A stretch of DNA of 64,000 nucleotides, taken from the NCBI GenBank assembly GCA_903875045.1, contig CAIQUS010000031.1:1-64000 (forward strand), given 5' to 3'. A program made the translations under genes and the position numbers. This document shows, piece after piece, positions 1 to 64,000 of this stretch (position 1 is the stretch's first letter; every line of letters starts with the position of its first letter). This stretch comes from an uncultured Bacteroidales bacterium. GTDB taxonomy: Bacteria; Bacteroidota; Bacteroidia; Bacteroidales; FEN-979. The notes under the pieces were generated by a model, which worked only from the letters and a program-made list of their open reading frames with translations, did not search any database and was not told the origin of the DNA.

Positions 1-1
1 C

Positions 2-2164
2 CCGGTGGTTATTTTCAACCGTCCAACGGCTGCCTTCAGCTACTTCAGCACCTACTGCCCGGCGGGCAAAGTGACCTTTACCGACCAATCGACCGCGGCA
101 GGGGCACCGGTAAACAACTGGTACTGGGTGTTTGAGCCCGGATTCTTCTCAGCGGCGGCTAACCCGGTGTATACCTACTCCACCCTGGGCGCCAGTTATC
201 CCATATCGCTTATCATTCACGATATGAACGGATGTGCCGATACCATCGACTCCACCATTTATGTCAAACCAGGTTTTGCATTCACCTTTACCGCAAACAC
301 CACATGCCTGGGCGACTCCACCCATTTCCAGCCGGTCAACCTGGCTGCAGGTGATTCCCTGCACGAACTGCGCTGGACCTTCGGCGAAGCCTCTTCGGGG
401 ATGAACAACACCTCCTCGCGTTATCAGCCGGCGCATAAATATGCCAATCCGAACACATACACCGTCAAACTGAAGGCGTACAATTCCGATAACTGTTCCG
501 ACAGCGTGTTTAAAGAGGTTACCGTTCACCCATTGCCGGTGGCTGATTTCTCCTTTAATTCTGGTCCTCATTGCGACAGCCTGGTCACATTCCAGAATCT
601 TTGCTCTGGCAATGGAGTCAGTTTGGACAGCCTTGTCTGGCGGTATGGTGATGGACTGAAATCAACCTTTGTCCCGCCAATCCCAACATCTGTTACCCAC
701 CACTATACAGGATATGGCTATTTTACAGCGAGTGTTACAGCTTACAACCATAACGAATGTGCCAGTACCGATTCGGCCATTGTGAGTGTTGCCTGCATCT
801 CTGCATCTTTTGTTGAGCGGGATACTGTGCGGTGCCAGAACACAAGGGTTATGTTTGCCGACAGTTCCTCCCCGCGCAATCTGATACATTATTGGAAATG
901 GATTTTCGGAGATGGACAGGATACAACTTATACAACTTATACCAAAGGCATCAGCCATATCTATTCAACTCCGGGAACTTTTCCGGTCACTCTCATTGTA
1001 AAAACCCTGAATAGTAGTGCTGGAATAAGTGATACTTCAAAACTTTTTGTAGTCATTAAGCCATCACCCATTAATGACTTCAGGGTTGACTCGGTATGTA
1101 AGGGAGATTCATCCTATTTTATCAATTTATGTGATAGCAATGGAGTGCATATATCATCCACGCGCTGGAGTTTTGGTGACCCAACCTCCGGAACAAATGA
1201 CAGCTCGCATCTCATCAGCCCGGTTCACAAATATGTTGTTCCGGGAAACCATAACGTAACCCTCATCACACGTAATAACCTGGGCTGTACCGATACCCTT
1301 CGCAAAACAGCCAGGGTGCATAAGCTTCCACAAGCGGCATTTACAAATTCAACACCTTGCGAACGCTACGATATTCAGTTCTTTGACCATTCGGTTCCTG
1401 GCGATACCAACATTGCAAAGTGGTGGTGGACCTTGGGCGACCCAATGCATCAATATGACACGCTTTATACAAGCACTGTTAGTTCAAGGTTTGACTCAGC
1501 AGGCACCTATCTGACTTTCCTGAAAGTGCAGGATCATTATGGATGTACAGATACGGTTTACGCCCCGGTAACAGTTCTGCCATCGCCCATTGCGGCCTTC
1601 ACCATTACCGACAATATCGACGGAAAAGAAGGCAAGATCAGGTTAAACAACGAATCCTCAGATGATGCCAAGGGGTTCAAATGGATATTCGGCAACGGTA
1701 AAACCTCCACGGAGGTTACCCCGGTGGTTACCTATACCTCCGACACACAGCCATACACCATTGAACTGATTACATGGAATGCAGCCCTGTGCTACGATAC
1801 CACAAGGTTAACATACGAATTCATGTTCGATAACCTGTTTGTGCCCAATGCTTTTTCGCCTACCAACCTCAATGGTGGTTTGGGATGCAGGGAGTTTAAG
1901 CCCAAAGGGATGAATTTAAAGGATTATCATGTGATGGTGTTCGACAAGTGGGGGCATCTGTTGTGGGAGTCGAAGTTGCTCACTGACGATGGCAAAGGCA
2001 TGCCGGCAGACAGCTGGGATGGCACTTTTAATGGAGAACCCATGGCCCAGGATGTTTACATGTGGAAGATCAGTGCAACCTTTAAAAACGGCAAGACCTG
2101 GGAAGGCTCGGATGCCGGCAAAGGCAGCACGACGACTATGGGAACGGTAACACTCATCAGGTAA
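2..2164 (+). CDS. PKD-repeat surface protein with T9SS type B sorting domain (5' partial)
   Basis: The reading frame is open at the left edge, so the true start and probably more repeats lie outside the window. The visible part (about 720 residues) is a chain of PKD-like beta-sandwich modules. Each carries the W.FGDG/FGDP-type turn and a late HxY..pGxYxVtL strand, with recurring TVHPLPVADF-type linkers. The last roughly 100 residues form a gliding-motility-associated (type B) sorting domain: an NLFVPNAFSPTNLNGG start, a VFDKWGHLLWES segment, then WDGTFNGEP and VYMWKISATFKNGK. Proteins of this type cross the outer membrane through T9SS and stay on the surface or are released; roles in adhesion or gliding are typical. 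It sits 16 bp upstream of a PorP/SprF gene, the usual partner of type-B-sorted proteins. The specific ligand cannot be told. Confidence 0.88.
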   Translation, partial: PVVIFNRPTAAFSYFSTYCPAGKVTFTDQSTAAGAPVNNWYWVFEPGFFSAAANPVYTYSTLGASYPISLIIHDMNGCADTIDSTIYVKPGFAFTFTANTTCLGDSTHFQPVNLAAGDSLHELRWTFGEASSGMNNTSSRYQPAHKYANPNTYTVKLKAYNSDNCSDSVFKEVTVHPLPVADFSFNSGPHCDSLVTFQNLCSGNGVSLDSLVWRYGDGLKSTFVPPIPTSVTHHYTGYGYFTASVTAYNHNECASTDSAIVSVACISASFVERDTVRCQNTRVMFADSSSPRNLIHYWKWIFGDGQDTTYTTYTKGISHIYSTPGTFPVTLIVKTLNSSAGISDTSKLFVVIKPSPINDFRVDSVCKGDSSYFINLCDSNGVHISSTRWSFGDPTSGTNDSSHLISPVHKYVVPGNHNVTLITRNNLGCTDTLRKTARVHKLPQAAFTNSTPCERYDIQFFDHSVPGDTNIAKWWWTLGDPMHQYDTLYTSTVSSRFDSAGTYLTFLKVQDHYGCTDTVYAPVTVLPSPIAAFTITDNIDGKEGKIRLNNESSDDAKGFKWIFGNGKTSTEVTPVVTYTSDTQPYTIELITWNAALCYDTTRLTYEFMFDNLFVPNAFSPTNLNGGLGCREFKPKGMNLKDYHVMVFDKWGHLLWESKLLTDDGKGMPADSWDGTFNGEPMAQDVYMWKISATFKNGKTWEGSDAGKGSTTTMGTVTLIR

Positions 2165-2180
2165 AATAGGAGACAGTATA

Positions 2181-3269
2181 ATGAAAAAGATTAAAATAAT
2201 TATTCTGATATGTGTCATGTTTGGAACGGCCAATCAGCTTTTGGGCCAGGATCCCAACTACAGCCAATTTCTGAACACACCCTTGTACTACAACCCGGCT
2301 TATGCAGGATTGTACACCGGGGTGCGGGCCAGGTTCTCGTTTCGCGATCAGTGGCCAGCATTGCCTTATGATTTTAAAGCGTATCATTTCAGCCTGGATA
2401 TGGGCGACCGTAACCTTCCCGGCTCGGGGGGTATCGGGTTGATTTTGAATACTGACAATGAGGGGATCGGATTTATCAAGAATTTCAACCTGGGTTTATT
2501 GCTTTCGGTGAGGATTCCCTTCTCAGCCTTTATGATAGGACAAGTCGGCATCAAGGCCTCCTGGTTGCAAAAAAGTGTGAATTGGAATGACTTCGTGTTT
2601 TCTGATGCCCTGAGTGAGAAATACGGAAACATCTATGCAAGCGGATTTATTCCCCCCGAAAACAATGTGCTCAATTTACCCGATTTCGGCGTGGGAGGGA
2701 TTGTTCAGTTTGCCAATGAAACGGGTGGCTTGTCAGGAACTGTTGGCTTCGCGGTGGACCATCTTTTTGAACCGGACCAGTCGTTTCTTCAAACAGCCAA
2801 AGCACCATTGCCACGTAAATGGGTTGGCCATGCCGACATGATTTTTGCCGTTGGAAGCTCTTCCGGATTTAACGTGATGGATGATGATGCCCTCAAGATC
2901 AATCCGGGCATCATCTATCAAAGTCAGGGCGGATTAAACGCCCTTCAGGCAGGACTTAACATGACAAAATTCGGCATCTACCTGGGATGTTGGTACAAAG
3001 GCGCGTTTGGCAACTATTCGAATGCAGCCATGACTTTCATGGGTGGTTATCGTTACCCTTTTTATGAAAACATGAGCATCAAATTCACCTACAGTTACGA
3101 CATGCAGCTCACCGGAGCGCTCCAGGGTACCGGCGGGGCACATGAAGTCAGTCTGATCCTTGAGTTTGGAGGTGTCAGCATTTTTGGAGGTGTATCCAGA
3201 TCCTCCGGGGGCAGGATGCCCGGTGGACGGGGAAACTCCGGCTCCAGGCTGGAATGTCCGGAGTTTTAA
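2181..3269 (+). CDS. PorP/SprF family type IX secretion outer-membrane protein
   Basis: The protein has 362 residues with a cleavable signal peptide (MKKIKIIILICVMFGTANQLLGQ). The mature start DPNYSQFLNTPLYYNPAYAG is the hallmark of PorP/SprF proteins. Alternating amphipathic strands and glycine-rich turns to the C-terminus fit a beta-barrel. In Flavobacterium SprF is needed for surface delivery of the type-B-sorted adhesin SprB, and PorP/SprF-like paralogues are commonly encoded next to their dedicated type B cargo. Here the upstream gene has exactly such a sorting domain and ends only 16 bp away, so the two very likely form a cargo/partner operon. The last 25 or so residues are Gly/Ser/Arg-rich and unlike the barrel, perhaps a disordered tail. 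Confidence 0.9.
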   Translation: MKKIKIIILICVMFGTANQLLGQDPNYSQFLNTPLYYNPAYAGLYTGVRARFSFRDQWPALPYDFKAYHFSLDMGDRNLPGSGGIGLILNTDNEGIGFIKNFNLGLLLSVRIPFSAFMIGQVGIKASWLQKSVNWNDFVFSDALSEKYGNIYASGFIPPENNVLNLPDFGVGGIVQFANETGGLSGTVGFAVDHLFEPDQSFLQTAKAPLPRKWVGHADMIFAVGSSSGFNVMDDDALKINPGIIYQSQGGLNALQAGLNMTKFGIYLGCWYKGAFGNYSNAAMTFMGGYRYPFYENMSIKFTYSYDMQLTGALQGTGGAHEVSLILEFGGVSIFGGVSRSSGGRMPGGRGNSGSRLECPEF

Positions 3270-3309
3270 ATTAATTTGATCTAAACAAGAATTACGATTG
3301 CTTTTGTTG

Positions 3310-3317
3310 TATCTTTG
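3310..3317 (+). promoter_or_regulatory. Bacteroidota -7 promoter element for the desaturase gene
   Basis: The bases TATCTTTG match the consensus TAnnTTTG exactly and lie 32 bp upstream of the desaturase ATG. No good -33 element is visible at the usual spacing. Confidence 0.55.
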
Positions 3318-3349
3318 CACAAACGTATTCTTAATAATCATATAAACAG

Positions 3350-4366
3350 ATGGTTTCACTGAATAATCAACGTGAAACATCAAACACCTCCTGGATAAAA
3401 ATTGTAACGAATTATAACCGCCCCGATGCTGTAAAAAGCTGGTGGCAATTATCGGTTAACCTCATCCTTTATTCATTTGCCTGGTTTTTGATGTATGAAA
3501 GTCTATCCATTTCCTGGTGGATTACCTTTGGGCTTTCCTTTCCGGCAGCCGGTATACTTGTCCGGTTATTTATCATTTATCATGACTGTGGGCATGGCTC
3601 ATTTTTTTCATCACGAATACTTAACGATTCTGTTGGAATTTTCATCGGAATTTTAACATTTACCCCCTATTACAGCTGGTCGCAACAACATTATATCCAC
3701 CATGAAACGGCTGGGAACCTTGATAAACGAGGCACCGGGGATGTTTGGACCATGACGGTTGATGAATACCTTCATAGTTCAACCTGGCAAAAAATCATGT
3801 ACCGGTTTTACCGGCATCCTGTCACTATGTTCGGGATCGGGGCATTTTATGTATTTGTGATCGGCAACAGGTTCACCAAGCAATATATGGATAACAAAGG
3901 CCGACTTGGTGTATATGCCACCAACCTTGGATTACTATCGTTCGCGGTATCAATGAGTTTATTGATCGGAATAAAAGCATTTATCCTTATTCAACTCCCA
4001 ATCATCGTGTTGGCAGGAATTTTCGGCTTTTGGCTCTTTTATGTGCAACACCAGTTTGATCCAACCTATTGGTCACGCTCCGGCAATTGGAATTATAAAA
4101 AAATGGCCCTGGAAGGTAGTTCTTATTACAAACTGCCAAGAATTCTGCAATTTTTCTCAGGAAACATCGGGTTCCATCACATACATCACCTGAGCCCTAT
4201 GATACCAAACTATAAATTAGCCCGGTGTCATCATGAAAACACCCTGTTTACTGACATTAAACCGCTAACCTTTTGGGCCAGTTTCAAAACCCTCTCCTTC
4301 CGCCTATGGGATGAAAAAAATCAGAAGATGGTAAGTTTCAGAAAAATCGTAAATCGTAAATCGTAA
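3350..4366 (+). CDS. Fatty acid desaturase (membrane di-iron)
   Basis: The protein has 338 residues and the three histidine boxes of membrane fatty acid desaturases: HDCGH at residues 78-82, HYIHH at 114-118, and HHIHH near residue 276. The hydrophobic stretches between them fit four transmembrane helices holding a di-iron centre on the cytoplasmic face. The family introduces double bonds into acyl chains to tune membrane fluidity. Which acyl carrier or position is used cannot be read from sequence. It is preceded by its own -7 element and transcribed towards the convergent BACON gene. The last codons and the stop are built from a heptanucleotide tandem repeat (4347-4381), so the C-terminal tail IVNRKS is repeat-derived rather than conserved. 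Confidence 0.9.
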   Translation: MVSLNNQRETSNTSWIKIVTNYNRPDAVKSWWQLSVNLILYSFAWFLMYESLSISWWITFGLSFPAAGILVRLFIIYHDCGHGSFFSSRILNDSVGIFIGILTFTPYYSWSQQHYIHHETAGNLDKRGTGDVWTMTVDEYLHSSTWQKIMYRFYRHPVTMFGIGAFYVFVIGNRFTKQYMDNKGRLGVYATNLGLLSFAVSMSLLIGIKAFILIQLPIIVLAGIFGFWLFYVQHQFDPTYWSRSGNWNYKKMALEGSSYYKLPRILQFFSGNIGFHHIHHLSPMIPNYKLARCHHENTLFTDIKPLTFWASFKTLSFRLWDEKNQKMVSFRKIVNRKS

Positions 4367-4381
4367 ATCGTAAGTCGTAAA
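4347..4381. repeat. Heptanucleotide tandem array (TCGTAAA)5
   Basis: Five contiguous copies of the 7-mer TCGTAAA (fourth copy TCGTAAG). The first units lie inside the 3' end of the desaturase gene, and the third supplies its stop codon. The same 7-mer or its reverse complement recurs near 11033, 11531, 24282 and 51864. Confidence 0.9.
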
Positions 4382-4383
4382 GG

Positions 4384-7314
4384 CTATTTAATCACCACCA
4401 GTTTTTTCACCAGCAGGTTGCTCTCAGTTTTCAAAATAATATTGTAGGTTCCCTGTGATGCCGAAGAAAGATCGATCTGATACTCCTTCGCGCCTTTGAA
4501 TCGATTTTCAAAAATAACTGTTCCATTCAAGTCCTGAATACTTACATCCATTGGGCGACCATCTGCCTGGCCCGGAACAATGGTGAAGGATCCGCGTGTT
4601 GGATTTGGGAAAATCCGGATGTCGTTCACTGCAACTTCTTCCATTCCAATTGTTGATTTGGCCTGTGTAACAGTAACTGTCTGAACCGGCAAGCCTGCCA
4701 CCGTAACTTCAATATTCGCAATACGTGGCTGATTCGCAGTATTTTGAGTGTAATCAGCTACGATAGTTCCGTTCCCGGAACCATTCGGTGTGAGCGTACA
4801 CCAGGTTGCATTGCCGACAACAACCCAGCTTGTATTCGATGTAACTGAAAAAGCAGTGCTTCCTGCAACCGCAGTTACGTTTTGATTAAGCGGGGTAATT
4901 GCAAGTGTTGGCAAGGCTCCCGACTGGGTAACCGTTACATTTTGAGAAGCAATTCCAGGGGCAGTGATTGTAATGGTACAAATTCTGGGAGTCACAGAAA
5001 TATTTTCCTGATATGTGGCCACAATGATCCCATTGTTTGAGCCAGAAGGCGTAACGGTACACCATGCCACATCGTTTATAACAGACCAGGTTGTATTGGA
5101 TGACACAATAAACTCAGTATTTCCTGACGGCGATGGTACATTTTGATTTGGTGGTGTAACAGAAAGCATCGGAGCTGCGCCTTCCTGGATCACAGTAACA
5201 ATCTGACTGCCTGCACCCAGACCGTTTACGGTAATGTGTGCAATTCGCAGATCAACAGACAAATTCTCACTATAAACCGCGGCAATCGTATCATTTCCTG
5301 TCCCTGAACTTGTTACGGAACACCAGGCTGCATCGCTTTCAACCGTCCAACTTGTGTTGGAAGAAACGATAAATTGAGTATTTCCGGTCCATGCCGGTAC
5401 GTTTTGATTGTCCGGGGTCACAGCAATAAAAGGAGCAGCCGGTGTAATAAACTTCACCTTCGCACCTGTTGTGGTTCCACCTGAACTGACAGCAACGATT
5501 TTAAAATAATAGTTCGTATCGCTCAACAAGGCTGCAATATCAGCACTCACATCCACAGTAGTAATACCTGATCCGGCAGACACAGCAGGTGTGGATAAAT
5601 TCATTGCCATGGGTGTGTTCCCGTACTCGAAATGGTAATCTGTTTGTAAACCGTTGGGGTTCACGGTACCGTGCAGTGTTGCAGTGGTTGGGGTTATTGC
5701 TCCGGCAACGAGGGTGGTGGCAAATGGAGCAAAATTGTACTTGAATGATGCGATTTTTGTTTTCCGGCTACCGCCACTTCCAATGTACTGGGTTGTAAAC
5801 CAGAATGTTTTATCATCACTGGGATCAACAGACACCTGAGCATAGTCGCCCCATCTGTTGACGCCTGTCTGAGAGTTTGCTCCAAGCTGGATCGTATCTT
5901 CCGTAATATCAAGAATACCTGAAGCACTTGCATAAGCTCCGGCCGACTGGCCGCAATAGAAAATACTCGGGTACATCGCAGTACTTGAAACAGAATAACC
6001 AAGACCTATCTCATTGAAACCGTTAAGCATAATACTGCCCATCCAACGACTGTGAAGATCAGGTGCATAGGTTCCCTGCTGTCTGACCTCCCAATTGCCT
6101 GTACTTTTACGAAGTTCATACCACCGGATGCCTGCATGGCGAACACCATCAACATTGACAGTATGGCAGCAAACAATGGTTTGATATGAACCAAAATTGC
6201 GGTATTGCGGCACATTCATAATCACTTGTGGAATTCCATCAACACGCTGGCTGGTTCCTTTCTGCTCAATGTTGTTCCAGTTATTGCCGAAGTTGCTGTT
6301 GAAAGGCTGCACATCCAGCTGCTGGGTACGCACCAGGGCAGAATTTGAAGGTGTCGTCCAGTCAACGGTTAACTCATAAAGCCAGAGTTGATCTGTGCCT
6401 CCGCCCAATGCATCATCATTGAAAGCAATGTACATTCCGGGTGTTCCGTCAGGAGCCAGGGGACCGTCATTATCAATCGGAGGCACACACATGAAACCGT
6501 CAACAGAGCTCGGACGCCACGGATTGTTGAACCCCAGTCCCTGGGCAGTTCCGCCAACCAGCATCTGGTTGCGTTCAAACACATACATGTCATTTCCTGA
6601 GCTGTTGTTGTCGCCCATGTAATAGCCATCGCGCCAAACACTGAATTTTGGATAGTCGGGCATGGAAGCCACAGGAAATGAATACTGATACCAGGTTCCT
6701 GTAGGGTCGTTGGTCGTTGAAACCGCCATGAGCATGTAATTGGTTCCTGAATTAGGAATAGAAAATTCTGTAGCAACATAACGGTCGGCCACTTCATCAT
6801 ATAAAATAATAGGATCACCATCGTTGCGGTTGGCGCCTGGTACCCCTCCGAATAATAAATTCATATTCGTAGGTCCTGCAACCAGTGTGCCTGTCTTGTC
6901 ATAAATGGCATAAACCGTATTAATGGTCTGCATGAAATGATTCGGGCCGGATGTTCCATTGCAATCGGGCGGATAATATGGCGATGTTTGTCCATCAAAA
7001 TTCACGATTGGCCCTTTGTTGCCCACCGTCGCACCCATAAAATCCTGCCAGGCAGGGTCGGCTCCTTTGGGCAACGCCGTTGCGGCATAAGGGAAAATGC
7101 GGTTTTTTAAATCCTTGTTAAGGGTACGCTTAAGCCCTTTCAATTCCAACTGATGAAATTCATCGGCTGTTATCGCAGGAAGATCGCGCAGAGGCTTGGT
7201 CACCCCAAGTAATGTACCGGTTATTATTTCCGTTGAATGTACCGGGATGTTCTGTGCCTGCATATCAAGCATCAACAAAGAAAGTAATGCTGCAAAAAGT
7301 AAGTTTCGTCTCAT
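4384..7314 (-). CDS. Secreted protein with three BACON domains and T9SS type A sorting domain
   Basis: The protein has 976 residues and a signal peptide (MRRNLLFAALLSLLMLDMQA). The large N-terminal part (about residues 90-530) reads like a surface protein with a beta-propeller-type fold (repeated DGDPIILYDEVADRY and WYQYSFP segments). A fibronectin-like module follows (about 535-620). Three tandem BACON domains start near residues 630, 717 and 803, each opening with VTP.NQNV and carrying the S.NTSW.V....WC..TPSG core. The C-terminus is a type A sorting domain beginning IRIFPNPTRGSFTI. BACON domains are proposed carbohydrate- or mucin-binding modules, so a cell-surface role is likely, but the N-terminal function is unknown. 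Promoter at 7341-7348. Confidence 0.85.
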   Translation of the reverse strand: MRRNLLFAALLSLLMLDMQAQNIPVHSTEIITGTLLGVTKPLRDLPAITADEFHQLELKGLKRTLNKDLKNRIFPYAATALPKGADPAWQDFMGATVGNKGPIVNFDGQTSPYYPPDCNGTSGPNHFMQTINTVYAIYDKTGTLVAGPTNMNLLFGGVPGANRNDGDPIILYDEVADRYVATEFSIPNSGTNYMLMAVSTTNDPTGTWYQYSFPVASMPDYPKFSVWRDGYYMGDNNSSGNDMYVFERNQMLVGGTAQGLGFNNPWRPSSVDGFMCVPPIDNDGPLAPDGTPGMYIAFNDDALGGGTDQLWLYELTVDWTTPSNSALVRTQQLDVQPFNSNFGNNWNNIEQKGTSQRVDGIPQVIMNVPQYRNFGSYQTIVCCHTVNVDGVRHAGIRWYELRKSTGNWEVRQQGTYAPDLHSRWMGSIMLNGFNEIGLGYSVSSTAMYPSIFYCGQSAGAYASASGILDITEDTIQLGANSQTGVNRWGDYAQVSVDPSDDKTFWFTTQYIGSGGSRKTKIASFKYNFAPFATTLVAGAITPTTATLHGTVNPNGLQTDYHFEYGNTPMAMNLSTPAVSAGSGITTVDVSADIAALLSDTNYYFKIVAVSSGGTTTGAKVKFITPAAPFIAVTPDNQNVPAWTGNTQFIVSSNTSWTVESDAAWCSVTSSGTGNDTIAAVYSENLSVDLRIAHITVNGLGAGSQIVTVIQEGAAPMLSVTPPNQNVPSPSGNTEFIVSSNTTWSVINDVAWCTVTPSGSNNGIIVATYQENISVTPRICTITITAPGIASQNVTVTQSGALPTLAITPLNQNVTAVAGSTAFSVTSNTSWVVVGNATWCTLTPNGSGNGTIVADYTQNTANQPRIANIEVTVAGLPVQTVTVTQAKSTIGMEEVAVNDIRIFPNPTRGSFTIVPGQADGRPMDVSIQDLNGTVIFENRFKGAKEYQIDLSSASQGTYNIILKTESNLLVKKLVVIK

Positions 7315-7340
7315 GAAGTGTGTGTTTGTGGATCGTTTTG

Positions 7341-7348
7341 CAAATTTA
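7341..7348 (-). promoter_or_regulatory. -7 promoter element for the BACON-domain gene
   Basis: On the - strand the sequence is TAAATTTG, an exact TAnnTTTG match, about 27 bp upstream of the start codon at 7314. Confidence 0.55.
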
Positions 7349-7463
7349 ATAAAAATCCCTCATGTTAGGGTCTTTGGAATAGAAATAGCTTGACGACAAA
7401 ATGATTTAATTTAGTCTCTGAGCATATATTTACTTACCTTTATCCACTATTAAAATACTGCCA

Positions 7464-10400
7464 ATGGAGATCGACATACACACCCTGGTAATCATGTTAG
7501 GATTCACCCATCTGATGCAGGTATTGGTTTTTTTTCACCAGTTCAGAGTCAATAAAACTTATCATGGCATCGGATGGTGGTTATTGTGGAGTGCTGCTGA
7601 GGTGGTTGGTTTTGGTGCCATGCTCTTTCGCGATATCCCTTCATTGCTCCCGATCGTTATCATCACACAAAATTCGATGATCGTGGCCGGAACTTTATTC
7701 ATATATATTGGGGTCAGGCGATTTTTCAACCTCAAAACACATCGCAACATACTGCTTTCTATTGGGGCTGCGTTTTTAGCCGGACTGCTCTTTTTTTTAT
7801 TCATTCACAACGACATTCAGATGCGCTCCGGCTTTGTGAGTCTTACCCTGGCTTGCATTTCCCTTTTAACCGCCCATAGTTTGTTCATCCATAAAACTAA
7901 GGCGATTAATGCCTCTGCAAATTTTCTTGTCGGAATATTCCTGGTTCATGGCAGTATTTTTGGATACAGGACGGTGATGATATTTGCCGGTACACCGGTA
8001 GATAATTTTCTTGCTCCGATGCTGTTTAACATACTCCCTTATTTCGATGCACTCATCGTAAGCCTGATGTGGACCTTCGGTTTTGTCATCATGATCAATC
8101 AAAGGTTGAATACCGAGATTTCGGAGACTAAGCAGGAGCTGCAATTAATTTTCAATACCAGCCCTGATGCTGCAAGCATTACCCGTATGGAGGATGGTAA
8201 AGTTGTCGATATCAATGATGGTTATACGACTATCACCGGATTTAACCGTGAAGATATGGTGGGAAAAAATACACCGGCCATCAATATCTGGAAAGATATC
8301 GCCGACCGCAACAAGGTCGTAAGCATTCTAAAAGAACATGGGCATTGCGATAATTACGAAGCTGTTTTTACCCGAAAAGATGGCAGAGAAATAACCGGGT
8401 TAATGTCTGCAAAAATTATTTTCCTTCACGGGATTTCTCATATTATCAGCATTTCAAAGGATATAACCATGCGGAAACAGGCGGAAAAGGCCTTGGAAGA
8501 AAGTGAGCATGAAAAATCAGAACTGCTTGAAAAACTGAATGAAGCCCAAAAAATAGCGATGATCGGCAGTTGGGAATGGAATTTGGAAACCGATCATGTA
8601 TGGTGGTCAGAAGAGTGTTATCGGATTTTTGGGGCAACTCCTCAGGATTTTACCCCTGACTTCAAAGCAAATCACAAGTATATTCATCCCGATGATTTGG
8701 CGAATTATGACAAACAATTTGACCGTTCTTTACGTACAGGGAAACCCTTGGACTTCAATGTAAGGCTGATAGCCACTGATGGTGTGATCAAGCATTGCCA
8801 GTTCAAAGGGCGGATTCTTATGAAGGATGTTTCCAGGGTCCATCGTTTTGTCGGGACAATTATGGATATCACAGAACATAAACTTTCTGAAGAAAAGTTA
8901 CTGAAAGCGAACCGCATATACTCAGTGATCAGTCAGATTAACCAGGCAATCGTTCACCTGAAGAGTAAAGATGATATTTACCAGGAAGTCTGCCGGATTG
9001 CAGTTGAGACCGGAAAATTCCGGATGGCATGGATCGGTCTGGTAAATGAACAATCAAAAATCGTGGAACCGGTAGCCTTCTCTGGATTGGAAAATGGATA
9101 TCTGACCTCCATTCATCCAATTTCCAGCAAAGACATTCCTGAAGGACAGGGCCCTACCGGAACATCGGTCAGAAAAAAGGAACACCAGGTTTGCAACGAC
9201 ATTAAAACCGACCCATCCATGTCAATCTGGCGGGATGAAGCTCTCAAACGCGACTTTCGGTCATCTATCGCAATACCAGTCAAATTTTACGGCGAAGTGA
9301 TCGGCGCTTTTTCTCTTTATTCAAATGTATCCGTTTTTTTTGATGAGGAAGAAATCACACTGCTAAATGAAGTAACCGATGATATTGGTTTTGCCCTCGA
9401 AGTATTTGACACCGAAGAAAAGCGCAGGAAAACTGAAAACGAGTTGATGGTTAGTGAAGAGTATTTCAGGAATATATTTGAACATGCCGCTGTTGGCAAG
9501 TCCATCACGGGAATGAACGGCCAACTTAAAACCAATCAGGCATTCCGGCGTATTATAGGTTATACGGAAGATGAGTTATCCGCACTAAGGTGGCAGGACA
9601 TTACACATCCGGGCGATTTATCCAGGGATGAAGATATGGTTGCCTTGCTCGGTTCCGGAAAAAGTTCATTCATGCGATGGGAAAAGCGTTATTTCCATAA
9701 GGATGGCCATATCGTATGGGTTGATATCAGCACAGTACTGCAACGGAACGAAAAAGGAAACCCACTCTATTTTATTACAACAATCCAGGATATTACCGAC
9801 CGTAAGGAGGTAGAGAAGCAATTGGCGCATACCAGAGCGCTGTTGAACGCAGCCTTTCAACAATCACCCGTACCGATGGCCCTGGCTTCAGTGCCCGGCA
9901 ACATATTAACAATTTTAAACAATGCCGCTGCAGATTTTTTTGGAATACTCGCATCGGATTATGTTGCTAAATCTTTAAATAATTTAAAATTCCCATGGAA
10001 GGATTTTACTGCCGATGGCATCCCCATTGAATTTGACAAATCACCAATGCTACTGGCAGTCAATGGTATTGTGACTAAAAACAAGGAAATACTGATCGAA
10101 AGGGCAGATCGTACACAAAAATGGGAGCTTGTCAGTGGGACCCCGATCTATAGTTTAGATGGAAATCTCATTGCAGGAATGATCATTTTTCAAGATATCA
10201 CAGAACGCAAGTTCGCTGAGAAAGAAATTACCAAACTTAACGCTACCCTGGAACAACGTGTTGAGGAACGTACAGCTCAGCTGCTGGCTGCCAATCAGGA
10301 GATGGAGGCCTTTTCGTATTCTGTTTCCCACGATCTCAGGTCACCCCTCAGAGGCATTCATGGATTTACCCAGATCCTGATGGAAGATTACTCAAACAGC

Positions 10401-10976
10401 CTTGACGATGAAGGCAAGCGGATTTGTTCAGTCATCAGAAATAATTCCTTAAAAATGGGCCACCTGATCGATGACTTGCTCGCATTTTCACGGTTAGGCA
10501 GGGTTGATATAAAAATATCAGCAATCAACATGAAAGATTTGGTTTATTCCATTTTTACAGATGCGACTGATGCAACCTCCCGGACAAAGATCGACCTGAA
10601 AGTTGATGAACTTTACCAGGCACCGGCCGATGCAGTCATGCTCCGCCAGGTTTGGTCAAATCTTTTATCAAATGCCATAAAGTACAGTTCCAAGCGGGAA
10701 AAATCAATCATTTCAATTACATCCCGGATCGAAAAAGACAAATGTATTTATTGTATTTGTGATAACGGGGCAGGTTTTGACATGCAGTATGTCAGTAAAC
10801 TCTTTGGGGTATTCCAACGGCTCCACAGCGAGAAAGATTATGAAGGAACAGGTGTCGGGCTGGCTATCGTTCAACGCATTATACGGCGGCACGGCGGCGA
10901 AGTGTGGGCCGAAGGTGAAATGGACAAAGGTGCCTCTTTCTATTTTTCATTACCCACAACCGGACTACCCCGATAA
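7464..10976 (+). CDS. Membrane multi-PAS/GAF sensor histidine kinase
   Basis: The protein has 1170 residues. Residues 1-215 contain about seven hydrophobic helices (an integral membrane sensor). After these come a PAS domain (about 222-345), a PAS_3-type domain (about 365-480), a GAF domain (about 490-640), a PAS domain (about 655-775), another PAS domain (about 790-910) and a coiled coil (KLNATLEQRVEERTAQL). The kinase core follows: the H-box SVSHDLRSPLRGI has the phospho-accepting His at residue 956, with N-box LLSNAIKYSS, G1 box CDNGAGFDM and G2 box GTGVGLAIV. The core resembles phytochrome-like kinases (FGVFQRLH segment). It is expected to autophosphorylate and signal to a separate response regulator, but none is encoded nearby, so this is an orphan kinase. 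The stimulus is unknown; the soluble domains could bind small ligands. Confidence 0.9.
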   Translation: MEIDIHTLVIMLGFTHLMQVLVFFHQFRVNKTYHGIGWWLLWSAAEVVGFGAMLFRDIPSLLPIVIITQNSMIVAGTLFIYIGVRRFFNLKTHRNILLSIGAAFLAGLLFFLFIHNDIQMRSGFVSLTLACISLLTAHSLFIHKTKAINASANFLVGIFLVHGSIFGYRTVMIFAGTPVDNFLAPMLFNILPYFDALIVSLMWTFGFVIMINQRLNTEISETKQELQLIFNTSPDAASITRMEDGKVVDINDGYTTITGFNREDMVGKNTPAINIWKDIADRNKVVSILKEHGHCDNYEAVFTRKDGREITGLMSAKIIFLHGISHIISISKDITMRKQAEKALEESEHEKSELLEKLNEAQKIAMIGSWEWNLETDHVWWSEECYRIFGATPQDFTPDFKANHKYIHPDDLANYDKQFDRSLRTGKPLDFNVRLIATDGVIKHCQFKGRILMKDVSRVHRFVGTIMDITEHKLSEEKLLKANRIYSVISQINQAIVHLKSKDDIYQEVCRIAVETGKFRMAWIGLVNEQSKIVEPVAFSGLENGYLTSIHPISSKDIPEGQGPTGTSVRKKEHQVCNDIKTDPSMSIWRDEALKRDFRSSIAIPVKFYGEVIGAFSLYSNVSVFFDEEEITLLNEVTDDIGFALEVFDTEEKRRKTENELMVSEEYFRNIFEHAAVGKSITGMNGQLKTNQAFRRIIGYTEDELSALRWQDITHPGDLSRDEDMVALLGSGKSSFMRWEKRYFHKDGHIVWVDISTVLQRNEKGNPLYFITTIQDITDRKEVEKQLAHTRALLNAAFQQSPVPMALASVPGNILTILNNAAADFFGILASDYVAKSLNNLKFPWKDFTADGIPIEFDKSPMLLAVNGIVTKNKEILIERADRTQKWELVSGTPIYSLDGNLIAGMIIFQDITERKFAEKEITKLNATLEQRVEERTAQLLAANQEMEAFSYSVSHDLRSPLRGIHGFTQILMEDYSNSLDDEGKRICSVIRNNSLKMGHLIDDLLAFSRLGRVDIKISAINMKDLVYSIFTDATDATSRTKIDLKVDELYQAPADAVMLRQVWSNLLSNAIKYSSKREKSIISITSRIEKDKCIYCICDNGAGFDMQYVSKLFGVFQRLHSEKDYEGTGVGLAIVQRIIRRHGGEVWAEGEMDKGASFYFSLPTTGLPR

Positions 10977-11032
10977 TTCCCTGTTTGTTGTTTGATTTGC
11001 AATCTCCCGGAGTTACATTTTATGTTTCCAGA

Positions 11033-11066
11033 AATCATAAATCGTAATTTTTATATCGTAAATCCT
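11033..11066. repeat. Degenerate heptanucleotide repeat (TCGTAAA-like) upstream of mscL
   Basis: The stretch holds ATCATAAATCGTAA, then an AT-rich interruption and ATCGTAAATCC. It looks like a decayed version of the TCGTAAA arrays seen elsewhere in the window, lying just upstream of the mscL promoter. Confidence 0.6.
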
Positions 11067-11076
11067 GCATAAGTAC

Positions 11077-11084
11077 TATTTTTG
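11077..11084 (+). promoter_or_regulatory. -7 promoter element for mscL
   Basis: TATTTTTG matches TAnnTTTG exactly, 18 bp before the ATG at 11103. It overlaps the alternative TTG codon at 11082, which argues that the ATG is the real start. Confidence 0.6.
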
Positions 11085-11102
11085 CCAAAAAATACCACTC
11101 AA

Positions 11103-11525
11103 ATGAAGATACTGAAAGAATTTAAGGATTTTGCCATGCGGGGCAATGTGATCGACCTGGCTGTGGGGGTGATCATCGGCGCTGCCTTTGGAAAAGTTGT
11201 AGGCTCACTTGTAAATGATATCATCATGCCCCCGATCGGGGTTTTGGTCGGCGGCATGGACTTTAAAAACCTGGCCATCACACTTCGGGATGCCATCATG
11301 GATCCGGCAACAGGCAAAGTCGCAAAAGAGGCTGTCACCTTAAAATATGGAAATTTTATCCAAACCCTGGTCGACTTCACCATTGTTGCCTTTGCAATCT
11401 TTATGATGGTTAAAGCTGTTCTCAAAATCAGCAAAAAGAAAACCGAAGATGTCCAGGAGATCCCCCCTGCTCCTACCAAAGATCAGGAACTGCTTATGGA
11501 AATCAGGGATCTTTTGAAGAAATAA
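11103..11525 (+). CDS. mscL: Large-conductance mechanosensitive channel MscL
   Basis: The protein has 140 residues, normal for MscL. It opens with the amphipathic N-terminal helix [24 protein letters not shown]1 contains the glycine-rich [27 protein letters not shown] segment (written here as two overlapping hallmarks, [12 protein letters not shown] and DIIMPP). TM2 is [15 protein letters not shown], and a charged cytoplasmic helix ends [11 protein letters not shown]. MscL forms a homopentameric inner-membrane pore that opens under high membrane tension and releases solutes during hypo-osmotic shock. I chose the ATG at 11103 because the in-frame TTG 21 bp earlier lies inside the -7 promoter element. 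It is probably a single-gene unit; heptamer repeats flank it on both sides. Confidence 0.96.
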
Positions 11526-11530
11526 ATACC

Positions 11531-11570
11531 ATTTACGATTTATGATTTACGATTTACGAATTATGATTTA
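11531..11570. repeat. Heptanucleotide tandem array (ATTTACG-type)
   Basis: Five and a half units (ATTTACG, ATTTATG, ATTTACG, ATTTACG, AATTATG, ATTTA). This is the reverse complement of the TCGTAAA 7-mer at 4347 and 24282. It fills most of the spacer between mscL and the DUF3078 gene. Confidence 0.85.
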
Positions 11571-11593
11571 ACCTTTCTAAAACTTTGTTGGAT

Positions 11594-12571
11594 ATGAATA
11601 AAACCATTTTACTTTTATTAATTGTCATACTGGCAGGCAGGATTTCAGCACAGGAAATTCAGAAAACAGCAAAAATAAAGTCCGAAGCACTCGCGGAGGT
11701 TCAGGCAGACACGTCCAAAAAACACTGGCTTATCCAGGGAAATGGTTCACTCCAGTTTACACAAGCCGCCTTTTCCAACTGGGCTTCCGGAGGGCAGAAT
11801 TCACTTGGTCTTGTTACCTGGGTAAATTTCAAGGCAAATTATAAAAATGGCAAGCATGTTTGGGCAAATACAGTCGACCTGGGTTATGGCTTCAATATCC
11901 AGGGAAAGGTCAACTCGGCAAACTACCGCAAAACGAACGATAAGATCGAACTGACCACTGCCTATGGTTATGAACTTCACAAGAATAAAAAGTGGTATGT
12001 AACAGCAATGGTCAATTTCAGGACACAGTTTTCTGCAGGCTACGATTATCCCACCGATAGTACAACCACTTTACTATCTCAATTCATGGCACCCGGATAC
12101 CTGGTGGCAGGTGTCGGGGTAACCTATGCTCCCGTGAAATGGCTCTATGTATATCTTTCTCCGTCCTCTGGCCGTTTCACCTTTGTAACAAACCAGCAAC
12201 TTGCCGATTCAGGTGCTTTTGGCGTAGAACGTTCCTATTCCGACGCATCCGGTTATCATCACGGAAAAACCATGCGTGGTGAATTTGGCCCTTATCTCCA
12301 CGCAGATCTAAACGCAAATCTTGCCAAAAACATCAACATTTCATCCACCCTTGAGCTTTTCACTGATTATCTGCACCAATTCGGAAATATCGATGTCAAC
12401 TGGAGCGTTCTTCTTAGCTTGAAAGTCAATAAATGGCTGGCTGCCTCCGTTCAAACCCAGCTGATATATGATGATGACATTATGATAAAACCTGACCCGA
12501 CAGAACGCGCAAGGCCTATGACCCAATTCAGAGAGATGATTGGAGTAGGATTGACCTATAAATTCAAATAA
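11594..12571 (+). CDS. DUF3078 family outer-membrane protein
   Basis: The protein has 325 residues from the ATG at 11594, which directly precedes a good signal peptide (NKTILLLLIVILAGRISAQ). Upstream in-frame TTG codons at 11585 and 11588 are less likely. Motifs typical of DUF3078 are the mature N-terminal FTQAAFSNWASGGQNSLG and the later LYVYLSPSSGRFTFVTNQQLAD. The C-terminus (IGVGLTYKFK) ends like an outer-membrane beta-barrel strand. DUF3078 proteins are common in Bacteroidota and are of unknown function, predicted to sit in the outer membrane. It does not appear to belong to the starch system. Confidence 0.85.
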   Translation: MNKTILLLLIVILAGRISAQEIQKTAKIKSEALAEVQADTSKKHWLIQGNGSLQFTQAAFSNWASGGQNSLGLVTWVNFKANYKNGKHVWANTVDLGYGFNIQGKVNSANYRKTNDKIELTTAYGYELHKNKKWYVTAMVNFRTQFSAGYDYPTDSTTTLLSQFMAPGYLVAGVGVTYAPVKWLYVYLSPSSGRFTFVTNQQLADSGAFGVERSYSDASGYHHGKTMRGEFGPYLHADLNANLAKNINISSTLELFTDYLHQFGNIDVNWSVLLSLKVNKWLAASVQTQLIYDDDIMIKPDPTERARPMTQFREMIGVGLTYKFK

Positions 12572-12609
12572 CCCCCAACTGCAGATACAACCTTTATAAT
12601 AAAATTTTG

Positions 12610-12617
12610 TATTTTTG
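12610..12617 (+). promoter_or_regulatory. -7 promoter element upstream of the small tail-anchored protein and branching enzyme
   Basis: TATTTTTG matches TAnnTTTG exactly and lies 18 bp before the ATG at 12636. It probably drives both this gene and the branching enzyme that follows 29 bp later. Confidence 0.6.
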
Positions 12618-12635
12618 TAAGAAAAGAAAATCACC

Positions 12636-12908
12636 ATGGCACATCATTCAGAACACACCGAACACCTCACACACGATGAGTTGAAGTTCAGGGAACACAC
12701 AGAGCGTGCGGGTCACTTCATCAAGATCGACCTGTTCCGGTCGGCCCGGGAGGAATACAAAGCAGCATTGCAATATCATCCCGGCGATGAAACATGCCTC
12801 AGGCAGATTGATGCCATGAATGCCAACATTTCCCGCGACCGGAAAACAGTACTGGTTGTTGCTCCACTCGTCATTATCCTGATCGTGGCAGTAGCATTGC
12901 TGGTATAG
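12636..12908 (+). CDS. Small hypothetical protein with C-terminal membrane anchor
   Basis: The protein has 90 residues. The N-terminus is His-rich (HHSEHTEHLTHDE). A TPR-like helical hairpin follows at about residues 24-60 (AGHFIKIDLFRSAREEYKAALQYHPGDETCLRQID). The last 21 residues are a hydrophobic helix with no positive tail, fitting a tail-anchored inner-membrane protein. I do not recognise a named family. It lies 29 bp upstream of the branching enzyme and probably shares its transcript, so a link with glycogen metabolism is possible but unproven. Confidence 0.7.
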   Translation: MAHHSEHTEHLTHDELKFREHTERAGHFIKIDLFRSAREEYKAALQYHPGDETCLRQIDAMNANISRDRKTVLVVAPLVIILIVAVALLV

Positions 12909-12937
12909 TAAGACTTCTATCATAATTTGTGGAAACC

Positions 12938-14968
12938 ATGAAGGAAAAAAAAATCAGACAACTCGCTCTTGTACGTAATGACCCCTGGCTTGAACCGGTT
13001 GCACCGGATATTACTGCACGTTACGAGCGTTATCAGCAAACGTTGCAGGAAATTGAGAAGAATTGGCACAGTTTGAGCGAATTTGCTGATGCTTATCTGT
13101 TTTATGGATTCCATTATGACCGTGCCCTCAAAGGCTGGTATTACCGGGAGTGGGCACCCAAAGCACAGGATCTTTATCTCTTTGGCGACTTCAACAACTG
13201 GCAGCGATACTCCCACCGTCTTACGCCGAACAAATATGGCCAGTGGGAGATATTTCTTCCCGACAACGAATATAAAGACCGCTTTACGCATCAAAGCAGG
13301 GTCAAGGTCATGGTTCATTCCGATGCCGGCTGGCATGAAAAAATTCCGGCTTACGTACATCGGGTCGTACAGGATCTCCCAACACTCAGTTTTTCGGGCC
13401 AGCATTGGGCACCCCCACGGGCATTTGATTGGTCTGGCGAACATTTCGACATCAGGGAGCTGAACGAGCTTCTTATTTATGAGTGCCATGTAGGTATGGC
13501 CCAGGAGCAGGAATCGGTTGGCACATTTGCTGAATTTGCAGATCACCTGATCCCGTATATTAAAAATTCGGGTTATAACACCATTCAGCTGATGGCCATT
13601 GCCGAACATCCCTATTATGGTTCCTTTGGCTATCATGTAACGAATTTTTTTGCTGTCTCCTCCCGTTTTGGCACACCAGAGGAATTGAAATATCTGATCA
13701 AAAAAGCGCATGAGCAAGGTATTGCCGTACTGATGGACATTGTTCACTCGCATTCCGCAAAAAACACCATGGAAGGGCTAAACCAGTTCGATGGCTCCGA
13801 GGACCAGTATTTTCATCCCGGCGACCGCGGAAATCACCCCCACTGGGATTCTAAATGTTTTAACTATGGCAAGCGGGAAGTTTTGCAATTCCTGCTATCC
13901 AATATTAAATACTGGCTGAAAGAGTTTCATTTCGATGGATTCAGGTTTGACGGGGTCACTTCCATGATGTATTTTGACCATGGATATCGTGAAGTATGGG
14001 ACCGTGATGGTTACTTTAAAGATGGTGTTGAGTGGGATGCATTGACTTACCTCCAACTTGCCAATACACTCACCCACAAGGTCAAGCCCCACGCGGTAAC
14101 CATTGCCGAAGATGTGAGTGGCATGCCCGGACTTTGCCGCCCGGTGCGTGATGGAGGAATCGGCTTTGATTACAGGCTGGCCATGGCCATTCCTGATTAC
14201 TGGATCAAGGTTTTGAAGGAAAAGAAAGATGAAGAGTGGGATATTCATGAGTTATGGTCAGTGATGACCGATCGGCTGCCCGATGTAAAAACCATCGCAT
14301 ATTGCGAATCGCATGACCAGGCCCTTGTTGGTGATCAAACAATTGCTTTCAGGCTGATGCAAAGTGAGATCTATTTTAAAATGAGTCAGAAAGATGAAAG
14401 TTTCATCATCGACCGCGGCATTGCACTCCATAAAATGATCAGGCTCATTACGATCGGTCTTGGTGGTCAGGGTTACCTCAATTTTATCGGCAATGAATTT
14501 GGTCACCCTGATTGGGTTGATTTTCCACGCGAAGGAAACAACTGGAGTTTCCAGTATGCCCGCCGCCAGTGGTCATTGCTGGCAAACCCCGACCTGAAAT
14601 ACCGGTTCCTTGCAGCCTTTGACAGGAAAATGATTGCACTGGTTGATTCCTACAAACTCTTCAACACTGGTTTTGGCGACCAGTTAAACATGGACGGGGA
14701 TAATCAAACCATCATATTCAAGCGGATGGGACTCATTTTTATTTTCAACTTCCATGTCAGCAACTCGGTTCCCAACTACGAATTTGCAGTTCCTGAGCCC
14801 GGTGATTACCGCATCATCCTGAATACCGACAGACCCGAATTCGGCGGGGCCAACCGCGTAGATGACCATTTGGTATACACAACTGTGCATCATCCGGAGG
14901 ATGATACACATCACCTCATGATTTACAACACCAACCGCACGGCGCTCGTGTTTGAAAGGGTAAGCTAG
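12938..14968 (+). CDS. glgB: 1,4-alpha-glucan branching enzyme (eukaryotic-type GH13)
   Basis: The protein has 676 residues from the ATG at 12938; an in-frame GTG at 12929 is a weaker alternative. The N-terminal CBM48 (about residues 55-160) contains GWYYREWAPKAQDLYLFGDF. The GH13 barrel follows with GYHVTNFFAVSSRFGTPEE and MDIVHSHSAKN. Catalytic residues are the nucleophile D338 in FRFDGVTSM, acid/base E391 in IAEDVSGMP and the third carboxylate D460 in ESHDQALVG. Length and the ESHDQALVGDQTIAF segment match the eukaryotic/Bacteroidota branching-enzyme subtype rather than proteobacterial GlgB. It transfers alpha-1,4 chains to alpha-1,6 branch points in storage glycogen in the cytoplasm. No other glycogen synthesis gene (glgA, glgC) is in the window. 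Confidence 0.94.
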   Translation: MKEKKIRQLALVRNDPWLEPVAPDITARYERYQQTLQEIEKNWHSLSEFADAYLFYGFHYDRALKGWYYREWAPKAQDLYLFGDFNNWQRYSHRLTPNKYGQWEIFLPDNEYKDRFTHQSRVKVMVHSDAGWHEKIPAYVHRVVQDLPTLSFSGQHWAPPRAFDWSGEHFDIRELNELLIYECHVGMAQEQESVGTFAEFADHLIPYIKNSGYNTIQLMAIAEHPYYGSFGYHVTNFFAVSSRFGTPEELKYLIKKAHEQGIAVLMDIVHSHSAKNTMEGLNQFDGSEDQYFHPGDRGNHPHWDSKCFNYGKREVLQFLLSNIKYWLKEFHFDGFRFDGVTSMMYFDHGYREVWDRDGYFKDGVEWDALTYLQLANTLTHKVKPHAVTIAEDVSGMPGLCRPVRDGGIGFDYRLAMAIPDYWIKVLKEKKDEEWDIHELWSVMTDRLPDVKTIAYCESHDQALVGDQTIAFRLMQSEIYFKMSQKDESFIIDRGIALHKMIRLITIGLGGQGYLNFIGNEFGHPDWVDFPREGNNWSFQYARRQWSLLANPDLKYRFLAAFDRKMIALVDSYKLFNTGFGDQLNMDGDNQTIIFKRMGLIFIFNFHVSNSVPNYEFAVPEPGDYRIILNTDRPEFGGANRVDDHLVYTTVHHPEDDTHHLMIYNTNRTALVFERVS

Positions 14969-14983
14969 CCTTCAATATTTTCG

Positions 14984-14991
14984 TATCTTTG
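14984..14991 (+). promoter_or_regulatory. -7 promoter element for the secreted starch-binding-like protein
   Basis: TATCTTTG, an exact TAnnTTTG match 31 bp before the ATG at 15023. Confidence 0.55.
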
Positions 14992-15022
14992 CCCGATAAT
15001 TCTGAGCTAAATTTACGATCCT

Positions 15023-16651
15023 ATGAATTTCCCTTTCTCTCCTGCTATCATCAGAAAAACCATTTTGATGAGTGCGTTGGTAACTATGGTACTTTTCCTG
15101 AAAACGGCTTCAGCCAACCCTGATACAACCTGGTCAGTTTCATTCAGATTAAACATGACGAAGGCTGTAAACGACCACATATTCATGCCTGACTCCGATT
15201 ATGTGTACCTCTTGATGGACCATGACATCCAACCTGTCAAACTTATTCCCGGGCCGGGATATATATATTCCGCCACACTTTTGGACCAGCTTGATTCAGG
15301 AGCCACCTACCATTATAAATTCATGATCAACAGTTCTCCTCAGGAAACAGTAACACGCTCGTTTATTTCACAACCCGGCATGTTGAATTTATCTGCATGG
15401 TGGAACGATGAGCCGCTCAACATTACCACATTCATTGTTAACATGACTTATGCTGTCCAATTTGGCTGGTTTAACCCCGATTCAGATTCAGTTTCCGTTG
15501 CAGGGACCATGAACAACTGGCAGGGATCCCCAAAAATGCAACGGATCGGCACATCACTTAATTATACCTGCACCAACACACTGCTTGATCCGGGCTCCAT
15601 TCAACAGTATAAATACCGCATCAATCAAGGAGATAGTGCCAAGGGACAGGCCGAGTTACTGTACCGGCCAAACCGGATCGTCCGTATCCCGGATACCTTG
15701 CTGGAGCTAAATAATGATTACGACAATTTCAACCCTGCAAAGCGTCTGATGACTTTTAAATGCGACATGGGGTATTATGTCAAAGCACACCATTTCGATG
15801 TAACCGCCGACTATCTGGATATTGCGGGGAATTTTAACGGAAATGGTGCCAATGATGCTTTGTTCGACACAGACCATGACACTATCTATTCTCTTGACCT
15901 CTATATGGATACAGCCTGGATTCAACAGGGACCGCTGACCTTTAAATTCCGCATCAACGGCAACCAGGGCAGTACTGAGTTAACAGGAAAACCAAATCGC
16001 ACTTATGTGTTTCATGATACCATTCATCAGAACCCTAACCTCTTCGGTTGCTACTATAATAACCTGGATCCTTCCATTCCAACACCTCCGTGGGTATTCA
16101 ATGTTGACATCCAGGGTTTATCCATTTACAAGAAATTTCTGAGCGGGGTTTACGGGTACGAAAACGTGAATGGGATTCCTGAAGGTATTTCCACTTACCG
16201 GTGGCTGCGGAGCAACAATGCCCAGGGGCTGAATGCCATTGCCATTGATTCTGCTTTGAAAATCACCTATACCGTAGATACACTCGACATCGGGAAATGG
16301 CTGGTTTTTGAAGTCACCCCAAAGGCGGTTTCCGGCGATTCAGCTACTGGCAAACCTGTTCGGGCTATATCAGCCCAGATTTCAGCATGGGATGTTGGCC
16401 TGGATGAAAACGCAAAACTCATCACACGGATTTTTCCCAATCCTGCAAATGACTATATTAATGTCGCAGCAAAGAAGGAGATTGATCGGATTGAACTGAT
16501 CAGTTGTATGAGTCAGGCTGTTCTGGTAAAAGAAAATATCGGATCGGCATCTGTCACTCTGCCAGTCCGATATTTACCTGCCGGGATATATGTGCTGAAG
16601 GCCACCACAAAATCCGGCCAAACGGGCATTGTGCGGGTGACTATCTTGTAA
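15023..16651 (+). CDS. T9SS-secreted protein with three starch-binding-like modules
   Basis: The protein has 542 residues. The N-terminus is hydrophobic (signal peptide ending near TASANPD). Three related beta modules of about 100 residues follow (roughly 38-130, 137-235, 245-345). Each starts with a V.F.VNMT/CDMGY-type strand, carries VAGTMNNW or DIAGNFNGNG, and ends in YKYRIN or FKFRIN. This is the pattern of CBM20/CBM48-like carbohydrate-binding folds. An Ig-like segment spans about 355-460, and a type A sorting domain starts at RIFPNPAND (about residue 470). No catalytic domain is visible, so I infer a surface starch- or glycogen-binding protein, encouraged by its position next to the branching enzyme and the starch operon. 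The module assignment is by pattern only. Confidence 0.72.
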   Translation: MNFPFSPAIIRKTILMSALVTMVLFLKTASANPDTTWSVSFRLNMTKAVNDHIFMPDSDYVYLLMDHDIQPVKLIPGPGYIYSATLLDQLDSGATYHYKFMINSSPQETVTRSFISQPGMLNLSAWWNDEPLNITTFIVNMTYAVQFGWFNPDSDSVSVAGTMNNWQGSPKMQRIGTSLNYTCTNTLLDPGSIQQYKYRINQGDSAKGQAELLYRPNRIVRIPDTLLELNNDYDNFNPAKRLMTFKCDMGYYVKAHHFDVTADYLDIAGNFNGNGANDALFDTDHDTIYSLDLYMDTAWIQQGPLTFKFRINGNQGSTELTGKPNRTYVFHDTIHQNPNLFGCYYNNLDPSIPTPPWVFNVDIQGLSIYKKFLSGVYGYENVNGIPEGISTYRWLRSNNAQGLNAIAIDSALKITYTVDTLDIGKWLVFEVTPKAVSGDSATGKPVRAISAQISAWDVGLDENAKLITRIFPNPANDYINVAAKKEIDRIELISCMSQAVLVKENIGSASVTLPVRYLPAGIYVLKATTKSGQTGIVRVTIL

Positions 16652-16665
16652 CAGACCTCATCAGA

Positions 16666-18549
16666 TTATCGAATACAACGCAGCGAGAAACCATAAGATT
16701 TTCCGCCATTGGTCATATTGCTGGCACTGCTGACGAAATAGAGATCCAGTCCAGTTGTAGCACCACTTTGTGTTGAACTCCAATAGGTACCATAAACACC
16801 CCGATTATCTAATGTACCGCTAATGTTCAAATATCCGGCGGCATGCATTTTTAATAGCGATGCGTAAGGACCATTCCAATTTATCCAGCCTCCGCTCCCA
16901 TCAACATTGGTCCATTCAGTGTTAGTTGGAATCCGCCATCCCGCACCCAGCTCGATTGCACATGGGTCGCTGGCAATTGTCCAATCAGATGATTCACTGA
17001 TAGCACTATTCCATACAGTATTGGGTGTTCTGTTGATGCCATCATGCATGTAACCCTGCTTACGGTTAAATTGCCAATACCAGCCTGCTGAAAGTTCGGT
17101 TGCATCACTGACAGTCGTCGCCTGCTGGGTGGCTCCAAGGTTTTGAGTAATCCAGCATTTAGAGGTCTCCCCGGGTACATTGGTTACAGTACCATAGGTG
17201 ACTGTTTTATCAACAGGGGCAACTCCACCAGCTGATATATGATTTTTTACAATTGGTAAACCGCAAATCCAGCAATCTGCCGTAACCTGGGTTAATGTAA
17301 CTGAAGTGGAATAACCGCAGCCATTGTATGCCCATACATAACGTGTATAGGATGTGCCGCAAATCAGTCCTGTTTCAGTTTTGGTTGTGGCGGAAGCCAG
17401 ATCAGTTGCCAAAGTGTAATCATTGATAGAGTTCCATTTATAACCAATCGCATTCGGTACCGTGTTCCAGTTCCAAACAATGGAGGTTGGTAAGGCAACA
17501 TTTGTCGCAGCAACTGGTACGCCCGGAACAGCAGCAGGGACGGTGGTTGTGAGTGTCGTCATGGCTGATTCACCGCAACCGCCGTAGGCCCAAACATATC
17601 TTGAGTAGGTAGTACCACAGATAGTTCCTGTTTCTGTTTTGGTAGTGGTGGACGACATGTCGATGGCCGTTTCATAATCGGTCGATGTGTTCCATTTGTA
17701 ACCTGATGCGCCTGGTACAGGTTGCCAATTCCAGATGATCTGACCTTGCGACATGATTGGTGTGCCGGCAGAGGGAGCAGCAATCATACACGGTGAAAAT
17801 GTCATCCATGAGCCACTGGTAAAAATACTCAGTGAACCGGTTGTCCCGCAGTTTGTGCAATAGACCATTAAACCATCGGAAGGAAAAGCAATTGCATTGC
17901 GTTGAGCCCGGGTCATCCTTGGTAAAAGCACCCCACTGTTTGTACTTGTTACTTCCAGGGCAGCTGACGGGACCGGAGCAGATGTTCCAATGCCAACATT
18001 GCCACTATTATACGATATATGCTGAGGGGTGGCAATCCACGGGCTGGAAATTTTATTATTGAATGTATTCCAATCCGCTGATGTCAAAAAACCATTTGCT
18101 GTATCACCCGCTGCTGTAATTGATCCAGTTAAGACATTAGCAGTCAGGGAAAGTGATAAGGGTCCGGCTCCGGAGACTGAAACAATGCGATTTGAATATG
18201 CAGAATTCCAGTTTAATATTAAACCAGAAGTAATGCCATTCGCAGGATGAGCGGCAAAAATCGGATCTGTTTCTGTATAAGTATCAATAAACCTTTTCCA
18301 GGAAGATCCGTTATACCAAAACAGCGCATTTGCATCTGTGTTATAGACAAGGAGTCCTTGAGCGGGACCGGAAATGGCATTCATCTCAATCTGGGTCATA
18401 CGAGGCGGTAAAAATCCTTTGCCGGTGGATTTCACCTCAAGCATCGCAGATGAGTGTGGCATAGAATTGTCGGAATTAATTCCAACCTGTGCAATAAGAC
18501 CCATTCCGCAAAAGAAGAACAGGGTTAGAAAATATATACTTTTTTTCAT
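16666..18549 (-). CDS. FISUMP-domain surface protein with two head repeats and Fn3-like modules
   Basis: The protein has 627 residues and a signal peptide (MKKSIYFLTLFFFCGMGLIAQ). It has two copies of a head motif, LEVKSTGKGFLPPRMT (about residue 38) and LEVTSTNSGVLLPRMT (about 193), each followed by a QRNAI/MNAI..P..GL.VY segment. A tail-fibre-like ADWNTFNNKISS lies between them. Two Fn3-like repeats follow (about 260-340 and 345-430, each with IVWNWN..P.A.GYKWN and TKTETG.ICGT.Y.RYVWAY). The C-terminal FISUMP domain (TIGR02145 type) contains CWITQNLGA, WRIPTNTEWTNVD and YWSSTQ, and ends GFSLRCIR. There is no T9SS sorting domain. It is probably an exported adhesin or carbohydrate-binding protein; function is unknown. 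Paralogues lie at 31617-33035 and 53620-54516. Confidence 0.82.
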   Translation of the reverse strand: MKKSIYFLTLFFFCGMGLIAQVGINSDNSMPHSSAMLEVKSTGKGFLPPRMTQIEMNAISGPAQGLLVYNTDANALFWYNGSSWKRFIDTYTETDPIFAAHPANGITSGLILNWNSAYSNRIVSVSGAGPLSLSLTANVLTGSITAAGDTANGFLTSADWNTFNNKISSPWIATPQHISYNSGNVGIGTSAPVPSAALEVTSTNSGVLLPRMTRAQRNAIAFPSDGLMVYCTNCGTTGSLSIFTSGSWMTFSPCMIAAPSAGTPIMSQGQIIWNWQPVPGASGYKWNTSTDYETAIDMSSTTTKTETGTICGTTYSRYVWAYGGCGESAMTTLTTTVPAAVPGVPVAATNVALPTSIVWNWNTVPNAIGYKWNSINDYTLATDLASATTKTETGLICGTSYTRYVWAYNGCGYSTSVTLTQVTADCWICGLPIVKNHISAGGVAPVDKTVTYGTVTNVPGETSKCWITQNLGATQQATTVSDATELSAGWYWQFNRKQGYMHDGINRTPNTVWNSAISESSDWTIASDPCAIELGAGWRIPTNTEWTNVDGSGGWINWNGPYASLLKMHAAGYLNISGTLDNRGVYGTYWSSTQSGATTGLDLYFVSSASNMTNGGKSYGFSLRCIR

Positions 18550-18586
18550 GAAAAGAAATTGATCGTTAATAAATTAATAGAACTTA

Positions 18587-18605
18587 GTTAGGGTAAAACC
18601 CTAAC
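18587..18605. repeat. Perfect 8-bp inverted repeat upstream of the FISUMP gene
   Basis: GTTAGGGT and ACCCTAAC are separated by three A residues, 38 bp upstream of the FISUMP start and 91 bp downstream of pepE. It could be an operator, a 5'-leader hairpin, or a weak terminator for pepE. There is no strong T-run on either side. Confidence 0.5.
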
Positions 18606-18695
18606 AATACATCATTGTCAGTGAATTATTTAGCCAAGGTACGTAGAATCTTTATAAATACGCAAAAAATTACAAAATATTATAGACTACCAGGT

Positions 18696-19430
18696 TTACA
18701 ACAAAAAATTTAAATTTTCACTTTCATGAAATTCCTGGGCCTCCATTCCGAACCGGAACAGCCTCAATGGGCGGGTTCCTACCAGATTCATGGTGTCGCC
18801 GATAACTTTTAGCAGACAACCTTCGCGCAAACCTACAACCGTAACCTCACGGTTTACTGTCAGGAACTCCAAAATCCGTTGCTCACGGGTTTCACCGGCA
18901 TGGCCCTCAGGGTTGGCATCAAGGTAATGCGGGTTGATCTGAAACGGCACAAACTTGAGGCAGTTGAAGGAAGGCGGTTCACAAATTGGCATATCGTTGG
19001 TGGTTTTCATGGTCGGGCAGGCAACATTGGCACCGGCACTCCAGCCAACAAACGGGATCCCCCTGAAAACCTTTCGACGGATCGCCTCCATCACGCCAAG
19101 CTCCTGCAGCATCAATGTTAAGTGAAACGTGTTGCCTCCGCCGATCACAATGGATTCTGCTTCATTCACTGCGATTACCGGATTGGGTTCCCGATGAATG
19201 GAATGAAGGATAAATCCCATCTCTTTGAAAATTTTCTTTACGCGGTCTTCGTAAAGGTCGAACGATTTTTCTACACCGGAGGAAGTCAGGTTTACCCCGG
19301 CATAAGGAATAAACAGCACTTTTCTTACTCCGAACCCGGAAAGAAAGTCCTTGATATGTGTGCGTGGCCAGGCAAGATATTCCTCTCCTGCGTTGGTTGA
19401 ATTGCTAATCAATAAAAGATTTCGGATCAT
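18696..19430 (-). CDS. pepE: Dipeptidase E (peptidase S51)
   Basis: The protein has 244 residues, close to the family norm of about 230. Family hallmarks are IVIGGGNTFHL (around residues 95-104), the nucleophile elbow PFVGWSAGANVACPT with Ser131, and the FQINPHYLDANPEGHAGETREQRI segment that supplies the catalytic His. PepE is a cytoplasmic serine hydrolase that cleaves Asp-X dipeptides. It is divergent from the MFS transporter at 19507 and shares a 76-bp upstream region with it. It is not obviously part of starch use. Confidence 0.93.
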   Translation of the reverse strand: MIRNLLLISNSTNAGEEYLAWPRTHIKDFLSGFGVRKVLFIPYAGVNLTSSGVEKSFDLYEDRVKKIFKEMGFILHSIHREPNPVIAVNEAESIVIGGGNTFHLTLMLQELGVMEAIRRKVFRGIPFVGWSAGANVACPTMKTTNDMPICEPPSFNCLKFVPFQINPHYLDANPEGHAGETREQRILEFLTVNREVTVVGLREGCLLKVIGDTMNLVGTRPLRLFRFGMEAQEFHESENLNFLL

Positions 19431-19461
19431 ACATAAAATTTAGGCCATAAAAATAAGATAA

Positions 19462-19505
19462 AGTTCTTATTTTTGAACACTGAAACTGATAAAATTATAA
19501 GAACT
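19462..19505 (+). promoter_or_regulatory. Promoter region of the starch operon with a 9-bp inverted repeat
   Basis: TATTTTTG at 19468-19475 is an exact -7 consensus, 31 bp before the ATG at 19507. AGTTCTTAT at 19462-19470 overlaps it, and its exact reverse complement ATAAGAACT lies at 19497-19505, just before the start codon. The arms could be an operator pair or a leader structure. Confidence 0.5.
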
Positions 19506-19506
19506 G

Positions 19507-20829
19507 ATGAAGAAAAAAACTGCATTGAACTTTTGGCAAATCTGGAACATGAGTTTTGGGTTTTTGGGAATCCAGTTTGGCTGGGGACTCCAGATGGCCA
19601 ATATGAGCGCAATATATTCTTATCTTGGTGCCAAGCCAAGTCAGATTGCGCTTCTCTGGCTTGCAGCACCGGTTACCGGAGTCATCATTCAACCACTTAT
19701 CGGGCAGGCAAGTGATCGCACTTGGACAAGACTGGGTCGCCGCAGACCATACATCCTTGTGGGAGCCATACTGGCATCCATCGCCTTGATATTCATGCCC
19801 AATTCTCCAACTTTTTGGGTTGCAGCAGGGCTGCTTTGGGTACTTGACGGAACCATCAATGCCAGTATGCAACCTTTTCGTGCGATGGTAGCCGACAATC
19901 TGCCGGAGGAACAAAGTTCAAAGGGGTTTGCCATACAATCACTATTTATAGGTCTCGGAGGAACAATCGCTTCTGCACTTCCCTGGATGATGACGAACTG
20001 GTTTGGTATTGCCCAGGATACTGCGGGTCAGGGTCATATTCCCACCTCTGTCACTTTATCGTTTTATATTGGCGCTGTCGCTTTTATTGGCGCAGTTCTG
20101 TGGACGGTTTTTACCACCAAAGAAATTCCGCCTGATGAGAAAGAACTTGCCTTGATCCGTGCCCAAAAATTCGACTGGACCCTCGGAATGGGAGAGATTA
20201 TCAAACTTTTCGGCCATTTGCCCAAACGAATGTGGGAACTGGGACTCGTCCAATTCTTCACCTGGGTTGGAATGTTCTGTTTATGGGTCTATTTTTCACC
20301 GACAATTTCAGGCAATGTGTTTCATGCACTCGAAGGAACTGTGGAAATGGAATCTTCCGGTTCCTGGGCAGGTTTCTGTTTTGCCATGTACAACGCAGTC
20401 TGCTTTTTGTTTTCGTTCGTCCTCATGCGGGTTACAAAATTTGCCAGCCCGAAAATGATCCACGCACTTTGCCTTGCAGTTGGTGCCGTTGGGCTGCTCA
20501 GTATTCCCTTGATGACGGATAAATATGGATTGCTCTTTTCCATGGCCTGCATCGGTGTCGCATGGTCAAGTATTCTTTCCATGCCGTATGCCATGCTAAC
20601 CCCCGCTTTACCTACTGATAAACTGGGAGTTATGATGGGAATCTTCAATCTGTTCATCGTCGCACCACAAGTTATTGCTTCAAGTCTTCTTGGGTATTTT
20701 ATCGGGTTTTTCTTTGAAGGTAATCCCGTAAGCGCGATGTTTATCGGAGGAATTTCCTTTGCCATTGCAGCAGTAACAACACTGCTTGTTGTAACCTACA
20801 AAAATAACAGCAAGGTCATATCTGTTTGA
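19507..20829 (+). CDS. MFS transporter, SLC45/GPH-like (probable maltose/maltodextrin carrier)
   Basis: The protein has 440 residues and twelve predicted transmembrane helices. The loop after TM2 contains PLIGQASDRTWTRLGRRRPY, the GRRRP signature of the SLC45 / glycoside-pentoside-hexuronide-type sugar carriers. FWQIWNMSFGFLGIQFGW at the N-terminus is also typical of the Bacteroidota subgroup annotated as SLC45 family. These carriers import di- or oligosaccharides across the inner membrane, probably by proton symport. It is the first gene of a seven-gene + strand run (19507-30847) with MalQ and several GH13 enzymes, which supports maltose or maltodextrin as substrate. A second carrier of the same class is at 24319. 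Confidence 0.88.
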   Translation: MKKKTALNFWQIWNMSFGFLGIQFGWGLQMANMSAIYSYLGAKPSQIALLWLAAPVTGVIIQPLIGQASDRTWTRLGRRRPYILVGAILASIALIFMPNSPTFWVAAGLLWVLDGTINASMQPFRAMVADNLPEEQSSKGFAIQSLFIGLGGTIASALPWMMTNWFGIAQDTAGQGHIPTSVTLSFYIGAVAFIGAVLWTVFTTKEIPPDEKELALIRAQKFDWTLGMGEIIKLFGHLPKRMWELGLVQFFTWVGMFCLWVYFSPTISGNVFHALEGTVEMESSGSWAGFCFAMYNAVCFLFSFVLMRVTKFASPKMIHALCLAVGAVGLLSIPLMTDKYGLLFSMACIGVAWSSILSMPYAMLTPALPTDKLGVMMGIFNLFIVAPQVIASSLLGYFIGFFFEGNPVSAMFIGGISFAIAAVTTLLVVTYKNNSKVISV

Positions 20830-20910
20830 TCAGCTTCATGCTGCCCTATCACCAGTATTTATAAAATTCAGCGTATTTAATCCTAATAGTAATTTAATTC
20901 TCTACCTAAA

Positions 20911-22416
20911 ATGATGAATGAACGCACATCCGGGATATTACTGCATCCAACTTCATTACCCGGTAAATATGGAATCGGAACGCTTGGAAAGGCAACTTTT
21001 GAGTTTATCGATTGGCTGGTAAAAGCCAGACAGCAATATTGGCAAATCCTGCCATTGGGACCAACCGGTTATGCCGATTCACCCTATCAATGCTTTTCGG
21101 CGCATGCCGGTAACCCCAATCTCATCGATCTGGATATCCTTGTGAAAAACCGGCTCCTCCATGTTGATGACCTGGCAGATTATCCTCATTTTTCAAATAA
21201 TTCTGTTGATTTTGAGGCGGTTCAACAAACCAGGCTGCCTTTACTGAGAAAGGCTTATCATGCTTTCTCCCTGTTTGCTGACAACCTTGAAAAAATGGCT
21301 TACCGCAATTTTTTGAAGGACCAGTCCAAATGGATCAACGATTACGGTCTGTTCAGGGCCATCAAGGCCAACCGTGATCAAAAACCCTGGTATTTATGGG
21401 AAAATCCCTTGAAGATGAGGGAGCCGGAAGCCATCAAGGCTATTCAAACACTCCTTCATGAAGAGATCGATTTTCATAAATTTTTGCAGTTCCTGTTTTT
21501 CAGGCAATGGAATGCCGTTAAAGAATATGCGCATAGCCATAAAGTGAAAATCATCGGGGATATACCCTTATATGTTGCCCTCGACAGTGCAGATGCCTGG
21601 TCGAATCCCGAGATTTTCGAATTTGACAACGACCTTAATCCAATCCGTGTAGGCGGCGTTCCACCCGATTATTTCAGCACAACCGGCCAGCTGTGGGGTA
21701 ATCCCTTGTTCCGTTGGGATGTATTAAAGGAGACAGGTTACCGTTGGTGGATCGACCGTCTTCGGACCAGTCTCTTTTTATATGATGTCATTCGGATCGA
21801 CCATTTCCGCGGATTTGCAGCTTATTGGGCAGTGCCCTACCATGAAAAAACCGCGATCAACGGTGCATGGATCCCATGCCCGGGCAAAGAATTCTTTGAT
21901 GCACTCAGGGTTGAATTCGGCGATCTGCCTATTATTGCCGAGGATCTCGGGGTAATCACACCGGATGTGGAAGAACTTCGTGACGGGTATGGACTTCCCG
22001 GGATGAAAATCCTGCAGTTCGCCTTCGATTCCTCGGAGGCCAACGACTATATACCGCACAATTATGTTAAAAATTGTATTGTCTATACCGGAACCCATGA
22101 CAACGATACTGTAGTGGGCTGGTTTAACTGCGCCTCTCAAGACGATCGCAGATATGTACTTGATTACCTGAACACAGGTGAACACGACATCCATTGGTCG
22201 TTTGTTCGGCTTGCGTGGTCGTCGGTGGCTAATACAGCCATTGTTCCGATGCAGGATCTGCTCGGGCTTGATACTTCCGCACGTATGAATTTACCGGGAA
22301 CAACGCAAAACAATTGGCAATGGAGGGCGCAGGCAGGTGATTTCACCCCCGAACTTGCAGGAAAATTAGCACATCTGACTATGCTTTATGGAAGGACAAT
22401 GAAATCAAAAAAATAA
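20911..22416 (+). CDS. malQ: 4-alpha-glucanotransferase (GH77 amylomaltase)
   Basis: The protein has 501 residues, normal for the short bacterial GH77 type. The N-terminal signature is GILLHPTSLPGKYGIGTLG, followed by QILPLGPTGYADSPYQ. Catalytic residues are the nucleophile D297 in RIDHFRGFAAYW, acid/base E344 in IIAEDLGVITPDV and D397 in GTHDNDTVVGW. The enzyme shuffles alpha-1,4-glucan segments between maltodextrins and releases glucose in the cytoplasm. It starts with two consecutive ATG codons (20911 or 20914). It lies between a sugar carrier and a SusA-like enzyme, with only 4 bp to the next gene. No signal peptide is seen, in line with a cytoplasmic role. Confidence 0.96.
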   Translation: MMNERTSGILLHPTSLPGKYGIGTLGKATFEFIDWLVKARQQYWQILPLGPTGYADSPYQCFSAHAGNPNLIDLDILVKNRLLHVDDLADYPHFSNNSVDFEAVQQTRLPLLRKAYHAFSLFADNLEKMAYRNFLKDQSKWINDYGLFRAIKANRDQKPWYLWENPLKMREPEAIKAIQTLLHEEIDFHKFLQFLFFRQWNAVKEYAHSHKVKIIGDIPLYVALDSADAWSNPEIFEFDNDLNPIRVGGVPPDYFSTTGQLWGNPLFRWDVLKETGYRWWIDRLRTSLFLYDVIRIDHFRGFAAYWAVPYHEKTAINGAWIPCPGKEFFDALRVEFGDLPIIAEDLGVITPDVEELRDGYGLPGMKILQFAFDSSEANDYIPHNYVKNCIVYTGTHDNDTVVGWFNCASQDDRRYVLDYLNTGEHDIHWSFVRLAWSSVANTAIVPMQDLLGLDTSARMNLPGTTQNNWQWRAQAGDFTPELAGKLAHLTMLYGRTMKSKK

Positions 22417-22420
22417 TTTT

Positions 22421-24268
22421 ATGCACCGACTGACGCTTTACATTTTATTGCTCTGCCCTCTTATTAATTTTTCACAGGAAATCACCCTCGACCGGGTTGA
22501 ACCGCCATTCTGGTGGACAGGATTCAAAAATCCTGATTTGCAATTGCTTGTTTACGGAAAAAATATTGCATTAACAACGGTATCAGTTAGTTATCCGGGT
22601 TTCGTCCTGAAAAAAGTGAACAAAGTTGAAAACCCCAATTACCTTTTTCTGGATCTGACAATCAGCCATAACGCAAAACCGGGTATTGCAACCATTCTGT
22701 TTAAAATAAAAGATAAAGAAACCGCAAAATATCTTTATGAATTGAACCCCCGCAAAAAAGGATCGGCCCAACGGAAAAGCTTCACTTCCCATGATATCAT
22801 ATACCTGCTGATGCCCGACCGGTTTTCAAATGGGGATGCGGCCAACGACTTAGCCACTTTCATGGCCGAGCAGGTTAACCGCTCAAATCAGGATGGTCGC
22901 CATGGTGGCGACATTAAAGGCATCATGAACCATCTTGATTATTTTCAGGATCTGGGCGTAACCACTTTATGGATCAATCCCCTGCTTGAAAATAATATTG
23001 CCAAATATTCCTACCATGGATATTCCACCACCGATTATTACAAGATCGATCCCAGGTTCGGCACCAACGAAGACTATGTAAAGCTGAGTGAGTCCCTTCA
23101 TCAGCGGGGCATGAAACTCATTAAAGACATGATCTTCAACCACTGCGGCATCGGTAATTGGTGGATGAAGGATTTACCATCAAGCGACTGGGTTAACCAG
23201 TGGCCGGAATTTACACGCACCAATTATCGTGCAGGCACTTTTACAGATCCTTATGCTTCACAGTCAGACAGCAACATGTTTGTGCGCGGATGGTTTGACA
23301 TCACCATGCCCGACCTGAACCAGGCCAATCCTTATGTTAAAAATTATCTCATCCAGAACAGCATCTGGTGGGTTGAATATGCCGGACTGGATGGCATCAG
23401 ACAGGATACCCACCCATATCCGTTCAAGGAAATGATGGCTGAGTGGGGAAAACGACTGCAAACAGAATATCCCGACTTCAATGTGGTTGGAGAATGCTGG
23501 CTGAATTATCCGGCATCGGTAGCTTACTGGCAAAAAGGTTCGAAAAATAAAGACGGATATGATTCCTGGCTACCTACCGTTTTTGACTTTCCATTGTATG
23601 ATGCACTTAACAAAGCCTTCAGCGAACCTGAAGGGTGGAATACAGGCATCGTGAGGCTTTATGAAATCCTTGCCCAGGATTTTTCTTATCCCGACCCGAA
23701 TAACATCGTGGTGTTTGCCGATAATCATGATGTGAACCGCTACCTCGATTCACAAAAAGATGATGTTTGGAAACTTAAAATGGCTATGGCATATATTCTT
23801 ACAACCAGAGGTATTCCCGAAATCTATTACGGAACTGAAATTCTGATGACATCAGGCCCCGACAAATCGGGAGACGGCAGCAAGCGTAAAGATTTTCCGG
23901 GCGGCTGGGCAGGCGATTCACGGAATGCATTCACTGCACAGGGACGAACAGAAGCGGAAAATGACATGTACAATTATCTGAGTAAACTTATTCACTGGCG
24001 GAATGCAAATGAGGTGGTTCATACCGGCAAATTCAGACATTTCATTCCGGCTGATGGTATTTATGTTTATTTCAGATACAACGATCAATCAACGGTTATG
24101 GTTGTGATGAACAACAATGAAGAGACAAAAACAATCGAAACCAAACGATACAACGAATTTCTGAAAAGGTTTAAATCAGGCACGGAAATCATCTCAGGAA
24201 ATTCGTTAAATGATCTGTCAAAACTGACTATCCCTGGAAAATCAACGCTGATCATCCAACTTAAATGA
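22421..24268 (+). CDS. Periplasmic neopullulanase/cyclomaltodextrinase, SusA-like GH13
   Basis: The protein has 615 residues and a signal peptide (MHRLTLYILLLCPLINFSQ). The N-terminal Ig-like domain (about residues 20-110: VEPPFWWTGFKNPDLQLLVYG) is characteristic of Bacteroidota SusA-type enzymes. The GH13 barrel contains IIYLLMPDRFSNGD, GYSTTDYYKIDPRFGT and IKDMIFNHCG. Catalytic residues are D329 in GIRQDTHPY, E358 in VGECWL and D437 in FADNHDVNR. SusA in Bacteroides is a periplasmic neopullulanase that cuts imported maltooligosaccharides to smaller sugars. Here it sits 4 bp after malQ in the starch operon. There is no lipobox, so a soluble periplasmic enzyme is expected. Confidence 0.92.
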   Translation: MHRLTLYILLLCPLINFSQEITLDRVEPPFWWTGFKNPDLQLLVYGKNIALTTVSVSYPGFVLKKVNKVENPNYLFLDLTISHNAKPGIATILFKIKDKETAKYLYELNPRKKGSAQRKSFTSHDIIYLLMPDRFSNGDAANDLATFMAEQVNRSNQDGRHGGDIKGIMNHLDYFQDLGVTTLWINPLLENNIAKYSYHGYSTTDYYKIDPRFGTNEDYVKLSESLHQRGMKLIKDMIFNHCGIGNWWMKDLPSSDWVNQWPEFTRTNYRAGTFTDPYASQSDSNMFVRGWFDITMPDLNQANPYVKNYLIQNSIWWVEYAGLDGIRQDTHPYPFKEMMAEWGKRLQTEYPDFNVVGECWLNYPASVAYWQKGSKNKDGYDSWLPTVFDFPLYDALNKAFSEPEGWNTGIVRLYEILAQDFSYPDPNNIVVFADNHDVNRYLDSQKDDVWKLKMAMAYILTTRGIPEIYYGTEILMTSGPDKSGDGSKRKDFPGGWAGDSRNAFTAQGRTEAENDMYNYLSKLIHWRNANEVVHTGKFRHFIPADGIYVYFRYNDQSTVMVVMNNNEETKTIETKRYNEFLKRFKSGTEIISGNSLNDLSKLTIPGKSTLIIQLK

Positions 24269-24278
24269 CCCCTTCACT

Positions 24279-24309
24279 AAATCGTAAATCGTAAATCGTA
24301 AATCGTAAT
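24279..24309. repeat. Heptanucleotide tandem array (TCGTAAA)4
   Basis: Four contiguous copies of TCGTAAA (the last TCGTAAT) fill most of the 50-bp gap between the SusA-like gene and the second transporter, inside an otherwise tight operon. Same unit and orientation as at 4347. Confidence 0.9.
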
Positions 24310-24318
24310 TCCCACTCT

Positions 24319-25614
24319 ATGTTAGCCATCCAAAAACGCCTCAGTAACATTTTTTACATCATCCTCGGCCTGCCAAGCACTGCCATGGGTTTTGCCCTGT
24401 CGATCCAGATTGCCGTATTAAGCTGGATTTTACGGACAAAGTACAACCTTGAAATTGACCAGATCGGTATTGTTTGGGCTGCCGGCCCCATTGCCGGTAT
24501 CCTGGGGCAACCCATCATCGGGTTGATCAGCGACAAAGCTTGGTTTTGGGGTGGACGACGTAAACCATTCATTATCATTGGCGGTATTTTGGCAGCCCTG
24601 ATGATTTTTGCACTGCCCAACATCGATAAAATCAGTAATTTTTTCGGCATTGCCAGCATCATGGCTGTTGCCGTTACGGTGGCACTCACACTCGACCTTT
24701 CCATCAACATCAGCTTCAACCCTACCCGTTCGATCATCGCGGATGTGACCCCCGATGGCCAGCCACGCACCAAAGGATATACCTGGATGCAATCCATCTC
24801 CAACCTTTTCGGAAGCGGGGCATACCTGATGGGCGCTTTGATCGGAAATTACTTCCTGATTTATGCCGGAGTGGTGATCGTGCTGATCTTCTCCATCGGT
24901 CCGCTTTTATTCATCGAAGAACCGCGTGAATTGGCCACCTCAGATAACAATGAGTCGTCAGGTGGGGCTGCTAAGAAAGGAAAAACCATCGATAAAACTG
25001 CTGCATCGCCAACACAATGGGGTGAACTGTTTAAACTCTACTTTGCCCATGGGTTTTCATGGCTGGGCATTCAAACCATGTTTGTTTACATGTTTGCCTT
25101 CCTGGAGCAAAAACTTCCTGCCATGCAGGACATGTCGGTGGCTGACCGTAATATGCGTCTCGGGCAGATGATCGGGTGGTCCTTCTTCATCCTCAATGCG
25201 GTTGGTGCGATCTGGCCAGCCTTTCTTCTGGAACCTTTGAGCAAACGGCTCGGGCGGGTGAGAACTCAATCACTCATGGTCGGAATCATGGCGCTGGGCT
25301 ATTTCGGTATTGTGATGCTGGCAACCAACACCTTTATGCTTTATACCATGATGTGCATCCTCACCTTCGGATGGGCGGCAGTTGTGAGCCTGCCATTCGC
25401 GATCATGTCAGAAAAAGTTGACAAAAGCAGGATGGGCTTTTTTATGGGAATTTTCAACCTGTCGGTGGTGTTGCCGCAACTTATTGCCAGTTCACTGGTA
25501 GGCACCATGATCAAAAATGCAAGCGACAAAGGGATTGTCTTCATCATCAGTGGAATTTCACTGGCTGTTTCTGCTGCACTCTGGCTGTTTGTCTCCGAAA
25601 AGAAAAAAGCCTGA
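24319..25614 (+). CDS. MFS transporter, SLC45/GPH-like (second copy in operon)
   Basis: The protein has 431 residues and twelve predicted transmembrane helices. It carries the same class signature as the carrier at 19507, here GLISDKAWFWGGRRKPFIII, and an N-terminus (LSNIFYIILGLPSTAMGFALSIQIAVLSWIL) of the same design. A hydrophilic central loop (about residues 200-235) is rich in Ser, Gly and Lys. It is a paralogue rather than a near-identical duplicate, so the two may differ in chain-length or sugar preference. It is the fourth gene of the starch operon, followed 10 bp later by the CBM48-esterase. Confidence 0.87.
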   Translation: MLAIQKRLSNIFYIILGLPSTAMGFALSIQIAVLSWILRTKYNLEIDQIGIVWAAGPIAGILGQPIIGLISDKAWFWGGRRKPFIIIGGILAALMIFALPNIDKISNFFGIASIMAVAVTVALTLDLSINISFNPTRSIIADVTPDGQPRTKGYTWMQSISNLFGSGAYLMGALIGNYFLIYAGVVIVLIFSIGPLLFIEEPRELATSDNNESSGGAAKKGKTIDKTAASPTQWGELFKLYFAHGFSWLGIQTMFVYMFAFLEQKLPAMQDMSVADRNMRLGQMIGWSFFILNAVGAIWPAFLLEPLSKRLGRVRTQSLMVGIMALGYFGIVMLATNTFMLYTMMCILTFGWAAVVSLPFAIMSEKVDKSRMGFFMGIFNLSVVLPQLIASSLVGTMIKNASDKGIVFIISGISLAVSAALWLFVSEKKKA

Positions 25615-25624
25615 AACTAATTGT

Positions 25625-27061
25625 ATGAAGGCGATTAAATTTTTCCTGCTTTGTATTTTTATAGCATCCGGTGGTTATCTGAAAGGCCAATCCTTTGCTC
25701 AATTCCTCGACCGGTTGAATTCATTGCCTGAAACCCAGCGGCAAGCTGTTGCCGACAGTTTTATGAATGCAGGCCATCCACTTCCGTTTACGGAGCAAGA
25801 CACCCTTGTGCATTTCGTGTACAATTCGTCTGCCCAATCGGTGGCAATGGCCGGTGATGCGACAGGCTGGAACCCAAATAAAATTTTCACCAACATCACA
25901 GGATCGAACTTCTGGTATTATTCCACCGTGTATGAAACGGATGCGCGGCTCGATTATAAGCTCGTCATCAATGGTTCCAATTGGATACTCGATCCAAAAA
26001 ATCCGAATACCTGCGCCGGAGGCTTCGGCCCCAATTCAGAACTGCGGATGCCAGGTTACGTGGTTCCTCCGGAGATCAGCTTTTACAGTCCCATTCCGCA
26101 TGGCACGCTCAGAGATACCACCTTTCACAGCAACATTCTGGGCAACAACCGCCAGGTGCGCATTTATCTTCCGCCCGGATATCCGTCAGGTAGTCAGGCC
26201 TATCCCGTTATTTTGTTTCATGATGGTTTGGATTACATCAATCTTTGCAATGCAAACAACATTTTAGACTATCTGATTTCCAAAAACCTCATGGTTCCGG
26301 TTATTGGGGTATTTGTGCCCGCGGTGGACCGTTCCGCTGAGTATGCAGGCAGTAAAATCGACAAGTTTACCGAATTCATCACCAGTGAGTTGATGCCTGT
26401 TATTGATGCAAAATACAAAACGAGCAAAGACCCTTCAAAACGAGCCATGGCCGGGGCCTCCGACGGGGGCAACATCTCGCTTTATATCGGCATGAAACAC
26501 CCGGAGATGTTTGGAAAAATTGCGGCACAATCCAGTGACGTCATTCCCGTCATCAGTGAAACCTTTGCCAACGGTCCAATGCTCAACCTGAAATTATACA
26601 TTGATATCGGCACGTACGACATTGGCATTTTGATTCCCATGGTACATGGTTTACGGGATATTCTGCAGTCAAAGGGTTATGATTACCAGTACCAGGAATG
26701 GCACGAGGGTCACAGCTGGGGCAACTGGCGGGGGCATCTGCGGTTACCGCTGTTGCAATTTTTCCCATGGTCGAGCGGGTTGAATGAAAACCGTCCGGAT
26801 GACAACCCCCATTTGATGCCAAACCGGCCAAACCCTTTCGAGGACCACACGCTGATTCCTTTTTCTGCGCCGGTCGGTTCAAAAATAGAACTCATGCTTT
26901 ATGACCTGTCGGGCAGAAAAGTTGAAACCATCTTTTGTGGTTCAGTATCTGCCAAAGACAATTCGATTGAATATTATCACAGACAGCCGTCCGGTCAATT
27001 TATCTTAACTCTGAAAGAAGATGATACGATCCGGGACAGCATGCTTATTCAGGCTTTATGA
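25625..27061 (+). CDS. T9SS-sorted esterase with N-terminal CBM48-like domain (CE1-type)
   Basis: The protein has 478 residues from the ATG at 25625, which is followed by a signal peptide (KAIKFFLLCIFIASGGYLKGQ); longer in-frame starts would overlap the transporter gene. Residues 65-150 form a CBM48-like module (VAMAGDATGWNPNKIF and LDYKLVINGSNWILDPKNP). The alpha/beta-hydrolase domain (about 165-385) has YPVILFHDGLDY, nucleophile S279 in AGASDGGNIS, and EGHSWGNW supplying the His. It resembles enterochelin-esterase-like/CE1 enzymes. The C-terminus (RPNPFEDHTLIPFSAP then LYDLSGRKVETI) is a type A sorting domain, so T9SS export is expected. An ester-cleaving enzyme acting on a glucan-bound substrate is inferred from the CBM48 and the operon; the real substrate is unknown. 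Confidence 0.82.
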   Translation: MKAIKFFLLCIFIASGGYLKGQSFAQFLDRLNSLPETQRQAVADSFMNAGHPLPFTEQDTLVHFVYNSSAQSVAMAGDATGWNPNKIFTNITGSNFWYYSTVYETDARLDYKLVINGSNWILDPKNPNTCAGGFGPNSELRMPGYVVPPEISFYSPIPHGTLRDTTFHSNILGNNRQVRIYLPPGYPSGSQAYPVILFHDGLDYINLCNANNILDYLISKNLMVPVIGVFVPAVDRSAEYAGSKIDKFTEFITSELMPVIDAKYKTSKDPSKRAMAGASDGGNISLYIGMKHPEMFGKIAAQSSDVIPVISETFANGPMLNLKLYIDIGTYDIGILIPMVHGLRDILQSKGYDYQYQEWHEGHSWGNWRGHLRLPLLQFFPWSSGLNENRPDDNPHLMPNRPNPFEDHTLIPFSAPVGSKIELMLYDLSGRKVETIFCGSVSAKDNSIEYYHRQPSGQFILTLKEDDTIRDSMLIQAL

Positions 27062-27089
27062 CCTTAAAAGCAAAAAAAATCAAAAAAAA

Positions 27090-29474
27090 ATGAAAATTAA
27101 AAATTTTTCCATCTTCGCAGCCGGCCTCTCAATGGCCTTATGGGGTTGTTCGTCAAACAATGACCTGCCTGTGGCGAAAGATCCCCAGATGATCAAACTT
27201 TCGGCACCGATCCTGATCAATGCCGATTCAACGGTTATTCAGCTTGCCGATTATCTTTTAAGACCAAATCAGATCGATTCACTTGAACTTGATCCGGACC
27301 TAACTGCTGCAATTTCAGCTGATTCGGTCCAGATGGTGATCAAACCTTTAAACAGGGATTTTCCAAAACTTTCCGTACTGAAAATATGGTCAAAAGGATT
27401 CTCCTATTCACTGCTCCTGGAAAAATCAACCAAGATGCGGTACCGTTACACTTTTGATCCAGGGAACAAAAAGTACAAGCGGGTACAGATCAAAGGCCAG
27501 ATGAATGAATGGAATGCCGCATCGGGCTACCTTTTTCAAAAAGATGGTAAATGGCACATCGACTTCCAGCTTTTCCCGGGCAAATACCAGTACAAACTGA
27601 TTATTGACGGCAAGGAAAAAACAGATCCGGGCAGCCGGGATTCTGTGAGCAACAACAATGGGGGATACAACTCGCTTCTCACCCTGGGGAATCTTAATCC
27701 CGCCGGATTACCTGGTTTATTTACCTCCATCGGCGACGGAAGAAAAATTGTGATCGGTGTGAAAAACAAGGCAGATTCAGTTTTTGTTTTCTGGCAGAAT
27801 TACCTCCTTGACCAGAAATTCTGGAAAAAAGACAGTGCCGGAATTACCATTGAAATACCTCGTAAAGCCAAAGAGTTTGATCGTAGTTTCATACGGGTGT
27901 GGGCATACAACACTACCGGGTTGTCAAACGAAATTCTTGTGCCTTTGCAGGATGGGAAAGTGCTGGCCGATCATAAAAAGCTGACACGTGCCGATCGTGA
28001 AGCGATGGTCATGTATTTCATCATGGTCGACCGGTTCAAAAACGGAAAACCGGAGAATGATGCCCCTGTCAAGGACAAAGACATTGACCCAAAAGTGAAT
28101 TATATGGGAGGCGACCTGGCAGGGATTACAAGGGCGATTGAAGACGGTTATTTCTCCAATCTTGGCGTTAACACCTTGTGGATATCACCTATTACACAAA
28201 ATCCGCTCATTGGCTATAATGAATATCCGGCGCCACACCGCAAGTTTTCAGGGTACCATGGTTATTGGCCAATCACCCTGACTACGGTGGATACGCGTTT
28301 CGGCAATGCCGATGAGTTCCATAAACTGGTCAGTGAGGCACACAGTAACAACATCAACATTATCCTCGATTTTGTTTCGCATCATGTGCACCAGGAATAC
28401 CCGGTTCTCAAAGCGCATCCCGACTGGATCACCCAGCTCGAACTTCCCGGGAACAGAAAAAACCTCAGGTTATGGGATGAACAAAGACTCACAACCTGGT
28501 TCGATGTATTCCTGCCAACCTTTGACCTTACCAAACCCGAAGTAGCCAACATGGTTTCCGACTCTGCCCTGTTCTGGATCAGGGAGTATAAAATTGACGG
28601 CATGCGCCACGATGCAGCCAAGCATGTTCCGGAGAACTATTGGAGAATGTTGACAAAAAAGTTAAATGAGCAGGTGATCATCCCTGAAAACCGGAATTTG
28701 TACCAGATTGGTGAGACTTTTGGCAGCCGTGATCTGATTGGAAGTTACATCAATCCCGGGATGATGGATGCCCAGTTTGAATTTAACCTTTACTGGGATG
28801 CCAAGAATACCTTTGCCATGGATAACACCTCTTTTCGCGATCTGAATTATTCGCTCCAACAGAGTTTCAGTTATTACGGAGAACATAACCTGATGGGCAA
28901 CATCACCGGGAACCAGGATATGCCGAGATTTATCTCATTTGCAAGCGGTGCGCTCAGTTTCAATGAGGATGCCGGGGAAGCCGGCTGGAAACGCGACATC
29001 CAGGTGAAGGATACCACAGGTTACCGGAAACTTGCATCGCTTGAAGCCTTTAATATGACCATTCCCGGCATCCCCATCATTTATTATGGAGATGAACAAG
29101 GCATGGCCGGCGCTGGCGATCCCGACAACCGCCGCATGATGAAGTTTGACAACCTCAATAAAAATGAGCAATACCTCAAGATCATCACAGGAAAACTGGC
29201 ACACCTCAGGAATTCCAATCTTGCATTGGTTTACGGGGATTTTACCGCACTAAAGGTGAACGAACGTGTTTATGTGTACCTGCGCTCCTATTTTGACAAA
29301 GCCGTGATTGTGATTTTCAACAAGGATAAATCGTCAAAGAAAATCGAATTCGACGTACCGGCCCGTTTCACTTCAGCCACTTTCATGGCACAATTTGGCA
29401 ATAAATTCACGATGGAAAAAGGAAAAGTAAACCTCGAACTTCTGGGGAATTCATTTGAAATATTATCAAATTAA
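27090..29474 (+). CDS. Alpha-amylase lipoprotein (GH13) with CBM48-like module
   Basis: The protein has 794 residues from the ATG at 27090, preceded by an A-rich leader. A lipoprotein signal ends at ALWGC, giving an acylated Cys followed by SSNND. Residues 110-205 form a CBM48-like fold (VQIKGQMNEWNA and FPGKYQYKLIIDG). The GH13 barrel starts near residue 300 (VMYFIMVDRFKNGKPEND) with the nucleophile D508 in GMRHDAAKH, E542 in IGETFGSRD and D610 in TGNQDMPRF. Its lipoprotein nature and place next to other sus-type genes suggest it plays the SusG role or a periplasmic equivalent. The post-Cys residues are not a strong surface-export signal, so orientation is uncertain. A start at 27021 would overlap the esterase and lack a signal peptide. 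Confidence 0.9.
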   Translation: MKIKNFSIFAAGLSMALWGCSSNNDLPVAKDPQMIKLSAPILINADSTVIQLADYLLRPNQIDSLELDPDLTAAISADSVQMVIKPLNRDFPKLSVLKIWSKGFSYSLLLEKSTKMRYRYTFDPGNKKYKRVQIKGQMNEWNAASGYLFQKDGKWHIDFQLFPGKYQYKLIIDGKEKTDPGSRDSVSNNNGGYNSLLTLGNLNPAGLPGLFTSIGDGRKIVIGVKNKADSVFVFWQNYLLDQKFWKKDSAGITIEIPRKAKEFDRSFIRVWAYNTTGLSNEILVPLQDGKVLADHKKLTRADREAMVMYFIMVDRFKNGKPENDAPVKDKDIDPKVNYMGGDLAGITRAIEDGYFSNLGVNTLWISPITQNPLIGYNEYPAPHRKFSGYHGYWPITLTTVDTRFGNADEFHKLVSEAHSNNINIILDFVSHHVHQEYPVLKAHPDWITQLELPGNRKNLRLWDEQRLTTWFDVFLPTFDLTKPEVANMVSDSALFWIREYKIDGMRHDAAKHVPENYWRMLTKKLNEQVIIPENRNLYQIGETFGSRDLIGSYINPGMMDAQFEFNLYWDAKNTFAMDNTSFRDLNYSLQQSFSYYGEHNLMGNITGNQDMPRFISFASGALSFNEDAGEAGWKRDIQVKDTTGYRKLASLEAFNMTIPGIPIIYYGDEQGMAGAGDPDNRRMMKFDNLNKNEQYLKIITGKLAHLRNSNLALVYGDFTALKVNERVYVYLRSYFDKAVIVIFNKDKSSKKIEFDVPARFTSATFMAQFGNKFTMEKGKVNLELLGNSFEILSN

Positions 29475-29494
29475 CTGATCAAAACGCGAAATAT

Positions 29495-30847
29495 ATGAAA
29501 ACACTTTCATTTCTGCTGTTTGGTGCAATCCTGGCATTAACCGGATGCAACCGGCCAGCCGCAACCGAAAACATGAGCCCTGCTGCCCACGTTAGCTGGA
29601 GCCGCAATGCCACCATTTATGAAGTGAATATCAGGCAATACACACCTCAGGGCACCTTCAAAGCTTTTGAACAGGAGTTGCCCCGGTTGCAAAAGATGGG
29701 TGTTGACATCCTGTGGCTGATGCCCATCAATCCTTTGGGGGTTAAAAATCGTAAGGGAAGCCTGGGTTCGTATTATTCTGTGAGCGATTATCTGGCGGTA
29801 AATCCTGAATACGGAACGAAGCAGGATTTCATTGATGTGGTCAAAAAAGCCCATGAACTCGGGATGAAGGTGATCATCGACTGGGTGGCCAATCACACCT
29901 CATGGGACAATAAACTGATTGAAAACCATCCCGATTGGTATAAAAAAGATTCTTCCGGAAAAATCGCACCACCTGTCCCCGATTGGTCCGATGTGGCTGC
30001 ACTTGATTTCAGTCAGCCAGCATTGCGGGAATACATGACAGATGCGCTGCTTTATTGGATCAAAGAGGCAGATATCGACGGCTATCGCTGCGATGTGGCA
30101 GGGATGCTTCCGGTCTCTTTCTGGAATGAGGCCATCCCTAAGTTGAAACAGGCCAAACCAGTGTTTATGCTTGCTGAGGAAGAAAAACCAAAAATGCATG
30201 ATACCGGTTATTTCGATGCAACCTACTCCTGGCAGCTTTACCATATTATGAATCAAATTGCTCAAAAGAAGAAAACTGCCGATAAAATTGACTCTTTGTT
30301 TGTCGTTGAAAACAAAGAATATCCAGCCGATGCCTTCAGGATGCGTTTTACTTCAAACCATGATGAAAATTCATGGAACGGCACCGAATATGAACGATTG
30401 GGAGAAGGTGCCCGTACTTTTGCTGTTCTCACTTTTACCTTCCCTGGTATTCCACTGGTTTACAGCGGACAGGAGTCGGCATTAAACAAGCGTTTGCGGT
30501 TTTTCGATAAAGACACTATTCCCTGGGGCGGTTACCCGCTTGAATCGTTCTATACCTCGCTGATGCAACTGAAAAAGAACAACAACCTGATTGCCAGCGG
30601 TGACAGCAGCGGACAATTTATCAAAGTTCCTACCAGCAACGATAAAGCAGTTTATGCGTTTCTTCGTAAAAAGGATGCCAAACAACTGTTTGTGATCCTC
30701 AATTTATCGGAAACTGACCAGACCCTGACATTAAACGGAAGCGATTTCGCCGGGAAATATAAAGAGCTTTTTACCGGACAAATCAGGGAGTTTACAGGCG
30801 GGGATAAAATAACCCTTTCGCCCTGGCAGTATCTGGTTTACGAATAA
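29495..30847 (+). CDS. Alpha-amylase family lipoprotein (GH13)
   Basis: The protein has 450 residues. The signal peptide ends in a lipobox (ALTGC). It is a compact GH13 enzyme without an extra binding domain: IYEVNIRQYTPQGTF opens the barrel, then WLMPINPLG, YYSVSDYLAVNPEYGT and VIIDWVANHTSWDN. The nucleophile is D200 in GYRCDVAGMLP, the acid/base E228 in MLAEEEKP and the third carboxylate D290 in SNHDENSW. It degrades alpha-1,4-glucans or maltooligosaccharides. Residues after the Cys (NRPAATE) lack the acidic surface-export signal, so the protein may face the periplasm. It is the last gene of the + strand starch run and converges with the MNT gene only 12 bp away. Confidence 0.9.
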   Translation: MKTLSFLLFGAILALTGCNRPAATENMSPAAHVSWSRNATIYEVNIRQYTPQGTFKAFEQELPRLQKMGVDILWLMPINPLGVKNRKGSLGSYYSVSDYLAVNPEYGTKQDFIDVVKKAHELGMKVIIDWVANHTSWDNKLIENHPDWYKKDSSGKIAPPVPDWSDVAALDFSQPALREYMTDALLYWIKEADIDGYRCDVAGMLPVSFWNEAIPKLKQAKPVFMLAEEEKPKMHDTGYFDATYSWQLYHIMNQIAQKKKTADKIDSLFVVENKEYPADAFRMRFTSNHDENSWNGTEYERLGEGARTFAVLTFTFPGIPLVYSGQESALNKRLRFFDKDTIPWGGYPLESFYTSLMQLKKNNNLIASGDSSGQFIKVPTSNDKAVYAFLRKKDAKQLFVILNLSETDQTLTLNGSDFAGKYKELFTGQIREFTGGDKITLSPWQYLVYE

Positions 30848-30859
30848 TGATGATGAATT

Positions 30860-31177
30860 TTATATTATTTCTATCCCTTCCTGTCGAACGACTTCCAGTA
30901 TTATTGAATTGTCTTCTGTTTGAAATCTTTTTTTACCGATCGCAACAGGTTCAATACGATAGTCATTCCTGTATTTTGGCGACCACGGTTTTGATAAAAT
31001 AACGTCATCATCAGTATCAAAGGCATCTGCGACCAGCAAAACATCAATATCACTGCTTTCTCGAGCCTGGTTTCGGGCATAGCTTCCAAATAAATAGGCC
31101 TTGTAGATGACAATTCCTGCTTTATTGAGGTTAGCAACATACTGGCGGGCAATATTTAAAGCATTTTGCTGAAGCAT
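30860..31177 (-). CDS. MNT-type nucleotidyltransferase domain protein (antitoxin-like)
   Basis: The protein has 105 residues. The minimal nucleotidyltransferase signature is complete: GSYARNQARESSDIDVLLV contains the GSxAR loop and the DxD metal-binding pair. In MNT/HEPN pairs such as MntA/HepT, the MNT protein can AMPylate its HEPN partner and so neutralise it. It overlaps the HEPN gene by 22 bp (31156-31177), which fits translational coupling. Whether the pair acts as a toxin-antitoxin module here is inference. Confidence 0.88.
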   Translation of the reverse strand: MLQQNALNIARQYVANLNKAGIVIYKAYLFGSYARNQARESSDIDVLLVADAFDTDDDVILSKPWSPKYRNDYRIEPVAIGKKRFQTEDNSIILEVVRQEGIEII

Positions 31178-31536
31178 TGGAACAGAATTTTAGTTTCATT
31201 AAGGTACTCCGATATTTTTATCGGCGATGGCGCTTTAGGATAGTATTCAGGGTAACGCCCTTCGAGTTGATATTTCATTAAAATTTGCATAAAGCCTATC
31301 TGATCTTCTGTAATTACGATTTTGGAGATATCTGCAAGGTGGAACAAATCATGTGTCTTAGAGGGAATGTCCCCAGTTTGCTTTACAACTAATGCTTTTA
31401 AGACTTTTTCGATACACAAATGACAGAAAAACATGCCTTCGATGTATTTCCTGGATGCAACAAGTATCTCAGCAGTTTCAATGTTACTTGCGGAAGAACC
31501 TAGCCAATATTCGATTTGTTTTGCAATATTGATCAT
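31156..31536 (-). CDS. HEPN domain protein (partner of MNT)
   Basis: The protein has 126 residues, all-helical by composition. It carries HEPN features: an FFCHLCIEKVLKALVV helix, GDIPSKTHDLFHL and LEGRYPEYYP. The canonical RNase motif Rx4-6H is not evident around the conserved Arg, so ribonuclease activity is doubtful and the protein may be of the HI0074-like non-canonical type. It is the upstream gene of the HEPN-MNT pair, with a plausible promoter at 31563-31570. Confidence 0.85.
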   Translation of the reverse strand: MINIAKQIEYWLGSSASNIETAEILVASRKYIEGMFFCHLCIEKVLKALVVKQTGDIPSKTHDLFHLADISKIVITEDQIGFMQILMKYQLEGRYPEYYPKAPSPIKISEYLNETKILFQCFSKML

Positions 31537-31562
31537 ATAATCAAAATAGATTTAATGATTTT

Positions 31563-31570
31563 CAAAATTA
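31563..31570 (-). promoter_or_regulatory. -7 promoter element for the HEPN-MNT pair
   Basis: On the - strand the sequence is TAATTTTG, an exact TAnnTTTG match 26 bp before the HEPN start at 31536. It touches the terminator tail of the upstream FISUMP gene. Confidence 0.5.
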
Positions 31571-31571
31571 C

Positions 31572-31612
31572 AAAAAAAAATGAAAAGACCCTTCTCCTTT
31601 CGGGAAGAGGGT
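31572..31612 (-). terminator. Intrinsic terminator of the FISUMP gene at 31617
   Basis: On the - strand ACCCTCTTCC pairs with GGAGAAGGGT (one mismatch, one G-U) around a short CGAAA loop. CTTTTCA and a run of nine T follow. It lies 4 bp after the stop codon. Confidence 0.8.
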
Positions 31613-31616
31613 TAAT

Positions 31617-33035
31617 TCAGAAGTCACGTATGCAGCGCGTGGGTAAGCCGAGCGCTTTGTTGTTGCTGCTCATGCTGCAGTATCCACTCAGGAAGCCCAG
31701 ACTCCAGCCATGGGTGGTGGAATTCTGGGTACTACTCCAGTAGTAGCCGTAAGAGCCTCTATAGTTCAATGAACCATCGGTGAGGTAAAGGTACCCGGCA
31801 GCAGGGAGTTTTAAAGCAGAGCCGTAAGGGCCATTCCAATCTGTCCAGTTACCGCTGGCATCAACGTTGGTCCATTCGGTGCTGGTAGGGATACGCCAGC
31901 CGTTTCCAAGTTCACTTGCACAGGGATCGTTGGCTGTTATCCAGTTGGAACTTTCGGATATGCTGCTAATCCAGGCAGAACCGGGTATTCTTGAGCTGAT
32001 ATATTGATAGCCCTGTTTGCGGTTAAACTGGAAGTACCAGCCCGCCGAGGCTTCGGAGGCATCGGATACCACAGTAGCCTGCTGACTGGCACCAAGGTTT
32101 CTGGTAATCCAGCATTTGGCAGGTTCACCGGGAATGCCGGTAACAGTGCTGTATGTTACTGTTTTGTCAACAGGGGCAATGCCACCGGAGGCTAAATGGT
32201 TAATGGTAAAGGCAGAACCGCAAACAATATTTAACAATGTTGATTGCATCAATGATGTTGAAGCAGAAGAACCGCAGCCATTGTATGCCCAGACAAAACG
32301 GGTGTAATATGTGCCGCTGGAAAGTCCGCTTTCAATTTTCGTGGTTGATGTTCCCATTTCAGTGGCTGTTGCAAAATTATCGGTTGTATTCCATCTGTAA
32401 CCAATGGCATCTGCAACAGCATTCCAGTTCCATTCTAAAGTTGTAAGCCCGGGAACATGGCTTCCAGATGATGGTGAAACCGGTGACCCTGCCGGGACCA
32501 TTTGTGATAAAGTAACGGGAATGGAAATTCCACATTCATCATTAACCCAAACATACCTTGTATTGGTAGTACCGCATGAAATTCCGGATTCCGTTTGGGT
32601 TGTAGCCATTCCCATGTCAAGGGCTGTGCCATAATTTGCGGTGGTATTCCATTTATAACCGGTCGCACCGGGAACTGCGGTCCAACTCCAGACTATCTGG
32701 CCAGGCGAGAGAGCAAATGTACCGGCAGTGGCCGATGGTGTATTGCAGGGGAAAAACGACCGCCAGAAACTATTTGAATAGATGCTCAATGCACCATTCT
32801 CAGTGCAATTGGTACAGAATACCATCAAACCTTCTGCAGGACTTGCAATGGCATTACGCTGGTCAAAGGTCATTCTTGGCAGTAAAAAACCTTTATTATT
32901 GAAGTTCACATCCAGTCCAGCCGATTGGTCAGGTGTACTATTATCAGCATTGATGCCAACCTGGGCAAAAAGGTAAAAAGAAGGGATAGTTATGAAAAAG
33001 CAAAACACGATAATAAACTTGTAAAGGTTTCTCAT
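31617..33035 (-). CDS. FISUMP-domain surface protein (paralogue 2)
   Basis: The protein has 472 residues and a signal peptide (MRNLYKFIIVFCFFITIPSFYLFAQ). It has one head motif (NFNNKGFLLPRMTFDQRNAIA) followed by GLMVFCTNC. Two Fn3-like repeats follow (about 95-180 and 185-265; IVWSWTAVPGATGYKWN and LEWNWNAVADAIGYRWN). The C-terminal FISUMP domain has CWITRNLGASQQ, WRIPTSTEWTNVD and YYWSSTQ, and ends LPTRCIRDF. It is closely related in layout to 16666-18549 but lacks the duplicated head. The last 60 residues use many NNC codons and differ strongly from the paralogue. It is probably exported; ligand unknown. It lies between the amylase operon and susCDE and has its own terminator. Confidence 0.82.
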   Translation of the reverse strand: MRNLYKFIIVFCFFITIPSFYLFAQVGINADNSTPDQSAGLDVNFNNKGFLLPRMTFDQRNAIASPAEGLMVFCTNCTENGALSIYSNSFWRSFFPCNTPSATAGTFALSPGQIVWSWTAVPGATGYKWNTTANYGTALDMGMATTQTESGISCGTTNTRYVWVNDECGISIPVTLSQMVPAGSPVSPSSGSHVPGLTTLEWNWNAVADAIGYRWNTTDNFATATEMGTSTTKIESGLSSGTYYTRFVWAYNGCGSSASTSLMQSTLLNIVCGSAFTINHLASGGIAPVDKTVTYSTVTGIPGEPAKCWITRNLGASQQATVVSDASEASAGWYFQFNRKQGYQYISSRIPGSAWISSISESSNWITANDPCASELGNGWRIPTSTEWTNVDASGNWTDWNGPYGSALKLPAAGYLYLTDGSLNYRGSYGYYWSSTQNSTTHGWSLGFLSGYCSMSSNNKALGLPTRCIRDF

Positions 33036-33078
33036 AGGATTGGGTTTTCAGAATTTTACAATTTTATAGAAATGGGCA

Positions 33079-33117
33079 TAAAAAAGAGGCTGCCCCGGAT
33101 TTTTGAGACAGCCTCTT
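33079..33117 (-). terminator. Intrinsic terminator of the susC-susD-susE operon
   Basis: On the - strand AAGAGGCTG and CAGCCTCTT form a perfect 9-bp stem with a 16-nt loop, followed by six T. It lies 23 bp after the susE stop codon. Confidence 0.9.
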
Positions 33118-33139
33118 ATCTTCATTCAGTTGAGATCAA

Positions 33140-34204
33140 CTAGTTTTTCACCAGTTTGTATTTGTAAATCGGTTTACTCAGGTTGAGGGTAACGGTATAG
33201 TTTCCTGCACCATCCGGAACTGAGATATCGGCACCGCCTGGCTCAAGTGAGCCATCACCACCATTGTCGCCATAATTCAGATCCCAGCCTTTGTTGGCAC
33301 GGAATTTAATTTTGGCAGCTGTGAGGTTTACTGTAACAGTCCAGACTTTGTTTACGGCATCGTAGGCCATGTCAGTATCGGTATCCCATCCACCCGGTGT
33401 TGCATCACCAATCAGTCCCCAGGTAGTTTTCAAAAAAGTATGGGTCAGAGAAACCATATCAACATTGAGCTTATAATATCCGGCTTCTACAGCCTTGATA
33501 TTGGCTCCACCAGGCTCCAGGGAACCATTGGCACCATCATCGCCCCAATTGTTGTTCCAGTCACCTTTGGCATATTTGAACTCCGTATTGGCATCCGGAA
33601 AATTCATATAACCTTCGTAAAGATCGTTTGATCCAACCGATGCAATGGTGGTAAGGGAATCACCAGGGTTCCAGCCCTGATAACTGCCCGGCACGTTAAG
33701 TAACGGATAAACGATGGGAGCATAATAAGGTGTGATACTTTGCTGAACTGCAACAGAATAGACCGGTTTAATGGTATCAATGATATTTCCGTTGATATCC
33801 TTGACAATGGTCATGACCCTGAACTCCATCGGGAGTGCTTCAGGAACACTGGGGTCAAACAGCAACGGAAGAAGTTTACCATTGAGGTCGCTTGTCAGCA
33901 CCGAAAAGGTAAGCAGGGTATTCACAGCGCCCAAGGCGGTTGCATGAGAAAAATTATTGCCCTGTTTATCCATCTGAAGGGTGTAGGATGGTATAACCTG
34001 TGCGCCATAATTGGCAGCATTCCAGGTATACTTCAGGAGCACATTTTTATTGGCGGTATCAAGTACCAGGGCAGCCCCGCCCGGAACCGTCAACCCGGAT
34101 GGTGCACCCGGGGCGGATTTCAGAACGGCTTGGGTTTCGTCTTTCTTACATGACAGTAAGCTGAACAAACCAATGGCCAGTATTATTAATGATAGTTTTT
34201 TCAT
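33140..34204 (-). CDS. susE: SusE/SusF family surface starch-binding lipoprotein
   Basis: The protein has 354 residues. The lipobox FSLLSC is followed by KKDE, which fits the Bacteroidota surface-export rule of Lys plus two acidic residues close to the Cys. Residues 25-155 are a SusE N-terminal Ig-like domain (KYTWNAANYGAQVIPSYTLQMD). Two tandem starch-binding modules follow: one at about 166-258 (PGSYQGWNPGDSL, FKYAKGDWNNNWGDDG, LEPGGANIK) and one at about 260-354 (TTWGLIGDATPGGWDTD, KFRANKGWDLNYGDNG, SLEPGGADISV). SusE holds starch at the cell surface for the SusCD importer. It is 20 bp downstream of susD and is the last gene of the operon. The two modules are strikingly similar to the insertion in the neighbouring SusD. 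Confidence 0.92.
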   Translation of the reverse strand: MKKLSLIILAIGLFSLLSCKKDETQAVLKSAPGAPSGLTVPGGAALVLDTANKNVLLKYTWNAANYGAQVIPSYTLQMDKQGNNFSHATALGAVNTLLTFSVLTSDLNGKLLPLLFDPSVPEALPMEFRVMTIVKDINGNIIDTIKPVYSVAVQQSITPYYAPIVYPLLNVPGSYQGWNPGDSLTTIASVGSNDLYEGYMNFPDANTEFKYAKGDWNNNWGDDGANGSLEPGGANIKAVEAGYYKLNVDMVSLTHTFLKTTWGLIGDATPGGWDTDTDMAYDAVNKVWTVTVNLTAAKIKFRANKGWDLNYGDNGGDGSLEPGGADISVPDGAGNYTVTLNLSKPIYKYKLVKN

Positions 34205-34224
34205 AATTTATTGGTTTTTACAGA

Positions 34225-36438
34225 TTAGTATCCAGTATTTTGTTTAAGATTGGGATTGGCTGTAACATCCGATGACGGAATTGGGAAGAGGTTATAATAG
34301 GAAGGTACTGACTGACCTTCTTTCGATCCCCCTTTCCAGGGCCATACATAAGATCCGTTACTGAACTGGCCAAAACGGATCAGGTCGGTTCTGCGGTACC
34401 CTTCCCAGTATAATTCACGGGCTCTTTCATCAAGGATAAATTCGAGGGTCAAGTCCGTTGATTGAATTTTACCACGCTCATCCTGGCTATAGGCGCGCAT
34501 ACGCAGGTCGTTGATCAGGTTGAGGGCAGTACCAAGGTCACCACCGCCACCGCCGCGTAAAACTGCTTCGGCGTACATCAGGTAGACATCAGCCAGGCGG
34601 AACATGGGGAAATCGGTATCAGGGAAAGTCAAACTACTTCCGGTGGTACTGTCACTCCTGAGGTTGGTGAATTTTGGCACAGCGTACCCTTCGGTAAAGG
34701 TGCCTATATCATTGATCTCAAGCGATTGTCCTGCTGAATAGAACATACGGCGGGTATCAACCAGCGGAGCCGGCGGAGGTGTGTTCAATTCAATTTTGTA
34801 TGTATAATCAGGGCTGCCAAGTTTCATGGTTACCTTATATTCGCCTGCAACAGGAATCGCAATATTGGCGCCACCTGCCTCAAGAATTCCATTGGCACCA
34901 TCATCACCATAATTAATATCCCATCCGCTGTTGGCACGGAATTTCACTTCTTTGCCTGCTCCACCGGCGAGGTCAATTACAATAGTCCACTCATCCGTGG
35001 TAGCATCGTAGGTCATTGGCTGGTCAGAATCCCATCCATTGGGAGTCGCAGATCCGATAATACCCCACGTCGTTTTCACAAGTGAAAAGGTGAGAGCAAC
35101 TGTATCAACATTGATTTTAAAATATCCGGCTTCCGGAACGCCAATGTCGGCACCGTTATGTTCAAGAACACCTGCAACACCACCCCAGTTAACATCCCAG
35201 TTTGGTTTTGCAGTGAATTTGAATTTTGCATCAGCGGCTAAGTTGATATATCCTTCATATTTCCCATCGCTGGCAACAGAACCAACTGTTTTGGCAGTGG
35301 GAGGATCCCAACCCTGATATGATCCCGGGCAATACAGTACCGGGTACGCACGGCTTTTACGAGGTGTGGGTGATGACCAGGGCATATCGCCCGGTACCGG
35401 AAATTTATTCACCAATGCGCTGGTGGTGCGTGTTCCGCCCCATCCGCCATCGATTCCGTAATTACCGGCAACCATGCTTCCGCCAACGGCTGCATGAATG
35501 ATAAAGGTGGTTCCGCCCCAGGTTTGTGATCTTGTTCCATCGAAGTTGACCATAAAAATTCCTTCTGAGGAAAGGTTGTTGTCGGCGGTAAAATTGTTCT
35601 TGTATTCAGGTTCGAGGCCATAACCATCGGCAATAACCTTGTTGCAATAGGTAATACATTCGGTATTTTTGGCTTGTCCGGTGTAAACCTCTGCATTCAG
35701 ATAAAGTTTGGCAAGAAGCGCTTGAACTGCACCTTTGCCGGCACGGCCATATTCGGCACCTTTTACACTTGTCATCAAAGGTTCGATGGCAAGAAGTTCG
35801 CTTTCAACATAGTTAAAAAGTTTATCACGGGTGATCCTGGTTGGGAAGAACTTTCCAACAGGATCATTTTCGGTTACGAAAGGCACGTTGCCAAACATAT
35901 CCAAAGCGTGATAGTAACTCAATGCTCTCAGGAAGCGGGCTTCTGCGCGATATTGCTCGATTTCAATTTTGCTTGCACCTGTAATTCCACGTGAACTTAA
36001 TTTATCCTCGGCAGATTCCCTGATAAATTCGTTGCAAACGCAAACCTGGTAAAAAATCCGGTAATACATTGCAGAAATAAACACATCGGAAGATCCCCAG
36101 CTTTGACCATGAAAGTTCTTGATCGTCTGGTCATTCCAGCCAATTACGGCTTCATCGGTGGTCAATTCCTGGTGATACCAGTAACCACGAATGTATTCGC
36201 TGAAACCCTCATCAATCCCTCTGATATCTGGTTTTCCGGCAGGGCCCTGCTGGCCTGTCATCGACAAACCTGCATATAATTTGGCTAATACCTGTTTGTA
36301 ACCGGCCTGGTCTTTATAAACGTTGGCAGCGTTCATGTCGTTCGGATCGATGGGCTGAGTATCCAGATCCTTGACACAGGAGGCAAAAAACACGCTTAAT
36401 GCCACCACCATGAATGTTATTTTGAATATTCGTTTCAT
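34225..36438 (-). CDS. susD: SusD family lipoprotein with two embedded SusE-type starch-binding modules
   Basis: The protein has 737 residues, against roughly 500-560 for usual SusD proteins. The lipobox is FFASC, followed by VKDLD. Residues 25-360 are the SusD/RagB helical domain (YKQVLAKLYAGLSM, RAEARFLRALSYYHALDMFG, AKLYLNAEVYTG). Residues 556-737 are its C-terminal part (RLADVYLMYAEAVLRGG, ERARELYWEGYRRTDLIRFG, NLFPIPSSDV). Between them, at about 364-555, sit two modules that match SusE: PGSYQGWDPPTAK...WDVNWGG...HNGADIGV, then TTWGIIGSATPNGWDSD...FRANSGWDINYGDDG...EAGGANIAI. SusD binds starch on top of SusC. The extra modules would add binding sites directly on the SusD lid. The frame is uninterrupted, so this is a true in-frame insertion. 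Confidence 0.93.
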   Translation of the reverse strand: MKRIFKITFMVVALSVFFASCVKDLDTQPIDPNDMNAANVYKDQAGYKQVLAKLYAGLSMTGQQGPAGKPDIRGIDEGFSEYIRGYWYHQELTTDEAVIGWNDQTIKNFHGQSWGSSDVFISAMYYRIFYQVCVCNEFIRESAEDKLSSRGITGASKIEIEQYRAEARFLRALSYYHALDMFGNVPFVTENDPVGKFFPTRITRDKLFNYVESELLAIEPLMTSVKGAEYGRAGKGAVQALLAKLYLNAEVYTGQAKNTECITYCNKVIADGYGLEPEYKNNFTADNNLSSEGIFMVNFDGTRSQTWGGTTFIIHAAVGGSMVAGNYGIDGGWGGTRTTSALVNKFPVPGDMPWSSPTPRKSRAYPVLYCPGSYQGWDPPTAKTVGSVASDGKYEGYINLAADAKFKFTAKPNWDVNWGGVAGVLEHNGADIGVPEAGYFKINVDTVALTFSLVKTTWGIIGSATPNGWDSDQPMTYDATTDEWTIVIDLAGGAGKEVKFRANSGWDINYGDDGANGILEAGGANIAIPVAGEYKVTMKLGSPDYTYKIELNTPPPAPLVDTRRMFYSAGQSLEINDIGTFTEGYAVPKFTNLRSDSTTGSSLTFPDTDFPMFRLADVYLMYAEAVLRGGGGGDLGTALNLINDLRMRAYSQDERGKIQSTDLTLEFILDERARELYWEGYRRTDLIRFGQFSNGSYVWPWKGGSKEGQSVPSYYNLFPIPSSDVTANPNLKQNTGY
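34774..35349 (-). other. Inserted two-module starch-binding segment inside susD
   Basis: This marks the roughly 192 codons of SusD with no counterpart in ordinary SusD proteins. They align along their full length with the C-terminal half of SusE (33143-33718). Shared landmarks in the same order are PGSYQGW, the NWG.DG turn, GGADI/GGANI, TTWG.IG.ATP.GWD and FRAN.GWD.NYGD.G. At DNA level the two segments are clearly related but diverged, so the copy is not recent. Confidence 0.88.
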
Positions 36439-36457
36439 TTTATATAAATTTAAATGG

Positions 36458-39424
36458 TTACAGTGAAAGGTTTACACCCAGAACAAACACCCTTGAACGA
36501 GGATACACATTGTTGTCGATCCCTGAACTGATTTCAGGATCAAGTCCATTGTATTTGGTAATTGTGAAAACATTGTTCACGGTGAAAGACAGCCTGAGCC
36601 CACCAGTGTTTTTGATCACCTTTCCGAAATCATACGTTAAACTCAAATAGTCCATTTTGAAGTAGGAAGCGTTCTGGATATAATAATCTGACAAATATTG
36701 CGGATTGACGAAGTTTACGTCATACACATCTGATGTAATATTGCCAAGATACGGTCCTTCAGGACGATACAGGTTGGAATAAACTCCCCTGTTAGATGAA
36801 CCATTGTTATACATATAATTGCCAATAGCAGCATGACCGGCAGTAGCGAGTGTCAGCTTCTTAAAAGTCAAAGTCGAATACACACCAAACGTTGATGTGG
36901 GGTTCGGGCTTTTGTAATGATAGCGGTCGGCATCTGTAATTTTACCATCACTATTGCGGTCAACATACAAGCCTTCAATGGGTTTTCCGGCTTCATTATA
37001 AACCTGCTGGTAAACAAAGAATGAATTAACAGGCTGACCAACGCTATTGATCTGGATCGTGCTTCCAACACCACCGGCAATATTACCGGTAAAACTTCCA
37101 AGGTATGAAGGATCATCAATCGCAGTAAGTTTTGTAATTTTATTTGTATTGAAAGCCCCATTCACACCAATATCCCATTTCCAGTCCTTGGTTACAATGG
37201 CTTTGCCACTCAGGCTGAATTCAACACCCCTGTTCTCCATATCACCGATGTTTGTGATGATCCAGTTGGTTAGGTTGGTACCGGCAGGCACCTGGATTTC
37301 GTTGATAAGGTCATTGGTTTGGCGGATATAGTAATCGAGCGAACCGGTGATCCTGTCCTGCAGAAAACCGAGGTCAAGACCCACGTTAATGGTAGTGGTT
37401 GTTTCCCATTTGATATTGGCATCATATCCGTTGGGGCGCATCGTCCTCAGCCAGGTATTTCCAAACTCATACATGGAATATTTGTCGCTGATGGTGTAGA
37501 TTGGCAGATAAGGATACCAGTTATCCATAATGTCCTGCTGACCTGTTTTACCCCAACCCAACCGGAGTTTCAACTGTGAAAGCACCTTTGAATCCCTGAG
37601 GAATGCCTCCTCGTTGATTTTCCATGCGAAAGCAGCTGATGGGAAAAGGCCCCAGCGTGTGCTCTTCGAAAATTTTGAGGAACCGTCATCACGTAAAGTG
37701 AAGGTTAACAGATACCTGTTGGCAAGTGTGTAGTTTAAACGTCCGTAAAATGAAACCAGGTAATATTCTTTTTTTGACTGGATGGTATTTGCATGGACAG
37801 TATCGTGGGGTACATTATTATTATATGTATTATTTTCAACATAGAAATGTTGCCAGGAGTATCCAGCCATCACATCAAACTTACTCTTGATGCTCTTAAC
37901 TTCTTTTACATAGTTGAGGTAGAAATCGAGTACACTGTTCTTTTTGGTCTGATCATATTTATTGTCAAGCCCTTTGTCAATCCAGTTGCCGGTATAAGTT
38001 GTTGGCACTTTAATGGTTCCGTTGCTCTTGGTATAATCGAGTCCAAGGTTCAGGACGGCACGTAAATCAGGAAGGAAATGCAGTTTATAATCCAGCTGGG
38101 CATTTCCGAGGAAACGGTTAACAGTTGATTTGTCTTCACGGAGTTCAAGCATGGCAACCGGGTTGGCAGGTGCCTGGCTTACCGGTAAAGTATCGCCTGG
38201 TTGTAACCATGCCCAATATCCGCCAAATCTATTGTTGGCAGTAACCGGTTTTGTGGGGTCAAAATTGATAGCGGTTCCGATAGCACCCTGATTGGCAAAC
38301 CGGTTTTTCTCATTCATATATTTTGCATTCAGATTGACCTTCAGGTAGTTCTTGAAGAAGGTCGGATTGAGGTTGGCTCCAAAAGAGATCCGCTGCATGT
38401 TATCGGTTTTGATGGTTCCGTCCTGATAGGTGTATCCTACTGATACGCGATAGGGCATCGTGCTCACGGCGCCTGAGAATGCCAGGTTGTGGTCGGTGCT
38501 GATAGCCGAACGGAAAACCTCTTTCTGCCAGTCAGTGTTTGCTGTGCCAAGAAGTGAATCAACGCCTATGTTGTTTGGGTATCTTTTCAGAACCAATGCA
38601 CGAAACTCATCTCCGTTGAGGACTTTGGTCATCTTTGGAACAGTTCCGACAGAGACATTCCCTGAATAGTCCAAACCAAATTTCTTACTTCCTGCTGTTC
38701 CCTTTTTGGTGGTGATGAGGATAACCCCGTTGGAAGCGCGTGAACCGTAAATAGCTGTAGCCGAAGCATCTTTGAGTACCACATAGGTGGCAATGTCATC
38801 CGGATTTAACATACTGAGTGAACCACGGGCACCGGAAGTTCCGGCATTGTCGATGGGCACCCCGTCAACAACCACTAACGGGTCGTTGGAAGCATTGATA
38901 GAAGAACCACCCCTGATGCGGATAACAGCATCACCACCGGGTGTGCCCCCGAGGGTTGTAACCTGAACACCGGGAATTCTTCCGACAATGGCTTGTTGCG
39001 GTGAAGTGATACGGCCCTGGTTGAAATCTTTTTCCCCAAGAGTAGCAACCGAACCGGTAGCATCCTGACGTTTAACAGTACCATAACCGATAACGACCAA
39101 TTCATTCAGACTTTTCACGCCGGTAGCCAGTGAGATGTTTAAGCTGCCCTGGCCGGTATAGGTAACCTCCTGTGTGGCATAGCCAACATAAGAAAAAACC
39201 AATACATCATTCGCCTTTACCTTCAGGGAATATTTCCCGTCAATATCAGTTACAGCACCGGTAGTAGTGCCTTTAATAACAACCGTTGCTCCCGGAATAG
39301 AACTTCCGTCTGATGCATCTGTCACTATCCCTGTCAATGCAACCTCCTGTGCATAACCTACCGATGCCGCTGCAAAGGCAAGGAAGAGAACCAGATAACG
39401 CAACCATAGTACACGTTTCTTCAT
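36458..39424 (-). CDS. susC: SusC/RagA family TonB-linked outer-membrane importer
   Basis: The protein has 988 residues, normal for SusC. It has a signal peptide ending in GYAQ and a carboxypeptidase-regulatory-like domain at about residues 27-103 (GIVTDASDGSSIPGATVVIKG). The SusC-type TonB box region is LNELVVIGYGTVKRQDATGSV, and the plug domain contains IRIRGGSSINASNDPLVVVDG. A 22-strand-type barrel ends in the aromatic-poor tail VFVLGVNLSL. It imports maltooligosaccharides across the outer membrane using TonB energy, with SusD as lid. It is the first gene of susC-susD-susE, 19 bp before susD, and divergent from the GH127-esterase gene across a 672-bp repeat-rich region. Confidence 0.95.
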   Translation of the reverse strand: MKKRVLWLRYLVLFLAFAAASVGYAQEVALTGIVTDASDGSSIPGATVVIKGTTTGAVTDIDGKYSLKVKANDVLVFSYVGYATQEVTYTGQGSLNISLATGVKSLNELVVIGYGTVKRQDATGSVATLGEKDFNQGRITSPQQAIVGRIPGVQVTTLGGTPGGDAVIRIRGGSSINASNDPLVVVDGVPIDNAGTSGARGSLSMLNPDDIATYVVLKDASATAIYGSRASNGVILITTKKGTAGSKKFGLDYSGNVSVGTVPKMTKVLNGDEFRALVLKRYPNNIGVDSLLGTANTDWQKEVFRSAISTDHNLAFSGAVSTMPYRVSVGYTYQDGTIKTDNMQRISFGANLNPTFFKNYLKVNLNAKYMNEKNRFANQGAIGTAINFDPTKPVTANNRFGGYWAWLQPGDTLPVSQAPANPVAMLELREDKSTVNRFLGNAQLDYKLHFLPDLRAVLNLGLDYTKSNGTIKVPTTYTGNWIDKGLDNKYDQTKKNSVLDFYLNYVKEVKSIKSKFDVMAGYSWQHFYVENNTYNNNVPHDTVHANTIQSKKEYYLVSFYGRLNYTLANRYLLTFTLRDDGSSKFSKSTRWGLFPSAAFAWKINEEAFLRDSKVLSQLKLRLGWGKTGQQDIMDNWYPYLPIYTISDKYSMYEFGNTWLRTMRPNGYDANIKWETTTTINVGLDLGFLQDRITGSLDYYIRQTNDLINEIQVPAGTNLTNWIITNIGDMENRGVEFSLSGKAIVTKDWKWDIGVNGAFNTNKITKLTAIDDPSYLGSFTGNIAGGVGSTIQINSVGQPVNSFFVYQQVYNEAGKPIEGLYVDRNSDGKITDADRYHYKSPNPTSTFGVYSTLTFKKLTLATAGHAAIGNYMYNNGSSNRGVYSNLYRPEGPYLGNITSDVYDVNFVNPQYLSDYYIQNASYFKMDYLSLTYDFGKVIKNTGGLRLSFTVNNVFTITKYNGLDPEISSGIDNNVYPRSRVFVLGVNLSL

Positions 39425-39495
39425 AAATTTAAGTTTAACTAGTTTAACATTCTGTTAATAATGGATATAAAATTGAATTGAAATTTCACGCGGTG

Positions 39496-39503
39496 CAAAT
39501 TAA
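39496..39503 (-). promoter_or_regulatory. Candidate -7 element for susC
   Basis: On the - strand TTAATTTG matches seven of eight positions of TAnnTTTG, 71 bp before the susC start. That leaves a leader of about 65 nt. A TTTTTTG run lies just upstream of it. Confidence 0.35.
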
Positions 39504-39565
39504 CAAAAAATTAACGTTACCGTGACAAAAAAAAATCATTGTTTATTATTTCACAAATAAAAATT

Positions 39566-39963
39566 TTGATTGATCGCAATCATACCGGTAAATTACAAAA
39601 TGAAAGGATGTAAACATTATCAAACAGAACATACACGGTTGAAACATTAATCTCTCCGCGCCGTAGGCGTGGTATCTTTGTAGGCTACAGGTCAATTCGT
39701 TCGAGGGAGCGCCGGAGGAGCGACATCTTTGGAGATAAATTAAATAAAATTGACTATTATGATGGTTTTCATATATTTCGCTCCTCTGGAGCTCAATGGT
39801 ATTGGCCATCTGTAACCTGCTACAAGGATAGCGCACCTACGGTGCTGCGATGTACCATTTATCGGGTCAAGTATTTTACGTTTAAAAGCAAGGGAAAAAG
39901 ATGCGCCTTATATCTTTTAGAACTGCCCCTGTTAACATTACTGGCATGATTGCGATCAATCAA
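39566..39963. repeat. Inverted-repeat-bounded segment between susC and the GH127-esterase gene
   Basis: TTGATTGATCGCAATCAT at 39566-39583 recurs as its exact reverse complement at 39946-39963. Similarity extends inward (ACCGGTAA versus GCCAGTAA after reversal). The core TGATYG/CRATCA is itself nearly palindromic. TAAAAATT lies directly outside the left arm and, with one extra base, outside the right arm. Two readings are possible: paired operators for the divergent promoters, or the ends of a roughly 400-bp non-autonomous mobile element. The interior holds four REP-like hairpins. No gene is seen in the 672-bp gap (39425-40096). Confidence 0.75.
39659..39845. repeat. Cluster of four REP-like short palindromes
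   Basis: Small hairpins with a three-base loop lie at 39659-39669 (CGCC GTA GGCG), about 39708-39722 (AGCGCC GGA GGAGCG, imperfect), 39780-39792 (GCTCC TCT GGAGC) and 39833-39845 (GCACC TAC GGTGC). The first two are followed by related tails (TGGTATCTTTGTAG, ACATCTTTGGAG). The same hairpin type occurs at 52111 and 52161. Confidence 0.7.
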
Positions 39964-40063
39964 TTAAAAATTACCCAAAACACTTCATGTGCAGGGGATT
40001 TGATGAATAATTTGCCAATTAACCTGTTTTCACCAAGAGAATTGATATTACCATCAAAGATAT

Positions 40064-40071
40064 TAAATTTG
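40064..40071 (+). promoter_or_regulatory. -7 promoter element for the GH127-esterase gene
   Basis: TAAATTTG, an exact TAnnTTTG match 25 bp before the ATG at 40097. It lies about 100 bp downstream of the right inverted-repeat arm. Confidence 0.55.
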
Positions 40072-40096
40072 TCATCCCAATTTAAGATAAACTCTG

Positions 40097-42940
40097 ATGA
40101 AAAGAAATCTGCTCTTCCAGTTGCTCCTGATTTTCCTTTCTATACCCATGGAAAGTAAATCACAATCCATCAGCAACATGCCATTTACAATAATTGCCCC
40201 CATTCCGGAGAAGCTGGAATGGTTCCCTTTAGGCGAAATCAAACCATCCGGTTGGTTAAAAGCACAAATGCAGAAAGACATGCATGGGTTTGTCGGCCAT
40301 CTCGATGAACTTGTTCCGGATCTTATGGCCGACAGCATTTATGGCAAAGACCGGCTTACCAGGTCGGTAAAATCGAAAAATGTCGGTAATATAGGGCAGG
40401 AGATGGATCCGCAATATCTTTGGTGGAACAGTGAAACACAGTCGAACTGGTGGGACGGATATATCAGGAATGCCATCTTACTGAACGATAAAGCGCACCT
40501 TGCCAAAGCTGAAAAACATGTAAAATATATTCTTTCAACCCAGGACCAGGATGGGTATCTTGGAATTTATGCGAAGGACCTTCGTTATAACTTTCAGGAT
40601 GAAAACGGGGAATTATGGGCAAAAACAACCATCCTGCGTGGTTTACTAGCCTGGTATGAATACACCGGTAAACCTGAAATACTTGCCGCCATTGAAAAGA
40701 CCGTGGCTGATGTGATGAAACATTACCCGGCCGGAAATTCCTCACCTTTCAAGTCGGTAAAGCCTTTTGCAGGAGGGGTCACACACGGGCTGGTATTCAC
40801 CGATATCCTTGACCGCCTGTATCAAATCACCGGCAATAAAACATATCTGGATTACGCATTGTTCCTTTACAGAGATTTTTCGGGGAATGTTCTGAGTGAA
40901 GATGCCCAGTATCCCAAAATAATGGACAGCAATTACAAATTAAAGGAACACGGTGTGCATACCTACGAGCATTTGCGTCCGCTCACAATGGCCTGGTACG
41001 CATCCGGCAATCCATCCCTGAAAAGTGCCCTGGATAAATATCTTCAGCGCATCAGGGAATGCACTACCCCAGCAGGGGGGCCGATCGGCGATGAATGGGT
41101 CGGAGGCCGAAAGGCTGATGCCACCCAAACAGGTTATGAATATTGTTCCATCCAGGAACTGATGGATGGATATTGCAACCTTATGCAGAAAACCGGTGAC
41201 CCTCAATTTGGCGAAGAGATAGAAAATATCTTTTTCAATGCCGCCCAGGGAGCCAGGCATCCCGACAAGAGTTGTATCGCCTACTGCAAAACCGACAATT
41301 CCTTTTCAATGACCGGGACAAAAAACGGAGAACCAAATGGACGGGAAAAGCAAACCCGCTTCAAATATTCACCGGCGCATCAGGATGTGGCGGTTTGCTG
41401 TGTGCCCAACGCAGGACGGATTACACCATATTATATCAGGTCGATGTGGATGAAAGACTCTTCAGGGTTGATCGCTTCACTGCCCGGACCATGCGAACTC
41501 CAAACAACGGTTAACGGGCAAAAAGTCAGGATTGTTGAAGAAACCAGATATCCATTTGCAGATTCAATTCTTTATCATGTTTCGGCAGATCAACCGGTAA
41601 CATTTGAACTGAAAATCAGAAAACCGGCCTGGGCAAAGAGTTTTACGCTGAATTGTGCCTACAGGGAAAGTAACGGGTTCATCATCATCCATCAAACCTG
41701 GAAAGGTTTACACACCATTCGGCTCGATCTCTCCCCTGGTATTGAAGTAAAGAAAGATCCAAACCAGGAGTACTATTACAAGCGGGGGGCATTGATTTTC
41801 GCCTTGCCCATCGAAGGCAGGGAAGTAGTATCGAAGATATACCCGGTAGCTGGCCTGATGGATTTACAATATCAGCCGGTCAGTAAAATCAGATATGAAT
41901 ACTACAACAAATCAAAGCCTGAAATCGTTTTGAGTAATCAGCATAATCCTGAAAAAGTATGGCAAAGCATTGCTTTGAAAACCACCCTGGTGAATGAAAC
42001 AACCGGTAAAACTGATGCTGTGACACTCAGGCCACTCGGTGCAACGATCCTCCGGCAGATGACTTTTCCAGCGGCACCATTGAACCTGGCCAGCGGGAGG
42101 GTGCAACGGTTAAAAAATTTCAAATCAGCGTTCGTTGATGCCCGCAATGTGGATGTGTGGCTGCCTGAGGGATATTCTGAAAAGAAGAAATACGCCGTTT
42201 TATACATGCATGACGGTCAGATGCTGTATGATTCAGCAACTACCTGGAACAAGCAGGAATGGGGCGTTGACGAGGTCGTGGGCAAACTGATTGCGGAGCG
42301 AAAGATCAGGGATTGCATCGTAGTTGGGGTTTGGAACAATGTACAATACCGTCATATTGAATATTTTCCTCAAAAAGCGCTCGAATATCTTACACCTGCC
42401 GAAAAGACCGAATTGCTCAATACCACAACCGGGGAAGAAAAGAAACGGTTGTTATTTGACGGGCCGGTTTCCGACAATTACCTGAAGTTCCTTGTCCGGG
42501 AATTAAAACCCGCCATTGACAGCAGTTTTTCTACCCTGGCAGACCGGCAAAATACCTTCATTGCCGGTTCGAGCATGGGTGGGCTCATTTCGATGTATGC
42601 CATTTGCGAATATCCCGGCATTTTTGGCGGGGCAGCTTGTATTTCAACACATTGGCCGGGAACTTTTAAGTCGCAGGACAACCCTGTTCCGGGGGCGTTT
42701 TTAACCTATCTGAAAAATCATCTGCCTTCGCCCAAAGATCATAAAATATATTTTGATTTTGGTTCTGCAACACTGGATGCCATGTATAAACCATACCAGC
42801 AACAGGCTGATGTGATTATGAAAGCAAAAGGTTTCACCTCTGAAAACTGGATCACGAAGGAGTTTCCGGGGGAAGACCATTCTGAAAGAGCATGGAGGAA
42901 AAGGCTTGACATACCGTTGGTGTTTTTGCTGGGGAAATAA
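40097..42940 (+). CDS. Fusion of GH127-type beta-L-arabinofuranosidase-like domain and CE1-type esterase
   Basis: The protein has 947 residues and a signal peptide (KRNLLFQLLLIFLSIPMESKSQ). Residues 35-660 form a GH127-family (former DUF1680) alpha/alpha barrel: WWDGYIRNAILLND, TQDQDGYLG, LLAWYEYTGKP and GGVTHGLVFTDILDRLYQ. The zinc/catalytic residues of GH127 are present: E348 and C350 in YEYCS, and C434-C435 in AVCCVPN. Residues 690-947 form an alpha/beta-hydrolase: KKYAVLYMHDGQMLYD, nucleophile S826 in AGSSMGGLIS, and GEDHSERAW with the His. GH127 enzymes release beta-L-arabinofuranose or related sugars; CE1-like esterases remove acyl or phenolic groups. The frame is continuous through the junction. 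Downstream GH13 and GH2 genes are co-directional. The natural substrate is unknown. Confidence 0.87.
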   Translation: MKRNLLFQLLLIFLSIPMESKSQSISNMPFTIIAPIPEKLEWFPLGEIKPSGWLKAQMQKDMHGFVGHLDELVPDLMADSIYGKDRLTRSVKSKNVGNIGQEMDPQYLWWNSETQSNWWDGYIRNAILLNDKAHLAKAEKHVKYILSTQDQDGYLGIYAKDLRYNFQDENGELWAKTTILRGLLAWYEYTGKPEILAAIEKTVADVMKHYPAGNSSPFKSVKPFAGGVTHGLVFTDILDRLYQITGNKTYLDYALFLYRDFSGNVLSEDAQYPKIMDSNYKLKEHGVHTYEHLRPLTMAWYASGNPSLKSALDKYLQRIRECTTPAGGPIGDEWVGGRKADATQTGYEYCSIQELMDGYCNLMQKTGDPQFGEEIENIFFNAAQGARHPDKSCIAYCKTDNSFSMTGTKNGEPNGREKQTRFKYSPAHQDVAVCCVPNAGRITPYYIRSMWMKDSSGLIASLPGPCELQTTVNGQKVRIVEETRYPFADSILYHVSADQPVTFELKIRKPAWAKSFTLNCAYRESNGFIIIHQTWKGLHTIRLDLSPGIEVKKDPNQEYYYKRGALIFALPIEGREVVSKIYPVAGLMDLQYQPVSKIRYEYYNKSKPEIVLSNQHNPEKVWQSIALKTTLVNETTGKTDAVTLRPLGATILRQMTFPAAPLNLASGRVQRLKNFKSAFVDARNVDVWLPEGYSEKKKYAVLYMHDGQMLYDSATTWNKQEWGVDEVVGKLIAERKIRDCIVVGVWNNVQYRHIEYFPQKALEYLTPAEKTELLNTTTGEEKKRLLFDGPVSDNYLKFLVRELKPAIDSSFSTLADRQNTFIAGSSMGGLISMYAICEYPGIFGGAACISTHWPGTFKSQDNPVPGAFLTYLKNHLPSPKDHKIYFDFGSATLDAMYKPYQQQADVIMKAKGFTSENWITKEFPGEDHSERAWRKRLDIPLVFLLGK

Positions 42941-42941
42941 T

Positions 42942-43079
42942 CACCTCATCCCCCGGCCCCTGATGAGAAAAGCACCTCATCCCCCGGCCCCTGAGGGGAA
43001 AAGCACCTCATCCCCCGGCCCCTTCTCCTCAAGGAGAAGGGGGGAGTTCTCTCCCTGAGGAGGTAGTTGGATGAGGGAA
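42942..43079. repeat. 31-bp tandem repeat plus inverted partner
   Basis: The unit CACCTCATCCCCCGGCCCC plus a variable tail repeats with a 31-bp period at 42942, 42973 and 43004. The third copy runs into CTTCTCCTCAAGGAGAAGG (a hairpin) and CTCTCCCTGAGGAGGTAGTTGGATGAGGG, which is partly complementary to the first unit. It fills the 170-bp gap before the GH13 gene and could affect read-through. A shorter relative forms the terminator at 60716-60769. Confidence 0.85.
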
Positions 43080-43110
43080 ATAAGAATAATACAAATTAAA
43101 AAATATAAAC

Positions 43111-44958
43111 ATGAAGCGTTTCATTCTTTTAGTCCAGATCGTTATCTGCTTTTATACCATGACAATAGCACAAAACAACAACCCGGGAATCAGCCAACCG
43201 CCAGCCTGGGCGAAACATGCCATCTGGTACCAGATTTTCGTTGAACGGTTTTACAATGGCGATAAAACCAATGACCCCAAACCGGGCAATATCAACATTC
43301 CTCCGCTGAAGGCAACAGCACCTCCGGGATGGAGCGTAACTCCATGGACAACCGACTGGTACAAAAAGGAAGACTGGGCATTGAAAACCGGCAAACCATT
43401 TAACGAAATGGTCCAGTTAAGGCGATTCGGAGGTGATTTACAGGGGGTCATTGACAAACTGGATTATCTTCAGGAATTAGGCATCACAGCTCTTTTCATG
43501 AACCCGTTGAATGATGCGCCATCGCTGCATAAATACGATGCCAGAAATTACCACCACATCGATGTCAATTTCGGCCCCGATCCGGATGGCGACAATAAAA
43601 TCATTGCTTCAGAAACCCCGAACGATCCGACTACATGGAAATGGACCTCAGCGGACAAACTTTTCCTGAAGCTGGTGAAGGAGGTGCACAAGCGGAAAAT
43701 GAAGATCATCATGGATTTTTCGTGGAACCATACCGGTGTGATGTTCTGGGCATGGCAGGATATTCTGAAAAACCAGGAAAAATCGATCTACAAAGAGTGG
43801 TACGCCATCAAAACTTTTGACAATCCTGCAACACCTGAAAATGAATTTTCATACACGGGCTGGGCCGGTGTTGACAACCTGCCGGAATTGAAAAAAGTGA
43901 ACATCACAACCAGGCGGGTAAGCGGATATCCTTATGAAGGTGATATCAATGAAGGTGCAAAACAGCATATTTTTGCAGTCACCAAACGATGGCTGGCCCC
44001 TGACGGGGATACTTCAAAAGGGATCGACGGATTCAGGCTTGATGTAGCCGACCAGATAGGGCTTGTCTTCTGGCGCGATTTCCGAAAATTCGTGCGCTCC
44101 ATTCAACCTGAGGCTTACCTCGTCGGGGAGATCTGGTGGGCAGAGTGGCCCGACAAACTGATGGACCCGGTGCCATACACCCAGGGCGATATTTTTGATG
44201 CTGTGATGTTTTACCAGGTGTATAAACCGGCGAGGTACTTCTTCGCGGCTAACAGCTTCGGCATAAATGCCGGGGATATGAAGGATAGCCTGGAGTATCA
44301 ATGGAACAGGATACCAACTGCCAACAGGTATGCCATGATGAATGTCTCGTCATCGCACGATGCGCCAAGGCTGCTCACCGATTTTTACAATCCGAACAAA
44401 TACAAATTCAAGGCGAGTCCGAATGATGATCCGGGGTATAAAACCGGCAAACCGGATAAAGAGACCTATCAACGATTGAAACTGTACCTCATGCATGAGT
44501 TTACAACCATCGGCGCCCCGCATGTATGGAATGGTGAAGAGATGGGGATGTGGGGTGCCGATGATCCGCATTGCAGGAAGCCGCTCTGGTGGAAAGAATA
44601 CACCTTTGACCCTGAGACAAGGAATAATTTTCAGCCGGGAGAAAAATCTTATGATCCGACAGGATTCAACCAGGATCAATTCGACTGGTATAAAAAACTC
44701 ATTCATATAAGGAAAGCCAACCCGGTATTGTCAAGCGGAAATATCAAATTTCTGGTCACTGAAGGTAAACGGCTTGCCTACAAAAGATTTGATGCTGACA
44801 ACGAAATACTGGTTGTTTTTAACCTGGAAAACAGCAAACAGACATTTCAATTTGAGAAAGGCTCAAACTATGCAGACTTGCTGACCAATGAAACCAAAAA
44901 AGGTGGAACGATCACCCTTGCCCCTTTAACGGGCGCCATATTAAAGAAAATTAAATAG
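43111..44958 (+). CDS. GH13 alpha-amylase / cyclomaltodextrinase-like enzyme
   Basis: The protein has 615 residues and a signal peptide (MKRFILLVQIVICFYTMTIAQ) without a lipobox. The GH13 barrel begins at residue 36 (AIWYQIFVERFYNGDKTND) and has no large N-terminal binding domain. Catalytic residues are D311 in GFRLDVADQIG, E340 in LVGEIWWAEWP and D417 in SSSHDAPRLL. Insertions rich in Trp and Pro (residues 60-95) and a DPDGDNKI loop, possibly calcium-binding, are present. It is probably a periplasmic or secreted enzyme acting on maltooligosaccharides or cyclodextrins. It lies between the GH127-esterase fusion (170 bp upstream, repeats between) and the GH2 gene (18 bp downstream). Confidence 0.9.
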   Translation: MKRFILLVQIVICFYTMTIAQNNNPGISQPPAWAKHAIWYQIFVERFYNGDKTNDPKPGNINIPPLKATAPPGWSVTPWTTDWYKKEDWALKTGKPFNEMVQLRRFGGDLQGVIDKLDYLQELGITALFMNPLNDAPSLHKYDARNYHHIDVNFGPDPDGDNKIIASETPNDPTTWKWTSADKLFLKLVKEVHKRKMKIIMDFSWNHTGVMFWAWQDILKNQEKSIYKEWYAIKTFDNPATPENEFSYTGWAGVDNLPELKKVNITTRRVSGYPYEGDINEGAKQHIFAVTKRWLAPDGDTSKGIDGFRLDVADQIGLVFWRDFRKFVRSIQPEAYLVGEIWWAEWPDKLMDPVPYTQGDIFDAVMFYQVYKPARYFFAANSFGINAGDMKDSLEYQWNRIPTANRYAMMNVSSSHDAPRLLTDFYNPNKYKFKASPNDDPGYKTGKPDKETYQRLKLYLMHEFTTIGAPHVWNGEEMGMWGADDPHCRKPLWWKEYTFDPETRNNFQPGEKSYDPTGFNQDQFDWYKKLIHIRKANPVLSSGNIKFLVTEGKRLAYKRFDADNEILVVFNLENSKQTFQFEKGSNYADLLTNETKKGGTITLAPLTGAILKKIK

Positions 44959-44976
44959 ATTTTAAACACCCTTCAC

Positions 44977-47409
44977 ATGATGTTCTTGAAAAACCCCCTG
45001 ATTCTCCTGCTTCTCCTGTCCATTTCATTCACTGTTACAGCAAGAGAGGTAATCACTCTCCAGTCGGACTGGAAATTTGCCAAAGGACCTCAGGAAAACG
45101 CCTGGCAGATGAAATTTGATGATTCGAAATGGCAACCGGTATCCATTCCGCACGACTGGGCCATCTCCGGGCCATTCATCAAAGACGGAGATGGAAATAC
45201 CGGCAAACTTCCGTGGAAAGGTGAAGGGTGGTATCGCAGCACCCTCGATATTCCGCTGAAATTCAAGGACAAAAACATCTACCTTGTGTTTGATGGTATC
45301 ATGTCATCCCCGGAAATTTTCATCAATGGAACTTCTGCAGGAAAGTGGGATTATGGTTATAACTCTTTTTACCTGGATATCACCGGGCTTGTTCAATTTA
45401 ACACACCCAATACCATTGCCATTCATGTTGATACCCGGAATCATGACAGCAGGTGGTATCCCGGGGCGGGAATTTTCAGAAAAATACAAATGGTTATCGT
45501 AAACCCTGTCCATGTTGGCATCTGGGGCACTTATATCACCACTCCTGTTGTAAATGCTGACCTTGCGAATGTACAGATTATCACGACCGTCATCAACAAA
45601 TCGTTAATTACTGCCAATGGCATCCAGGTGGAAAACATCCTCTTTAGTCCGGCTGGCAGGGAAATTTCGCGGAAGCTGGCAGAAGGCAACATTCCCGCCG
45701 GAGAAAGCTATAATTTTAAGACGACGGTTCCTGTTGAAAATCCTGAAAGATGGGAAGTGAACAATGGGTTATGTTACAAGGTGAAAACGATCATCCGCAC
45801 CGGTAAGGACATTTCTGATACAGTGATAACCCCATTCGGGATACGCACCATTCGGTTTACCGCAGATGACGGGTTTTATCTGAACGAACAACGGGTTCAG
45901 CTGAAAGGTGTGAACCTGCACCACGACCTTGGTCCGCTCGGTGCGGCCTTTAATACCCGAGCCATGGAGCGTCAGCTTGAATTGTTAAAAGCCATGGGCT
46001 GTAATGCAGTGCGCACAAGCCACAATGTTGCGGCACCGGAGTTGTTAGACCTCTGCGACAAAATGGGGATTTTGGTTTTTGATGAAGTATTCGACAAATA
46101 TGACCAGAAAGCCGACATCAGCGAAAAGACAGATTTTGAGGAATTTGCTTCAAGGAACATACGGAATTTCATGATGCGTGACCGCAACCATCCCTCGGTT
46201 TTTATATGGAGCGTAGGCAATGAAATGGGCGATGTTCAGATGAATCTCAACAATGGGTTTCAGCGCATGAATACCATGCTGAAATATGTCAGGGAATATG
46301 ATGAAACAAGGCCCGTGACCATGGTTTGCGATAATCGTAACAGCGCGGTGAACCGTCACTTCGACTACTACGACGTTCATTGCTGGAATTACGGCCGGCG
46401 CTATGACCTCGCCCGGCAGATGGAACCGGCAAAATCAGTAATCATCAGCGAATCTGCATCCACTGTCAGCACACGTGGTTTCTACGAACTGCCCTTGCCT
46501 GAGAAGAAAACAGACTTCACCAACTCCCTGCAGGTCAGCTCCTACGATTTGAATGCGCCGGAATGGGCAGAAATTTCGGACGATGATTTTATGTGGCAAC
46601 AGAATGAGCCTTACGTAGCAGGCGAGTTCGTATGGACCGGGTTCGATTATCTCGGCGAACCAACCCCTTATACCAACGATTGGGCTAAAGCGAAAGGCCT
46701 GACTGATAAGGAAGCTGCACATAGTTCCTATTTTGGTATTTTCGACCTGTGCGGCATTCCCAAAGACAGGTACTACTTGTACAAAAGCTACTGGAATCCG
46801 GGAGAACCCACCGTTCACATCCTGCCACACTGGAACTGGCCTGGCAAGGAGGGAACCATCATACCGGTATTTGTGTATACAAATGGTGACTGTGCCGAAC
46901 TTTTTCTCAATGGAAAATCATTGGGAAGAAAATGGAAAAAACACGGTTCCAAAAATTCGACTGAAAGATTTCGCCTGATGTGGAAAGATGTGAAATATGA
47001 ACCGGGAACATTGAAAGCAGTGGCGTACAAAGATGGCCAAATGATTGGTGAAAAAAACATGAAAACTGCCGGTGAGCCTTATCAGATAAGGCTTACCCCC
47101 GACCGCAACACCCTCCGGGCTGATGGCAATGACCTTTCATTTATTTTAGTTGAAGCCTTTGATAAAAACGGGAACCCTTGTCCGCTGGCAGATAATCTGG
47201 TTGATTTTACGATCACCGGTCCTGGCACAATTGCCGCAGTGGGCAATGGCAATCCCCAATCCTTCGAACCTTTCCAGGCAAACCTGGTTCATCTGTTTTA
47301 TGGGAAAGCCATGCTGATTGTGCGGTCGGGTCAGCAACAGGGGAAAATAGGAGTTACAGCGGCCAGCAAAGGCATGGAGAAGGCAATGACCTATTTAAAT
47401 GCGTTCTAA
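44977..47409 (+). CDS. GH2 family beta-galactosidase-like enzyme
   Basis: The protein has 810 residues and a signal peptide (FLKNPLILLLLLSISFTVTA). The sugar-binding jelly roll opens with WKFAKGPQENAWQMKFDD and VSIPHDWAISGPF. An Ig-like domain follows, then the TIM barrel (GVNLHHDLGPLGAAFN, NAVRTSHNVAAPELLDLCD). Acid/base is E416 in WSVGNEMGD and the nucleophile E492 in IISESASTVS. C-terminal DUF4982-like and Ig-like domains follow (VFVYTNGDCAELFLNGKSLG). It would hydrolyse a terminal beta-galactoside or a related glycoside outside the cytoplasm. Its presence 18 bp after a GH13 gene suggests this operon handles a glycan more complex than plain starch. The exact sugar specificity is not readable. 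Confidence 0.9.
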   Translation: MMFLKNPLILLLLLSISFTVTAREVITLQSDWKFAKGPQENAWQMKFDDSKWQPVSIPHDWAISGPFIKDGDGNTGKLPWKGEGWYRSTLDIPLKFKDKNIYLVFDGIMSSPEIFINGTSAGKWDYGYNSFYLDITGLVQFNTPNTIAIHVDTRNHDSRWYPGAGIFRKIQMVIVNPVHVGIWGTYITTPVVNADLANVQIITTVINKSLITANGIQVENILFSPAGREISRKLAEGNIPAGESYNFKTTVPVENPERWEVNNGLCYKVKTIIRTGKDISDTVITPFGIRTIRFTADDGFYLNEQRVQLKGVNLHHDLGPLGAAFNTRAMERQLELLKAMGCNAVRTSHNVAAPELLDLCDKMGILVFDEVFDKYDQKADISEKTDFEEFASRNIRNFMMRDRNHPSVFIWSVGNEMGDVQMNLNNGFQRMNTMLKYVREYDETRPVTMVCDNRNSAVNRHFDYYDVHCWNYGRRYDLARQMEPAKSVIISESASTVSTRGFYELPLPEKKTDFTNSLQVSSYDLNAPEWAEISDDDFMWQQNEPYVAGEFVWTGFDYLGEPTPYTNDWAKAKGLTDKEAAHSSYFGIFDLCGIPKDRYYLYKSYWNPGEPTVHILPHWNWPGKEGTIIPVFVYTNGDCAELFLNGKSLGRKWKKHGSKNSTERFRLMWKDVKYEPGTLKAVAYKDGQMIGEKNMKTAGEPYQIRLTPDRNTLRADGNDLSFILVEAFDKNGNPCPLADNLVDFTITGPGTIAAVGNGNPQSFEPFQANLVHLFYGKAMLIVRSGQQQGKIGVTAASKGMEKAMTYLNAF

Positions 47410-47479
47410 CTTCGATATGTCATGAATAACCAATCGAAAATATTTTGTTATTTTGCAACCTGAATAAGCCACTGAAACT

Positions 47480-48217
47480 GTGAACATTTTTATCGGCATT
47501 GACGATACTGACAACCTTGAAACCCGGGGTACCGGACATCATGCCCGGATGCTTGGCCATTCACTGGTTGAAGCCGGCTTGTTCGAAATGCGCACAGTTA
47601 CACGTCACCAGTTGCTCGTTGACCGCCGGATCCCATACACCTCGCACAACAGTTCAGCATGTCTGGCCGGATTTTGCAAAGGGCACATCAACGATGTCAT
47701 CGACCATGCCAGGGAATTTCTCAAAAGAGAAAGTGCATTCGATTCGGATGCAGGGCTTTGCGTGGCACCCGAAACCGCAATCGGGGAAGCCATCATGGCT
47801 TTTGGAAACCGTGCCAAGGTTGAAATACTGACCATGGATGATGCGTTCCAATTGGCAAGGAATGCGTCGGTTTACCTCGAAGGCTTCCTGAACACACGTG
47901 TCGGGGTGATCGGTTCACTGGCAGCCGTCGGACTTCGTGCCAGAGGTAATGACGGGAGACTTCTCTGGGCCAAAAACCTGCGTGAAACAACCGGGGACTT
48001 CATTATCAGCGAATTGATTAAAATCATTGACATTGACCGTGTCATCACGACAGATCGCCACATTCCTGATCCTTCATCTGTGGTTCGGATCACCGAATGG
48101 TGCAGACCAGTCATGCTCGAAGGCAAGGTTACACTTCTTGTAGAAAACACTGAAAAAACACTTTCTTATGCATATCAGTCCGCTTCAAAAGACTATATCA
48201 AAAGTATTTCCGAATAG
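47480..48217 (+). CDS. GIDDTD-motif protein similar to the N-terminal part of TiaS
   Basis: The protein has 245 residues and starts with GTG at 47480 directly before NIFIGIDDTDN, so no longer start is needed. The GIDDTD motif followed by a Gly/Thr/His segment (TRGTGHHARMLGHSL) resembles the start of archaeal TiaS (tRNA-Ile2 agmatinylcytidine synthase), whose kinase-like domain uses such an aspartate cluster. A second conserved-looking part is VGVIGSLAAVGLRARGNDGRLLW. Bacteria normally use lysidine (TilS) for this tRNA, so the function here is probably different. It overlaps the next membrane-protein gene by 50 bp, and a lipoprotein and TonB receptor follow, which hints at a link with uptake. 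Family assignment is from motif memory only. Confidence 0.5.
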   Translation: MNIFIGIDDTDNLETRGTGHHARMLGHSLVEAGLFEMRTVTRHQLLVDRRIPYTSHNSSACLAGFCKGHINDVIDHAREFLKRESAFDSDAGLCVAPETAIGEAIMAFGNRAKVEILTMDDAFQLARNASVYLEGFLNTRVGVIGSLAAVGLRARGNDGRLLWAKNLRETTGDFIISELIKIIDIDRVITTDRHIPDPSSVVRITEWCRPVMLEGKVTLLVENTEKTLSYAYQSASKDYIKSISE

Positions 48218-48728
48218 CACGGTTGCTGCAACCGTTGAAATTATTTTTTTGCTTGGTCTTGGCATGATCGCCATCGTGCTGCATGCCAGGCTTCGCATGC
48301 CCATGCACCTGCCCGGAAAACAGGGTCTGTTGTTTATGGCGCTCATCGTTACCGGCAAGGGATTGTCAAAATATCCATTTGCCGCCAGTTTATCAGGAAT
48401 TGGTGCAGCCACCCTCCTGCTCGTCCCAGGGCTGGGATTTCACGATCCATTTATGGCATTGAATTACCTGTTCCTGGGTTGCGTGATGGATGTGGTCACA
48501 GGGTTTGTTGCAGGGTTTACCTCACGGGAATGGATCCTTGCCATCGTTTGCGGGGCTTGCTGGGTTTTCATCCCCCTTTTCAGGCTGTTTATGTCACTGA
48601 TTGTTGAAATGCCTATGGGCGCTTTCCGCAGCGGATATATCTATCCCTTTGCCACCCACCTCCTTTTCGGAATCGCCGGGGGAGCTGTTGCTGCCGGATT
48701 ACTGACCCTCGCCGGTAAAAAATCCTGA
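48168..48728 (+). CDS. Integral membrane protein, possibly ECF-transporter S-component-like
   Basis: The protein has 186 residues and five or six hydrophobic helices (about 19-41, 52-66, 71-90, 96-117, 121-146, 157-182). Small-residue-rich helices, a conserved-looking YPFAASLSGIGAA and LNYLFLGCVMDV, and the overall size resemble substrate-binding S components of ECF transporters, but no diagnostic motif is seen. It overlaps the preceding gene by 50 bp and is followed 18 bp later by a lipoprotein gene, so the four genes 47480-51862 look like one operon. No ECF T or A component is in the window. Confidence 0.6.
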   Translation: MHISPLQKTISKVFPNSTVAATVEIIFLLGLGMIAIVLHARLRMPMHLPGKQGLLFMALIVTGKGLSKYPFAASLSGIGAATLLLVPGLGFHDPFMALNYLFLGCVMDVVTGFVAGFTSREWILAIVCGACWVFIPLFRLFMSLIVEMPMGAFRSGYIYPFATHLLFGIAGGAVAAGLLTLAGKKS

Positions 48729-48746
48729 TTTTTATTCAGCAAAGCG

Positions 48747-49676
48747 ATGATGCGGATAAATCACCCCACCGATATGCAACAAACACCTATTCGCTATGCG
48801 GTGCGCATCATCATCACTGCAATATGTGTGGCCAATCTGACGGGTTTATTTTATTCATGCAGAAAAGACCCGGCCCTGGTCCCGCCGGTTATTTCCCTTA
48901 TTCACGGCAGCGGATATATTTCACAAGACACGATACTGCAGCCGGGACAAAAAGTAAAAATCGGCATCCGCGCCTCTTCATCCAATGCAAACCTCACTTA
49001 CTTCTCCATCCGTTTCAATGATGGGACGAGTCAGATCCTGCTTGATACAGGGATGAACTCCCCCACCCTCGAATATACACTGGATGTAATCAAAACCAAT
49101 TCGCCAAAAGAAAACTGGACCTTCCTGATCATGGACAGGAACAGGGTAACGCAAAGTGTTCAGATCGTGTTTACCAAATCAGACAGTTCGCAGTGGGGAC
49201 AAATCCGGACTTTGGGTGATATTTTGCTTGGAGCCCAGGAAAATACGGTCACCGGCAGTTTTTTCTCCCTCGCTGACAGTTCGGTGATGACACTTCATCA
49301 GGCATATCAAAACCAGCCACTTGCTGACATGGTTTATTACTTCGGACAATATGAAGGCACGCTTGCTTCTCCCAATGAGGCTGAAGCACCAGGATTTTTC
49401 ACAGGACCTGAAGGCCTGATCAACTGGAGTGTAAAGAATGAAACCCGGTACGACACAACCCTCATCGCTCCCGGAGATTTCGACCTTGCAAATAACGACA
49501 GTCTGATCCTGGCAGCATACGAGCCCACGGCAGGCAAGAAAAAAGGGAAATATGTTGAACCCGGTCTGATCTTTTCATTTAAAAGCCCGGCCGGAAAACT
49601 TGGCCTGATCAAGATCGTTGAAGTTGCGCCTGCGCCGGCAGGATCCGTGAAAATGACCATAAAAATTCAGAAATAA
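48747..49676 (+). CDS. Hypothetical lipoprotein next to a TonB receptor
   Basis: The protein has 309 residues (300 if the ATG at 48774 is used, which also leaves a good signal peptide). A hydrophobic helix (YAVRIIITAICVANLTGLFY) ends at a Cys followed by RKDP, a lipoprotein signal. The mature part is beta-rich. It lies 5 bp before a TonB-dependent receptor, which suggests a surface or periplasmic accessory lipoprotein for the same ligand. I do not recognise the family. Confidence 0.7.
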   Translation: MMRINHPTDMQQTPIRYAVRIIITAICVANLTGLFYSCRKDPALVPPVISLIHGSGYISQDTILQPGQKVKIGIRASSSNANLTYFSIRFNDGTSQILLDTGMNSPTLEYTLDVIKTNSPKENWTFLIMDRNRVTQSVQIVFTKSDSSQWGQIRTLGDILLGAQENTVTGSFFSLADSSVMTLHQAYQNQPLADMVYYFGQYEGTLASPNEAEAPGFFTGPEGLINWSVKNETRYDTTLIAPGDFDLANNDSLILAAYEPTAGKKKGKYVEPGLIFSFKSPAGKLGLIKIVEVAPAPAGSVKMTIKIQK

Positions 49677-49681
49677 CCAGC

Positions 49682-51862
49682 ATGACAGGATACATTCACC
49701 GGTTTCGATTGTTGTTTTTGATGGCTGGATTCACCATTTTTGCTACCTGGCCGGCAATCGCAGGGAAAACCTGCGACCTCATGCCGCTGATGAATCAGGC
49801 AGGCATCCCACCTGATTCATTGTCAACCGACACAACACAGCGAACCTGGATCAAGGACCTTCCCGAATTTTTCGTAACAGCCACCCGATCGCAACATAAC
49901 ATAGAGGATATACCCTCACGGCTGGCCTCCATCGGGAGCAATGAAATCAACATCATGCCTGCGGTTACCAGCGATGCGTTGCTGGAACTGATTCCCGGGG
50001 CCAACATCGATCGTTCAAACGGGATTTTTTCAAAAAATGCGAGTATCACCATGCGCGGGTTGAATGGCACCCCAAGGACGCTTGTGCTGCTTGATGGAAT
50101 TCCACTCAACAAGGCTGATGGCGGCGGGCTGAACTGGAACCGGGTCATTCCCGAATTCATCAACCGGATCGAAGTCTCAAAAGGGCCTGCCTCCTCCATG
50201 TATGGCAGCAATGCCATGGGCGGGGTCATCAATATCATCACCGACAGGCCTTCGGCAGCGCTGCAAGGGATGGTTAAAACGTTCTACGGCTCATGCAATA
50301 CTTTCGGAGGCTTGTTCAGCCTTGGCGGCAGAAGTGGCACGGCAAACAAGGGGTTTTACTATACGCTGAACGCTTTTTACCGCCAGGGCGAAGGTTATAT
50401 CATGGTTCCTGAGAATACAAGAGACAGCATGGATGTTAAAAACGGGCTGAAAGAGGGGCTTGTGGCAGCCAGAATTGGTTACCAATACGGCAAGAGAAGC
50501 TATACGGAAATTGAGTACAGCTATTACAGCGATAAACGATATGACGGGTTCGAGGTGTATGAACCCGGGGGCGGCTATAATGAATACCCGACACATTCAG
50601 TGCGGGTCACCAGCAACAACAACTTCAGCCGGGCGGAATTGCTTGTCAGCGCCTATTACCAGAATGAGTTTTACCATCGCCTGAGCGAATCAATGGCAGC
50701 CAAAAAAGGCAATAAATACACCTTGTATAAAACCGATTCCCGCCGTATCGACCAGGGGATCTGGTCGAACCTGACGTTGCATGGCAAACACAGGATGACC
50801 TATGCCATTGGGATTGACATCCGTTCGGGCAGTGTAAATGCCTCAGACACCTATATCACGGCAACTGATGTATTAATAAACCGGGGGAGAATGGATTTCT
50901 TCGCACTTTTCGGCGAGTACGAATGGCATGTTGTGCCGGAAAAGCTGATCATTCTGGCCGGACTGAGATATGATATTGCAAGATTTTATGACGGGTCGTT
51001 TGTGATTGAACAGCCAACCACACTAACTTCCTTCATGGCCGATTATCCTACGAATTTCAGCAACACAACCTGGCACGCGCTCAGTCCGAAACTCGGGTTG
51101 AAATACACCTTCTCCAAAAACATCAATGGCTACCTCTCCTATTCACGGGGCTTTAGGCCAGCCATGCTGGACGACATGTGTAAGAACGGGAACGTAACCA
51201 AAGGTTTTAAACTGGCGAACCCGCAACTCAGGCCTGAAACGATCGATAATTATGAGGCCGGGGTTGACTGGAACCCCACTGCAACACTCAGTTTTCAGCC
51301 ATCGGTCTATATATCGGAAGGCCACGATTTTCAATATTTCGTGAGTACAGGCGACAGCATCAATACAGGTGGTGACAAAGACAAACCGATCATACGTCGT
51401 AAAAATGTGAGCGGGGTTCAGATTATCGGGGCAGAAATCGCCGGGCGATGGATGATCACACAAAAGCTGCGGCTGGTGGCCAATTACTCATTCAACGATT
51501 CGAAAATAAGTTCATTCAACTCGCCGGGTGAGAATAAAGACCTTACAGGCAAATATATTGTTGAAGTACCGCGAAACCAGGTCTTTGCCGGGATTTGGTG
51601 GAATAACAGGATCGTACAGGTAACACTTACTTTCAATTATAAGGATTTCCAGTGGAACGATGATGAAAACACGCTTAAAACAGCACCCTCCAACACCTTT
51701 GACCTGAGACTGGGACACACCTTTGGAGATAAGTTTACCATAAGTGCCACCATCCAGGATATCTTCAATACGCGGTACTATGATTCGAAAGGAAATTTAT
51801 CGCCGGGGAGATTTGTGATGCTGAATCTGGCTTATGGGTTTAAGGTTGCGGGGAGGGAATGA
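49682..51862 (+). CDS. TonB-dependent outer-membrane receptor (not SusC-type)
   Basis: The protein has 726 residues, much shorter than SusC and without the carboxypeptidase-like N-terminal domain. The signal peptide is at about residues 7-25. A TonB-box-like region (LPEFFVTATRSQHN) precedes the plug, with ITMRGLNGTPRTLVLLDGIPLN and RIEVSKGPASSMYGSNAMGGVINIIT. The barrel runs to the C-terminal MLNLAYGFKVAGRE. This layout is that of siderophore, cobalamin or metal-complex receptors. Its probable operon partners are the GIDDTD protein, a membrane protein and a lipoprotein, so I infer uptake of a small cofactor- or metal-type ligand rather than a glycan. Substrate not determined. Confidence 0.88.
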   Translation: MTGYIHRFRLLFLMAGFTIFATWPAIAGKTCDLMPLMNQAGIPPDSLSTDTTQRTWIKDLPEFFVTATRSQHNIEDIPSRLASIGSNEINIMPAVTSDALLELIPGANIDRSNGIFSKNASITMRGLNGTPRTLVLLDGIPLNKADGGGLNWNRVIPEFINRIEVSKGPASSMYGSNAMGGVINIITDRPSAALQGMVKTFYGSCNTFGGLFSLGGRSGTANKGFYYTLNAFYRQGEGYIMVPENTRDSMDVKNGLKEGLVAARIGYQYGKRSYTEIEYSYYSDKRYDGFEVYEPGGGYNEYPTHSVRVTSNNNFSRAELLVSAYYQNEFYHRLSESMAAKKGNKYTLYKTDSRRIDQGIWSNLTLHGKHRMTYAIGIDIRSGSVNASDTYITATDVLINRGRMDFFALFGEYEWHVVPEKLIILAGLRYDIARFYDGSFVIEQPTTLTSFMADYPTNFSNTTWHALSPKLGLKYTFSKNINGYLSYSRGFRPAMLDDMCKNGNVTKGFKLANPQLRPETIDNYEAGVDWNPTATLSFQPSVYISEGHDFQYFVSTGDSINTGGDKDKPIIRRKNVSGVQIIGAEIAGRWMITQKLRLVANYSFNDSKISSFNSPGENKDLTGKYIVEVPRNQVFAGIWWNNRIVQVTLTFNYKDFQWNDDENTLKTAPSNTFDLRLGHTFGDKFTISATIQDIFNTRYYDSKGNLSPGRFVMLNLAYGFKVAGRE

Positions 51863-51863
51863 T

Positions 51864-51990
51864 GATTTACGATTTACGATTTACGATTTACGATTTACGA
51901 TTTACGATTTACGATTTATGAGTGACGATTTACGAGTGACGATTTACGAGTGACAAGGTCACAGGTGACGGGTGACGGGTGACGGGTGAC
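51864..51990. repeat. Long heptanucleotide tandem array (GATTTAC, GAGTGAC, GGGTGAC variants)
   Basis: After the TonB receptor stop there are seven copies of GATTTAC and one GATTTAT. GAGTGAC and GATTTAC then alternate, and the array ends with three copies of GGGTGAC. Nearly all units keep the 7-bp register (one 15-bp irregular step near 51953). The first unit is the reverse complement class of TCGTAAA found at 4347 and 24282. No gene lies in the 429-bp gap 51863-52291. Confidence 0.9.
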
Positions 51991-51997
51991 AAAGTGT

Positions 51998-52281
51998 TTA
52001 AATTAAGCTGCCTATCCCTTTGGGTCAAGGATAAAACCAAGCTTATCTATGATTCTTATTCTCCATCCGGATAAGCCAGAATTAACCAGCCCCGGAGGCC
52101 TGTGTCAGCTCGCTCCATAGGAGCGAAATATTGGTAGTACGTTGACGTTTGGGAACAATTCGCTCCGTAGGTGCGAAATTATTAGGAAGGGTTTTGCTAA
52201 ATTCAATTACGCCTGGTATAAATATGCTCACTCAGATAATAGAATTCCAACTTTACCGAAAGGGATAGGCAGTTAAATTAA
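51998..52281. mobile_element. MITE-like element with terminal inverted repeats and 9-bp direct repeat
   Basis: CTGCCTATCCCTTTGGGT at 52008-52025 is repeated in inverse orientation at 52255-52272 with one mismatch in 18. The direct repeat TTAAATTAA lies outside each end (51998-52006 and 52273-52281), as expected for a target-site duplication. The roughly 265-bp body codes for nothing obvious and holds two REP-like hairpins. It ends 19 bp before the next gene's ATG, so it replaces that gene's normal upstream sequence. Confidence 0.7.
52111..52175. repeat. Pair of REP-like palindromes inside the MITE-like element
   Basis: CGCTCC ATA GGAGCG at 52111-52125 and CGCTCC GTA GGTGCG at 52161-52175, each followed by AAAT. 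They are the same hairpin class as the cluster at 39659-39845. Confidence 0.75.
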
Positions 52282-52291
52282 AATTAAGGAT

Positions 52292-53155
52292 ATGAAAAAG
52301 TGTTTTTTAGTTTTTTGTTTCGGTTTGTTTTTTTTGGCCTTTCATGTGATGCAGGGCCAGGTGTTACTTGCAAAATGGACTTTCCCAACGGGTAATCCGA
52401 CCGACAGCCTTGCCGATGGCGGACTGCCTGTAAACCTGACCATGGCCATCCGCACAGAAGGTGGAACCAGTGCCATTGATTTTTCGAAAAACGGAGCCAC
52501 CACCAAGGCCGCACAGGCAACAGGGTGGGATAATGGAGCCATGACGAAATACTGGGTTATCAGGTTAAATACCGTTGGATATGAGATGCTGAAACTATCT
52601 TCGAAACAGCAAACAGGAGGGAATAATCCGGGTCCGCGCGACTTTATGGTTCAGTACCGGATCGGAACTACCGGAACATGGGCTGATGTGCCCAATTCCA
52701 CCATGATAACCGCCAACAACTGGACCAGTGCGCTGCTCGACAGCATCGACCTGCCTGAGCCATGTAAAAACCAGTCTTCGCTGTATCTCAGGTGGATCAT
52801 GACAACCAATATCAACTCCACAGGTGGCACCCTGACCTCAAACGGGATCAATAAGATCGATGATATCTACATCACGGGAAAGGCCATTTCAACAGCGGTG
52901 GAAACCAATTTGATCATCCCGGGTTTCACCGTATCTCCAAACCCTTCCACCGGGCCGGTAACCATTTCTTCCCCTGTTGTTATCAGCAGCATCGAAATCA
53001 TTGACATGTCGGGGCGTAATGTTTATACAGAAAAGGCAGTCTGCAAAAACTCACTGACCATTCATCCTTTGTTAATAAAAGGCAATTATCTGATTCTGAC
53101 ACATTTCATAACAGGACAAACCGTTGTAAAGCAGTTTGTGGTTAAAGAACCATAA
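52292..53155 (+). CDS. Secreted hypothetical protein with T9SS type A sorting domain
   Basis: The protein has 287 residues and a signal peptide (KKCFLVFCFGLFFLAFHVMQGQ). The central part (about 28-195) looks like a jelly-roll-type module (LLAKWTFPTGNPTDSLADGG, YEMLKLSSKQQTGGNNPGPRDFMVQYRIG, LYLRWIMTTN) as found in many secreted Bacteroidota proteins and nucleases. The sorting domain starts at FTVSPNPSTGPVTISS (about residue 209). The enzymatic or binding role is unknown. A MITE-like element ends 19 bp before the start codon. Confidence 0.75.
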   Translation: MKKCFLVFCFGLFFLAFHVMQGQVLLAKWTFPTGNPTDSLADGGLPVNLTMAIRTEGGTSAIDFSKNGATTKAAQATGWDNGAMTKYWVIRLNTVGYEMLKLSSKQQTGGNNPGPRDFMVQYRIGTTGTWADVPNSTMITANNWTSALLDSIDLPEPCKNQSSLYLRWIMTTNINSTGGTLTSNGINKIDDIYITGKAISTAVETNLIIPGFTVSPNPSTGPVTISSPVVISSIEIIDMSGRNVYTEKAVCKNSLTIHPLLIKGNYLILTHFITGQTVVKQFVVKEP

Positions 53156-53209
53156 CACCGGGCAAAACCCATTTTCCTGAAAAGTTGTTTGATCATTGAA
53201 ATTATGCTG

Positions 53210-53217
53210 TACATTTG
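53210..53217 (+). promoter_or_regulatory. -7 promoter element for the TolC-like remnant
   Basis: TACATTTG, an exact TAnnTTTG match 17 bp before the GTG at 53235. The remnant therefore still has a usable-looking promoter, which may now serve the overlapping FISUMP gene. Confidence 0.55.
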
Positions 53218-53234
53218 AAATAAATTACGGCATC

Positions 53235-53726
53235 GTGCACCTCTCCTATCGTTCTGCTTTTCTTTGCCTGGCCAGTTTACTCTTTCATTTAGCTGTACAA
53301 AGTCAGGATTGTTCACTGGCGGGTTTCCTGACGCAGGGTATTTCAAACAGCCCGGTATTAAAAGATTTGTCGAATCAAATTCTTACAAACCAGTACGACA
53401 GCCTGATTGCCCGTGCATCCTTGTTACCGCAGGTCTATTTCAACGGGGCTTTGATGTACGCCCCATCGATAAACGGATGGGGCTATAGTGAGGTAAGTAC
53501 CAACGGAAAGCACCTGACCGGCACTTTTGATATAAGTCAGCAGGTTTTAAACAAAAAGACCCGTGAAGCAAATTTTGAAAAGTACGGAATTGAATCAGGG
53601 AACCCTAAAAACATTTCACATGAGAAACAATGTACGATCATTCATCTTCACAACCATGATGGTTTTGATGGCAGTAACATTATCAGCCCAGGTCGGCATC
53701 AGTACAGATGGCAGCGCCCCGGATAA
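53235..53726 (+). pseudogene. Truncated TolC-family outer-membrane efflux protein
   Basis: The GTG at 53235 precedes a signal peptide (HLSYRSAFLCLASLLFHLAVQSQ). About 100 residues follow that look like the N-terminus of a TolC-family channel: LAGFLTQGISNSPVLKDLSNQ, DSLIARASLLPQVYFNG, YAPSINGWGYSEVSTNG and FDISQQVLNKK. Whole TolC proteins have roughly 430-500 residues. Here the homology-like part stops near position 53600, and the frame then runs through the FISUMP start to a stop at 53726. The rest of the gene is missing, so this is a remnant left by a deletion or replacement. Confidence 0.7.
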
Positions 53727-54516
53727 TTCAGCCTTACTGGAGGTCAAATCAACCGGGAAAGGATTTCTGCCACCCCGCATGACAACAGCGCAGCGAAATG
53801 CTATTTCTTCTCCTGCCGAGGGGCTGGTAATCTATAATACCGATGAAAAAATGCTGAATGTATGCGATGGTATTACATGGGGACCTGCAGTACCTGTAAC
53901 ATGCGGCAACTCATTTACAGATCTGCGGGACGGAAAAATTTATAATACATTGCAGATAGGAACGCAGTGCTGGATGAAGGAGAACATGAATATCGGCACA
54001 AAAATTCCGGGTAATACCAGCCAGGATGACAATGGGATCATCGAGAAATATTGTTATAATGACCTGGAAGCAAACTGTAATGTTTATGGAGGATTATACC
54101 AATGGATGGAGGCAAAGCAACAAGGATTGATCAGTTTAGGGAATCCACAGGGAATATGCCCGACCGGATGGCATTTACCAACCGCTGATGAATTTACAAC
54201 ACTTATGACCTTTCTGGGCGGCTCTTTAATTTCCGGAGGAAAAATGAAAGAATCAGGCCTTGTTCATTGGGCAACGCCCAATGCCAGCGCCACCAATAGC
54301 AGCGGATTCACAGCACTGCCGGGTGGAAACAGAGATGGCAACAGCAATTTTTCCCATCAGTCTTACCTTGCCTTCCTGTGGTCGGCCACATGGGGAGGCG
54401 ATCCACTTCTTCCGCAGGGGCCATTTTTATGGTCTCTTAGTTATGATTCAGGTTACTTTTCAGGAGGGCCTGACAATTTGATGGTGGCGGCAAGTGTGCG
54501 ATGTGTCAGGAATTAG
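53620..54516 (+). CDS. FISUMP-domain surface protein (paralogue 3, short)
   Basis: The protein has 298 residues from the ATG at 53620, which begins a signal peptide (RNNVRSFIFTTMMVLMAVTLSAQ); a longer frame to 53563 would run through the TolC remnant. The head motif is present (LEVKSTGKGFLPPRMTTAQ, then GLVIYNTDEKML). The FISUMP domain follows directly with no Fn3-like modules: DLRDGKIYNTLQIGTQCWMKENMNIG, CPTGWHLPTADEFTTLMTFLGG, FTALPGGNRDGN, and a final ASVRCVRN. It is the simplest of the three paralogues and lies 79 bp upstream of the T9SS-sorted amylase. Surface adhesin or binding role inferred; ligand unknown. Confidence 0.83.
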   Translation: MRNNVRSFIFTTMMVLMAVTLSAQVGISTDGSAPDNSALLEVKSTGKGFLPPRMTTAQRNAISSPAEGLVIYNTDEKMLNVCDGITWGPAVPVTCGNSFTDLRDGKIYNTLQIGTQCWMKENMNIGTKIPGNTSQDDNGIIEKYCYNDLEANCNVYGGLYQWMEAKQQGLISLGNPQGICPTGWHLPTADEFTTLMTFLGGSLISGGKMKESGLVHWATPNASATNSSGFTALPGGNRDGNSNFSHQSYLAFLWSATWGGDPLLPQGPFLWSLSYDSGYFSGGPDNLMVAASVRCVRN

Positions 54517-54568
54517 ACATATTTTACTGAATATCTGTGCAAGGTAACCATAAAGGCCATGGAATTGC

Positions 54569-54576
54569 TAACTTTG
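54569..54576 (+). promoter_or_regulatory. -7 promoter element for the T9SS-sorted amylase
   Basis: TAACTTTG, an exact TAnnTTTG match 19 bp before the ATG at 54596. Confidence 0.6.
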
Positions 54577-54595
54577 TCACTCAAATTCCAGAACC

Positions 54596-57457
54596 ATGAA
54601 ACGTATCTTCCTCATCCTTTCGATTCTCCTTACCGGCAGTTTTTCAGCGCTGCTTTATGCTCAGGTGGTTACCACTACCCCTGTCTTCCCGATTGACAAC
54701 GACTCGGTGGTAATTATTTTCGATGCCGCGCAAGGTGATGCGGGCCTCAAAAATGTTGCCCCTCCTATTTATGCTCATACCGGGGTGATCACCAACCTGA
54801 GCACCTCAGGTTCTGATTGGAAATACGCATTGGCAGCATGGAACGTAAACCTCCCGAAGGCCTTGCTGACACCACTTGGAAACAACCTGTACAAACTCAC
54901 CATGAAACCGTCCATCCGGAGTTATTATGGAGTTCCGGCTGCTGAACAGATTCTCAAAATGGCGTTTGTCTTCCGCAATTCCGATGGCTCCAAAACCGGA
55001 CGCAGTGCCAATGGCAGCGATATTTTTATCGATGTATATGAAAGTTCGATGAGTGTGAACATCGTGCTCCCAACCAATAAATCATTGTACCTCAAACAAA
55101 ACACCCCCATCCCCATATCGGCCATCAGTCCGACTGCCGAAACCATGAAAATTTTCGTCAACAATGTTCTTGTGAAAACCACCACGGGAAACACCATTAC
55201 AGATACCATCCCTGCTGATAATTTTGGCTCGAACTGGGTCAACCGCTGGGTCCGCATTGAAGCTGAGAACATCAACGGGTCTGCTGCCGATTCCTTCTCC
55301 TATACCGTGATCCCAGCTGCAAAAATCGCTGCACTCCCTGCCGGAATGAACGACGGGATCAATTACACAAGTACAAACTCTGCCTTGCTGGCTCTTTTTG
55401 CCCCGCACAAGGACAACGTATTTGTGATAGGCGACTTCAACGACTGGAAAATTGATTCTTCATACTACATGAATATCACCCCCGACAGCAACCGTTTCTG
55501 GCTTCAAATCAGCAACATTGTTCCAAAACAGGAGTATATTTTCCAATATCTTGTTGATGGATTCCTGCGGATTGGCGACCCTTATGCCGACAAAGTGAGC
55601 GATCCCGACGACCAATACATTCCGGTAAAAACCTATCCGAACCTCAAGCCTTATCCATCCGGAAAGGCCTCAGGTATTGCCACCTTCCTTCAGACCAACC
55701 AGGACCCTTATCCATGGAATACAACACCATTCACGCCGCCAGCCATAACCGACCTGGTTGTGTATGAACTTCTTATCCGTGATTTCACCAAAGATCATGA
55801 CTACCCGTCGCTGATTGACACCCTCGATTATCTGAAGCGACTGGGAATCAATGCGATTGAGCTGATGCCTGTGATGGAGTTTGAAGGAAACATCAGTTGG
55901 GGATATAATCCAGACTACTCATTTGCCGTTGATAAATACTATGGTACGAAGAACGGACTGAAACAATTTGTTGAGGCTGCCCATGCCCGCGGAATCGCTG
56001 TAATCCTCGACATTGTATGCAACCACCATTTCGGCAACTCACCGCTGGTGCGGCTTTTCTGGGATTATGCAGCCCAGCGGCCGGCAGCAAACAGCCCCTG
56101 GTTTAACCCCGTCGCCAAACATCCTTACAGCGTTGGATACGATTTCAACCACGAAAGCCCGACCACCAAAGCCTACATGGAGCGGCTTATCAGGTACTGG
56201 CTAACCGAGTTTCATGTGGATGGTTACCGGTTCGACCTTTCAAAAGGATTCACCCAAAAGAATTCCTATCCCGATAACGTATCACTTTGGGGCCAGTACG
56301 ATGCAAGCCGGATCACCATTCTGGAAAATTACACGAATGTGATCCATTCGGTCAATCCAAATGCGTATGCCATTATGGAGCATTTTGCCGACAATTCAGA
56401 AGAAAAGGTGCTCGCTGCTAAAAACATGCTGATGTGGGGAAACATGAATTACAACTATATCCAGGGAGCTGGCGGGTGGACCAGCGGCACGGGTTCCGAC
56501 TATTCCTGGGCTTCCTATAAAAACCGGGGATGGGCACAGCCAAATCTGGTGGCCTATATGGAAAGCCATGACGAAGAGCGGACGATGTTCAAAAACATCT
56601 CCTCCGGAAACAACAGCAAACCACCTTACAATATAAAAGATACCACCACAGGATTAAAAAGGATCGAACTGAATGCGAATTTCTTTTTCACCATCCCTGG
56701 ACCAAAAATGATATGGCAATTTGGTGAGTTGGGATACGATTATTCGATCAATTATCCATCGGGCACCTCCGCTTCGCGGCTTGACCCGAAACCTGTACGC
56801 TGGGACTACCTGAGTCAGTGGAGAAGGCAATATACAAACCGAGTATTTGCAGCACTTATTGATCTGAAGAAAACACAACCGGTTTTTGCCACCACCACTT
56901 TTTCAATGGATGTGACAAGTGCCGTTAAACGGATATGGCTGCGTCATTCAACCATGGATGCAACCGTATTGGGCAATTTTGACGTTGTCAATAAAAATGT
57001 GATACCGAATTTTACGAAAAAAGGGATGTGGTATGAGTTTTATTCCGGCGATACCTTGAATGTGACCGACACAACTGCCATCCTGCCTTTCAAACCAGGC
57101 GAATACAGGCTTTATACCACCGTTAAACTGCCAAAACCATTTTTCACTGGAATTGATGACAATGAATTCAGACAACTTGCCGGAGATCAGCGCGTGGTTG
57201 TTTATCCCAATCCCTCAGATGGGGTGTTCAATGTGGTTGTCGATTTACCTGCTGCCCTGGCAAAAATGGATATCACCATTCATGATATCCATGGGAAATT
57301 AGTTGGCAGACAAACCATAAACCAGATCAAACAGGGGGTGAACGAATTTACAGTAAACCTGCACGAAATCAGTCGTACAAAGCTTTCCAGGGGTATATAT
57401 TTAATCACAATTACCGGGGAAACTTTTTTGGGAACAGGGAAAGTCGTTGTAAGGTAG
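54596..57457 (+). CDS. T9SS-secreted GH13 alpha-amylase with N-terminal binding domains
   Basis: The protein has 953 residues and a signal peptide (KRIFLILSILLTGSFSALLYAQ). Residues 25-150 are a binding-type beta domain (VFPIDNDSVVIIFDAAQGD). Residues 155-250 are Ig-like. A CBM48 at about 265-350 contains VFVIGDFNDWKIDSSY and YIFQYLVDGFLRIGDPYADK. The GH13 barrel runs about 380-800 (VYELLIRDFTKDHDY, WGYNPDYSFAVDKYYGT) with D547 in GYRFDLSKGF, E595 in AIMEHFADN and D659 in MESHDEERT. The sorting domain starts at VVVYPNPSDGVFNVVV (about residue 865). It is expected to be exported by T9SS and attack starch outside the cell, feeding the SUS importer. It resembles the pullulanase/branching subgroup of GH13, so alpha-1,6 activity is possible. 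Confidence 0.92.
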   Translation: MKRIFLILSILLTGSFSALLYAQVVTTTPVFPIDNDSVVIIFDAAQGDAGLKNVAPPIYAHTGVITNLSTSGSDWKYALAAWNVNLPKALLTPLGNNLYKLTMKPSIRSYYGVPAAEQILKMAFVFRNSDGSKTGRSANGSDIFIDVYESSMSVNIVLPTNKSLYLKQNTPIPISAISPTAETMKIFVNNVLVKTTTGNTITDTIPADNFGSNWVNRWVRIEAENINGSAADSFSYTVIPAAKIAALPAGMNDGINYTSTNSALLALFAPHKDNVFVIGDFNDWKIDSSYYMNITPDSNRFWLQISNIVPKQEYIFQYLVDGFLRIGDPYADKVSDPDDQYIPVKTYPNLKPYPSGKASGIATFLQTNQDPYPWNTTPFTPPAITDLVVYELLIRDFTKDHDYPSLIDTLDYLKRLGINAIELMPVMEFEGNISWGYNPDYSFAVDKYYGTKNGLKQFVEAAHARGIAVILDIVCNHHFGNSPLVRLFWDYAAQRPAANSPWFNPVAKHPYSVGYDFNHESPTTKAYMERLIRYWLTEFHVDGYRFDLSKGFTQKNSYPDNVSLWGQYDASRITILENYTNVIHSVNPNAYAIMEHFADNSEEKVLAAKNMLMWGNMNYNYIQGAGGWTSGTGSDYSWASYKNRGWAQPNLVAYMESHDEERTMFKNISSGNNSKPPYNIKDTTTGLKRIELNANFFFTIPGPKMIWQFGELGYDYSINYPSGTSASRLDPKPVRWDYLSQWRRQYTNRVFAALIDLKKTQPVFATTTFSMDVTSAVKRIWLRHSTMDATVLGNFDVVNKNVIPNFTKKGMWYEFYSGDTLNVTDTTAILPFKPGEYRLYTTVKLPKPFFTGIDDNEFRQLAGDQRVVVYPNPSDGVFNVVVDLPAALAKMDITIHDIHGKLVGRQTINQIKQGVNEFTVNLHEISRTKLSRGIYLITITGETFLGTGKVVVR

Positions 57458-57481
57458 GTGCACCTTTTTTTATATCCGTAA

Positions 57482-57501
57482 CCGTCAGCTAAAGCTGACG
57501 G
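57482..57501. repeat. Perfect 9-bp palindrome (REP-like hairpin)
   Basis: CCGTCAGCT AA AGCTGACGG forms a perfect stem between the amylase and the Ycf48-like gene. There is no T-run after it on either strand, so it is not a standard terminator. It is probably a dispersed intergenic palindrome. Confidence 0.7.
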
Positions 57502-57526
57502 CAATAGATTCGTAACCTCCAACATC

Positions 57527-59656
57527 ATGGGAAGAATTCTATTAGCAATCTGGTTGATATGCCTAACTGCATTTGCCCATGCACAATGGACATGGAGGAA
57601 CCCGGTGCCTCAGGGCAATGATCTGAATGTAATCAGGATAAAGGATGACAACTCCATCCGGGCTGCTGGTTCTGTAGGCACGGTGATGCATTCGGAGGAT
57701 GAAGGGCTTAGCTGGGAAATTAAAAACCTGGCTGAACATGCCAGGTACACGAATTTCATCGGGCTTGACTGGCCTGATGATTCCACAGGTTTTGTTGTTG
57801 ACAGATACGGTTATATTTACAGGACGCAGGATGCCGGTATTACCTGGGATTCGATGTATTGGGAAGTTGATGAGTATCTGAATGCCTCCTGTTTTACTGA
57901 TACACAGCATGGTTTTGTGGTTTGCTCCGGTGGAAAGATTATCAGGACCACGGATGGGGGTAATACCTGGACTCCGTATTATTTCCAGGATCCGGTATAC
58001 CTGAATTGCGTCTGTTTCACCTCCTCGCTTACCGGCTATGCCGCAGGATCACCGGGGTACATTTTAAAGACCACCAATGGCGGTAATGACTGGAATGCCA
58101 TTCATGTCGATTCCAACATAACGCTCAGGAGCATGGTTTTCCCAACCACAAACGCCGGGTTTGCTGTGGGTAACAATGGTGTTGTGATGAAGACCACTGA
58201 TGGCGGATCAACATGGACGAAGCAGTATCTCAATGATTCAGCCTCGTTTTATTCAATCGCGATGTTTAGTCCCGACACCCTGATCTTAAACGGTATTGAA
58301 TTCGGTATTGCTGCACCGACCAGTGCGCCGGTGAAGTACCTTACGACCAACGCAGGAAATACCTGGACCCGGCTCCTGCTTCCGGTCAGTTCGCCATTCA
58401 CCACCAACATCACGGCTCAGACCGGGGGAACCGCTTACGCTACGGGTTACTGGGGCAGTATTGAAAAAACAACCGATTACGGAAATTCCTGGACCTCCCT
58501 TTCAACCTGGGTGGCCCCGCCTTTGGAATGGGGCGCTGGTATTTATGGAATTGATTTCCCAACGGCTCAAACCGGCTATGCAGTAATCGACCACGGGGAA
58601 TCCAATGCAGGCGATATACTGAAGACTGTTGATGGCGGCGCTACCTGGTTTATACAGGACACAACTTCTCAATTCCATGGATTCAGGGCTGTTGACTTTA
58701 TCAACGAAAACATGGGTTGTATCGGAGGAAGTGATATTTACACTACTTTCGACGGAGGTCAGACATGGACTCTCCGGATGCCAAACCTCGGATGGCATGG
58801 TATAATGTCTATATCGCATACGATCAACGGGGTGATGGTTGCCGTGGGTTATGATGGGACATTCCTGCGATCCACCGACTTTGGGCAGTCCTGGTCATAC
58901 CTCACCGGTGTTCCAAACCTGAATTACCGTTCTGTCTGTTTTGCGGATGCAAACAATGGCTTTGCAGCGGGAAATACGACACTTTTAAGGACCACCGATG
59001 CCGGGGTGACCTGGAATGTGATCAAAGAGGGTTTTAATATTTGTGCGATTGATTTCCCCACGCCCGACAAAGGGTTTGCCGTTGGTGCGGATGGTCTGAT
59101 CCTTCAAACAACCGATGGAGGAGATACCTGGGATGAGCAGAACTTCCCAACCACCGATGCCCTTCTCGCTGTCCGGTTCTATGATGCAGATACGGGATAT
59201 GCAGTTGGTGGGACCCTGGCGATCACCGGGCTTGTCCTGAAAACCACGGATGGAGGCGCCTCGTGGCATAAGCAGTTCATTCCGGTCAATTATCCCCTGT
59301 ATGCTGTCGCCACCACAGGTAATTGTGCATTTACCGGAGGGCTTTGGTGCCTTTTGTTTGGGACAACCAATGGAGGAATCCAGGTTTCGACGGGACCATG
59401 GGCGAATTCACAAGTTGATAATGCAATTTTATTTCCAAATCCCTCAACCAATAAAATTACTATCCTGAACAAACAGAAATTCCCCAAAGAAACGAGTATA
59501 ACTGTCTACACGGTTACGGGCAAATCCGTCATTTCGGAAGTGGTAAAAAGCCAGGACAGGGTTGAGATGGATGTCAGTGCATTGCCACCGGGTGCGTATC
59601 TGGTGAGAATCCAGTCAGGTGAAGCAATCGAAATAAAGAAGTCAGTGATTCAATAG
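57527..59656 (+). CDS. Ycf48-like beta-propeller protein with T9SS type A sorting domain
   Basis: The protein has 709 residues and a signal peptide (GRILLAIWLICLTAFAHAQ). At least twelve short repeats of the BNR/Ycf48 type run through residues 25-620 (for example TTDGGNTWTPYY, TTNGGNDWNAIH, TTDGGSTWTKQY and TTDGGDTWDEQN, alternating with FAVG/YAAG segments). These predict one or two beta-propellers. A type A sorting domain begins at AILFPNPSTNKITILN (about residue 632). In plants and cyanobacteria Ycf48 aids photosystem II assembly, but in Bacteroidota such proteins are surface or secreted propellers of unknown role. No glycosidase motif (such as Asp-box sialidase residues) is convincing. Confidence 0.85.
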   Translation: MGRILLAIWLICLTAFAHAQWTWRNPVPQGNDLNVIRIKDDNSIRAAGSVGTVMHSEDEGLSWEIKNLAEHARYTNFIGLDWPDDSTGFVVDRYGYIYRTQDAGITWDSMYWEVDEYLNASCFTDTQHGFVVCSGGKIIRTTDGGNTWTPYYFQDPVYLNCVCFTSSLTGYAAGSPGYILKTTNGGNDWNAIHVDSNITLRSMVFPTTNAGFAVGNNGVVMKTTDGGSTWTKQYLNDSASFYSIAMFSPDTLILNGIEFGIAAPTSAPVKYLTTNAGNTWTRLLLPVSSPFTTNITAQTGGTAYATGYWGSIEKTTDYGNSWTSLSTWVAPPLEWGAGIYGIDFPTAQTGYAVIDHGESNAGDILKTVDGGATWFIQDTTSQFHGFRAVDFINENMGCIGGSDIYTTFDGGQTWTLRMPNLGWHGIMSISHTINGVMVAVGYDGTFLRSTDFGQSWSYLTGVPNLNYRSVCFADANNGFAAGNTTLLRTTDAGVTWNVIKEGFNICAIDFPTPDKGFAVGADGLILQTTDGGDTWDEQNFPTTDALLAVRFYDADTGYAVGGTLAITGLVLKTTDGGASWHKQFIPVNYPLYAVATTGNCAFTGGLWCLLFGTTNGGIQVSTGPWANSQVDNAILFPNPSTNKITILNKQKFPKETSITVYTVTGKSVISEVVKSQDRVEMDVSALPPGAYLVRIQSGEAIEIKKSVIQ

Positions 59657-59662
59657 AGCTTA

Positions 59663-60547
59663 CTACTGTTTTTTTTGTTTCCGCAAAAAAACAATCATTT
59701 GTAACGGGTCGATTTCGCTCCATTCAACACATGAAACCTCCAATCCGTGAAAGGCTTGTTTAAGATATTCAAGAGAAACGGTTGTTACGCCAAAGGTCTT
59801 TTCGCCTTTGACCAATTCCCATTCATGAGGATAGAATGCAAATCCTTTCTGATCATGCTCATCCAACATTTGTGCAATAGGCATTTGAGAAAAAAATGGA
59901 GTTGTATTATGTACGCAGGCCCAAAACTCCCTTGGTCTGATGGTGAGCGCAATAACGCCATTTTCAGAAAGGTATTCCCGGAGAACTGCTGCACACATGT
60001 TGAAAGTTTTTTCCGAGAGGTGAGTAAAAACAGAAAATGCAACGATCAAATCAAATTTCAAGCCGGAGGGGTAGGGCAACGCTGTTGGCAGATATTCTGA
60101 CAGTGCAAAATTTCCATACAATCGTGTCTGATTACACAGACTGATCGATTGGTCCCAAGGATCAACACCATAAATATTTTCAGCGGGTAAATACTTATAT
60201 AACAACCGGATTAACCGGCCCCACCCACAGCCGAAATCAAGGACTTTTCCCTGATTTAACGGTTTACAGGCAATCTCGTGATATGTACCTACTACAGTCC
60301 TGATGAAATTGACGGATTGTTTCATCAGGTCATAACCAGAGGACCCCGTCCATTTTTGCTGAACCTCTGCCGATGGCATCACAGGAAGCCATTCCATCAG
60401 ATTGGGAAATTGACTGGGCCTGTCAATCTGAAGTTTTCCAAATGTTTCCAGTGGGATCAATTCAAATTCACGTTGAAGTTGCCGATGATCCAGTGATTTG
60501 ATTTTATTATCAATATTGGTAAGCGCCTGGGCGAATTCCTGGTACAT
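59663..60547 (-). CDS. Class I SAM-dependent methyltransferase
   Basis: The protein has 294 residues and no signal peptide. The Rossmann SAM-binding motif I is VLDFGCGWGRLIRLL (about residue 104), the acidic motif is IYGVDPWDQSISLC, and later IVAFSVFTHLSEKTF matches motif IV-post of UbiE/Methyltransf_11-type enzymes. The N-terminal 90 residues are helical and family-specific. The substrate is unknown; similar proteins occur near glycan or lipid biosynthesis genes, but nothing nearby points to one. Its promoter is at 60571-60578. Confidence 0.86.
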   Translation of the reverse strand: MYQEFAQALTNIDNKIKSLDHRQLQREFELIPLETFGKLQIDRPSQFPNLMEWLPVMPSAEVQQKWTGSSGYDLMKQSVNFIRTVVGTYHEIACKPLNQGKVLDFGCGWGRLIRLLYKYLPAENIYGVDPWDQSISLCNQTRLYGNFALSEYLPTALPYPSGLKFDLIVAFSVFTHLSEKTFNMCAAVLREYLSENGVIALTIRPREFWACVHNTTPFFSQMPIAQMLDEHDQKGFAFYPHEWELVKGEKTFGVTTVSLEYLKQAFHGLEVSCVEWSEIDPLQMIVFLRKQKKQ

Positions 60548-60570
60548 AATTTCCTGTTTGAGGTGTCAAG

Positions 60571-60578
60571 CAAATTTA
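60571..60578 (-). promoter_or_regulatory. -7 promoter element for the methyltransferase
   Basis: On the - strand TAAATTTG, an exact TAnnTTTG match 23 bp before the start codon at 60547. Confidence 0.55.
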
Positions 60579-60715
60579 TCAATTTTTCCGGTTCGTTAAA
60601 ACCGGCCTGCTTATAGTTTTGAACAGCTATATAAATCCATCAAAGTTGCTGTTAATATGACGTTTAAGACCGTAATAATCGTCTTGCAATGGAATCAACA
60701 ACTACATCCCGAAGT

Positions 60716-60769
60716 AAAAAAAAAGACCTCCTCAAGGGGAGCCCTCTCCCTGATGAGATGGTTGGGGTC
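60716..60769 (-). terminator. Intrinsic terminator of the TPR-like gene, built from a dispersed repeat
   Basis: On the - strand an imperfect stem (GACCCC with GAGGTC outermost, GGGAG and CTCCC inside) starts in the stop codon of the upstream gene and is followed by nine T. Its sequence (CTCCTCAAGGGGAG, CTCTCCCTGATGAG, GGTTGGGG) is a relative of the repeat at 42942-43079. Confidence 0.65.
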
Positions 60770-63446
60770 ATTTTTGTATTTTCATGGCAGCCATATATGC
60801 TTCCCGGAAATAAGTATACCAATCATTTTCGACAGGGTATTTCAGTACAGATGACACCGGATTTTCATCCGGATTGGCGGCCAGATCAGATTTGGCGAGT
60901 GCCTGTCCGATGTTTTGCTGTAAAATTCTTACCTGCTTTGAAGCAACCCCCTGTTCCCTGAGCAACAGAAGAAACCTGAAAGCAGATTGAAACTCCCCGC
61001 TCTGACAGAGGAAACCGGCAGCGGTTTCAGTCAGGTAGGGATTACTTTTCCCGGCAACAAATTCAAACAATTCCACCTGTTTTAAACCAAATTGCGAGAG
61101 TTGGCCTACGTTGAAAAGAACCTGGTTTTCCTTCAGCGAATTTACTGCAGCGGCATAATCACCGATGGCAATCATGGCATTTATTCGTTGCTCGTTGCGC
61201 TGGTAATCCGCCGGATTTTTGTATTTTGCAAGACTGTCGTTCAGTAGTTTGGAATCCAGATTGCAAGCCGGAGCCGATGTTATCAGGTTTAGCGCTTCCT
61301 GGAAATACCGCATTATATTCTGGTAATTTTTCAACGCTCCGCTTCTGTCGGCCCTGATCATTCTTAATTCAATGGAATCCTGGAGGTTTCGGCATTTCTG
61401 CTCCTGCATTTTCACCTTGTATTTTTCAACTGCCGAAGAAAAGTCCGGGTCATCCAAAAATCCATATTCAAACCCGGCTGCTTCCGTTTTTTGAACCGTA
61501 AGCTGCGCTGAATCAAACTCGTTGGCCCAGATTTTCTTTTGCGAGGCACTCAACTGTACGATCAGTAAATGTTTCATGGCCCGCCGGTAGAGCGAATCAA
61601 ACTCATGGCCCCGATCGATCCGGTATTGATCCGCCAGTGCGCCGGCCTCCTTGAATTGGGCCACTGCCAGGGTAAACTGCCGCTTTTCGAGCGATTGGGC
61701 ACCCTCTTTAAATATCTGCTCAAATTTAATGTGTGCCATCAGTGGGGCCAGCGAATCGAGCCTGTCATCAACCGGCTCCTGTATTTTCGCCTCCCTTCTG
61801 AGGGCTGTCGCCTGCTCGTAATAGAAAAGCGCGGTATCGGCATCTTTGCGTTTCAAGGCATCCTCGGTACGCATGGCCGACAGATTGCCCAGCCCGGCCA
61901 TGGCCAATGATTTCTTTGGTCCTAACTCTTTGCTCAACAATGCCAGGTCGCGGGCCGGATACGCTTTTTCAAACGCATGGTAACAATCAAGGGCGGCTGC
62001 GAACTGCTTTTGCTCCAGCAATTGATCACAGTCTGCATTCCTTAAAAAGAAAAGTTCACTGAAAACGGCGCGGTAACCCGAATCGGACCGGATATATTTT
62101 GAATGTTCCAAAGCATATTGGTCAGCTTTTTTCAGATAGCTTTCAGCCATATCGTACTTATGGCCCCTCATACAGGTTGAAGCGATGCCGGTGTAGGAAT
62201 CACAGATGCCCTGTGCTGCCTGCGATTGAATAGATTCATCCTTTGGAATACCCGTGAGGGAAGGGTTTCCGGCGATAAACCGCTGCCCGTTTTCCATCGT
62301 TGAAAAAGCTTCGGCATAATGATTCTGGTTCATGAGTTGCAAGGCTGTATTCCTGTATGAGTCATAAACCATTTTAGATATAAACCTGGCAATGGTATCC
62401 TGGCCTGCATCCGGAAACATTTTCTTCAGCATTTTAGCCTCAACACCTTCTTCGGGCGGAAAGTCGCCATGATCAAAAAAATGGTCCAGGCAATCGTTGT
62501 AAATACGTCCCTGCTGCTGGTCCATTTGATAGGAACGACGAACATACGAAACCACCCTCGAGGTGAAATAGGCCGCCAGCCGTTCTCCATCACCATCCCA
62601 GGGAATGGTGCCGGTTCTGTGCATTTCATCGATAAAGTTGTAAATCAGGCTGCGTGAATGCTTGTATGTCTGATCGTATTTCCTCATCAATCCTGAGGGA
62701 TCAAACCCATTGCGAAGCAATTGCCCGGTGAAGTCACGGGAGTTAATCTGGTCTAGAACCCTGCACAACTCTTGAATTTTCAGGTAATTATACGGTAAAA
62801 GTGCTGCCTTTTCAAGATGCAGGTTTGATGTAAAATGCTGCAATGAATCAAGAAGCGAAAGAGAAGCGTAATAGTCGTGAATGAGTGCGATCCTGTCAAT
62901 GAAGGTGTTCAACGCAGCAGAGTCGTAATAAAGTTCAACATCCCTTACCAGCAGTGTATCTACGATCGGGTCAAAAGGAGCAACAGGCAGGGCACAAATC
63001 AGGCTGTCGTATGAAGGGAATGTCTTTCTGGTGAGTGTTTCTTCCGTATACCCGGAGGTGTCAGCGCGGTTGGCCCATCTGAGCTTCATGCTGATATGCG
63101 ACGGGAACAATACATTTGTGACCGGAAACCGGCGGAAAACCGTGTCGCCACTGATCACCGGATGCCTTAATGATATGATCAGGTGATGCTGGTCATTCTC
63201 TCTGACTATGGACAGTCCGATTCCGCATGAAATGTGGATTCGCACCAGCCAGGGTTCCCGCAGTACATCCTTCGCCATTTCACGCAGCAACTCATTTCCG
63301 TAGGTATACAATTGGCTATCGGCCTTGCGGTAAGGTATCGAATATTCTACATGCCGCTCGGTTTTTGAAACAATTTGCTGGGAGAACAACAAACCGGGCA
63401 GTAATACCAGACAGAATGCCAGAAGGAATTTAACTGGGGAAATCAT
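60768..63446 (-). CDS. Large exported helical-repeat (TPR-like) protein, function unknown
   Basis: The protein has 892 residues and a signal peptide (SPVKFLLAFCLVLLPGLLFSQ). The first 200 residues are mixed, with a WLVRIHISCGIGLSIVREND segment. From about residue 330 to the end the protein is mainly helical with TPR-like pairs (NHYAEAFSTMENGQRFIAG, HKYDMAESYLKKADQYAL, KQFAAALDCYHAFEKAYP, RQFTLAVAQFKEAGALAD). I do not recognise a named family. The start codon overlaps the stop of the upstream histidine kinase (ATGA), which indicates translational coupling and a shared role, perhaps a periplasmic partner of the signalling protein. A terminator begins in its own stop codon. Confidence 0.75.
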   Translation of the reverse strand: MISPVKFLLAFCLVLLPGLLFSQQIVSKTERHVEYSIPYRKADSQLYTYGNELLREMAKDVLREPWLVRIHISCGIGLSIVRENDQHHLIISLRHPVISGDTVFRRFPVTNVLFPSHISMKLRWANRADTSGYTEETLTRKTFPSYDSLICALPVAPFDPIVDTLLVRDVELYYDSAALNTFIDRIALIHDYYASLSLLDSLQHFTSNLHLEKAALLPYNYLKIQELCRVLDQINSRDFTGQLLRNGFDPSGLMRKYDQTYKHSRSLIYNFIDEMHRTGTIPWDGDGERLAAYFTSRVVSYVRRSYQMDQQQGRIYNDCLDHFFDHGDFPPEEGVEAKMLKKMFPDAGQDTIARFISKMVYDSYRNTALQLMNQNHYAEAFSTMENGQRFIAGNPSLTGIPKDESIQSQAAQGICDSYTGIASTCMRGHKYDMAESYLKKADQYALEHSKYIRSDSGYRAVFSELFFLRNADCDQLLEQKQFAAALDCYHAFEKAYPARDLALLSKELGPKKSLAMAGLGNLSAMRTEDALKRKDADTALFYYEQATALRREAKIQEPVDDRLDSLAPLMAHIKFEQIFKEGAQSLEKRQFTLAVAQFKEAGALADQYRIDRGHEFDSLYRRAMKHLLIVQLSASQKKIWANEFDSAQLTVQKTEAAGFEYGFLDDPDFSSAVEKYKVKMQEQKCRNLQDSIELRMIRADRSGALKNYQNIMRYFQEALNLITSAPACNLDSKLLNDSLAKYKNPADYQRNEQRINAMIAIGDYAAAVNSLKENQVLFNVGQLSQFGLKQVELFEFVAGKSNPYLTETAAGFLCQSGEFQSAFRFLLLLREQGVASKQVRILQQNIGQALAKSDLAANPDENPVSSVLKYPVENDWYTYFREAYMAAMKIQK

Positions 63447-64000
63447 CCGGGAGAATTAGGGATGGTAAAATAAAAAGCTGTGCCATTGCCTTCCTCACTC
63501 TCTACCCGGATGGTACCACCATGTTTTATGATAAAATCCTTACAGATGATCAATCCCAGACCGGAGCTTGGTTCACCTTCTGTACCGTTGCGGCCCGTTC
63601 GTTTATCAACCATGAATAAGTTGTTTATCAAATGATCAGGTACACCAATCCCGGTATCGCGCACACAAATCTCTGTAAAATCATGATCAGTCAGCCGGGC
63701 CGAAACCATAACCCTCCCCCCTCTCGGCGTGAATTTTACTGCGTTGGTCAGTAAATTTCTGATGATGGTTTCCAACATCCGCACATCCGCATAAACCTTT
63801 ATATCATGGGAAATTTCTGAAACTGTTTCAATCGCTTTGCTTGTTGAAGCGTCAAAAACCAATGCCAGGGAATCAGCAATTTTCTCCTGTAAAAAAAAGG
63901 ATTCCGGTTTAAAACTGGCATTACCGCTCTGCATCAGCGACCACTGAAGAAGGTTTTCAAGCAGGCTGAATAGTTTCGTTGCTGAGTTATTCACAATGCC
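63443..64000 (-). CDS. Sensor histidine kinase, C-terminal part (5' partial)
   Basis: The frame is open through the right edge, so only the C-terminal 185 or so residues are seen. They contain the end of the dimerisation helix (SLLENLLQWSLMQSGN) and a complete HATPase domain: N-box IRNLLTNAVKFTP, G1 VRDTGIGVP, and G2 SGLGLIICKDFIIKHGG, ending AFYFTIPNSPG. The H-box with the phospho-accepting His lies outside the window. It overlaps the downstream TPR-like gene by 4 bp. Many Bacteroidota kinases with N-terminal TPR sensors have this catalytic part. Confidence 0.88.
   Translation of the reverse strand, partial: GIVNNSATKLFSLLENLLQWSLMQSGNASFKPESFFLQEKIADSLALVFDASTSKAIETVSEISHDIKVYADVRMLETIIRNLLTNAVKFTPRGGRVMVSARLTDHDFTEICVRDTGIGVPDHLINNLFMVDKRTGRNGTEGEPSSGLGLIICKDFIIKHGGTIRVESEEGNGTAFYFTIPNSPG

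Follow-up and report, generated by a model that had tools for sequence, protein, structure and literature searches.

Two SusE/F-type modules inserted in a SusD-like import lid form a putative starch-holding arm in an uncultured Bacteroidales bacterium

Gene organization of the locus

The window, which is the whole stretch of 64,000 nucleotides analysed here, originates from an uncultured Bacteroidales bacterium and harbors susC, susD and susE genes that are consecutive on the minus strand and separated by intergenic gaps of about 20 bases. The susC gene (36458..39424), upstream of susD, encodes a TonB-dependent transporter (TIGR04056, 765.6 bits). The susD gene (34225..36438) is a single open reading frame with an ATG start and 737 codons plus stop; the frame, Pfam domains, PDB alignment and Cys21 identify its product as a lipoprotein lid of 737 amino acids with an inserted segment, here called the arm. 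The susE gene (33140..34204) encodes a polypeptide of 354 amino acids composed of a SusE N-domain and its own pair of modules of types T1 and T2 (33143-33715), as found from the frame, Pfam and a sequence comparison with the arm. This row is flanked by starch genes that include several GH13 amylases, GH77, an MFS transporter and esterases. On the plus strand, the region 20911..30847 encodes GH77, a cyclomaltodextrinase-like GH13 protein, the MFS transporter, an esterase and two more GH13 amylases (one with SusG_C), and a further GH13 amylase is encoded at 43111..44958.

The window also contains a 947-aa frame (40097-42940, plus strand) in which a GH127-type domain is fused to an esterase domain, and a gene for a 472-aa protein (31617-33035, minus strand) that adjoins susE. 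Inspection by eye showed that the latter shares the stretch WIT.NLGA...ASAGWY.QFNRKQGY with a large protein of 1325 residues encoded in the same genome (locus L169:2576-6553, minus strand). This large protein has fn3-like repeats and one T1+T2 pair, which is 44% identical to the SusD arm according to BLAST and for which Pfam does not list PF16411.

Domain architecture and predicted structure of the SusD protein

Membership of the SusD/RagB family is indicated by the domains of the protein (PF07980, 123.1 bits; PF14322, 39.3 bits; both above cut-off) and by the position of its gene directly adjoining susC. The lipid-anchor residue Cys21 is invariant across a 45-row alignment, the lipobox being judged by eye. 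The NCBIfam exception model for SusD, NF033071, gave 421.4 bits in two stretches versus the 725 bits required; judged from its sequence, the protein is a starch-type SusD relative and not the exact NF033071 protein. In the phmmer alignment with B. thetaiotaomicron SusD, its residues W98, Y296 and W320 are matched by W101, W307 and W333. Two of these three, W101 and W333, do not vary across the 45 rows, and W307 is absent from the list of invariant positions. We take W98, N101, Y296 and W320 to be starch contacts of the B. thetaiotaomicron protein; a literature search for mutants of the SusD starch site returned no paper.

In phmmer comparisons, the solved SusD 3jys aligned with residues 40-351 and 554-737, and 3ck7, the SusD of B. 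thetaiotaomicron, with residues 22-346 and 562-737; nothing aligned in between. Pfam reported SusD-like_3 (110-247), SusF_SusE (two stretches, the best at 460-554) and SusD_RagB (569-737). The first-pass annotation had placed an interruption of the SusD sequence at residues 364-555; the interruption is real, but it is slightly wider and covers about residues 349-560. It starts 16 residues past W333, the position aligned with W320. Along the minus strand, the gene encodes an N-core (residues 1-348, 35395..36438, from PDB alignment), an entry linker (residues 349-361, 35356..35394, with pLDDT below 50 at 349-351), module T1 (residues 362-456, 35071..35355), module T2 (residues 457-556, 34771..35070), an exit linker (residues 557-560, 34759..34770, assigned by exclusion) and a C-core (residues 561-737, 34228..34758, from PF07980 and PDB alignment). 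Both modules are beta-domains according to module profiles and AlphaFold2, with PF16411 as additional evidence for T2; T1 contains W377, W414 and K407, and T2 contains W469, W506, K499, R501 and N503. On the arm, PF16411 scored 55 bits in two stretches, versus a cut-off of 27.5. Residues 363-552 share 54% identity (E = 2.6e-56) with the C-terminal region of the SusE next door and the order of the modules is equal in both proteins, which confirms the match to the SusE modules reported earlier.

AlphaFold2, with an input of 45 sequences (34 two-module and 11 without module), modelled the full SusD with a mean pLDDT of 86.4 and a pTM of 0.73, as two beta-domains in addition to a core. The strands of the arm lie at 367-456 and 458-551, with a pLDDT of 82-96 in blocks of ten over residues 361-550. 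The pLDDT is below 50 at the hinge (349-351), and further weak spots at 63-79 and about 101-110 are part of the starch-site side. The model gives the folds of the domains and does not fix the pose of the arm on the core. When modelled alone, the arm reached a mean pLDDT of 96.4 and a pTM of 0.89. Foldseek matched the whole model to 3jys (TM 0.89 over the target) and to B. thetaiotaomicron SusD entries (0.79-0.83). For the arm only four matches had E < 0.001, i.e. SusF 4fe9 (5.8e-7), the X25-2 domain of Sca5 7rpy (7.1e-7), SusE with maltoheptaose 4fch (1.3e-5) and SusE with alpha-cyclodextrin 4fem (1.8e-5); the rmsd to the SusE and SusF structures was 6.5-7.5 over two domains, with a TM of 0.50-0.56 over the query. 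A sequence search of the arm against the PDB gave the dextran-binding BT3088 (SGBPdex) as the sole match and did not find SusE or SusF. That the arm is part of the SusD core is ruled out by the two-domain AlphaFold2 model and the Foldseek match of the core. The structure prediction proposed in the first-pass annotation thus returned two beta-domains apart from an intact SusD core, and its central claim of two SusE/F-type modules within such a core is what Pfam, the split PDB alignment, AlphaFold2 and Foldseek agree on.

Occurrence and layouts of the inserted modules

In unarmed relatives the insertion slot is a short loop between the GGWGG...KF and D.R..F..GQ..EI stretches; the loop as printed has 4 residues in L082 versus 7 in L085, L086, L089 and L091. 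In 102 insert-bearing and 63 insert-free SusDs, the N-core alignment reaches at least query residue 346 and the C-core alignment begins by residue 563, the outer limits being fixed by construction as the query was pre-cut at 351 and 557. This one loop variously holds no module, T1, T2, T1+T2 or T1+T2+T2. The three-module form is represented by the 860-aa SusDs of L078 (7941-10520) and L080, from Prolixibacteraceae and Mariniphaga bins. The genome of the window has five PF07980 matches, and only the window SusD carries the arm.

The insertion is widespread and patchy. Of the 43 genomes of the window's own family, 22 yielded a match (E of 1e-30 or lower); the insert is spanned in 19 of these (own genome included) and lacking in three. 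Named loci were retained for 80 out of 379 relatives, and the 79 that were classified comprise 46 two-module, 23 module-free, eight one-module and two three-module forms, with a bias of the scan to armed forms since two of the six peptide patterns fall in the arm. L084, which ends at a contig edge and holds T1, was left out of the core count. Class and phylum were each sampled with 395 genomes, in overlapping sets; two candidates per genome were scored and most others were called module-free from a frame length of at most 583 aa. By this procedure, modules were found in seven of the 77 class genomes with a match (own included; five T1+T2 and two T2-only) and in 14 of the 93 phylum genomes with a match (own included; three T1+T2, three T2-only and eight T1-only), a few truncated frames being unclassifiable and one 609-aa frame being without insert. 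In two 624-aa frames of these samples, L157 and L158, the arm slot is occupied by 81-83 unrelated residues, for which Pfam lists no domain in L158. The G378 SusD core is that of L102 (Aureibaculum marinum), so that the G378 family is presumably Flavobacteriaceae; among its 299 genomes, 100 match the L102 SusD at E up to 1e-80, of which 30 are T2-only and the remaining 70 were called from frames of 523-561 aa. In a further family from this phylum, f91, 21 out of 92 genomes have a match: 12 T1-only, eight without module and one fragment. With regard to the second refuting condition of the first-pass annotation, a standard domain long known from SusDs of this size, inserted modules are common in some starch SusD lineages, but they form the minority among the class and phylum genomes sampled.

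Most of these sequences come from metagenome bins, and the bin labels of L062 (Alphaproteobacteria) and L061 (Chlorobiota) look wrong, as might be expected if the fusion were an assembly or binning artefact. This explanation, to which we assign a negligible probability, is refuted by the spread of the insert: the two-module form is present in 46 of the 79 classified named loci, and the isolates Marinifilum caeruleilacunae and Aureibaculum marinum carry the two- and one-module forms, respectively.

The modules were also seen in other proteins. L112 (10788-12758) encodes a 657-aa SusE-like protein with a doubled pair (T1+T2+T1+T2) that adjoins an ordinary SusE, and L071 (11359-13155) encodes a protein of 599 aa in which five T2 modules are combined with a C-terminal sorting domain of the secretion-system type. 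A literature search of titles and abstract openings found no description of SusE/F modules inside SusD; such proteins may be recorded elsewhere.

Phylogeny and origin of the arm

A tree of SusD cores without the insert was built from 109 rows (the window, 79 named loci and 29 others). Module presence changes at least eight times on the tree found, and its well supported branches force five changes for the unarmed group. Grouping of the armed cores in one clade was rejected, both for cores with two or three modules (p = 3.6e-6) and for cores with any module (p = 1.1e-6). In a first tree of arms, 50 of the 51 SusD arms form one clade (support 99), with L074 outside. A second tree, without five long or divergent rows (SusE arms L069, L072, L076 and L112; SusD arm L077), separates all 50 SusD arms from 45 SusE arms, again with a support of 99 and with L073 and L074 on long branches. 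Scattered cores that carry arms of a single clade point to repeated loss, to lateral swapping of the insert, or to both.

The first-pass annotation had suggested an in-frame transfer between the window SusD and its neighbour SusE. That proposal is not supported, since pairing of the window's two arms was rejected in the reduced set of the second tree (p = 0.00016) and the SusD arms form their own clade; local copying from the SusE next door is rejected as the source of the SusD arm. The split between T1 and T2 precedes that between SusD and SusE (support 98, FastTree), which fits a pair that moved as a block, although rooting on the T1/T2 split gave two differing pictures in two random draws and the split was not clean in one of these. 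The direction of module transfer was likely from SusE to SusD, and derivation of the arm from a SusE-type tandem pair is a probable element of the reading that we favor as a whole.

L079, L082 and L083, the unarmed relatives nearest to the window, may have lost the arm: the free tree places them between armed rows (support 99 for a set of 20 rows) and the L082 loop is the shorter one noted above, but constraining the 17 armed rows to a single clade gave a slightly better tree (p = 0.558). The core of L061 (2675-4885) groups with the unarmed L085 and L088 (support 97), whereas its arm is found among window-type arms and its SusE in yet another group. From these sequences the L061 arm looks like one taken from another lineage, which is possible; that it is a copy of its own SusE was rejected (p = 0.00013), but placement of the L061 core inside the window clade was not rejected (p = 0.066).

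The T1, T2 and T1+T2 layouts might instead go back to separate acquisitions from SusE proteins, all of them in the one slot. This alternative is compatible with a function of the arm, and we give it somewhat less than an even chance. For all 12 T1-only and all 37 T2-only inserts, the closest score came from a SusE module and not from a two-module SusD arm, and the T1-only inserts form one clade (supports 99 and 98 in two trees). However, a single origin was not rejected in any of four tests (p = 0.057, 0.105, 0.337 and 0.639), the joined tree being even better in the last case; the T2-only inserts form one clade with nine rows (support 85) and need two changes with 30 rows; and the SusE likeness of the inserts is confounded by common lineage. 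These are quick trees on short modules, drawn as random subsets without modules below 30 bits or 70 residues: the T1 tree has 102 modules (12 of 12 T1-only, 30 of 51 two-module and 60 of 68 SusE) and the T2 tree 120 (30 of 37 T2-only, 25 of 50 two-module, and 25 of 53 plus 40 of 84 SusE). One T1 tree was made without five long SusE T1 rows, and the module profiles were made without seven arms (SusD L077, L073 and L074; SusE L112, L069, L072 and L076). Tentatively, and with similar reserve, SusD could be regarded as having a module socket beside its starch site that would have taken up SusE-type starch-binding modules on several independent occasions, with swaps from one lineage to another and an evolvable lid valency of zero to three that is matched to the starch eaten.

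Conservation and proposed function of the arm

In comparisons with five relatives, the two modules have a pN of 0.08-0.27 and a pS of 0.59-0.82, with saturated dS. W377 is kept in 47, W414 in 46, W469 in 49 and W506 in 49 of the 51 SusD arms, and R501 in all 51. Conservation of these tryptophans, and of a K-F-R-x-N strip, is similar in the 45 SusE arms, and we infer from the sequences that these residues contact the glucan. The low pN relative to pS and the kept tryptophans suggest that the arm has a function. A functionless insertion tolerated in a permissive loop would agree with the patchy presence of the arm, with the unrelated insert in the slot of L157 and L158, and with T1 changing faster than the core (in four comparisons, pN 0.25-0.27 versus 0.10-0.11 for the N-core and 0.13-0.21 for the C-core; roughly equal values in the fifth). 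With pN far below pS and the tryptophans kept in 46-49 of the 51 arms, we nevertheless consider this very improbable.

Downstream of susD, the 50 other two-module loci have a full T1+T2 SusE in 31 cases, such a SusE ending at a contig edge in one, a divergent SusE-like frame in nine, a frame without module match in one, and no gene or a contig edge in eight. As most two-module loci have a T1+T2 SusE directly downstream (32 of 50), the arm does not simply replace SusE. The idea of a self-contained lid, put forward in the first-pass annotation, is too strong in view of these loci and of the SusE with equal modules that adjoins the window SusD.

We consider it probable that the insert forms a starch-holding arm, hinged to the import lid in a surface loop near the starch site, with a putative binding role beside SusE rather than instead of it. 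The arm would reach outward from the SusD lid by its hinge and hold an alpha-glucan chain at one or two additional points. It would thereby keep the chain, or pieces cut by surface amylases, near the starch site of SusD and the entrance of SusC, and raise the lid's own avidity on top of that of SusE. The later history of the arm would include repeated losses and perhaps its exchange among SusDs. In the accessible text of the respective papers, SusD opens and closes on SusC according to a pedal-bin model (PMC7782687) and surface binding proteins behave as mobile grapples (PMC7618045); the arm would be a mobile grapple placed on a moving part, the SusD lid.

The same text describes complexes of such lipoproteins on SusC (PMC7618045), and the arm could mainly serve to dock SusD onto a partner such as SusE, SusC or a surface amylase, with glycan binding being secondary. 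However, what is conserved in the arm are the tryptophans and K-F-R-x-N strip common to SusE, and arms persist beside a divergent SusE in nine of the 50 two-module loci, which argues against a dock for a single kind of SusE. We regard a primary docking role as unlikely.

Comparison with known systems

B. thetaiotaomicron SusD (3ck7-3ckc) is similar to the window SusD in fold, in the place of its gene beside susC and in its aromatic starch-site positions, but it lacks modules and has about 47 unaligned residues of its own at the position of the arm. SusE and SusF of B. thetaiotaomicron (4fch, 4fem, 4fe9) share the module fold and the starch setting with the arm, whereas their modules sit on separate lipoproteins and those of the window inside the lid. 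The nearest precedent for the arm is the SusG alpha-amylase, which, according to the accessible parts of PMC7848910 and PMC11267923, has a starch-binding module, CBM58, inserted within the fold of a surface starch protein; SusG is an enzyme with one inserted module and the window SusD a lid with two. Xylanases of the Pm25/Xyn10C-like GH10 type carry one to three CBMs inside the catalytic fold, in numbers that vary among homologues (PMC7848910, same part), but these are xylan enzymes and not lids. The looped and open SusDs of North Sea Flavobacteriia are likewise variants of alpha-glucan SusDs, and one looped form was retarded by pullulan and glycogen in gels (PMC11093988, main text as accessible). 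The variation described in that text is a loop of about 17 residues, and no inserted module is mentioned there.

The accessible text of PMC7782687 asks why a SusD lid evolved if a surface binding protein can deliver the substrate. Lid and glycan-binding protein are separate in the systems of the compared papers, as far as their accessible text goes. Armed and unarmed SusDs that share one slot within single families form natural test pairs for the contribution of lid-borne binding. With lineages that hold none, one, two or three modules, these bacteria may tune the lid's own hold on starch.
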